NCBI GenBank assembly: GCA_017860575.1
Contig: JAGDMS010000005.1
Coordinates: forward strand, 1-38,233
Length of the DNA: 38,233 nt
Direction: 5' to 3'
Origin: Deltaproteobacteria bacterium
Lineage (GTDB): Bacteria > Desulfobacterota > Binatia > HRBIN30
The translations under genes and the position numbers were made by a program. The notes under the pieces are model-generated. The model made no database searches. It was not told the DNA's origin and saw only the letters and a program-made list of their open reading frames with translations. This document shows, one piece after another, positions 1-38,233 of the stretch. Position 1 is the stretch's first letter; each line of letters starts with the position of its first letter.

Positions 1-752
1 TCAAATCGAGCGGCGAGCCGGCCTATCGCTTACCTGACATCGCCTACCACCGCGAGAAGCTACGCCGCGGCTTCGACCTGCTCATCGACGTGTTGGGCGC
101 GGATCACATCGCGGAAAATCACGAGGTCCGTACCACGCTGAAGGCCCTTGGCTTCGATGCGGACAAGATCAAGCCGATCATCTATCAGTTCGTTACCCTC
201 ACCCGCGGTGGTATCCAGGTGAAGATGTCCACCCGGCGCGCCGAGTACGTCACCGTTGACGAACTCCTCGACGACGTCGGCTGTGATGTGGTGCGCGTCT
301 TCTTCCTCACCCGTAAAGCCGACAGTCATCTGGAATTCGATCTTGACCTGGCAAAGAAGCAATCGGCGGACAACCCCGTATTCTACATTCAGTACGCGCA
401 CGCCCGCGTCTCGAGCCTATTCGAGCAAGCGGCAAAGCACGGCACCGATGCCGCAAGCGCGACCGCCTCGCATCTGGAAACACTCACCGCGCCGGAAGAG
501 GTCGCGGTGGTGAAGCTCCTGGCACAGTTCACCGATGTCGTCGAGGATGCCACACGGGCGCTGGAGCCGCACCGCGTGGTATTCTATCTGATTGACTTGG
601 CCAGCGAGTTCCACCGCTTTTACAATCGGCATCGCGTGCTCACCGAAGATCCAGAGCGCACGGCAGCGCGGCTGTACCTGGCACGCGCAACGCAAATCGT
701 GATTCGGAAGGGATTGGGCCTGTTGGGGGTGGAAGCCCCGGACAAAATGTGA
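1..752 (+). CDS. argS: Arginyl-tRNA synthetase, C-terminal part (5' truncated by window)
   Basis: Class I aminoacyl-tRNA synthetase that charges tRNA-Arg with arginine in the cytoplasm. The frame is open from base 3, so the N-terminal part with the HIGH motif lies outside the window. The visible part has the ArgS-specific run PDIAYHREK, GADH, and a KMSKS-loop equivalent reading KMSTR (bases 222-236). It then shows the highly conserved FDLDLAKKQSADNP and QYAHAR segments that start the anticodon-binding DALR domain, and ends LLGVEAPDKM, a typical ArgS tail. The TGA stop is at 750-752. The next gene begins 9 bases later, so argS probably heads or belongs to the transcript that continues into the trp genes. 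The family is certain; only the 5' end is missing. Confidence 0.96.
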   Translation, partial: KSSGEPAYRLPDIAYHREKLRRGFDLLIDVLGADHIAENHEVRTTLKALGFDADKIKPIIYQFVTLTRGGIQVKMSTRRAEYVTVDELLDDVGCDVVRVFFLTRKADSHLEFDLDLAKKQSADNPVFYIQYAHARVSSLFEQAAKHGTDAASATASHLETLTAPEEVAVVKLLAQFTDVVEDATRALEPHRVVFYLIDLASEFHRFYNRHRVLTEDPERTAARLYLARATQIVIRKGLGLLGVEAPDKM

Positions 753-761
753 GGCGCGGTC

Positions 762-1475
762 ATGATGCGACGCATGGGATCGGCGGGTCTGGGGTTCGGG
801 CAGCTGTTCGCCCTCATCTTTGGATTTCTGATCACTTCGGCACTGATCTTTCTCTTCGGCATCTGGATTGGCCGGGCCTGGATGGAAAGCCGTCTGGTTC
901 AGGAGGAACGCATCGTCCGGCTGCCGGTCCCAACGCCGGTGGGAGCAATGGAAGAAGAGCGCAGCGAAGAAGCCGATCTGTCCTTCTACCGCGAGTTGAA
1001 AGAGAAAGCGTATCAACGGCTCCAGGACGCGCCGACCCCGATTCCGGCGACGCCGGCTCGCGCCGCCCAGCAAGCGAGCGCTCCGCCCGCGGCGCCGACA
1101 ATTACACGTCACCCGATCACCGAGAAGCCCAAGAGTCCCGCGACGGTCGCCCCTCCCGTGGCAACGAAGCGAAAGGAAACCCCGACACCGGCATCGGCGA
1201 AGCGAACGGAACCGACGCCACCCGCGAAAGAGTGGGCTGACGCGGGCTGGACGGTCCAGGTCAATGCCACCACCAACGTCCAACAGGCGACCGAACTCGC
1301 CCGCAGCCTGCGCGCCAAGGGTTACGAGGCCTACACGGTGCAAGCACCGCTGCACGGGCAGACATGGTACCGGGTCCGCGTCGGGCGATTTCCGACCAAG
1401 GAGCAGGCCCAGGAACTCGAAACACAACTCAAGACCAAAGAACACTTGGACAGTGCCTACGTGACCCCGCAATAA
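762..1475 (+). CDS. Membrane-anchored SPOR-domain protein
   Basis: A 237-residue bitopic inner-membrane protein. Residues about 10-38 form one transmembrane segment, residues 45-160 are a Pro/Ala/Thr-rich linker, and residues 163-237 are a SPOR domain (WTVQV at its start, then a central Tyr-Arg-Val-Arg-Val-Gly strand). SPOR domains bind denuded glycan strands of septal peptidoglycan, so a role at the division site or in cell-wall handling is likely, as in FtsN/DamX-type proteins. That role is family knowledge, not shown here. Two ATGs stand in tandem (762 and 765) after a GAGG at 751-754 that overlaps the argS stop. The stop codon shares a base with the trpE start. argS-SPOR neighbours are common in deltaproteobacterial-type genomes. 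Confidence 0.85.
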   Translation: MMRRMGSAGLGFGQLFALIFGFLITSALIFLFGIWIGRAWMESRLVQEERIVRLPVPTPVGAMEEERSEEADLSFYRELKEKAYQRLQDAPTPIPATPARAAQQASAPPAAPTITRHPITEKPKSPATVAPPVATKRKETPTPASAKRTEPTPPAKEWADAGWTVQVNATTNVQQATELARSLRAKGYEAYTVQAPLHGQTWYRVRVGRFPTKEQAQELETQLKTKEHLDSAYVTPQ

Positions 1476-2950
1476 TGTACACGCCTGACTTCGACCAATT
1501 CTGCGCGCTGGCACGGCAGGGGAATTTGATCCCAGTCTACCGGGAGATCCTCGCCGACTTGGAAACGCCGGTATCCGCGTTTCTCAAGATCGATGACGGC
1601 GGCGATGCCTTTCTCCTGGAAAGCGTCGAGGAAGCGGAGAAATGGGGACGGTACAGTTTCCTCGGGGTGGCGCCCGAGCTCGTCTTTTGCAGCAAAGGAC
1701 GTCGCGTCTGGATCGGGCCGCCCGGCGCCACCGTGCCGGCAGCGGAGGTGGATGATCCCCTCGTGGCCGTGAAAGAGCTGCTCGGCCGCTATCGACCCGT
1801 CACGGTCAAGGGTGTCCCCCCGTTCTCCGGGGGCCTCGTGGGATACGTCGGATACGACTCGGTCCGATTCTTCGAGCGCCTCCCCGAGCGGACGGTGGAC
1901 GACCTCGACCTCCCGGATTTGTACCTCATGCTGGTCGATACGCTCCTGCTCTTCGACAACACGGCCCAGAAGATCAAAGTGGTCGGTCACGTGTTCACCG
2001 ATGACAGCACCGACTTGCGCGCCGCCTATGATGCGACCTGCGCCAAGATCGATACGCTGATTGGCCGCCTGGGTCGCCCGGCCAAGGTGCCCACCCGCCT
2101 GCGCACGCCGGACGGCCCACCGCCGATGACCTCCAACATCCGCCCCGAGCAATACCAGGCGATGGTGCGGCACGCCAAAGAGTACATCGTTGCCGGGGAC
2201 ATCATCCAGGTAGTCCTAGCGCAACGGTTTCAGAGCCCGTTGCGCGCGCACCCCTTCAACATTTACCGCTGCCTGCGCACCGTGAATCCGTCGCCGTACA
2301 TGTTTTATCTCCGCCTGGGCCCACAGACGCTGATCGGCTCATCTCCGGAGGTGATGGTCCGGCTGGAAGGACGTGAACTCACGGTCCGCCCCATCGCCGG
2401 TACCCGACCGCGTGGCACCGAGGAGCGGCGCGACAGCGAACTCGAGCAGGAACTGACTTCGGACCCGAAAGAGATCGCCGAGCACATCATGCTGGTCGAC
2501 CTCGGCCGCAACGACGTCGGGCGCGTCGCCGCCATCGGCAGCGTCGCGGTCACCGAACGCATGATCGTCGAGCGCTACTCCCACGTCATGCACCTCGTGT
2601 CCAATGTGCGCGGAGAATTAGCCGAGGGCAACGACTGCTTCGACGCCTTCCGTGCCACGTTTCCCGCCGGCACGTTGACTGGCGCGCCGAAAATCCGTGC
2701 CATGGAGATCATTGAGGAACTGGAGCCGACGCGGCGGGGGATCTACGGCGGCGCGGTTGGCTACTTTTCCTTTTCCGGCAACATGGACACCTGCATCACC
2801 ATCCGTACCATTCTGGTGAAGGATGACACGCTGTACATCCAAGCCGGCGCGGGGATTGTCGCCGACTCAGATCCGGAACGAGAACACGCGGAATGCGTCA
2901 ACAAGAGCCGCGCGATGATCCAGGCGGTGCGCCTGGCGGAGGAGATGTGA
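1475..2950 (+). CDS. trpE: Anthranilate synthase component I
   Basis: Aminase subunit of anthranilate synthase. It converts chorismate plus ammonia to anthranilate in the first committed step of tryptophan synthesis, with TrpG supplying ammonia. The start chosen (ATG 1475, overlapping the upstream TAA by one base) gives 491 residues, the usual TrpE length; a longer frame from 1364 would lie inside the SPOR gene. LLES at residues 47-50 matches the tryptophan feedback-inhibition element of TrpE, favouring TrpE over PabB. The C-terminal chorismate-binding half shows [28 protein letters not shown] and [13 protein letters not shown]. It is followed by trpG after 91 bases, the largest gap inside the trp cluster. 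No leader peptide or attenuator is visible upstream, since trpE starts directly on the previous gene. Confidence 0.97.
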
Positions 2951-3041
2951 TCGTGACCTGCGTGCGTGCATGCTGCTCGGACGAGAGCAGGCACACGCGA
3001 CCGGTCCCCGAGCACGACTCACGAGAACGAGCCACATCGTT

Positions 3042-3623
3042 ATGTTACTGATGATCGACAATTACGATTCGTTCACCTACAACCTGGTTCAGTACCTGGG
3101 CGAGTTGGGTGCGGACGTACGTGTCTTTCGCAACGACGCCATCACCCTCAATCAGATTGCAGCGTTGCATCCCGACCAGATCGTCATTTCGCCGGGGCCG
3201 TGCACCCCGTTGCAGGCCGGCATTTCGGTCGACACGATCCGTCGCTTCGCCGGCCACATCCCCATCCTCGGCGTCTGCCTGGGCCACCAGAGTATCGGCG
3301 CGGCGTTCGGTGGCAAGATCGTCCGGGCCGCACGCTTGATGCACGGGAAGACGTCTTCCATTCATCACGACGGGCGCACCATCTTTCGCGGCCTCAGTCA
3401 GCCGTTCGAGGCAACGCGATATCATTCGCTCGTCATCGAGCGCTCGACGCTGCCGGCGTGTCTCGAACTCAGCGCCTGGACGCCTGACGAGGAGATCATG
3501 GGTGTGCGGCATCGCCAGCATTTGGTCGAAGGCATCCAGTTCCATCCCGAATCCATCCTCACCATCGAAGGCAAGCGCCTGCTGAAGAACTTCCTCGATC
3601 TGACGCGGGGCACTCCCAGGTAA
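3042..3623 (+). CDS. trpG: Anthranilate synthase component II (glutamine amidotransferase)
   Basis: Class I glutamine amidotransferase subunit that hydrolyses glutamine and passes ammonia to TrpE. In many bacteria the same protein also serves PabB in folate synthesis. The 193-residue product begins [14 protein letters not shown], the family N-terminus. The catalytic triad is visible: Cys79 in GVCLGHQ, and His168 and Glu170 in FHPES. The oxyanion-hole stretch SPGPC is at residues 50-54. The start at 3042 is chosen because a longer frame from 2970 would add 24 unrelated residues; ATG 3051 is the other option. The ribosome-binding site is weak. Placed between trpE and trpD, with folC later in the same run, a shared TrpG/PabA role is possible but not shown. 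Confidence 0.95.
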
Positions 3624-3627
3624 GACG

Positions 3628-4641
3628 GTGGACATCCGCGCGGCAATAGCGAGAACCGTCGCCCAGCAATCGCTCAGCGAGGCGGAGATGGAGGCGGTCA
3701 TGCGTCAACTGATGGCGGGGGACGCGACACCGGCACAGATCGGCGCGCTGCTGGTCGCCTTGCGCATGAAGGGCGAGACCGTCGCTGAAATCACGGGAGC
3801 GGTGCGTGCCATGCGGGCATTGGCGGCGCCGCTGCGGCTGCGCTCCGGTTCCGTGGTCGACACCTGCGGAACTGGCGGGGATCTGCGCGGCACCTTCAAC
3901 ATCTCGACCACCGCCGCACTGATCGCGGCCGGCGCGGGGCTCACCGTCGCCAAACACGGCAATCGGGCAGTCTCGGGCACCGTCGGTGGTGCGGATGTGC
4001 TGGAATCGTTGGGCGTGAAGATCGATTTGCCGCCGGACGACGTCGCGCGCTGCATCGACGAGGTGGGGATTGGCTTCCTGTTCGCCCCGGTATTCCATCC
4101 GGCCATGCGTCACGCCGCCGCACCGCGTCGCGAACTCGGGTTGCGTACCATCTTCAACCTGCTGGGACCGCTCTCGAACCCCGCCGGCGCACGCCACCAG
4201 GTCGTCGGCGTCTTCGCGGCCGAGTGGACCGAACCGCTGGCACAGGCGTTGGGCCGCCTTGGCAGCGTGCACGCTCTGGTCGTCCATGGAGACGACGGGC
4301 TGGACGAACTCTCGCTGGCGGCTCCGTCGCACATTGCCGAGTGGAAGGACGGCGGCGTCCGCAGCTTCCGGATCACACCCGAACAATTCGGCTTCCAGCG
4401 CTGCTGCGATAGCGACCTCAGTGGGGGCGACCGCGACAGCGCCGCCGGCATTGTCCGTAGCATCGTGGAGGGTGTGCCGGGCCCGCGCACCGACATCGCG
4501 GTCCTGAACGCCGCTGCGGCCATCTATGTCGGTGGTGTCGCACCGTCCATCGCGGCGGGGATCGATCTGGCGCGGGATGCCGTCGCCAGCGGGCGTGCGC
4601 GCCGGAAACTGGCACAGATGATCGAGTTCACCAATCGATGA
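3628..4641 (+). CDS. trpD: Anthranilate phosphoribosyltransferase
   Basis: Transfers phosphoribose from PRPP to anthranilate, the second step of the pathway. The 337-residue protein starts with GTG four bases after the trpG stop. It shows the family's small helical N-terminal domain, then the PRPP-binding DTCGTGGD (residues 78-85), NISTT, KHGNR (109-113), and the anthranilate-site stretch HPAMRHAA followed by FNLLGPLSNPA. A DGLDELS stretch carries the Asp-Glu pair that binds Mg2+ in characterised enzymes. One oddity: the loop after KHGNR reads AVSGTVGGADVLESLG, where most TrpD proteins have a Lys/Arg and extra Ser (SSKSGSAD or similar). The stop overlaps the trpC start (ATGA, 4638-4641), which indicates translational coupling. 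Confidence 0.96.
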   Translation: MDIRAAIARTVAQQSLSEAEMEAVMRQLMAGDATPAQIGALLVALRMKGETVAEITGAVRAMRALAAPLRLRSGSVVDTCGTGGDLRGTFNISTTAALIAAGAGLTVAKHGNRAVSGTVGGADVLESLGVKIDLPPDDVARCIDEVGIGFLFAPVFHPAMRHAAAPRRELGLRTIFNLLGPLSNPAGARHQVVGVFAAEWTEPLAQALGRLGSVHALVVHGDDGLDELSLAAPSHIAEWKDGGVRSFRITPEQFGFQRCCDSDLSGGDRDSAAGIVRSIVEGVPGPRTDIAVLNAAAAIYVGGVAPSIAAGIDLARDAVASGRARRKLAQMIEFTNR

Positions 4642-5417
4642 TCCTCGACGACATTGTCCGCGACAAACGCGCTGATTTGAACCGCGCCAAGGCGACCGTT
4701 TCAGTTGCCGAACTCGAGCGCCGACCGCTGTTCCATGCGGCACGCCGCGACTTGCGGGAAGCCCTCGCGCAGCACCGCCGTGCGATCATCGCCGAGGTGA
4801 AGAAAGCATCCCCGTCGAAGGGGGTGATCCGTGCGGACTTTGACCCCGTCGGGATTGCCATCAGTTACGCGGCTCACGGTGCGGCCGCGATCTCCGTCCT
4901 GACTGAAGAACGCTATTTTCAGGGGCATCTCGACTATCTCGCCGCGATCCGCGCTGCCGTGACGCTGCCCCTGCTGCGCAAAGACTTTCTGTTCGACGGC
5001 TACCAACTCGTCGAAGCGCGTGCCTTTGGTGCGGATGCGGTGCTCCTGATCGTGGCGATTTTGCCGGATGCGCTACTGCGCGAACTGTTGGCGGTGGCGA
5101 ACCGATTGCAGCTGAGCGCGCTGGTCGAGGTACACGACCGGGGCGAGTTGGAACGGGCCATTGCGTGCGGGGCGCGCTTGCTGGGCATCAACAACCGCGA
5201 TTTGCGGACCTTCCGTACAAGCCTGGCCGTCAGCGAAGCGCTCGCGCCCTGCGTTCCCGCTGACATGGTGGTGGTCGCCGAGAGCGGCATTGAACACGGT
5301 GCGGACATCGAGCGTCTCGAACGTGCCGGCGTGCGGGCCTTTCTGATCGGCGAGACCTGCATGCGCGCCGTCGATCCCGGCACCAAACTTTCGGAATTGC
5401 TGGCGGGTCGGGGCTGA
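4638..5417 (+). CDS. trpC: Indole-3-glycerol phosphate synthase
   Basis: Closes the indole ring: CdRP is converted to indole-3-glycerol phosphate with loss of CO2 and water. The 259-residue single-domain TIM barrel carries all expected catalytic positions: Glu53 and Lys55 in AEVKKASPSKG, Lys115 in LLRKDF, Glu164 in LVEVHD, Asn185 in GINNRDL, and Glu215-Ser216 in VAESGI. The phosphate-binding end reads AFLIGE. It is not fused to TrpF, unlike in Escherichia coli; trpF follows as a separate gene two bases after the TGA. The start codon overlaps the trpD stop. Confidence 0.97.
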   Translation: MILDDIVRDKRADLNRAKATVSVAELERRPLFHAARRDLREALAQHRRAIIAEVKKASPSKGVIRADFDPVGIAISYAAHGAAAISVLTEERYFQGHLDYLAAIRAAVTLPLLRKDFLFDGYQLVEARAFGADAVLLIVAILPDALLRELLAVANRLQLSALVEVHDRGELERAIACGARLLGINNRDLRTFRTSLAVSEALAPCVPADMVVVAESGIEHGADIERLERAGVRAFLIGETCMRAVDPGTKLSELLAGRG

Positions 5418-5419
5418 CC

Positions 5420-6020
5420 GTGTTGGGACCGGTGCGCGTAAAGGTCTGCGGCATCACCACGCTGGACGACGCCCGTGCGGCGCTCGATGCCGGAGCCGCG
5501 GCGCTGGGCTTCAACTTCTATTCACCCAGTCCGCGGTTTGTGCGGCCCGACGTGGCAGCCGGGATCATTGCGCAGCTGCCGCGCACGACCTGCAGCGTCG
5601 GCGTGTTCGTGGACGCTTCACGACCGGAAGTCTCGCGGATCGCCGAGCAAACAGGACTCACCACGCTCCAGTTCCACGGCAACGAAGCCCCCGACTTCTG
5701 CACGGCGTGGCCGCAGAAAGTCATCAAGGGGCTCCGCGTACGCGATCGGTATGCCGCGGCCGAGGCGCTGCGCTACTCGGTTGATTTCATCCTCGTCGAT
5801 GCGTATGTCGAGGGCCAGTTCGGCGGCACGGGGAAGCGTATCGGTGTCGAACTGCTGGAAGGTTTCGACCGCGAACGGTTGATCCTCGCGGGCGGATTGT
5901 CCCCGGACAATGTCGCCGAGGCCGTCCGCACCGTACGGCCGTTCGCGGTTGATGTCGCAAGCGGGATCGAACGGGCGCCGGGCAAGAAGGACTGGGAGCT
6001 GATGAGGAGGTTTATCGTTC

Positions 6021-6037
<17 letters not shown>
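5420..6037 (+). CDS. trpF: Phosphoribosylanthranilate isomerase
   Basis: Amadori isomerisation of phosphoribosylanthranilate to CdRP, the step before TrpC. It is a 205-residue TIM barrel with catalytic Cys10 in VKVCGIT and Asp127 in LVDAYV. The conserved [18 protein letters not shown] and DVASGIE stretches are also present. The start is GTG at 5420, two bases after the trpC stop; the family N-terminus K-x-C-G-I fits it. The last 17 bases overlap trpB, and the strong AGGAGG used by trpB (6005-6010) lies inside the trpF coding sequence. Confidence 0.95.
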
Positions 6038-7214
<1,177 letters not shown>

Positions 7215-7218
7215 ACAG

Positions 7219-8064
7219 ATGAATCGCATCGACCAGACTTTTCGCGCCTTGCGGCACCGGCAAGAGGCCGCGCTCATCCCGTTCTTGACGGCGGGAGATC
7301 CCGACTTGGAAACGACGCTGGAACTGATGCGTGCTGCGGTGGATAACGGGGCGGACCTGCTTGAAGTGGGGGTTCCCTTCTCGGATCCATCGGCTGACGG
7401 CCCGGTGCTGCAGCGATCGTTGGCGATCGGGCTGCAGGCCGGCGCCTCGCTCCCACGGGTGCTCGCGCTGATCAGCGATTTCCGGCGCGAATCGCAGTTG
7501 CCGGTGATCTTGTACGGGTATTACAACCCCATTTTCCATTACGGCGTCGAGCGGTTTGCCGTCGACGCCCAGAAGGCTGGGGTGGATGGTGTGTTGGTGG
7601 TCGATCTCCCGCCGGAGGAGGTGGGGGAGCTACTGCCACACCTGCGCCGGGTGGGCATCCATTTCATTTTCCTGCTGGCACCCACGAGCGGACCCGATCG
7701 CGTCCGTAAGGTCCTCCGCCACGCCAGTGGGTTCATTTACTACGTTTCCGTGACCGGGGTCACCGGGGTCCGGCCCATGCAACCAGAGTGCGTCCAACCG
7801 GCGATAGACACGTTGCGCCAAGCCACCAACCTTCCGATTGGTGTCGGATTTGGCATCTCGACACCGGAGCAAGCAGCCGCCGTCGCCCTATTCGCCGACG
7901 CCGCGGTCGTCGGCAGCGCCATTATGCGCCTCGTCGACAGCTCTCGGAGTGGAGGGAGCGTTGCCGAGGTCGGTGCCTTTATCCGACAGTTAAAGGACGC
8001 AGTGCAGGCCGTCCGTAACACCGCAACCGCGACTCAGGTCCATTCGGATTCTCATGGCCGCTAG
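7219..8064 (+). CDS. trpA: Tryptophan synthase alpha chain
   Basis: Cleaves indole-3-glycerol phosphate to indole and glyceraldehyde-3-phosphate; the indole is channelled to TrpB. The 281-residue TIM barrel has catalytic Glu49 (LLEVGVPFSDP) and Asp60 (SADGPVLQ) at exactly the canonical residue numbers. The YYNP loop (in YGYYNPIF), the GVTGVR segment and the GFGIS phosphate-binding turn are also present. The ATG at 7219 lies four bases after the trpB stop. The last 11 bases overlap folC. In many deltaproteobacterial-type operons accD sits between trpA and folC; here it is absent. Confidence 0.97.
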   Translation: MNRIDQTFRALRHRQEAALIPFLTAGDPDLETTLELMRAAVDNGADLLEVGVPFSDPSADGPVLQRSLAIGLQAGASLPRVLALISDFRRESQLPVILYGYYNPIFHYGVERFAVDAQKAGVDGVLVVDLPPEEVGELLPHLRRVGIHFIFLLAPTSGPDRVRKVLRHASGFIYYVSVTGVTGVRPMQPECVQPAIDTLRQATNLPIGVGFGISTPEQAAAVALFADAAVVGSAIMRLVDSSRSGGSVAEVGAFIRQLKDAVQAVRNTATATQVHSDSHGR

Positions 8065-9370
8065 CGCATACGCCGATGTGCTCGCCTCACTGTATCGTCT
8101 CGAGGCGGCACGCGGGATGGACTTCAAACTCGAGCGCGTAGCACTCGCGTTGAAGAGTCTGGGAGATCCACAACGCCGCTTCGCCGCAATCCATGTCGCC
8201 GGAACCAACGGCAAAGGATCCGTTGCCGCCATGTTGCACGCGATCTGTACCGCCGCGGGTTACCGAGTCGGCCTTTACACGTCGCCGCACCTGGTTAGCT
8301 TCACCGAACGCATTCGGGTGGGGACAGACACGATCTCCGAGGCGGAGGTGGTGGCGCTGGCGCACGACATCCGCAGCGCCGCCACCGTGCGTGGTATCGA
8401 CCTCACCTTTTTTGAATTCGTCACGGTGATGGCGTTTCTTCACTTTGCCCGTTGCGGGATCGACCTGGCAATCGTCGAAGTCGGACTGGGTGGACGGTTG
8501 GACGCCACCAATGTAATCGACCCCGCCGTCGCCGTCATCACCTCCATCGGCCTGGACCACCAAGAATTCCTCGGCGAGACGCTGGCGTCGGTAGCATTCG
8601 AAAAGGCGGGTATAATCAAGCCCGGAACGCCGGTCGTCGTGGGCAACGTGCCGCCCGAAGGCGAGAGCGTGATCGAGGATATCGCCGCAGCGCGCTCCGC
8701 GCCGTTGTACCGATGGGGCCGGGATTTCAGCACCAGCCGTGGCATGACGTTTGGTTTCCACGGTATGGGACTCGAGCTGACCGATTTGCGAACGACTCTG
8801 CGCGGCAGCTTCCAAAACGAGAACGCCGCCACCGCGATTGCGGCAGTGTTACAGTTGCCACCCACCTTCCCTGTAGGCATCGACGCGATCCGCCTGGGGC
8901 TGGAGTCGGTACGCTGGCCGGGCCGCCTCGATGTGGTCGCCGCGAATCCACTCGTCGTCCTCGACGGCGCCCACAACCTCGATGGGATCAGGGCAATAGC
9001 CGCTGAACTCCCGGCTATCGTCTCGGGACGCCCCATACACCTGCTCTTTGGCGTCATGCGTGATAAACAGTGGGGGCCGATGGTCGACACAATCGCACCG
9101 CTGGTTTCCGATGTCACGGTCACGACCGTGTTGCCACCACGCGGAGAATCCGCTGCGGCACTGGCAGCGGCGTTCTCGAGACACTGTGCCGTCCGACTGA
9201 TCGCAGACCCCCAGGCCGCGCTCGCAGAGTTGCTACATACCGTCCCCGATCGGGAAAGCATCGTGGTCACAGGGTCGTTGTTTCTCGTAGGCACGGTCTA
9301 CCCCTACTTCTTGCAGCGGCACGGGAAGCGCACCTTGTTCAGCGGCGCAGGCGCAACACCGCTCCCCTAG
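8054..9370 (+). CDS. folC: Folylpolyglutamate synthase / dihydrofolate synthase
   Basis: Mur-ligase-family enzyme that adds glutamate to dihydropteroate and/or to folates with ATP hydrolysis in the cytoplasm. The 438-residue length is normal. Visible motifs are the P-loop AGTNGKGS (residues 49-56), YTSPHL with FTERIR, EVGLGGRLDATN, the SIGLDHQEFLG stretch that binds Mg2+-ATP, and VLDGAHN in the C-terminal domain. The start overlaps the last 11 bases of trpA, so the two are probably translationally coupled. Whether it is bifunctional cannot be told from sequence. lptD follows after 13 bases. Confidence 0.95.
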   Translation: MAASAYADVLASLYRLEAARGMDFKLERVALALKSLGDPQRRFAAIHVAGTNGKGSVAAMLHAICTAAGYRVGLYTSPHLVSFTERIRVGTDTISEAEVVALAHDIRSAATVRGIDLTFFEFVTVMAFLHFARCGIDLAIVEVGLGGRLDATNVIDPAVAVITSIGLDHQEFLGETLASVAFEKAGIIKPGTPVVVGNVPPEGESVIEDIAAARSAPLYRWGRDFSTSRGMTFGFHGMGLELTDLRTTLRGSFQNENAATAIAAVLQLPPTFPVGIDAIRLGLESVRWPGRLDVVAANPLVVLDGAHNLDGIRAIAAELPAIVSGRPIHLLFGVMRDKQWGPMVDTIAPLVSDVTVTTVLPPRGESAAALAAAFSRHCAVRLIADPQAALAELLHTVPDRESIVVTGSLFLVGTVYPYFLQRHGKRTLFSGAGATPLP

Positions 9371-9383
9371 ACCGATCAAGCGC

Positions 9384-11615
9384 ATGGGCGAGAGGCGTCT
9401 CCTAGCAGCGGCGTTGGCATTGAACGCCATTTTGAGCGCCGATGCACGTGCCCAGGGTCAGCCCCGCCCGCTTTTCGAACAACAGGAAATCGCGATTTCC
9501 GCGGACGAAATGCGCTACGAGCAGCGTACCAACACCATGGTGGCGCACGGCGATGTTGTCATTACGCGGGGCGAGACAGTCTTGCGCGCCGACGAGGTCC
9601 GGCTCAATCGTTCGACCAATGAAGCGGATGCCAACGGGAATGTCCGGTTGACCGACCCCGAAGGCACGATTGTCGCCGATGCCTTGCGTCTGAATCTCGA
9701 CGAGGAAACCGGCCTCCTCCAACATGCGCACATCCAGTCGCGACGCATGCAGTATTCCCTTTCCGGCGCGCGCATGGAAAAGGGGCTCGGCCAGACGTAC
9801 CACATCGAGGACGGCCAGTTCACTACCTGCCATTGCACGGAAGAACCGCCAAGCTGGAGCATCGCCGGACGTGATCTGGACGTCACGGTCGGGGGCTACG
9901 GCAAGCTAACCGGGGGAACGTTCAAGGTGCTGGATGTCCCAGTTCTGTATCTCCCGCGCGCCATATTCCCGGTGCAACAGGAACGCCAGAGCGGCCTTTT
10001 GATCCCGCGCTTCGGGGTCTCCAACCGGCGTGGCTTCCAGATGCTTCTACCGGCGTACTGGGCGATCAGCAAGAGCCAGGATGCCACGTTGGGCCTCGAT
10101 GTGGAGACCAGCGCCCGGGCCGGCGTTGTTGGCGAGTACCGCTACGCGGTGAACCGCGAGACCAGCGGGTTGATCGACGCGTCGTACTTCAATGAATCCT
10201 TCCGGGGCGCCGGCCGCACAAGTGAATTCCAGGCAACCACCCCGGAGAACCGCTGGAGCGTGACAGCGGCGCACGTGCAGCCGCTTCTCGGTGCCAGCCA
10301 CCTTTACGCCGATGTCTTCCTCGTCGGTGACGACTTGTTCTTGCGCGACATCAACACCTATGCCTTCGAACACTCCCACGAGGTGGCCTTACGGACCCTC
10401 CCATTCACTCAGACCCACCTGGCTGCGGTTCAACTTTGGGATCGCCTCGCGCTCAAGTCCGAAGGCACGTACTACCAAGACCTGACAGGTTTTGACTCCT
10501 TCGCACTGCAGCGGGCACCCGATATCGACCTCTGGGGACAGGCGCTCCTCGGACCCACCGTTCTCGGAGAACTCTCCGCAAGTGCGGTCGACTTTCAGCG
10601 TGCTCGCAGCGTCGACGGTTTTCGCGTGGATCTCGAACCCGCCGCCGTGGTGCCACTGCCATTGGGGCGTCTCGGTTTCGGTTCCGTCCGGGCGGCGGTC
10701 CGCGAGACCGCGTACCATTTGACCGACAACGTGCTCTCGGACACCGGCCAAGAGCTCCGCACCAATCAATCGCGCGAGTTGTTCCAACTGCAGGCTGATC
10801 TGGGGACCTCAGTCAGTCGAATCTATCCCGTACACTCCTTCGGCCTCGACAAAATCAAGCACTTGCTCGAGCCCGCCGTGGAGTACCTTTACGTTCCAGC
10901 CGTTTCGCAAAACGACCTCCCCTTCTTCGACGGCATCGACCGCATCAATCAGCGCAATCTCATCTCGTACGGCATCGTCAATCGTATCCTCGGAAGGTTC
11001 ACCGGCCCGTCGACGAGCGACGCGGGCCCGGTAAATCCCCAATCACAGATACGAGAACTCGGCCGCCTCAGCATCAGGCAGAGCTTCGACATCAACCGTG
11101 AGATCAACCCGCTCCAACGTGGCAGGGCTGCGGACCACTTCTCAGACATCCAGATCGATGGCCGAGCCAATCCCAGCCGCGCGCTGTCCCTGCTCTTCCA
11201 CATGGACTACGACGCCGGCACCACCAACGTCTCCGCAGCGAATGTTGGCCTCTTCCTAGAGGATCCCCGCCCGAGGCAGCGGACGGCCAAACTAGAGACC
11301 TTCAACGTCCGGAGCAGCATCGGGGTCGTGTACCGCTACCAGACACAGAACCAGCTGCAAGAGGTCGATCCTCGGATCCTCCTGCGCATGACCGACTGGG
11401 CCGCGTTCTTCTACTCCAGCCGCTACGACGTCGTCGCCAACCGATTTCTCGACAACTACTTCGCTCTCCGGCTGCTCTCAACCTGCGACTGCTGGTCCTT
11501 TGATATCGGGGTCACCAATAAGACCAACCCCCAGGAGGTTGAGGTCCGCGCACAGCTCACCCTCGTAGGAATCGGCTCGACCAGCTCAAGCCCACGCAGC
11601 CCGGCAACCCCTTGA
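9384..11615 (+). CDS. lptD: LPS-assembly outer-membrane protein LptD
   Basis: Outer-membrane barrel that, with the lipoprotein LptE, inserts lipopolysaccharide into the outer leaflet. The 743-residue precursor has a signal peptide (about residues 1-23, ending ADARA). It then has an N-terminal OstA/LptA-like beta-jellyroll (about 30-150, with ISADEMRYEQ and VRLNRSTNEADANGNV) and a large beta-barrel. Cysteines are Cys149 and Cys151 (TCHC) after the jellyroll and Cys701 and Cys703 (CDCW) near the C-terminus. This mirrors the two interdomain disulfides known from E. coli LptD, but each pair is spaced C-x-C. It ends the trp-folC run. No clear terminator follows, only a short GGCCC/GGGCC stem with no T-run. 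Confidence 0.92.
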   Translation: MGERRLLAAALALNAILSADARAQGQPRPLFEQQEIAISADEMRYEQRTNTMVAHGDVVITRGETVLRADEVRLNRSTNEADANGNVRLTDPEGTIVADALRLNLDEETGLLQHAHIQSRRMQYSLSGARMEKGLGQTYHIEDGQFTTCHCTEEPPSWSIAGRDLDVTVGGYGKLTGGTFKVLDVPVLYLPRAIFPVQQERQSGLLIPRFGVSNRRGFQMLLPAYWAISKSQDATLGLDVETSARAGVVGEYRYAVNRETSGLIDASYFNESFRGAGRTSEFQATTPENRWSVTAAHVQPLLGASHLYADVFLVGDDLFLRDINTYAFEHSHEVALRTLPFTQTHLAAVQLWDRLALKSEGTYYQDLTGFDSFALQRAPDIDLWGQALLGPTVLGELSASAVDFQRARSVDGFRVDLEPAAVVPLPLGRLGFGSVRAAVRETAYHLTDNVLSDTGQELRTNQSRELFQLQADLGTSVSRIYPVHSFGLDKIKHLLEPAVEYLYVPAVSQNDLPFFDGIDRINQRNLISYGIVNRILGRFTGPSTSDAGPVNPQSQIRELGRLSIRQSFDINREINPLQRGRAADHFSDIQIDGRANPSRALSLLFHMDYDAGTTNVSAANVGLFLEDPRPRQRTAKLETFNVRSSIGVVYRYQTQNQLQEVDPRILLRMTDWAAFFYSSRYDVVANRFLDNYFALRLLSTCDCWSFDIGVTNKTNPQEVEVRAQLTLVGIGSTSSSPRSPATP

Positions 11616-11936
11616 TGCCGGACGCTTGATCGGCCCCACAAGGGCCTCGCTGTAGACCCTTCCTCCCTGCGCCCCTTCAGTCGTCCAGTGGCATCCACCC
11701 GCCGCTGCTCACCACCCCCAATCGCGAGGCCATAGACCATCCCAATCCTGTCGCTCAAGCCGCGCTGTCGGACACAACCCCGAGCCTTCCCCTACCGGGA
11801 CCCCATCAGCCATGAGAGAGAGTCGACCTCCTAGGCTCCGGAACACATGCGATCAACCGTAAGTGCCATGCGCCGCTCTGACTTAGTCTCCCTGCGTGCG
11901 TTCATGAATCTCGGGCCTCAACCGGCCACCAAGGAT
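11616..11936. other. Gene-poor spacer between lptD and the secreted-protein pair
   Basis: About 320 bases without a convincing gene between the plus-strand lptD and the minus-strand pair. Open frames here are short, lack ribosome-binding sites and either run back into lptD antisense or cross the terminator. A weak stem (GGCCC, 11632-11636, with GGGCC, 11642-11646) lies 16 bases after the lptD stop but has no T-run. I see no repeats, tRNA or promoter I would defend. Confidence 0.6.
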
Positions 11937-11969
11937 AAAAAAAGGGCAGGAGCGGAGCTCCTGCCCTTT
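11937..11969 (-). terminator. Intrinsic terminator of the secreted-protein pair
   Basis: Perfect 13-bp stem (11941-11953 pairing with 11957-11969) and a 3-base loop, followed on the minus strand by seven T residues (complement of 11937-11943). It lies 24 bases past the stop codon of the minus-strand gene ending at 11994. The A-run lies on only one side, so it should act on minus-strand transcription only. Confidence 0.93.
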
Positions 11970-11993
11970 CGTAGAACCAAACGATCGGAGCGG

Positions 11994-13298
11994 CTACTGA
12001 CCGGGAACCACTCCTGGGTAAATGGTCAGCGTGTCGCCCACACCGGTGCCCGGAACGAAATACGTGTTGGCCGCGGAGGAGCACACGCCATTCGGACACA
12101 ACGCCCCACCAGTGAAGAACGCCTCAGACACTGCAAGGACCCTCCTGTCTGAGGTCGCGCTGGCAACCGGCCGTATCCTCGTCTGACCAGTCATCGTGCC
12201 CTGAACATTTGCATTGAAGATTGAGTAGTAGTTGTTGCTCTGCACGTTGCCGGGGCGCGTATCGATATCGGACAGCTGCACTTCCTTGAAGCAGCTGAAC
12301 GACGTCGACGTGGAGAACCGCTGTTCGAATTCATTGTATACCAGGAACTGCAGGGTCGCACTCCTTGGGGTCTGGGTCGCCAGATCTTCTGAGCACGGAA
12401 CCACGGTCAGATCGGTAACCACATTGCCAACCGGAGCAGGGGCTCCTCCCCAGTGTGTGATCACCGGGGCATTGTCGAACATATGGTCGAGTATCACGAC
12501 CTTCGGGCAGCCGTTGTATTGCGGCGTTGCCCCGCCGATGCTCAACACGGGGTTGCCGTTCGCATCCGTCGGAGCCGGGAAGTTTGCTGTCGCTTGCAAC
12601 CCGATGCCGTTGTACTTACGGGCGTCGACAATGGAGGTGCTGGGGATGTGGCGCACAATCGTAGCCTCGCCCTTGAGGTCGCCCCCAAAGTTGTTCGCCG
12701 GGTCGAGGCCGGACGTCGGTGCACCGCTCACAGGATCCACCTGCACGCACTTGATTTCGCCGACCCAGGGATCGGTCTGCGAGTTGGCGACGTAGGACGT
12801 ACCGTTCGAACCGGTACAGCCTGGCCCTTGCCCCCGCACTCCGCAGGGCAGGCCAGACAATCCCTCGCTGGCCCTCCACGAAATCGGCTGACGCTTGGTG
12901 AGTAGAAGGGGAAAGTCGTTCTCTACCACCTTGGGCGTGCAGGGCGTCAAGCAGCTTGCACCCGTTGCGCAACCGCCCTGTCCCTCCGGCCGGCCCTCGG
13001 CAGCAGCCTCGGCCGTACAAGCAACGCCGCTATTGCTGCAGCGCGAGGTCGTATCGATGATGAAGCAGTGTGCCGCCACCACCGAATTCGAGGTGTTCGT
13101 CAATTGCACTTCAGTGTCCGTTGGAACGCCGAACAACGTTCCGCTGGTGTCCACAACAATCTTGGGAAAAATCAGGACTGCCCCGGGCTTGTCAGAGGCG
13201 ACGTCAGCCTGTACCACTCTGCCCGCGCCCGCAAGCACCAGCAGCCCGACGGCTCCAAGGAGCATCGCCCGCCGCAAATTCCCCGTCATCGTGCTCAT
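11994..13298 (-). CDS. Secreted cysteine-rich protein of unrecognised family (paralog A)
   Basis: A 434-residue protein whose function I do not recognise. The start is set at 13298 (ATG) because an AGGAG lies seven bases upstream and a typical signal peptide follows (residues 1-31, ending VVQA before Asp32); a longer frame adds 13 residues without support. The mature part is rich in predicted beta strand and has 14 cysteines (an even number, suggesting disulfides in the periplasm or outside). It aligns by eye over its whole length with the next upstream gene: NTSNS, then Cys78-Phe, KCVQVD, a CPK/LDHM box, VPCSEDL, and YNEFEQ with STST. Compared with paralog B it carries an extra Cys-rich stretch at about residues 84-122 and a second at 150-165. 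It is second in a two-gene operon and ends at a strong terminator. Surface or matrix display is inference. Confidence 0.8.
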   Translation of the reverse strand: MSTMTGNLRRAMLLGAVGLLVLAGAGRVVQADVASDKPGAVLIFPKIVVDTSGTLFGVPTDTEVQLTNTSNSVVAAHCFIIDTTSRCSNSGVACTAEAAAEGRPEGQGGCATGASCLTPCTPKVVENDFPLLLTKRQPISWRASEGLSGLPCGVRGQGPGCTGSNGTSYVANSQTDPWVGEIKCVQVDPVSGAPTSGLDPANNFGGDLKGEATIVRHIPSTSIVDARKYNGIGLQATANFPAPTDANGNPVLSIGGATPQYNGCPKVVILDHMFDNAPVITHWGGAPAPVGNVVTDLTVVPCSEDLATQTPRSATLQFLVYNEFEQRFSTSTSFSCFKEVQLSDIDTRPGNVQSNNYYSIFNANVQGTMTGQTRIRPVASATSDRRVLAVSEAFFTGGALCPNGVCSSAANTYFVPGTGVGDTLTIYPGVVPGQ

Positions 13299-13344
13299 CA
13301 CGTTCTCTCCTTTCCTCACCGCCAACAGGTCGCTCACTCTGGCC

Positions 13345-14436
13345 TCAGAACGGCAATGGTATGATCAGGTGATCGGCCTTGCCGGTACGTGGATCGCCGT
13401 TGCCGTTTGTGGCTGCGTCGAAGCGGTTGCCTTCAGTCTGCAGGTTGAATGCCGCCGCCCCGGCACCAGCGCGGAACTCTTCCGCGAGCCCGACAACGGC
13501 ACCGTTGCCGTCCGCCGGAGTGATTCTGGTGTAGGCACTGGCCGTTCCAAGCGCACTGTAGGTGAAGGGGTTATTCGGCCCCAGCACGCCGATCTGGCCA
13601 AGTGTCGTGTTCAGATAGCAGTTGACGGTCGTGCTCGTGCTGAGGTGCTGCTCAAATTCGTTGTAGATCGAGAACTGCACAATGACTGATTTTGGAATCT
13701 GGTTCTCCAAATCTTCGCTACAAGGCACCAGGGTCAACTCGGTGTTGATTGGCAGACCGGAGATTGGGTCGTTAGCTGGTGCGGCGGTTGAATTCTCCGC
13801 CATGTGATTCAGCAACAGCGTGTCGGGGCAGGCACTGTACATTCCACCCCGGTTGGTCGGCGTCAGGTCGTACACGAGGTCTCCAAGACCGGTGCTGTTG
13901 GGATCGGCCGCGTTCATGTCCGTGTTCCCCTGGAAAGACAGCGCGTTGTACTCGCTGACGTCGCCGGTGATGCTCCGCAGCACCGCGTCGCCCTTGAGGG
14001 CGTTGCCACGAAGCGGCGCGCCAGACAAATCAACCTGCACGCACTTCACCTCACCCACGAACCCGAGCGGCGCTGGCGGGACCGCCCCCGTGAGGAAACC
14101 GCCGTCACTGTACATGCGGCCACCGCTGGCAGTCCAATGCGTGGGATGCTGCTTCGTCAGGAAGAACTCAAAATCCGTTTCGCTGCAGTTTTGCCGCGGC
14201 GCACCGTTGACGTAAAAGCATTTCACGCGCACCATCGAATTGCTGGTGTTCGCAATCCGAATAATCGTATCGCGGGTTCCGTCCCAGATCACCTTGGGAT
14301 AAACCAGGACCGACCCACTTCTTTCTGTGGAGAGGTCAGTCGCATAGTCTGCGGAGGCCGCACCCGCAAAGGGTAGCAGTGCCATCGTCGCTATGCCCAA
14401 CGTCCACAAAGCCCGAACCGACTTTACCATACGCAT
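13345..14436 (-). CDS. Secreted protein of unrecognised family (paralog B)
   Basis: A 363-residue protein, the shorter and upstream member of the tandem pair; function not recognised. The start is set at 14436 (ATG), with AGGAG seven bases upstream (complement of 14444-14448). The signal peptide covers residues 1-29 and ends ASA before Asp30; the longer frame from 14514 has an untypical charged extension. Six cysteines (73, 84, 132, 203, 239, 273), five of them clearly matched in paralog A. Shared blocks: GSVLVYPKV against GAVLIFPKI, IANTSNS against LTNTSNS, FFLTKQHPTHW against LLLTKRQPISW, VKCVQVD, LVPCSEDL and IYNEFEQ. The IANTSNSMVRVKCF stretch resembles an Ig-like beta strand pair common in exported proteins. 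It is 46 bases from paralog A and shares its promoter. Confidence 0.8.
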   Translation of the reverse strand: MRMVKSVRALWTLGIATMALLPFAGAASADYATDLSTERSGSVLVYPKVIWDGTRDTIIRIANTSNSMVRVKCFYVNGAPRQNCSETDFEFFLTKQHPTHWTASGGRMYSDGGFLTGAVPPAPLGFVGEVKCVQVDLSGAPLRGNALKGDAVLRSITGDVSEYNALSFQGNTDMNAADPNSTGLGDLVYDLTPTNRGGMYSACPDTLLLNHMAENSTAAPANDPISGLPINTELTLVPCSEDLENQIPKSVIVQFSIYNEFEQHLSTSTTVNCYLNTTLGQIGVLGPNNPFTYSALGTASAYTRITPADGNGAVVGLAEEFRAGAGAAAFNLQTEGNRFDAATNGNGDPRTGKADHLIIPLPF

Positions 14437-14563
14437 TCGCTTTCTCCTTTCCCTGCCGGAGAAATCACCTCTACTGACACGTCCTTCGAGCTTGCGCTCG
14501 CCTATACCTCGCACCTAGACCTCCCCGTTCCGGCACCAACGAGCCGGGCTAGAAAGCTCGTTT

Positions 14564-14592
14564 CTGATACTGCAACTCCCACCTCTTGTCAA
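14564..14592 (-). promoter_or_regulatory. Sigma-70-type promoter for the secreted-protein pair
   Basis: On the minus strand TTGACA (complement of 14587-14592), a 17-base spacer, then TATCAG (complement of 14564-14569). This is the best housekeeping-type promoter I found in the window. Transcription would start near 14556, leaving a leader of about 120 bases before the ATG at 14436. The leader contains a short hairpin (CGAGC/GCTCG, 14487-14500) and an AGGAG ribosome-binding site. Confidence 0.7.
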
Positions 14593-14774
14593 GCGAAAAG
14601 CCCGATTTTTGCCGGAATCTCGCATTATGGTGACCGGGCCGCCCGCCCGGGTCGGGGCGGCGGCAGTTGCTTGACGGGGCAAGGGCGCTCTGGTAAGCAC
14701 CCCCAACGCTCTTTCCACACCCCTTGAATAAGCACTTTCCGGACACGTCACAGCTTGGCTGAGGAGGAGGTTTG

Positions 14775-16088
14775 ATGAAGCTGTTCTGGAGTAGAGTCAC
14801 ATTGTTTCTTACCGCCACCACGGTAGTCACCGGCTGCCAAGGACTTCGTCAGGAGAGTACGCTATCCGCGAAGCAAAGTACAGGGGCGGCGCCGGTGCGT
14901 TACAGCCCCGCCCGCGACGGCTTGCCCACGGCACGGATCTGGAAGAGCCAGATTGCCTTCGGCGACATCAATGGGGACGGCTTCGCCGATATCGGCGCCG
15001 TCTCCCGACTGGCCGACGGCCCGTGGATCTGGAAGGGCGACGGCAAGGGGCACTGGACAGACGCCTCCGCCGGCTTGCCACGCGAAAGCTTTTGCGGTGG
15101 TGGAATGAAGTTCGGCGATGTCAATCGGGACGGCAAGATGGACGTCGCCATTGCCGATCACTGTCGCGGGGTCTTCGTCTTCCTGGGTGACGGCGACGGC
15201 CACTGGACGAACGCGTCGGGTGGCCTGCCGACGACCGGATCAGAGGACGTAGCGCTCGGCGACTTCAACCATGACGGGTGCCTCGATGTGGTGGCTGTTG
15301 CCGCGGGCGAAGAAGGGATCCGCGCGTACGAAGGGAACTGCAAGGGCGTATGGAAGGAGCACTCGACCGGTCTGCCGCAATCGGAATGGGGCAATGCGCT
15401 CAAGGCAGCCGACGTTGATGGCGACGGTAACGTCGACATCATCGCCGCGTACTCGGCCGGCCCGCGCGTGTATCTGGGCGACGGCAAAGGGAATTGGCGC
15501 GAAGCCTCCGAGGGGCTTCCGGCGCCTGAAATCCACGGCCTCTACTGGGGTGTCGATGTCGGCGACGTGAACGGCGACGGCAAGCTCGACATCGTGTCTG
15601 GAGCGGCCATCCCCGGCGTGGAGGTGTTCATCCAGGAACCGGGACCGAAGTGGCGCAAAGCCGTTGAGGGCATCGTCCCGATGAACGCGCTGGGTGTGGC
15701 CTTCGGCGACCTCAACAACGACGGCAAGTTGGATCTCGTTGCGGTGGGCAAGACGAATCTCGAGGAGATTGGCGGCGTCTACGGCGTGTTCCCGTTCCTC
15801 GGCGACGGCACGGGCAACTGGAAACTAGTGGGCAACACCGGCCTGCCGACCACCGGTAAAGAGCGGACTTGGGGAGTGGGCTTGGCCGACATCGACAAGG
15901 ACGGCGTGCTCGACATCGGCGTCGCTTTCGGGGACGTCCTGTCGCCAACATGGCGCTCTGGCGCCGCGAAGCCCGGCGAAACCGAAAAGGACAAAGCCCA
16001 GGCGGCAGCGGAACAGAAGATGCGCGGTCCGGAGCGTGGCATGTTCGGTTCAATTGAGGTCTGGCGCGGCCAACTCGTCGGCAAGTAA
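14775..16088 (+). CDS. FG-GAP/VCBS-repeat lipoprotein, seven repeats
   Basis: A 437-residue predicted lipoprotein: a hydrophobic signal ending VVTGC with the lipid-bearing Cys21, then seven FG-GAP/VCBS-type repeats. The calcium-binding D-x-N/D-x-D-G loops begin at Asp64, 115, 163, 213, 263, 312 and 372. A GDG-x-G-x-W turn (for example FLGDGTGNW) lies between most of them. Seven repeats fit a complete seven-bladed beta-propeller. The C-terminal 45 residues are charged and outside the repeats. Such propellers bind calcium and usually mediate surface contacts; the ligand cannot be told. The start is ATG 14775 after GAGGAGGAGG (14761-14770); a TTG three bases earlier is less likely. It is divergent from the secreted pair and monocistronic, closed by its own terminator. 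The 14437-14774 spacer otherwise holds the minus-strand promoter but no clear plus-strand promoter. Confidence 0.85.
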   Translation: MKLFWSRVTLFLTATTVVTGCQGLRQESTLSAKQSTGAAPVRYSPARDGLPTARIWKSQIAFGDINGDGFADIGAVSRLADGPWIWKGDGKGHWTDASAGLPRESFCGGGMKFGDVNRDGKMDVAIADHCRGVFVFLGDGDGHWTNASGGLPTTGSEDVALGDFNHDGCLDVVAVAAGEEGIRAYEGNCKGVWKEHSTGLPQSEWGNALKAADVDGDGNVDIIAAYSAGPRVYLGDGKGNWREASEGLPAPEIHGLYWGVDVGDVNGDGKLDIVSGAAIPGVEVFIQEPGPKWRKAVEGIVPMNALGVAFGDLNNDGKLDLVAVGKTNLEEIGGVYGVFPFLGDGTGNWKLVGNTGLPTTGKERTWGVGLADIDKDGVLDIGVAFGDVLSPTWRSGAAKPGETEKDKAQAAAEQKMRGPERGMFGSIEVWRGQLVGK

Positions 16089-16111
16089 TATCGTTTCGGA
16101 ACGAACACCGA

Positions 16112-16155
16112 CAAAAAGGCGGAGGGATGCTGCGGTTCCTCCGCCTTTTTGTTTT
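16112..16155 (+). terminator. Intrinsic terminator, probably bidirectional
   Basis: Perfect stem of 14 bp (16112-16125 with 16138-16151) around a 12-base loop. Five A residues precede the GC-rich part and five T residues, then GTTTT, follow it, so it could work on both strands. It lies 24 bases after the FG-GAP lipoprotein stop. Confidence 0.9.
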
Positions 16156-16190
16156 CTGCGCGCCGATTGCATCCGCGGTGCGAAGTGGGA

Positions 16191-17942
16191 ATGATGCGTC
16201 CCATGCGCCGCCTGTTGGGGTACCTCCTGCGTTATCGGTGGCGCTACAGTGCTGGCGCCGCGTGCCTGCTGCTCACGGCAAGTCTCGCCATGGCCGTGCC
16301 GTATCTGCTCAAGCGCGCCATCGACGCCGTCGGCCACGGAGCAGCAGCAGGACAGGTCACGACGTACGCTTGCTGGATCGTCCTCATCGCCATCGTCCAA
16401 GCCGTGGCACGCACCTGTTCACGCGCGCTGATCTTCAACGTCGGGCGTGACGTCGAGTACGATCTACGCAACGACCTCTTTGCCCACCTGCAGCGACTGC
16501 CGGTCGCCTACTACCAGGAGCAGCAGACCGGGGACTTGATGTCACGCCTGATCAACGACGTGACCGCCGTCCGCATGCTGCTGGGCCCCGGCATGCTGAA
16601 TTTCATTAATACCCCCGTCTACTACGCTTACGGGATCGCCATCATGTTCGCGCTGGACGCACGGCTGACGCTCGCCGCGCTGCTCCCCTACCCGCTCTTG
16701 CTGGTCGTCGCCCGGGGATTCGGCCGTCGCCTCATGGAGCACACGCTGCGCGTACAGCAGGGCCTGGCCGACATGAGCAGCCGCGTCCAAGAAAACCTGA
16801 GCGGCATGCACGTGGTCCGAGCGTACGCCGCCGAAGTGCGCGAGACCGCGGCGTTCGCAGCGCTGAACGAACGCTTCAAAGACGACAGCATGCGACTGGC
16901 ACGCGTGCGCGGGCAAATGATGCCGGTCATGAAAACGGCCGCGAGTCTGGGCACGTTGGTGGTGCTGTGGTACGGCGGCGTTGGGGTCATTCACGGCCGC
17001 CTCAGCCTTGGCGATTTGGTGGCGTTCATTGCCTATCTGAACCTGCTGGCCTGGCCTACCATGGCGTTGGGTTGGATGCTGTCGATCCTCCAACGGGGGC
17101 GCGCTGCAATGAGCCGCCTCGAACACATTTTCGCCGCGCCGCCCAGCATCGCCGATGTGTCGGAACCCCTCGCGCTGCCGGCGGTGCACGGGCGCGTCGA
17201 GTTCCGGGATGTCGATTTCGCCTATCGCACCTCGGACAACGGGCATCAGGTACTCGATCGGATCTCACTCCGGGTCGAGCCTGGGCAAATGCTCGCGCTG
17301 GTGGGCCGCACCGGCGCGGGGAAAAGCACCATCGCCATGTTGCTTCCGCGGCTCTTTGACGTCGGCGGCGGGCGGATCCTGCTCGACGGACACGATATCC
17401 GCGCCTGGCCGCTGGCACAATTGCGGCGTAGCATCGGCTTCGTTCCGCAGGACCCCTTCCTGTTCTCGACGACCGTCCGGCAAAATATCAGCTTTGGGCG
17501 CGACGACGCCTCCGACGCCGACGTCTGGCAAGCCGCCGCGGCTGCCGGGGTGGCCGACGACATCGCGTCGTTTCCACGGCGCTACGACACGATTGTCGGC
17601 GAGCGCGGCATCACCCTCTCCGGCGGCCAGAAGCAGCGGCTGACCCTGGCACGCGCCATCCTCACCAACCCGCGGATTCTGGTCTTGGACGACGCCTTGT
17701 CGAGCGTGGACGTCCGCACCGAACGGACCATTCTGGCGGCACTGGAGGAGGTGATGCGGGACCGGACCAGCATCATCATTGCGCACCGCATCTCCACCAT
17801 CCAACGGGCGAACCTCATCGCCGTGATCGAGGACGGCCATATCGTCGAGTTGGGGGACCACGCGGCGCTGCTCGCGCGTGACGGCCTGTATGCGGCGCTC
17901 TTTCGGCAACAACATCTCGAGGAGGAGCTCGGCGAGTTATGA
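16191..17942 (+). CDS. ABC exporter half-transporter, first subunit (degenerate ATP site)
   Basis: A 583-residue half-transporter: six-helix exporter-type membrane domain (about residues 5-310), then an ATPase domain. Walker A is GRTGAGKST (372-380), signature LSGGQ (476-480), Walker B ILVLDD (496-501) and switch His532. Asp501 replaces the catalytic Glu, as in the degenerate-site subunit of heterodimeric exporters such as MdlA, CydC or TM287. The start is ATG 16191 (16194 and 16203 also possible); an extension from 16149 would run through the terminator. The stop overlaps the next gene (ATGA, 17939-17942), so the subunits are co-translated. The tail FRQQHLEEELGE resembles MdlA. Substrate (drug, lipid or peptide) cannot be told. 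Confidence 0.92.
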   Translation: MMRPMRRLLGYLLRYRWRYSAGAACLLLTASLAMAVPYLLKRAIDAVGHGAAAGQVTTYACWIVLIAIVQAVARTCSRALIFNVGRDVEYDLRNDLFAHLQRLPVAYYQEQQTGDLMSRLINDVTAVRMLLGPGMLNFINTPVYYAYGIAIMFALDARLTLAALLPYPLLLVVARGFGRRLMEHTLRVQQGLADMSSRVQENLSGMHVVRAYAAEVRETAAFAALNERFKDDSMRLARVRGQMMPVMKTAASLGTLVVLWYGGVGVIHGRLSLGDLVAFIAYLNLLAWPTMALGWMLSILQRGRAAMSRLEHIFAAPPSIADVSEPLALPAVHGRVEFRDVDFAYRTSDNGHQVLDRISLRVEPGQMLALVGRTGAGKSTIAMLLPRLFDVGGGRILLDGHDIRAWPLAQLRRSIGFVPQDPFLFSTTVRQNISFGRDDASDADVWQAAAAAGVADDIASFPRRYDTIVGERGITLSGGQKQRLTLARAILTNPRILVLDDALSSVDVRTERTILAALEEVMRDRTSIIIAHRISTIQRANLIAVIEDGHIVELGDHAALLARDGLYAALFRQQHLEEELGEL

Positions 17943-19798
17943 GCACGGCGGCGTCCCGGGCGACCGCGGTCGCTCCCGCAGCGGAGGCCACCCTGGGGAA
18001 CGCGTACGATGCGCGGCTGATTCGACGCTTGTGGACCTACATTCGGCCGTATCGGCGCGATTTTTGGGTGGCGGCGTGGTGTCTTCCGGCCACCTCGCTT
18101 TTCGTGTTGGCCCAGCCGTACGTCTTGAAGCTCACCATCGACCGCTACATCGCACACCTCGACGCGCACGGCGTTGCGGTCATGGGATTACTGTACGCCA
18201 TCGCCGTCGCTGGTGAGTTCACCTTCCTGTACCTGCAGTATTACTTCACGATGCTGGTGGCGCAGAACAGCCTGGCCGATCTGCGCATCGATATCTTTGC
18301 GCACGTGCAGCGCCTCGAGGCAGCATATTTCGATCGCAATCCTGTCGGGCGGCTGGTGACCCGCATGACCACGGACATCGACGTCATCAATGAGATGTTC
18401 GCGGCTGGGGCGCTTACCCTCCTGATGGATGCGGTCACACTGGTGGGCATCGCGGCCATCATGCTCGCCATCGATTACCGCCTGGCACTGGTTGCCCTGT
18501 CGCTGCTGCCGGTGATGCTGGTCGCCATCAACTTCTTCCGCCTCAAGGCGCGGCACAGCTACCGACTTATCCGCGAGCGCATCGCCCGCCTCAACGCCTA
18601 TCTGCAAGAAGCAATTTCCGGCATGACCGTGATCCAATTGTTCGTGCACGAACACCAGAGCCACCGCGAATTCGACCGGTTCAACGACCAGTATCGCGAG
18701 GCCAACCATTGGTCGAACATCTACGAAGCGGCGTTGTTCTCGATTGTGGAAGCGGTGAGCAGCATCTCGTTCGCCCTGATTGTCTGGTACGGTGGACACG
18801 AAATTCTCGGCGGCGCGCTGGCCTTCGGGACACTCGTCGCGTTCATCGAATACGTTCAGAAGTTCTTCATCCCGTTGCGCGACTTTTCCTCGAAATACGC
18901 GGTGATGCAGTCGGCCATGTCGGCCGCCGAGCGGGTCTTCGAACTGCTCGACAAAGCGCCGGCCATTGCCGACCCACCGCCGGTGGGCACAGCAACCCCG
19001 CCGTTACCACATCGCGGCCAGATCGAGTTCGAGCACGTCTGGTTCGCATACAAAGGTGACGACTACGTCTTGTGCGACGTGTCGTTCCGGGTCGAGCCCG
19101 GCGAGAAGATCGCCATTGTCGGCGCCACCGGTGCCGGGAAAACCACGGTTATCAAACTATTGAACCGCTCCTACGACGTGCAGCGTGGCCGCGTGCTGGT
19201 CGATGGCGTCGACGTGCGCGATTGGGACCTGCACGCCCTACGGCGATGCATCGGGGCGGTGTCACAGGACGTCTTCCTGTTCTCCGGTACGGTCGCCGAC
19301 AACATCCGGCTGAACCGGCCGGAGATCGATCTGGCCACCGTGCAGCGGTCCGCATCCGTCGTGAACGCGCACCGGTTCATCGAACGGCTGCCCCGCGGGT
19401 ACGACGAGCCGCTGCGCGAGCGCGGCAGCAACTTGTCGGCGGGCCAGCGCCAACTTCTTTCCTTTGCCCGGGCCCTCGCCTACGATCCGCTGATCCTGGT
19501 GCTCGATGAGGCAACGTCCAGCGTGGACACCGAAACGGAGTTGCTCATCCAGGACGCCCTGGAGAAACTGATGCGGGACCGCACCGCGGTGGTGATTGCC
19601 CATCGGCTGTCCACCATCGAGCATGCCGACCGCATCATCGTCATGCATCACGGACAAATCCGAGAGATGGGAACCCACGGCCAGCTCCTGGCGCGCGGCG
19701 GGCTGTATGCCCGCCTGCATGCCTTGCAGACGATGGAGCACGACGATCCCGGGCGGGCCGCCGGGGGAGACGCTCGGGCCCCGGAGACGGCGAAGTGA
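17939..19798 (+). CDS. ABC exporter half-transporter, second subunit (canonical ATP site)
   Basis: A 619-residue partner of the preceding subunit, with the same exporter fold. Walker A is GATGAGKTT (395-403), Walker B LVLDEATSS with catalytic Glu524, and switch His555. The signature reads LSAGQ (499-503) instead of LSGGQ. In a head-to-tail heterodimer this altered signature would face the partner's Asp-bearing Walker B, so both departures fall in one composite site. That is the pattern of asymmetric exporters (MdlAB, TM287/288, BmrCD). The C-terminal 25 residues are Gly/Ala/Asp-rich and probably unstructured. The start overlaps the first subunit's stop. The TGA overlaps a GTG that starts the next gene, making a three-gene coupled unit. 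Confidence 0.92.
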   Translation: MSTAASRATAVAPAAEATLGNAYDARLIRRLWTYIRPYRRDFWVAAWCLPATSLFVLAQPYVLKLTIDRYIAHLDAHGVAVMGLLYAIAVAGEFTFLYLQYYFTMLVAQNSLADLRIDIFAHVQRLEAAYFDRNPVGRLVTRMTTDIDVINEMFAAGALTLLMDAVTLVGIAAIMLAIDYRLALVALSLLPVMLVAINFFRLKARHSYRLIRERIARLNAYLQEAISGMTVIQLFVHEHQSHREFDRFNDQYREANHWSNIYEAALFSIVEAVSSISFALIVWYGGHEILGGALAFGTLVAFIEYVQKFFIPLRDFSSKYAVMQSAMSAAERVFELLDKAPAIADPPPVGTATPPLPHRGQIEFEHVWFAYKGDDYVLCDVSFRVEPGEKIAIVGATGAGKTTVIKLLNRSYDVQRGRVLVDGVDVRDWDLHALRRCIGAVSQDVFLFSGTVADNIRLNRPEIDLATVQRSASVVNAHRFIERLPRGYDEPLRERGSNLSAGQRQLLSFARALAYDPLILVLDEATSSVDTETELLIQDALEKLMRDRTAVVIAHRLSTIEHADRIIVMHHGQIREMGTHGQLLARGGLYARLHALQTMEHDDPGRAAGGDARAPETAK

Positions 19799-20988
19799 CC
19801 ACGCGGACCGCCTTGCTCCTGTTGGCGGTGTGCGTGTCGGGCTGTTCTCCGGCATACGTGCTGCGGGCGGGCTTCGAGGAAGCCAAGATTCTCTGGCGCC
19901 GCCAGCCGATCGAGCGCCTTCTGCAGCGTGACGATCTCGACGCCGACACGCGCAACAAACTCGAACTGGCGCTGGCGGTGCGCACGTTTGCGCGCGACAG
20001 CCTCGGCCTGACAGTGAACGACAGCTACACCACATTCGTGCGCGTCGACGCCGATCAAGTCGTCCACGTCGTGACCGCGGCCTACCGCACGCGTTTGGAA
20101 CCCTTCACGTGGTGGTTCCCCATCGTCGGCAGTGTCCCGTACAAGGGATTCTTTTCGCAACGTGCCGCGGAGACGGAAGCGGCGGCGCTCGAGCGCCAGG
20201 GATACGATACCTACGTTCGTCCCTCGGTCGCCTTCAGTACCCTGGGCTGGTTTGCCGACCCGCTCTTGTCGAACCTCCTGCGCTACGACCGTGCTACGCT
20301 CGCCGACATCATCATTCACGAGTTGCTCCACAACACCGCTTATTTCGGCGGGCACGCGGATTTCGATGAGTCGTTCGCCAATTTCGTCGGCGTGCGCGGG
20401 GCCATGGCGTTTTTTGCGGCCCGCAATGACACGGCAGCGCTGCGCAAGGCAGCGGCGGTGTGGGACGATAGCCTGCGCTTTTCGGATTTCCTCGGCGGAT
20501 TCACCGCGCGCCTACGCCACGCCTACGGCGCGGGCGTGCAGGCGGCCGACCGACAGCCGCTGTTCACCGAAGCCCAAGAGGCCTTCCGCCAACTTGGCTT
20601 ACAGACCGGGCTGTATGCCGACTTCGCCACACAGCCGCTCAACAACGCCGTCATCCTTCACTATTTGACGTACGCCGATCGACTGCGGGTGTTCGACGAC
20701 TTGCTGCAGCAGCGCCAGGGAGATCTGACGTTGACGATCGCAAACATCCTGCAGGCGGTTCGCGCCGACGGCCGCGATCCGTTCGGCGCCCTCGAGCAAC
20801 TCCGTGCAGGTACCCGTACCACACCGCCTCACGGTTCGATCGCAGCGAGTTTGCGGATGCCGTACCTCGTCGAGACGATGAAGACGGTCACCGCCAAGGT
20901 GAGTGCGACGACAAACGAACCGACAACAGTAGCGTGCTGCAACGGCGAGAGCGGGAGGTCGTGCACCCGGCTGGAGAAAAGGACGTAA
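19795..20988 (+). CDS. Putative zinc aminopeptidase lipoprotein (PF10023-like)
   Basis: A 397-residue predicted lipoprotein: hydrophobic signal then a VSGC lipobox with Cys17. The HELLH zinc motif (His175, Glu176, His179) and a downstream DESFANF (Glu192 as likely third ligand) match the family annotated as putative aminopeptidase (PF10023, COG4324). Peptidase activity is inferred from the family; the true substrate is unknown. The start is GTG 19795, sharing GTGA with the upstream ABC subunit. The last roughly 160 bases lie inside the 3' end of the convergent ABC-2 permease gene. Its final 45 residues look unlike a conserved domain and may just be read-through of antisense sequence. Confidence 0.85.
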   Translation: MTTRTALLLLAVCVSGCSPAYVLRAGFEEAKILWRRQPIERLLQRDDLDADTRNKLELALAVRTFARDSLGLTVNDSYTTFVRVDADQVVHVVTAAYRTRLEPFTWWFPIVGSVPYKGFFSQRAAETEAAALERQGYDTYVRPSVAFSTLGWFADPLLSNLLRYDRATLADIIIHELLHNTAYFGGHADFDESFANFVGVRGAMAFFAARNDTAALRKAAAVWDDSLRFSDFLGGFTARLRHAYGAGVQAADRQPLFTEAQEAFRQLGLQTGLYADFATQPLNNAVILHYLTYADRLRVFDDLLQQRQGDLTLTIANILQAVRADGRDPFGALEQLRAGTRTTPPHGSIAASLRMPYLVETMKTVTAKVSATTNEPTTVACCNGESGRSCTRLEKRT

Positions 20989-22598
20989 ACCGGCCAGGCC
21001 TCAAGCACCACCACAACACCGATGAAGGACATGCACAGTACCATGTACACAAGCCCTCCCAGGCCGGCCGCAATCTTTGACGGATTGTCGGCGTCGAACT
21101 TGGGGAACGCGGCCCCCACCGCCAAGCCCAGACTGACGATGACAAAGGTCATGCCGAACAGCGTGAGCACCGAGAGCCACATCATGAACGGCATCACCTT
21201 CAGGTAATAATTCGTCGCTAGTACCAGCACCTCGCCGAGCCCGAGCAGGGGCACCAACCCCACCCAGAACTTACTCCACCACACACGGTCCACTGGCAAC
21301 GGAGCCGTGCGCACCACCCAAAACGAACGGCCTTCCAGGCTGACCGCCGGCAGGATGAAGCGGACCGCCACCGACGCCGTGACGAAACCGGCCAGCGCGA
21401 GGTTCAGAAACGCGATCACGTTCTTGAAATAGAAGGTCACCAGGGGGCTGCCCGTGATCGGTAGCACACGGAAATTGAACACATAGACGGCCACGAGCGC
21501 CAGCAAGAGAATCAACTGGGACCACTGGGTCGTATCGCGGAAGAACACCTTCACCTCCTTGATCACCAGCAACCGCGTCTGCGGTGCGAAGGGGACTAGG
21601 AGCCCGCGCAGGAGACGCTCCCAAATCGCGCGACGGCTGAACCTCGCCTTGCGGCCTTCTTGCGCTTTACTGAAGCCCGGCAGAAACAGCCGGCCCAGCA
21701 GGGCTTCGCACAGCACGAGAAAGGCCGCTGCCGTACTGACCAACAGCAGGAGGTAAAACAACGCCGCGCCGCGCTGCCCCGTGAGGAGCGGGTACAGGAT
21801 CTCGGCCACCCAGGTGCTGGGAAGAAACGGCGAGGACGGCGTCTGCATCGCGGTCAGAAACTGAACAAAATTGGCGAACGACTCCGGGTTCACCAAGCGT
21901 TCGGGCTGCAGGACGCGAAAAAGCAGGTAGAGCACCGCCACCATCACGACCGACAGCAACACCAGGATGTCGCGCGTGCGTCGGGCGGGGAACACGTTCA
22001 CCAGGATGGCCGTGACCGCCACACCGATGGCTGCCGCGATCGCAAGAAACGGTGGCAGCGTCACCAGCGCGGCCAGGTAGAAGATCGCCCCGCTCCGATG
22101 TGCCACACCGTACGCCAAGAACGCGGGAATCGCGAAGGCCAGCACCATCCACGACGATTCGATGAGGGTCTCGCCGAAGCGCGCGTAGAAGAGCGTCGAG
22201 CGCGACACCGGAGCCGCCACCAAACGCTCCAGTTCGCGCGAAAGGAAGAAGGTCGACAGGACCGTAATGATGTTCGAGAACAGCAAGATGGCGAAAAACG
22301 TCAGCAAGACCATGCCCAGGAGCTTGTACGTCAGCACCGGTCCGAAGTCGGGGACGCTCAGGAAGTAGCGCAGGATCCGCAGGAAGAACAGGAAGATCGC
22401 CACCCAGAAGGCGAGCCCGAGGAGAATGAGGACGGCCAGCAGAGACGCGCCGCGCCGGTGGAGCCGGCGCCAACGATTGGCCGCCGCCCGCCACCGGGGC
22501 GAGAGCAGAAGGTGCAACTGGCGGATCGTCGACGTCGGACGGTCGTGCAACGTCGCGTCGGGAGCGCCGTCACGGGACAGCCATGCGGGAGCGGCCAT
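20829..22598 (-). CDS. ABC-2-type exporter permease (PF16949-like)
   Basis: A 589-residue polytopic inner-membrane protein with two similar halves of about six hydrophobic helices each, joined near residues 305-350 by a basic segment (FSRRAIWERLLRG). Recognisable stretches include FFLSRELERLVAAPVSR and SLEGRSFWVVRTAPLP, which match the putative ABC-exporter permease family PF16949. It probably works with the ATPase encoded three bases upstream; substrate unknown. The N-terminal 45 residues are basic and cytoplasmic. The ATG at 22598 is the start closest to the ATPase stop. The 3' end overlaps the convergent peptidase gene by 160 bases. Confidence 0.88.
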   Translation of the reverse strand: MAAPAWLSRDGAPDATLHDRPTSTIRQLHLLLSPRWRAAANRWRRLHRRGASLLAVLILLGLAFWVAIFLFFLRILRYFLSVPDFGPVLTYKLLGMVLLTFFAILLFSNIITVLSTFFLSRELERLVAAPVSRSTLFYARFGETLIESSWMVLAFAIPAFLAYGVAHRSGAIFYLAALVTLPPFLAIAAAIGVAVTAILVNVFPARRTRDILVLLSVVMVAVLYLLFRVLQPERLVNPESFANFVQFLTAMQTPSSPFLPSTWVAEILYPLLTGQRGAALFYLLLLVSTAAAFLVLCEALLGRLFLPGFSKAQEGRKARFSRRAIWERLLRGLLVPFAPQTRLLVIKEVKVFFRDTTQWSQLILLLALVAVYVFNFRVLPITGSPLVTFYFKNVIAFLNLALAGFVTASVAVRFILPAVSLEGRSFWVVRTAPLPVDRVWWSKFWVGLVPLLGLGEVLVLATNYYLKVMPFMMWLSVLTLFGMTFVIVSLGLAVGAAFPKFDADNPSKIAAGLGGLVYMVLCMSFIGVVVVLEAWPVYVLFSSRVHDLPLSPLQHATVVGSFVVALTLAVTVFIVSTRYGIRKLAAIEP

Positions 22599-22601
22599 CG
22601 G

Positions 22602-23363
22602 TCAGGCGGTGAGTGCGGTGGGCATTTCCGTCATGTCGTCACCGCCGGTCAATTTCAGGAAAACCGACTCGAGCTTCGAATTCGCATGGGCACCGGTCTG
22701 TTGCCGCAGCTCCTCCAAGGTACCGACCGCGACGAGCTGGCCCTGCAGGATGATGCCAATACGATCACAAGTCTCTTCCGCCACCTCGAGGCTGTGGGTG
22801 GACATGAAGATCGTCACGCCCTCGCCGGCGAGTCGGCGGAAGGTCCGCTTCAGCAGCCTGGCCCCCCGCGGGTCCAAGCCCACCATCGGTTCGTCAACGA
22901 TGAGCAAGCGTGGAGCATGGATCATGGCCGCCGCCATCACCAGGCGCTGTTTCATCCCGTGCGAGTAGCTCTCGACGAGTTCCGTCCCCCACTCGGTCAG
23001 GTCAAACATCTCCAGGAGTTCGTCACGGCGTATGGCGGCCGCCTGCGGTGGGACACTGTACAGCCCGGCAACGAAATCCAGGAACTCCGCGCCGGTCAAC
23101 TTCTCGTAGATGTGCGGACGATCCGGCACGAACCCGCATAATCTTTTCGCTGCGATGTGGTCCATTGCCAGGTCGTGGCCTCCGAGGAATACCCGTCCGG
23201 CGGTAGGCCGCAGCAAACCCATCATCATCCGGATGGTCGTCGTCTTTCCCGCTCCGTTCGGACCGAGGAAGCCGAAAATCTCCCCCGCATCGACGCGCAA
23301 GCTCAGATCATCGACGGCCACCGTCGCTCCGTAGCGTTTTGTCAGGTGCACCAGTTCAATCAT
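22602..23363 (-). CDS. ABC transporter ATPase subunit
   Basis: A 253-residue ATPase of the CcmA/drug-exporter type (COG1131). Walker A GPNGAGKTT (34-42), signature YSHGM (133-137) instead of LSGGQ, which is usual for this subfamily, Walker B LLIVDEP (153-159) and switch His190. It should power the adjacent permease. The start is ATG 23363 with AGGA seven bases upstream; the open frame continues upstream for 43 residues, but that part translates a 7-bp repeat and is not protein-like. It is the first gene of a two-gene minus-strand operon that diverges from the gene at 23553. Confidence 0.94.
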   Translation of the reverse strand: MIELVHLTKRYGATVAVDDLSLRVDAGEIFGFLGPNGAGKTTTIRMMMGLLRPTAGRVFLGGHDLAMDHIAAKRLCGFVPDRPHIYEKLTGAEFLDFVAGLYSVPPQAAAIRRDELLEMFDLTEWGTELVESYSHGMKQRLVMAAAMIHAPRLLIVDEPMVGLDPRGARLLKRTFRRLAGEGVTIFMSTHSLEVAEETCDRIGIILQGQLVAVGTLEELRQQTGAHANSKLESVFLKLTGGDDMTEMPTALTA

Positions 23364-23430
23364 GATCACATCCTGTCCCCCGATATGGGCCGTTGCAATA
23401 TCGATACCCAACAGCGCGGCTTCACCCGCA

Positions 23431-23458
23431 GCCCAAAGCCTAAAGCCCAAAGTCCACA
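23431..23458. repeat. Imperfect 7-bp tandem repeat, four units
   Basis: Units GCCCAAA, GCCTAAA, GCCCAAA and GTCCACA at 23431, 23438, 23445 and 23452. It lies in the 189-base space between the divergent ATPase gene and the small protein gene at 23553. Short heptanucleotide tandem repeats in spacers are known from some genomes (the STRR repeats of cyanobacteria); whether this is related cannot be told from one copy. Confidence 0.75.
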
Positions 23459-23552
23459 GTGGATGGCGAGAATGTTCGCTTATCGTGACCAATTTGAGAC
23501 TCAGTCACCCAGCGCTTTGCTCTGCATCGTAAAGGCGGTAGCCTTGACGATC

Positions 23553-23918
23553 ATGCCGCACGACCATGAGCCAGAAATTCCCATCGCCCTGGACAGCGTG
23601 GTCAGCCGCCTTGGCGAGCTTGAGATTGTGTTGGGACCGCACGTGGCTCCCACGGTATCGGCGGTCCGGGCCGTCCTGACATCCGCCCTTGCCGCCCGCG
23701 ATCGTGGCGACGTCCCCGGCGCCATCCAGCAGATCAGCTACGCCATGGACCGGCTCGCAGCCCTTGCCGACCAACTCGACCCCGCCGAGGCCCTGCTCAT
23801 GCGGGCGCTGGTGAACCGCTTCCGCACCGCCCTGCTGCGTGGCGACGAAGACCAAATCAAGCAGAGCACCACGACGATGTTTCACAAGTCCGGTGCCGTC
23901 GAACGGAAAAAGGTCTGA
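23553..23918 (+). CDS. Small helical protein, function not recognised
   Basis: A 121-residue soluble protein, predicted almost wholly helical, with no signal peptide and no cysteine. I do not recognise a family. Leu/Ala heptad-like spacing (for example SRLGELEIVL, ALADQLDPAEALLMRAL) suggests a helical bundle or coiled coil. The ATG at 23553 is the first in-frame ATG after the divergent spacer; upstream frame contents translate the antisense of the ATPase gene. Its TGA (23916-23918) overlaps a CTG that may start the DUF3187-like gene, so the two are probably co-translated. Link to the neighbouring ABC exporter is by position only. Confidence 0.7.
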   Translation: MPHDHEPEIPIALDSVVSRLGELEIVLGPHVAPTVSAVRAVLTSALAARDRGDVPGAIQQISYAMDRLAALADQLDPAEALLMRALVNRFRTALLRGDEDQIKQSTTTMFHKSGAVERKKV

Positions 23919-24001
23919 CCGCCACCTCCCCTGCACCGGTCGTCGCGCGGAAGCGCGCTCGGCATTACGGGGTCTCACGACCCGCGTGCATCGCGCTGCT
24001 A

Positions 24002-24967
24002 TTGCTGTGCATGCCGGCGCTGGCACCAGCGGACGCCGAAGAGTTTTCCGGGTTTGGCCCAATCCCGGTGCGTAACTACCAACCGATTCAGTTGATCTTC
24101 CTGAATCTGCCCTTCGAGCGGGCCCGTACCCTGCAACCAGGAGCGTTCGCGCTCTCCATCGAGTCAGCCGAAATCAACGAAATCGCCACCAATCAAGAGC
24201 GCATCGACGCCGTGCTCAAGTTCGAGACCAACCGAACCGAATTCACCGGACGCTTCAGCCCGATACGCCGCCTGGAACTGAGTCTCAGCATTCCCTTCAT
24301 CTCCCGTTTCGGTGGGTTTCTTGACCCGTTCATCAACGCCGTGGAAGACGTGTTCCAAACGTCGAACCCCGAGCGCGACCTCTTTCCGGATAATACCTTC
24401 GGCGGCTTTCACGTCCAGCGCGGGGGAACCGTCCTGTTCGACGGCAAGAAGCAGCAATTGGAACTCGGTGACGTGTGGGGCAGCGCCAAGTACGAGCTGT
24501 GGCACAGCCCGGGCTTCCCGCTTGTCGCCGTCCGCGGCGCCGTGAAAGCCCCAACGGGACGGGCCGACGGGGTCTTCGGCAGCGGCAAACCCGACTTTGG
24601 TTTAGACATCGCGGTCGAACACCAATTCCTCAGTTGGCTGGTGACGTACGCCAACCTTGCTGTCATCTACCCGGTCGGGCCGATCACCCCGGCCCGTTTG
24701 ACCTTGAACCCCATGTTGACCGAGGCGGTGGCGGGCGAAGCACGGCTCTGGCGCCGGGGTTCGTTCGTGTTGCAACAGGAGATGTACATGAGTCCGTTCC
24801 ACGGCAACGGGGCGCGGTTGCTCGACGGAACGGTGGTCGAACTGACCGCCGGGTTGAACGTCGCTTGCCCACCGTTCCTTTTCCAACTGGCCGCCGTGAA
24901 TAATATCAGTCCGGTTGTCAGTGCGGCCGACTTCAGCATTCTGCTGCGCATGACCTATCAGCGGTGA
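24002..24967 (+). CDS. DUF3187-like envelope protein; true start probably upstream
   Basis: At least 321 residues; the beta-rich pattern with alternating hydrophobic strands (LELSLSIPFISRFGG, AVRGAVKAPTGRADG, MYMSPFHGNGARLLDG) fits the DUF3187 family (PF11383), probably outer-membrane associated. Function unknown. The listed start is TTG 24002, but it cuts into a signal peptide. The frame stays open upstream and reads a basic region (RKRARHYG), then CIALLLLCMPALAPADA before Glu. There is no ATG or GTG in that extension. The likely start is CTG 23915, which overlaps the previous gene's stop as CTGA and follows GGAAAAAGG. The gene ends in ILLRMTYQR, like many outer-membrane barrels. It is coupled with the 121-residue protein gene. 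Confidence 0.72.
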   Translation: MLCMPALAPADAEEFSGFGPIPVRNYQPIQLIFLNLPFERARTLQPGAFALSIESAEINEIATNQERIDAVLKFETNRTEFTGRFSPIRRLELSLSIPFISRFGGFLDPFINAVEDVFQTSNPERDLFPDNTFGGFHVQRGGTVLFDGKKQQLELGDVWGSAKYELWHSPGFPLVAVRGAVKAPTGRADGVFGSGKPDFGLDIAVEHQFLSWLVTYANLAVIYPVGPITPARLTLNPMLTEAVAGEARLWRRGSFVLQQEMYMSPFHGNGARLLDGTVVELTAGLNVACPPFLFQLAAVNNISPVVSAADFSILLRMTYQR

Positions 24968-25092
24968 CCTCAGGGCGCGCGGGCGGCAATGCCCCGTTGC
25001 GGATGCTGCCCCGACCGCACGGATCGCGCGCACACGAGAGACCGCCGCTTGAAGCCGTGCACCGCTCAGTGGTAGACGAGGAACGAGGGCGC

Positions 25093-25929
25093 ATGATCAA
25101 GACCATCCTGGTTGGCCTCGACGGCTCCGAACACGCGCGCACGGCGATGCGCTATGCCCTTTGGCTGGGCGACCGTCTCAGTGCCACGGTGATCGGCTTG
25201 CACGTCGTCGATATCGTTTCGATCGAGGGCTCGTTTTTCCATGACATCTCGGGCTCGCTGGGCTTCGAACCGTACTTGGACTTTTCCTCCAAGATGCGGG
25301 AGGTGCTGCACGAGCGCGGCAGGGGACTTCTGGAAGAGTTTCGGGAACACGCCACCAAGGCCGGCGTCCGGTTCGACACGGCCCTCAGCATGGGTGTGGT
25401 CGCCAATGAGGTGGCCGAACGGGCCCGCACGGCCGATCTGGTTGTGATCGGACATCGCGGGGTCAACGAGCGCTTTTCCACGGGCCTGCTCGGGAGCACC
25501 GCGGAGAGTGTGACCCGTAAATGCCTCCGGCCGGTACTCATCTCGACGGCGACATTTCGCCCGATCAGCCGAGCGCTCCTGGCCTACGACGGCAGTGAGC
25601 GCGCCGCGTCCGCCATGCATGCCGCGGCCGAGTTCTGCATCGCCCTGTCGCTGCCGCTCACCGTGCTCACCGTTGCCAAAGACAGCGACAGCGGCGAGAA
25701 AGTCCTCGGCGACGCGCGCAAATACCTCGCCTCCTATCAGCTCGACACCCAGTGCGTGGTGCAGACAGGCCACGCACCGGAGCGGATCGTCGGGTACATC
25801 CAAGAGCACGGGTTTGATCTGCTGTTCATCGGGGCATATGGGCATAGCCGCATCATCGAAATGGTGCTCGGAAGCACGACCGAGTACGTGTTGCGCAACA
25901 GCGGATGCCCGGTCTTTGTGAACCGGTAA
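25093..25929 (+). CDS. Tandem universal stress protein (UspA family)
   Basis: A 278-residue cytoplasmic protein with two Usp domains. Domain 1 begins IKTILVGLDGSEHA and has GHRGVNERF with GS at 134-135 (one residue longer than the usual spacing). Domain 2 has LLAYDGSERA and GAYGHSRI with GS at 260-261, the standard G-2x-G-9x-G-S ATP-binding pattern. Such proteins bind ATP or other nucleotides and help survival under stress. The start is ATG 25093, where the family N-terminus begins; the frame is open from 24964 but the extra 43 residues are Arg/Pro-rich and unlike the family. It follows the DUF3187-like gene by 125 bases. Confidence 0.92.
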   Translation: MIKTILVGLDGSEHARTAMRYALWLGDRLSATVIGLHVVDIVSIEGSFFHDISGSLGFEPYLDFSSKMREVLHERGRGLLEEFREHATKAGVRFDTALSMGVVANEVAERARTADLVVIGHRGVNERFSTGLLGSTAESVTRKCLRPVLISTATFRPISRALLAYDGSERAASAMHAAAEFCIALSLPLTVLTVAKDSDSGEKVLGDARKYLASYQLDTQCVVQTGHAPERIVGYIQEHGFDLLFIGAYGHSRIIEMVLGSTTEYVLRNSGCPVFVNR

Positions 25930-26008
25930 CCGGCGAGGCACCGCCGCCGCGTCCCGAGCCTTGGGGTTTACAACGGCGCGGCGCTCCAGTAAGGAAATGA
26001 CGGTGGGG

Positions 26009-26350
26009 ATGAGGATGGTTGCAAGGGAGGCGGGAAAGCCGGCGCGTCCGGCTAGCCAGGAATTGGCGTTGCTCGACGAGCTCAAGACAGTTGCGACTCG
26101 TTTGGGGTTTGAGGTGCGTGAGGAGAAGTTGCTGCGCGAGGTGGGCTACCGGGTCCGAAGCGGAAGTTGCCGCGTACACGAAACGCACGTGATCCTGTTG
26201 GACCGCGGTCTACCGTTGACGGCGCAGATCGAAGTCCTTGTGGAGGAATTGGCACACCGCCCGCTCGACGACGTCTATCTGTCTCCGGCGGCACGGCGCC
26301 TCCTTGAGCGGGCTGCGCCAATCGCTGGCCGCTCGCAAGCGGCATCGTAA
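26009..26350 (+). CDS. Small protein upstream of fur, function not recognised
   Basis: About 113 residues, basic at the N-terminus, with a mixed alpha/beta C-terminal half (ETHVILLDRGLPLTAQIEVL followed by a helical tail). No domain recognised and no membrane segment. Start is uncertain: ATG 25997, 26009 and 26015 are all in frame. AAGGA at 25992-25996 fits 26009 best by spacing. It is followed after 37 bases by fur on the same strand and could be co-transcribed with it. Coding character is supported by codon use like its neighbours and by the tight spacing. Confidence 0.6.
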   Translation: MRMVAREAGKPARPASQELALLDELKTVATRLGFEVREEKLLREVGYRVRSGSCRVHETHVILLDRGLPLTAQIEVLVEELAHRPLDDVYLSPAARRLLERAAPIAGRSQAAS

Positions 26351-26387
26351 CGCCCGTGCGGTCGCGCGAGCGCAACGCGAGGAGCGG

Positions 26388-26846
26388 GTGACTCGTCCGG
26401 CGCAGAAACCCTCCGTCGACCGTTTCGCAGTTTTCAAAGAACACTTGCGCCGACAGGGTCTGAAGTCCACCGCGCAGCGCGACGACATTGCGCGCGTGTT
26501 CTTCGCCAGTCATCCCCACCTCAGCGTCGAGGAGCTGTACCGAGCGGTCAAACGGATCAACCCGCGCATCGGGTACGCCACCGTGTACCGCACCATGAAA
26601 CTCCTCACCGAGTGTGGTTTGGCCGTCGAGCGCCATTTCCGTGATGGCGAAGCCCGCTACGAAAGCCAGTCCGAGGGCAAGCACCATGATCACCTCATCT
26701 GCGAGCGCTGCGGAAAGATCGTCGAGTTCGAAGAAGAGCGCATCGAAGCGCTGCAGGCGGAGGTCGCCACGCAGCTGGGGTTCCGCATCACCGGCCACAA
26801 GATGGAGCTCTACGGCGTGTGCGCCGACTGCGACCGCCGTGTGTGA
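26388..26846 (+). CDS. fur: Fur-family metal-responsive transcription regulator
   Basis: A 152-residue repressor: winged-helix DNA-binding half (residues 11-85, with TAQRDDIARVF and RIGYATVYRTMKLL) and a C-terminal dimerisation half. Metal sites seen: KHHDH (98-102) and two CxxC pairs (Cys105/Cys108 and Cys145/Cys148) that form the structural zinc site. The arrangement fits Fur or a close relative; PerR or Zur cannot be fully excluded. The start chosen is GTG 26388, directly after GAGGAG (26379-26384, three-base spacing, short). The frame is open from 26238, but that adds 50 residues overlapping the previous gene. No Fur-box-like palindrome could be confirmed upstream. Confidence 0.9.
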   Translation: MTRPAQKPSVDRFAVFKEHLRRQGLKSTAQRDDIARVFFASHPHLSVEELYRAVKRINPRIGYATVYRTMKLLTECGLAVERHFRDGEARYESQSEGKHHDHLICERCGKIVEFEEERIEALQAEVATQLGFRITGHKMELYGVCADCDRRV

Positions 26847-26890
26847 GCTGGGAATTTCGACGCGCCGAGTTTCATGCTAAGCGCCTTCCC

Positions 26891-27217
26891 ATGACGATTT
26901 CGATCGACGACTTCCGAAACATCGAACTGCGCGTCGGCACCGTGACGGCGGCCGCAGCGCATCCGAATGCAGACCGCCTGCTCGTGCTCACGATTGAACT
27001 GGGCAGCGAGCAACGGCAACTCGTGGCAGGCATCCGCGCACACTACGAACCGCAGGAGCTTGTCGGCAAGCAAGTCGTTGTCGTCGCCAATCTGCAGCCG
27101 GCCACCCTCAGGGGCGTCCAAAGTCAGGGCATGCTGTTAGCCGCATCGGATGAGCAAGGGAGGCTGGCCATTGTCACCCCCGAAAAGCCCGTCAGCAACG
27201 GCGCACCGGTGAAATAG
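26891..27217 (+). CDS. Stand-alone tRNA-binding domain protein (MetRS beta/EMAP-II type)
   Basis: A 108-residue OB-fold protein. ISIDDFRNIELRVGTV, HPNADRLLVL, VAGIRAHY, VVVVANLQPATLRGV and SQGMLL match the tRNA-binding domain found at the C-terminus of methionyl-tRNA synthetase, where it can also be a separate beta chain. It probably helps tRNA binding for a MetRS encoded elsewhere, or acts as a CsaA/YgjH-like protein. The closeness of the RGVQSQGMLL block favours the MetRS type. The start is ATG 26891; the longer frame from 26819 overlaps fur. Confidence 0.88.
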   Translation: MTISIDDFRNIELRVGTVTAAAAHPNADRLLVLTIELGSEQRQLVAGIRAHYEPQELVGKQVVVVANLQPATLRGVQSQGMLLAASDEQGRLAIVTPEKPVSNGAPVK

Positions 27218-27278
27218 GGCCGCCCGACAAGCGGCGCCCGTCATTCGGAACTGCGGCGCGCAGGGAACAACGCTCCAC

Positions 27279-28481
27279 ATGGAAGCGCAAAAGATGACAC
27301 GATATTGGGCGCTGATCGTCCTCGCCGTGGGGGTCACGATACCCGCAATCGCCCTGCGCCTGGGCGGGATGCATGTCGAGCAGCCGGGTCTCATCGCCGC
27401 GCTGTTCGGGTGTGCCATCGTCGGCGGGGCGTTCCTGCTCACGTGGGGTGCGGAGGTGGCAGAGATCGACATCTCGCAGGGCCTGGCCCTGGCCTTCCTG
27501 GCGCTGGTGGCGGTACTGCCGGAGTACGCGGTGGATCTGTATTTTGCCTGGAAAGCCGCCCACCACCCGGAATATACGGCTTACGCCGCCGCCAACATGA
27601 CGGGTGCCAACCGCCTTTTGATCGGTATCGCCTGGCCGTTGATCGTTGGTTTGAACTGGATCCGCAACCGGCGCGCGCAGGTCCGACTGCCCCGCGCCCG
27701 TGCCGTCGAGTTGGCCTTCCTGAGCCTGGCAACGGCGTATTCGTTCGTCATCCCGCTCAAAGGCACGATCACGCTGCTGGACACGCTCGTGTTCGTCGGA
27801 CTGTTCGTCGCCTACGTGTGGCGCATCGCGTGGGCAGAAACCGGCGAGCCGGACCTCGTCGGCCCGGCGCTGGCCCTCGCCGCATTTCGACCAGCGATCC
27901 GCCGCACACTCGTCGGCATCATCTTTCTGTTCTCGGCCACGGTCATTCTGGCATCCGCCGAACCATTCGCCGAGGCGCTCATCGCGGTTGGCAGGCGCAC
28001 TGGCGTGGACGAATTTCTCCTCGTGCAGTGGCTGGCACCTCTCGCCTCGGAAGCCCCCGAGGTTGTCATCGCCTGTATTCTGACGTTGAAGGGCGACGCG
28101 CAAGCGGGAATGGGCGCAATGGTCTCGGCCAAGGTAAACCAGTGGACGTTGTTGGTAGGCACCCTTCCCCTGGTGTACAGCCTCGGGCTCGGCCAGGCCG
28201 GCGCACTGAACCTCGATAGCCGCCAAGTCGAGGAAGTGCTGCTGACAGCGGCGCAATCGCTCTTTGCTGTGGCCGTGATCTGCAACCTTCGTCTGTCCCT
28301 CTTCGAGTCGGGGACGCTGCTAGCGCTGTTCCTGTTGCAACTGCTCTTCCCGAACCCCACCGTCCGCTCCGGCTTTGCGCTGGTGTACGTCGCCCTTGCG
28401 GTGGCGGTGCTCGTGCGCCAGCGAACGAATTTTCGGGCGTTATTGCGCGCCGGGTTGCGCTCCCCGGTGCGCCGCACGTAA
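27279..28481 (+). CDS. Sodium/calcium-exchanger-family membrane protein
   Basis: A 400-residue inner-membrane protein with about ten hydrophobic helices and two inverted alpha repeats. Repeat 1 has VLPEYAVDLYFAWKA and NMTGANRLLIG; repeat 2 has SEAPEVVIACIL and SAKVNQWTLLVG. The paired P-E and Asn positions match the ion-binding alpha motifs of the CaCA superfamily, although repeat 1 is diverged from the standard G-T-S-L-P-E. Cation specificity (Ca2+, Na+, H+) cannot be told. ATG 27279 is used; ATG 27294, with GGAAG eight bases before it, is an equally possible start. It stands alone, 182 bases upstream of nuoA. Confidence 0.82.
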   Translation: MEAQKMTRYWALIVLAVGVTIPAIALRLGGMHVEQPGLIAALFGCAIVGGAFLLTWGAEVAEIDISQGLALAFLALVAVLPEYAVDLYFAWKAAHHPEYTAYAAANMTGANRLLIGIAWPLIVGLNWIRNRRAQVRLPRARAVELAFLSLATAYSFVIPLKGTITLLDTLVFVGLFVAYVWRIAWAETGEPDLVGPALALAAFRPAIRRTLVGIIFLFSATVILASAEPFAEALIAVGRRTGVDEFLLVQWLAPLASEAPEVVIACILTLKGDAQAGMGAMVSAKVNQWTLLVGTLPLVYSLGLGQAGALNLDSRQVEEVLLTAAQSLFAVAVICNLRLSLFESGTLLALFLLQLLFPNPTVRSGFALVYVALAVAVLVRQRTNFRALLRAGLRSPVRRT

Positions 28482-28585
28482 GCACGGGGGAAGGATCCGA
28501 GGGCGGAACGTGCGCCTGTGCGTTCGTTACGCTGCCGGCGCGCCAGCCGGGAGACGCACACAGTCACCGCGCTCACGCGGGCCAT

Positions 28586-28614
28586 TTGACTTGCACGACG
28601 GCATCACATAAGTG
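28586..28614 (+). promoter_or_regulatory. Candidate promoter for the nuo operon (weak)
   Basis: TTGACT at 28586-28591 with a TAAGTG 17 bases later (28609-28614), or CATAAG at 28607. The -35 is good; the -10 is poor. It sits 50 bases before nuoA in the 182-base spacer that separates the exchanger gene from the complex I genes. Nothing else in this spacer stood out. Confidence 0.3.
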
Positions 28615-28663
28615 GCTCTGCCGATGATGCATCGTCCCCGAGCGGACGGACGACGACGGACTC

Positions 28664-29020
28664 ATGGCTGAGCAGTATCTCCCAGCACTCGTGACATTCT
28701 GCCTTGCGGGCGGGCTCGTAGCGACTTTCGCCGTGCTCGGGAAATTGCTGGGTCCGCAGCGCTCGACACCACTCAAGGGCGACGCGTTCGAATGCGGCAA
28801 TCCGCCGAGTGGCAGCGCCCGCGAACGCTTCCCGGTGCGATTCTACCTGACCGCGATTCTGTTCATCGTCTTCGATGTCGAAGTGGTGTTTCTCTACCCC
28901 TGGGCGGTGGTGTTCCGTCAACTCGGCTGGTTCGGGTTCGCCGAAATGCTCGTTTTTGTCGCCGTGCTGGCGATTGCACTGCTGTATGTCTGGAAAAAGG
29001 GGGCACTGGAATGGGAGTAG
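28664..29020 (+). CDS. nuoA: NADH-quinone oxidoreductase subunit A
   Basis: A 118-residue membrane-arm subunit of complex I with three transmembrane helices. The conserved loop ECGNPPSGSARERFPVRFYL and the FDVEVVFLYPW helix are unmistakable. It is normally followed by nuoB, but here the next gene is nuoH after 99 bases with no coding remnant between. The ATG at 28664 fits the family N-terminus; no strong ribosome-binding site is seen. Confidence 0.96.
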   Translation: MAEQYLPALVTFCLAGGLVATFAVLGKLLGPQRSTPLKGDAFECGNPPSGSARERFPVRFYLTAILFIVFDVEVVFLYPWAVVFRQLGWFGFAEMLVFVAVLAIALLYVWKKGALEWE

Positions 29021-29119
29021 CACCACCTCCGGACACGCACCCCGCGCTCGGGCAGACGCTCCCCGGCATCTGCCCGACACATTGATCACAGTTTCCCGGA
29101 ACGGAGTTCGTCGCCAATC

Positions 29120-30211
29120 ATGTGGGTTGAAATCGGCATCGCCGCGATCAAGACAGGGGCCATTCTGGGCGTGGTGATGGCGCTCGCGGGCGTGTTCGGG
29201 TGGTTCGAGCGTAAAGTGAGCGCCTATATGCAGGATCGCGTCGGCGCCAACCGCTGCAGCGTCTTTGGATTCGCCGGGGCCGGCCTGATCAACACCATCA
29301 TGGCCGATCCGCTGAAATTCGCCACGAAGGAAGACTTCGTTCCAGCCGGCGTCGATCGCTTGCTGCACACGCTGGCGCCGTGCGTAAACTTCTTCCCGGT
29401 ATTGGTGGCCTTTGCCGCCATCCCCTTCGGCGATGTCCTCGAGGCGGGGGGTCGCAGTATCAACCTGCAGGCGGTGCCGCTCAACGTGGGCGTGCTCTAC
29501 ATCCTCGCCATGGTCTCACTCAGCGTCTACGGGGTGGTGCTGGGCGGTTGGGCATCGAACAATCGCTTTTCGCTGCTCGGGGGCATCCGCGGCTCCGCGC
29601 AGATGATCTCGTACGAACTGGCCATGGGGCTGTCGATCGTCGCCATGGTGATGACCTACGGCACCCTCGACTTACAGACGATGGTGCGGGCGCAGGGCCA
29701 TCTGATCGGTGGCTGGTTGCCGGCGTGGGGTGTGCTGTACCAGCCGTTGGCGTTTCTGCTGTTCCTCACCGCCGGGATGGCGGAGACCAAGCGCTCGCCC
29801 TTTGACTTGCCGGAGGGGGAGTCGGAACTGGTGGCCGGCTATTTCATCGAATTTTCCGGCGTGAAGTATCTGATGTTCTTCATGACCGACTTCATCGAGG
29901 TGGCGGTGGTCGCCGGCTTGCTGACCACCATGTTCTTCGGCGGTTGGCAGGTCCCCTACCTCATGCGCGATGGCTTCCACTTCCCATTGGGCGTCACGGT
30001 GGCACTGCCACACCTTCTGGTCGTGGCCCTGCAAATCGTCAGCTTTCTACTCAAGGTCGTGTTTTTTGGCTGGCTGCAGTGTTTGATTCGATGGACGCTG
30101 CCGCGCATCCGCTACGATCAACTGATGGGATTGGGCTGGAAGGGGTTGCTGCCGGTATCGCTGGCCAACGTGTTGGCAACGGCGGTGGTCATCCTGGCGT
30201 GGCAGGCGTAA
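29120..30211 (+). CDS. nuoH: NADH-quinone oxidoreductase subunit H
   Basis: A 363-residue membrane subunit that forms part of the quinone chamber and connects the peripheral arm to the pump modules. Visible: FERKVSAYMQDRVGANR in the first loop, ADPLKFATKED, and the highly conserved AETKRSPFDLPEGESELVAGY loop. About eight transmembrane helices. In standard operons nuoI follows; here nuoJ starts two bases after the TAA. So the transition is H to J with no ferredoxin-like subunit gene. Confidence 0.97.
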   Translation: MWVEIGIAAIKTGAILGVVMALAGVFGWFERKVSAYMQDRVGANRCSVFGFAGAGLINTIMADPLKFATKEDFVPAGVDRLLHTLAPCVNFFPVLVAFAAIPFGDVLEAGGRSINLQAVPLNVGVLYILAMVSLSVYGVVLGGWASNNRFSLLGGIRGSAQMISYELAMGLSIVAMVMTYGTLDLQTMVRAQGHLIGGWLPAWGVLYQPLAFLLFLTAGMAETKRSPFDLPEGESELVAGYFIEFSGVKYLMFFMTDFIEVAVVAGLLTTMFFGGWQVPYLMRDGFHFPLGVTVALPHLLVVALQIVSFLLKVVFFGWLQCLIRWTLPRIRYDQLMGLGWKGLLPVSLANVLATAVVILAWQA

Positions 30212-30213
30212 CA

Positions 30214-30735
30214 ATGCATCCGGTCCTGTTTCTCATCCTCGCCGCCTTGTTGATCGTGTCGGCCCTGTGTGTGGTGCTGCAACCCAGCCCTGTCCGCAGC
30301 GCGCTTTCCTTGGTCGTGACCCTGTTCTTGATGGCCGTGACGTTCCTGCTGCTCGACGCGCAACTGGTGGCGGCGCTGCAGGTGGTGGTCTATGCCGGCG
30401 CCATCGTGGTGCTGTTCTTGTTTGTCATTATGTTGCTGAATCTGCGCGACGAACCGCGCGCCTTGGCGCGGCTGGGAACCCAGGCCACTGCCTTGGTTCT
30501 CGGATCGCTGTTCCTGCTCGCCCTGATCCGGTTCCTAGTTACGCCGCCGAAGCTCTCCGCTTCCGCATCAGCCGCCACGGGAATGGCAACCCCCGTTTCC
30601 GCCGACTTCGGCAGCGCCCAGGTCCTGGCCGAGCGACTGTTCACCCACTACTTGCTGGCGTTTGAGGTCACGTCGGTCCTCTTGCTGGTGGCGATCATCG
30701 GCGCCGTGGTGCTGGCGAAACGAAAGCTGGTATGA
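30214..30735 (+). CDS. nuoJ: NADH-quinone oxidoreductase subunit J
   Basis: A 173-residue membrane subunit with five helices. The conserved third-helix stretch [24 protein letters not shown] holds the pi-bulge region (YAGAI) typical of NuoJ. ATG 30214 is used, two bases after the nuoH stop; the frame is open further upstream but inside nuoH. The stop overlaps nuoK (ATGA, 30732-30735). Confidence 0.95.
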
Positions 30736-31040
30736 CTGCAGTCCCGATCAGCTGGTATCTCATCCTCGGCGCGGTGCTGTTCACGATTGGCACGTTGGGC
30801 GTGCTGATCCGCCGCAACGTCATCGTGATCTTCCTGTCGATCGAAGTGATGCTGAACGCGGTGAACCTGGTATTCGTCAGTTTGTCACGCCACCTCCACT
30901 CGATGGACGGGCAAGTCATCGTCTTTTTCGTCATGACCGTCGCCGCAGCGGAAGCCGCCGTCGGCCTCGCCATCATCATCACGGTTTTCCGGAACCGGCA
31001 AACCGTGAATGTCGACGAATTGAACCTGTTGCGCTGGTAG
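30732..31040 (+). CDS. nuoK: NADH-quinone oxidoreductase subunit K
   Basis: A 102-residue, three-helix MrpC-like subunit of complex I. The two membrane glutamates needed for proton transfer are present: Glu38 in [13 protein letters not shown] and Glu74 in [12 protein letters not shown]. It is translationally coupled to nuoJ by an ATGA overlap and followed by nuoL after four bases. Confidence 0.96.
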
Positions 31041-31044
31041 GGCC

Positions 31045-32943
31045 ATGCACGAGGCTGCGACAACACCCGTCCACTATCTCTGGCTGATTCCGCTTTTCCC
31101 CGCGCTCGGCGTCGTCTTCAATGCCTTTATCGGCCCCCGCCTCGGCAAGAGCGCCATCAGCGTGGTGGCACCGGCTGCGGTAGGCGCAGCGTTCCTGACC
31201 GGCTGCTACGCGTTCAGCACGCTATTACAGCTGCCCCCGGGAAGCGCGTTGGTGCAGCAGGTCTATCCGTGGATCACGGCCGGCACCTTGCAGGTTGACG
31301 TGGCCTTCCGGATCGACGCCTTGTCCGCAGTCATGGTGTTGATCGTCAGCGGCGTGGGGTTTCTGATCCACGTGTACTCGGTCGGCTACATGGCGCACGA
31401 TCCCAGCTTCGCGCGGTATTTCACCTATCTCAACCTGTTCACTCTGGCGATGCTGACGCTCGTGCTGGCGGACAATCTCCCTTTGCTGTTTGTCGGCTGG
31501 GAAGGCGTCGGGTTGTGTTCCTATCTGCTGATTGGCTTTTGGTACACCGTCGACGCCAACGCCGACGCGGGCAAGAAAGCGTTCATCGTCAACCGCATCG
31601 GTGATGCCGGATTTCTGCTCGGGCTCTTCCTGCTCTTCTGGAATCTGGGCAGCGGGGCGCACTCATTGAGTTTCGGCGAAATATCGGAGCACGCGAAAAC
31701 CATTCCCTCCGGCACTCTCACGGCGATTGCCTTGCTGTTCTTCGTCGGCGCCACGGGCAAGTCGGCGCAATTGCCGTTGTACGTCTGGCTGCCGGACGCG
31801 ATGGCTGGCCCGACGCCCGTCAGCGCGCTCATTCACGCCGCCACCATGGTGACGGCGGGCGTATACATGATCGCACGCCTGCACGTCCTGTATCTTCTCG
31901 CCCCCTCGGCCCTGACGGTGGTCGCAACCATTGGCGCACTGACAGCGCTGTTCGCTGCCACGATCGGCCTCTTGCAGAATGACATCAAGAAGGTCCTGGC
32001 CTACTCCACGGTGAGTCAGCTCGGATACATGTTTCTCGGTGTCGGCGTCGGCGCTTTCGGTGCCGGCATCTTCCACCTCATGACGCATGCCTTCTTCAAA
32101 GGGCTTCTCTTCCTCGGGGCCGGCAGCGTTATCCACGGCATGGGCGGCGAACAGGACATGCAGAAGATGGGCGGGCTGCGCCACCACATGCCGATTACGT
32201 TCTGGACGTTCGTGTTCGCCACGATCGCAATCACCGGCATTCCCGGCTTCGCGGGGTTTTTCAGCAAAGACGAGATTCTGGCGCAGGCCTTTGGCAGCCC
32301 GCACGGCAGTCCCTGGTTATGGGCTATCGGCTTCGTCGCTGCGGGACTGACGTCCTTTTACATGTACCGGTTGCTCTTTCTCACGTTCTTCGGCGACTGC
32401 CGTGCGGACGACCGCACGCGGCATCACCTGCACGAGTCGCCACTGACCATGACACTTCCGCTCATGGTACTGGCCGTGCTCTCCGCCTTGGGCGGGTACA
32501 TCCACCTCCCCGCATTTCTGGAACCCGTCTTCGGGCACGAAGCCGGTCATATCGAGGCGACCACCGAGCACCTGTTGATGGCGGCGTCGGTAGCGGTGGC
32601 GCTCGCCGGACTCGGACTGGCGTACCTCTTCTACATGGTCCAACCGGGCCTGCCGATGGTGCTCGCGTACAAGGCCGCCGGCCTCTACAACCTGATTTAC
32701 AACAAGTACTGGGTCGACGAACTCTACGATGCGCTGTTCGTGCACCCTACCGTCGTCGTGTCCACATGGTTGTGGCGGATCTTCGACGTCGGCGTCATCG
32801 ACGCGCTGGTGAACGGCACGGCGGAGACGGTTGCGGCCAACAGTGGCCTCTGGCGTCGGTTGCAAACCGGAAACCTGCAGCAGTACGCCGTCTCCATGCT
32901 GTTGGGCGCCGTGGCGATTCTGGGCTATCTCGCGTGGCGGTGA
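31045..32943 (+). CDS. nuoL: NADH-quinone oxidoreductase subunit L
   Basis: A 632-residue antiporter-like proton-pump subunit with the long lateral helix at the C-terminus. Key residues: Glu153 in GWEGVGLCSYLLIGFW and Lys239 in GATGKSAQLPLYVWLPDAMAGPTPVSA, the pair conserved in pumping subunits. Length is normal. It is followed by a 71-base spacer that ends in a 7-bp repeat running into nuoM. Assignment to NuoL rather than Mrp A or a hydrogenase subunit follows from the neighbouring nuoJ and nuoK and the C-terminal part (YNKYWVDELYDALFV). Confidence 0.97.
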   Translation: MHEAATTPVHYLWLIPLFPALGVVFNAFIGPRLGKSAISVVAPAAVGAAFLTGCYAFSTLLQLPPGSALVQQVYPWITAGTLQVDVAFRIDALSAVMVLIVSGVGFLIHVYSVGYMAHDPSFARYFTYLNLFTLAMLTLVLADNLPLLFVGWEGVGLCSYLLIGFWYTVDANADAGKKAFIVNRIGDAGFLLGLFLLFWNLGSGAHSLSFGEISEHAKTIPSGTLTAIALLFFVGATGKSAQLPLYVWLPDAMAGPTPVSALIHAATMVTAGVYMIARLHVLYLLAPSALTVVATIGALTALFAATIGLLQNDIKKVLAYSTVSQLGYMFLGVGVGAFGAGIFHLMTHAFFKGLLFLGAGSVIHGMGGEQDMQKMGGLRHHMPITFWTFVFATIAITGIPGFAGFFSKDEILAQAFGSPHGSPWLWAIGFVAAGLTSFYMYRLLFLTFFGDCRADDRTRHHLHESPLTMTLPLMVLAVLSALGGYIHLPAFLEPVFGHEAGHIEATTEHLLMAASVAVALAGLGLAYLFYMVQPGLPMVLAYKAAGLYNLIYNKYWVDELYDALFVHPTVVVSTWLWRIFDVGVIDALVNGTAETVAANSGLWRRLQTGNLQQYAVSMLLGAVAILGYLAWR

Positions 32944-32994
32944 GAGGGGAAGCGTTCCACGGTCAAGCGCATGCAGCGACTCACTTTTGCGACA

Positions 32995-33014
32995 GGCGAT
33001 AAGCGATAAGCGAT

Positions 33015-33015
<1 letters not shown>
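32995..33015. repeat. 7-bp tandem repeat ending on the nuoM start codon
   Basis: Three units, GGCGATA, AGCGATA and AGCGATA (32995, 33002, 33009). The last A is the first base of the nuoM ATG. It fills the place where a ribosome-binding site would be, and no purine-rich AGGAG-like motif is seen just before nuoM. Same unit length as the repeat at 23431 but a different sequence. Confidence 0.8.
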
Positions 33016-34559
<1,544 letters not shown>

Positions 34560-34604
34560 CCGCAAGACGTTCATCACGAGACCCGCTCGAGTCTCGACCC
34601 TCAA

Positions 34605-36077
34605 GTGTCGACCGCAGCCATGACCATGATACCCGCCCCGGACATTTCGTGGATTGCCATTCTGCCGCTGTTGCTCGTCACCGGCACTGCGATACTGATA
34701 ATGCTGGTTGACCTCTGGATGCAGGGACCAGAGCGCGACGCCCTCGGTTGGATCGGATTGGCGGGACTGCTGGCCACCGCGCTCGCGGCAATTGCGCTCT
34801 GGAAGACCCACATGAGCGCCTTCTCGGGCGCAGTCGCGATCGATGCGTACGGTCTCTTCTTTACCTTGCTGTTCTGCGCCGGTTCCGGATTAACGCTTTT
34901 GATGTCGATGAGCTATCTGGAGGTCACCGACATCCGCACGGGAGACTACTATTCGCTCGTGCTCTTCGCGACCGTCGGCATGCTGTTGATGGCGACCGCG
35001 ACGGACCTAATCCTGCTGTTCCTCGGCCTCGAGGTGATGTCGCTCGCGGTCTACGCCCTGTCCGGCATCTGGCGCGAGCAGCAGCGCTCCAACGAAGCGG
35101 CGCTCAAGTATTTTCTGCTCGGCGCCTTTGCCTCAGGGTTCCTGTTATTCGGGATCGCCCTGCTCTACGGCGCGACTGGCAGCACGACTCTCGGCTCGAT
35201 TGCAGCGGCCATTGGCAGACTAGGCACAACGGAAAACACCCTGGTTACCGCCGGCATGGCCCTGCTGCTGGTCGGCTTCGGGTTCAAGGTGGCAGCGGTG
35301 CCGTTTCATCTGTGGACACCGGATGTCTATGAGGGAGCGCCAACCAGCGTCACAGCGCTCATGGCCGTCGGGGTCAAGGCCGCCGCCTTTGCCGCGTTCG
35401 CCCGGGTCTTCCTGCACACCTTGGCGACGCTGTCCCCCGACTGGAGTGCCATCCTGTGGGTGCTGGCGGCGCTGACAATGACCGTCGGGAACGTCACCGC
35501 CCTGCTGCAGCAGAACATCAAGCGCATGCTTGCCTACTCCAGCATCGCTCACGCGGGATACCTGCTGGTCGGCATGGTTGCGGGGCGCCAGTTCGGTGGG
35601 GCGGCGATTTTGTTTTATCTGATCGGCTACACCTTGATGACGCTGGGTGCGTTTGCCGTGGTCGCCGCAATCGGCCGCCGCGGGGAGGCAAACGAGACGC
35701 TCGATGACTTCGCTGGCCTCGGCTTTCGCTACCCGTCCCTCAGTCTGGCAATGATCGTGTTCATGCTGTCATTGGCCGGCATTCCGCCGTTGGTGGGGTT
35801 CGTCGGGAAATTCTACATCTTCAGCGCGGCCGTGCGTGCCGGCTACGTTGGCCTCGCTGTCATAGGCGTTCTGAACAGCGTCATCTCTGTCTACTATTAC
35901 GTTGGCGTGCTGGTACGCATGTACATGACGGAAGGCGCCTTGGAAATCCCGGTGTTGAGCGATCGGCCCTACCTCGTCGCCACGCTGCTGCTCACCGCCA
36001 CGGGAACCGTTCTTCTCGGACTGTTCCCCTCGTCATTGTACGAACTGGCGCGCCAGTCCGTTCTCTCCCTCGGCTAG
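34605..36077 (+). CDS. nuoN: NADH-quinone oxidoreductase subunit N
   Basis: A 490-residue antiporter-like subunit of complex I, last in this cluster. Conserved Glu143 in LFLGLEVMSLAVYAL, the SNEAALKYFLLGAFASG helix and Lys228 in GFGFKVAAVPFHLWTPDVYEG identify NuoN. The listed start is GTG 34605; ATG 34620 and ATG 34626 are in frame and as plausible, and none has a clear ribosome-binding site. No terminator with a T-run is seen in the 75 bases before the next gene. Confidence 0.96.
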   Translation: MSTAAMTMIPAPDISWIAILPLLLVTGTAILIMLVDLWMQGPERDALGWIGLAGLLATALAAIALWKTHMSAFSGAVAIDAYGLFFTLLFCAGSGLTLLMSMSYLEVTDIRTGDYYSLVLFATVGMLLMATATDLILLFLGLEVMSLAVYALSGIWREQQRSNEAALKYFLLGAFASGFLLFGIALLYGATGSTTLGSIAAAIGRLGTTENTLVTAGMALLLVGFGFKVAAVPFHLWTPDVYEGAPTSVTALMAVGVKAAAFAAFARVFLHTLATLSPDWSAILWVLAALTMTVGNVTALLQQNIKRMLAYSSIAHAGYLLVGMVAGRQFGGAAILFYLIGYTLMTLGAFAVVAAIGRRGEANETLDDFAGLGFRYPSLSLAMIVFMLSLAGIPPLVGFVGKFYIFSAAVRAGYVGLAVIGVLNSVISVYYYVGVLVRMYMTEGALEIPVLSDRPYLVATLLLTATGTVLLGLFPSSLYELARQSVLSLG

Positions 36078-36103
36078 ATCGGTTCCACCCCCATCATACT
36101 GCC

Positions 36104-36130
36104 TTGACTGGATGTGTGGCCTCCCATACG
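36104..36130 (+). promoter_or_regulatory. Candidate promoter for the dodecin-like gene (weak)
   Basis: TTGACT (36104-36109) with CATACG (36125-36130) after a 15-base spacer, placed 23 bases before the dodecin-like start. The spacer is short and the -10 weak, so this is only a candidate. Confidence 0.25.
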
Positions 36131-36152
36131 GTGCTCCCTCCGGAGGAGTGCC

Positions 36153-36365
36153 ATGGTCGAAAAAACGATTGACCTGACGGGAACCTCGGCGAACAGCATC
36201 GAAGACGCCGTCAATCTTGCGATCTCGCGGGCCGCGGTAACGATCGACAGTCTTCGCCAAGCGCAGATCGTCGACATCCGTGCCATCATCACGGACGGTG
36301 CCGTCTCCCATTGGCGTGTCCGGGTCAAAGTGACCTTTACCATCCAGGACCGCCTGCATGAGTGA
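36153..36365 (+). CDS. Dodecin-like protein lacking the flavin-stacking tryptophan
   Basis: A 70-residue protein of the dodecin family, which forms hollow dodecamers and usually stores flavins. The N-terminus VEKTIDLTGTSANSIEDAV and the C-terminal strand WRVRVKVTFTIQD match. However, where dodecins have LRWFEV or a similar Trp that stacks on the flavin ring, this protein reads LRQAQIVDIRA. The only Trp is in the later strand. The usual flavin function is therefore doubtful. Start at ATG 36153 after GGAGGAG (36141-36147); a longer frame from 36114 is unsupported. Its last eight bases overlap the hydrolase gene, so they are co-translated. Confidence 0.85.
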   Translation: MVEKTIDLTGTSANSIEDAVNLAISRAAVTIDSLRQAQIVDIRAIITDGAVSHWRVRVKVTFTIQDRLHE

Positions 36366-37338
36366 CGCCAAGGTCCGCGAGGTCTGGCCCGGAATTTACA
36401 TCGTCCACTTGCCACTGCCGGTACGCCCCACCATCGTCAATGTGTATCTACTGCACAGTGGCGACGAATGGGTGCTGGTGGACACCGGAGTCGACACCGC
36501 CGAGAGCAAAGCGGCCTTCGACACCGCCCTGGCGCAGATTGGGTGCCCGCCGGATGGGATGACCCGCGTGATCTGCACCCACCACCACCCTGACCACTTC
36601 GGTTGTTCGCGCGCCTATCGCGAGCGATCGGGTGCGCGCCTGTACATGAATCGGCTCGAGTACGAAATCGCAAGTGCGTTCGGGCGCGGGCGGCGCAGCG
36701 AGGATGTGACCGCGTTTTTCATCCGTAACGGCGTACCCATCGAGCGCTTCGTGCAGATCCCCTCGCCCGCGGCATTCTGGTCGGAAATGTACCGGCCAGC
36801 CACGCCCGACCATTTCATCGAAGACGGCGAGGTGCTGACCTTCGGCGACTTGCAGATCGAGGTGATCACCACCCCCGGCCACACCGCGGGGCACTGCGTC
36901 CTCTACCTCCGGCGGCAGCGGTTGCTGATCTCGGGAGATCATCTCCTACCCAAGATCACACCCCACGTCGGCTTCTACCCGGGGGGGCCGGAAAATCCGC
37001 TGCGAGACTTTCTGGAGTCGCAGCGCAAGATCCAGCGCTTCGACGTCAATCTTGTCCTCCCGGCGCACGGCGGCACGTTCCCCGATCACCGCCACCGTGC
37101 CAACCAGATTATTCACCATCATGAGTACCGGCTGCAGGAGATGATCGACGCCATTCGCCGGCAGGGTCGAACGGCATACGAGATTGGCTGCCTCTGCTTT
37201 GGCTTCGACGTCGGCAGCCCGCTCATGGTCCAGATCCCGGCCACCTTCGAGACCTTGGCGCACCTACAATACCTCCATGCGCAGGGACGTGTCGTCCGCG
37301 AGGACCACGGCGAACAGACCTTGTACCGGGCAACGTGA
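36358..37338 (+). CDS. Metallo-beta-lactamase-fold hydrolase
   Basis: A 326-residue cytoplasmic hydrolase. Metal-binding residues: THHHPDH (His75, His77, Asp79, His80), His175 in TPGHTAGH, Asp194 in SGDH and His237 in PAHGG, forming a complete two-metal site. The C-terminal 80 residues resemble the winged-helix tail of LACTB2-type and related proteins. The substrate (thioester, lactone or RNA) cannot be told. The ATG overlaps the dodecin-like stop by eight bases, which couples the two. No catalytic residue is missing. Confidence 0.9.
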   Translation: MSDAKVREVWPGIYIVHLPLPVRPTIVNVYLLHSGDEWVLVDTGVDTAESKAAFDTALAQIGCPPDGMTRVICTHHHPDHFGCSRAYRERSGARLYMNRLEYEIASAFGRGRRSEDVTAFFIRNGVPIERFVQIPSPAAFWSEMYRPATPDHFIEDGEVLTFGDLQIEVITTPGHTAGHCVLYLRRQRLLISGDHLLPKITPHVGFYPGGPENPLRDFLESQRKIQRFDVNLVLPAHGGTFPDHRHRANQIIHHHEYRLQEMIDAIRRQGRTAYEIGCLCFGFDVGSPLMVQIPATFETLAHLQYLHAQGRVVREDHGEQTLYRAT

Positions 37339-37363
37339 CGCCGGAACCGCTCGACATCTGGAT

Positions 37364-37408
37364 TGGAGCGCGCTGACGCACAGCGGCCGAACATGGCCGC
37401 GCGCTCCA
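37364..37408. repeat. Nested inverted repeat after the hydrolase gene
   Basis: Outer arms TGGAGCGC (37364-37371) and GCGCTCCA (37401-37408), with an inner stem GCGGCC (37383-37388) and GGCCGC (37395-37400) and an 11-base bulge on one side. It lies 25 bases past the hydrolase stop. There is no T-run on either side, so it is not a standard intrinsic terminator; an RNA structure protecting or ending the transcript is possible. Confidence 0.5.
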
Positions 37409-37476
37409 CACCCATGTTCGGATCAAGCATCAGGAGTTGCCCAGCACCGCGCGGCGTCTGTGACGCCATCGTCCAC

Positions 37477-37494
37477 GACCGCGCACCCGCGGTC
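37477..37494. repeat. Small hairpin upstream of the DsbA-like gene
   Basis: Stem GACCGCG (37477-37483) with CGCGGTC (37488-37494) and a four-base loop, 76 bases before the DsbA-like start. In the 232-base spacer it is the second inverted repeat. No T-run follows. Role unknown; it could be an operator or leader structure. Confidence 0.4.
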
Positions 37495-37570
37495 CTGCCC
37501 TGCACAGTTGAGTCACTGGAGGCAGCGTGATAACACAACCACCGATCCCCACAAGAAAGAGAGGAGATTT

Positions 37571-38233
37571 ATGAAGCGGCACACGTTTTTTGGCACCGGC
37601 GCATTTGCCTTGGTGGGACTGGCTTTGTTCCTGACGTCAGGGGCGCGCGCAGCCGATGACGCCATGACGAAATCCGTGATCGAGTATTTCCGCCGTAAGG
37701 CCAACATCCCACCGACCATGCAGGTCGAAGTGAAGGACCTGAAGGCATCGAAGATCAAAGGTGCCAAAACTGGGACGCTCAGTTTTGGCGGTCGGTCAAC
37801 CGAGTTCACGGTTTCCGACGACGGCCATTACGCTTTCTTTGGGGAAGTCGAAGACCTGACTGTCGATCCGTTTGCGGCCGTCATGAAGAAGATTTCGTTG
37901 AAGGACGTCGCCTCCAAGGGCCCGGCAGATGCGAAGGTCACCATCGTCGAGTACTCCGATTTCCAGTGCCCCTACTGCTCGCGCGGCTATCAGGTCATGG
38001 AAAGCCAGGTGCTCAAGGAGTACGGAGACAAGGTCCGTTTCGTGTACAAGAATTTCCCGCTCCCCATGCACCCCTGGGCGGAGCCTGCGGCCATTGCCAC
38101 GATCTGCGCGCGTCAGCAAAAACCCGAGGCCTTCTGGAAGCTCTATGACTACTACTTCCAGAATCAGCGGGACATCACCCCGCAGAACTTGAAAGAAAAG
38201 TCGCTCGAGGTGCTCAAAGATAGCGGGGTGGAT
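37571..38233 (+). CDS. DsbA-like periplasmic thiol oxidoreductase (3' end cut by window)
   Basis: At least 221 residues, open to the last base of the window. Signal peptide at residues 1-27 (ALVGLALFLTSGARA, then Ala-Asp). Residues 28-115 form an N-terminal extension like that of long DsbC/DsbA-type disulfide-bond proteins. From residue 122 there is a thioredoxin fold with the active site CPYC (Cys133, Cys136) in YSDFQCPYCSR, the KNFPLPMHPWA stretch and an AIATICARQQ helix. CPYC and the FPL-x-x-HPWA block fit the DsbA/BdbD-like thioredoxin family (DSBA_oxidored/Thioredoxin_4). Start ATG 37571 after GAGAGGAG (37557-37564). It may help fold the cysteine-bearing secreted proteins of this cell; that is inference. 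Confidence 0.88.
   Translation, partial: MKRHTFFGTGAFALVGLALFLTSGARAADDAMTKSVIEYFRRKANIPPTMQVEVKDLKASKIKGAKTGTLSFGGRSTEFTVSDDGHYAFFGEVEDLTVDPFAAVMKKISLKDVASKGPADAKVTIVEYSDFQCPYCSRGYQVMESQVLKEYGDKVRFVYKNFPLPMHPWAEPAAIATICARQQKPEAFWKLYDYYFQNQRDITPQNLKEKSLEVLKDSGVD

Follow-up and report, generated by a model that had tools for sequence, protein, structure and literature searches.

Within the window, a 38,233-nucleotide stretch of Binatia DNA, two adjacent minus-strand genes encode proteins that an earlier note, made from the letters alone, had described as tandem secreted paralogs of an unrecognised family. The locus raises the question of what fold these proteins adopt, why two of them stand side by side and what they might do once exported. 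Translation confirmed a homologous pair, P0001 (363 aa) and P0002 (434 aa), encoded 46 bp apart on the same strand, aligned along their length with 31% identity (E 1e-39) and carrying the shared motifs that had been named. The features of the locus are listed below, where A and B denote two groups in a tree of the family.

9384..11615, plus strand: LptD-like outer-membrane protein, convergent neighbour, assigned from its sequence (cluster c4, in 8 orthologous loci)
11940..11970, minus strand: intrinsic terminator of the AB operon (14-bp stem with 8 GC pairs, loop of 3, T-run)
11994..13298, minus strand: P0002, B-type gene, 434 aa (translation; B group in the tree)
11997..12536, minus strand: P0002 domain 2, ASRT/TM1070-like fold (predicted alone; Foldseek, VIA-align)
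12537..13205, minus strand: P0002 domain 1 with Cys-rich insertion, bounds approximate (alignment; homology to P0001 domain 1)
13206..13298, minus strand: P0002 signal peptide, approximate (read from the sequence)
13345..14436, minus strand: P0001, A-type gene, 363 aa (translation; clade A in the tree)
13348..13848, minus strand: P0001 domain 2, mature residues 168-334, second beta-sandwich (well-predicted strands; homology to P0002 domain 2)
13924..14349, minus strand: P0001 domain 1, mature residues 1-142, ASRT/TM1070-like beta-sandwich (VIA-align of the model)
14350..14436, minus strand: P0001 signal peptide, cleavage expected after ASA at residue 29 (read from the sequence)
14564..14592, minus strand: possible promoter, TTGACA-17-TATCAG (by eye only)
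14772..16088, plus strand: FG-GAP repeat protein, divergent neighbour (Pfam FG-GAP_3, E 8.6e-46; cluster c5, in 8 loci)

The strong terminator reported for this operon is present. Its promoter is less clear than had been stated, as a scan for the sigma-70 consensus upstream of P0001 found none and the candidate listed above was picked out by eye. Both proteins are predicted to be exported through signal peptides whose AxA sites were read by eye; an AxA-like cleavage site occurs in 121 of 122 relatives, and a pattern match to a lipobox-like motif in 3. Neither protein has a sequence match in Pfam, NCBIfam, PHROGs or the sequences of the PDB, so that the family was indeed unrecognised in the sequence databases searched. 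Pfam and NCBIfam scans of 88 family members likewise returned nothing meaningful, the scattered EGF, EB and WAP matches being read as the Cys-rich insertion. A comparison of domain 1 with domain 2 by hhalign did not detect a sequence duplication within the protein.

Structure models gave the family a place. Mature P0001, modelled by AlphaFold with 88 sequences (model m0d7323729f48; pLDDT 88, pTM 0.89), was predicted to be nearly all beta, and its domain 1 superposed by VIA-align on 1nc7 (TM1070) with a Z of 10.6 and an rmsd of 2.0 over 106 residues; the ASRT entry 2ii8 scored 6.9 and the next unrelated structure 4.9. Domain 2 of P0002, modelled alone (m2755c0284e37; pLDDT 87), returned 1nc7 first in Foldseek (E 6e-5, prob 1.00) and scored a Z of 10.5 against it over 114 residues in VIA-align, with four ASRT entries at 7.2-7.4 and the next unrelated structure at 4.8. 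Rows for viral capsid proteins, meprin and beta-agarases in the fold searches were weak, lay far below the ASRT rows and were set aside. The structure comparison that the earlier note had proposed thus yielded the same top match for two separately modelled domains that hhalign does not recognise as duplicates, which counts in favour of the ASRT fold. According to the models, each protein consists of two beta-sandwich domains, and P0001 domain 1 and P0002 domain 2 have the ASRT/TM1070 (ASRAH) fold, an eight-stranded beta-sandwich; P0001 domain 2 and P0002 domain 1 are assigned as ASRT-like by homology to the modelled domains.

A search of the source genome with PF07100 gave no match at E <= 10, and across the phylum PF07100 was found in 2 of 395 genomes, none of them within the order. 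Homology to ASRT by sequence profile was too weak to claim (hhalign Prob 0.8, E 0.07), with a sensible register; we therefore claim the fold and not membership of PF07100. On the models, a distant relation to the ASRAH superfamily is probable. ASRAH domains are predicted to bind sugars, and those that are secreted come as dyads or tetrads; ASRT-like proteins are found in sugar metabolism operons (de Souza, Iyer and Aravind 2009, PMC2739507). A Trp starts strand 1 of these domains, and a nearly invariant Asn ends strand 2 before a tight turn; in the ASRT-like subfamily this strand reads SHEshChhN, with the His and Cys contacting ligand, while other ASRAH families also do without H and C (PMC2739507). 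TM1070 itself is a tetramer with a cleft that lies partly at the dimer interface (PMC2739507). A text search on the ASRAH domain found no description beyond this one.

Conservation computed over 122 near-full-length members reproduces part of this pattern. Conspicuous among the conserved features are T28, F60 and a D-T-x-x-Q/R-x-x-N strand, whose cleft positions on strand 2 hold D in 114 of 122 members, T in all 122 and Q or R in 107. An Asn ends the strand before the tight turn in both domains (N34 in 119/122 for domain 1; N230 in 107/122, with Asp in 14, for domain 2). Where ASRAH has the Trp that opens strand 1, the family has L, V or I (position 15, 121/122), and a neighbouring Pro is present in 118/122. 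Four cysteines occur in all 122 members and a fifth in 118; our guess is that these form intradomain disulfides, leaving one that could link A to B. The counts of 6 cysteines in P0001 and 14 in P0002 had been given correctly, and the evenness that had been singled out is incidental: totals in the family run from 4 to 33, with insertions like that rich in Cys in P0002 domain 1 accounting for part of the variation.

How widely is the family spread, and in how many copies? A first genome-wide peptide-pattern scan with P0001 as query found no relative, and a scan with the tighter A2 alignment recovered them. The further copies in the same genome that had been suggested as a check exist: the source genome holds about 14, in five clusters on contigs C551 (the window), C163, C523, C454 and C238. 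Copy numbers here count search hits, some 13 candidates having been scored in each genome. On this count at least 11 scored copies occur in each of the 15 genomes of the order, which span 9 genera and 4 families. In the rest of the class, remote relatives were found in only 4 of 133 genomes, with one to three each, and a wider sample of the phylum gave one clear remote match each in two genomes of one other family and a marginal match in two more. The matches include the Candidatus Binatia records HRbin30, NC_groundwater_1022, OFTM157, RBC016 and PL24a_bin.3. Stretches of genomes G003, G009 and G011 agree letter for letter with the NC_groundwater_1022, OFTM157 and RBC016 records, and over 9.6 kb the HRbin30 record shares about 76% identity with G004; the order probably corresponds to the HRBin30 order of the Binatota genome paper (PMC8262859). 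In one genome (G007), two members (L033:8181-9435 and L036:8559-9696) each appear as a pair of overlapping frames, which a frameshift or an assembly error could produce. The family is thus order-specific, multicopy and exported. The Binatota genome paper (PMC8262859) gives order-level traits, and the terms 'extracellular', 'S-layer' and 'secret' are absent from its text; a literature search for papers on Binatia surface proteins found none.

The arrangement of the copies explains why the two genes of the window are not mere duplicates. In a tree of 122 members, 58 form a clade, A, with a support of 0.998, and the remainder make up B. Within arrays, the first and third genes fall in A and the second and fourth in B. 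Among 40 arrays with at least two members, 73 neighbouring pairs alternate and 4 are of the same type; 20,000 shuffles of the labels gave 38.8 +/- 4.4 alternating pairs, with a maximum of 56. An A gene comes first in 37 of the 40 arrays. Departures from the pattern are few and comprise BB in L057 and L063, ABABB in L064 and third A genes in L032, L037, L041 and L051. These results show that A and B are two groups that nearly always alternate, A usually upstream. Of the claim of tandem paralogy, the homology of the neighbours stands, and the two genes belong to anciently separate groups that have been kept paired.

Two features of the arrays bear on how the alternation arose. A-A and B-B distances between units correlate positively in each of six genomes (r 0.31-0.77; permutation p <0.05 in three), the pattern that duplication of entire AB units would be expected to leave, and such duplication could yield alternation without any complex. 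The arrays also sort into orthologous locus types with conserved neighbours, so that the independent events are fewer than the pair counts suggest.

The neighbourhood of the window array is conserved as well, in that the FG-GAP gene stands beside the arrays orthologous to it. The scanned neighbours of this array, among them the FG-GAP protein and ABC exporters, include no mucin-like or cohesin protein. Elsewhere in the window, tryptophan synthesis genes at 1364-9370 (anthranilate synthase component I, a PLP enzyme and tryptophan synthase alpha) adjoin a Mur-ligase-domain protein and the LptD-like gene, and complex I subunits at 29120-30211 and 31045-36077 (NADHdh and three Proton_antipo_M proteins) are followed by a metallo-beta-lactamase-fold protein at 36358-37338.

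One other array locus type is accompanied by mucin-like secreted proteins of about 480-1065 aa, with 62-78% Thr/Ser/Pro in their richest 100 residues. Most of them have dockerin-like repeats, and they share a conserved C-terminal domain that has no Pfam match. In L036, L054, L062 and L066 they flank the array on either side, and in L040 and L045 they are found upstream of it (examples are at L054:955-2973, L054:8847-11456, L040:1727-4402 and L045:1855-5049). One array neighbour carries a Dockerin type I match at 28.6 bits against a Pfam cut-off of 22.9. Family members are themselves fused to Thr/Ser/Pro-rich stretches in L020, L049, L056 and L063, and those in L056 and L061 have EF-hand/dockerin-like C-termini with scores below the Pfam cut-offs.

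The mucin-like C-terminal domain is found, in multiple copies, in all 15 genomes that represent the order and in 0 of the 133 others of the class, and several proteins that bear it combine Thr/Ser/Pro-rich stretches with dockerin-like repeats. Cohesin at E <= 1e-4 is present in 13 of 15 genomes of the order versus 5 of 133 others, and in 15 of 15 at a looser threshold. In the source genome itself (L121, on C480), a cohesin match lies beside dockerin-like repeats and a Thr/Ser/Pro-rich protein. Cohesin-bearing proteins were also seen in L116-L120, some with Thr/Ser/Pro-rich stretches and dockerin-like repeats nearby. All of these are traits of one order, and their shared distribution alone is therefore no proof of partnership.

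What, then, might the A and B proteins do? The explanation we favour, tentatively and at slightly less than even likelihood, is that they are an order-specific exported pair with the ASRT fold that forms a four-domain, glycan-binding heteromer in an extracellular coat. The two domains of A and the two of B would together make a unit resembling the TM1070/ASRT homotetramer. Glycan would bind to the face of the sheet, in clefts around strand 2, at D27 and the Q/R at 31 (P0001 mature numbering), the D-T-x-x-Q/R-x-x-N segment standing in for the ligand-contacting H-x-x-x-C-x-x-N of ASRT. The ligands may be glycans from the coat of the cell itself, for example the O-glycans of mucin-like Thr/Ser/Pro-rich proteins, which flank one array type and resemble the stretches fused to some members; dockerin-cohesin contacts may hold part of the network together. 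Both the glycan ligand and the partnership of A with B are what we infer from these observations. Several genomes hold about six AB units. A more elaborate version, in which the coat, of a kind not described before, is built of obligate A-B heteromers of ASRT-fold dyads, binds the glycans of the mucin-like proteins, is joined by dockerin-cohesin contacts and exists in locus-specific versions, we regard as unlikely.

The same proteins could instead serve a structural purpose and bind no glycan: in a surface layer, sheath or fibre, the ASRAH-type sandwiches would be building blocks joined through disulfides and contacts between proteins. We consider this unlikely. The many diverged copies that each genome of the order carries, the invariant cysteines and the fact that no conserved catalytic cluster was recognised would all suit such a role, and weak partial matches to capsid proteins and to exosporium ExsF demonstrate no more than that sandwiches of this type are able to form shells. 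Against a purely structural part speak the predicted ligand binding of ASRAH domains elsewhere (PMC2739507) and the strong conservation of the strand-2 cleft. A and B might also act separately, alone or as homo-oligomers with different ligands, the alternation reflecting an ancestral pair amplified as a unit. The mirror-like branching of A and B fits unit duplication, and lone or doubled copies do occur, as in the BB and ABABB arrays. Yet alternation has held in several separate locus types and across four families, the exceptions among 77 neighbour pairs being few. Paralogs that work independently should more often be lost or change places, and we judge separate action to be quite improbable.

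It appears very improbable that the proteins are exported receptors for some small molecule, a nutrient or a signal, and feed transporters or regulators in the manner of ASRT sensors. The sugar metabolism operons of ASRT-like proteins (PMC2739507), the ABC exporters near the window locus and a response regulator beside group-4 arrays (cluster c16) point towards it, but among the genes adjoining the arrays no importer, sensor kinase or TonB-type receptor was recognised, and many array neighbours look like housekeeping genes at fixed sites.

The fold itself is already known, and a family absent from the domain databases searched, a secreted, paired and order-specific branch, now has a place within it. 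In an order known only from environmental genomes, A and B form a paired part of the secretome that is heavily multiplied and present throughout the order, and the findings point to a mucin-like, dockerin/cohesin-bearing cell surface in these bacteria. The ASRAH fold, known mainly from cytosolic sensors, gains a large branch outside the cell, together with a heteromer hypothesis that can be tested.

Set beside ASRT/TM1070 (PF07100), A and B share the beta-sandwich, as the 1nc7 scores show, the Asn at the strand end and conserved polar residues at ligand-type positions of the Asn strand. They differ in being secreted dyads where ASRT proteins are cytosolic single domains, in having neither a PF07100 sequence match nor the strand-1 Trp, in carrying D and Q/R for ASRT's His and Cys (DTxIQxxN) and in their conserved cysteines. 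The secreted actinobacterial ASRAH dyad lipoproteins, as described in PMC2739507, come closer in architecture, being exported with two ASRAH domains per protein, and glycan binding at the cell surface is proposed for both. In contrast to these lipoproteins, most A/B members have no lipobox, the two subfamilies are maintained together in arrays and the lineage is another, diderm one; the WhiB, glycosyltransferase and zincin neighbours of the actinobacterial dyads were not recognised among the A/B neighbour clusters examined.

The remote relatives in other Binatia families (L101, L102, L104 and L105) and in another class of the phylum (L113) are of similar length, with a signal-peptide-like start and a DTxxxxxN-like strand motif, but number one to three matches per genome and form no AB arrays at the loci read; L101 is 21-29% identical to the window proteins or to L104/L105. 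Like the window array, the L104 gene has an FG-GAP-like repeat protein as its neighbour. With non-cellulosomal dockerin/cohesin systems and mucin-like surface proteins the order shares a dockerin neighbour, Thr/Ser/Pro-rich stretches and genomic cohesins. A cellulosome would combine a cohesin scaffoldin with dockerin-bearing glycoside hydrolases; the survey here covered the dockerin and cohesin modules, both of which are present.
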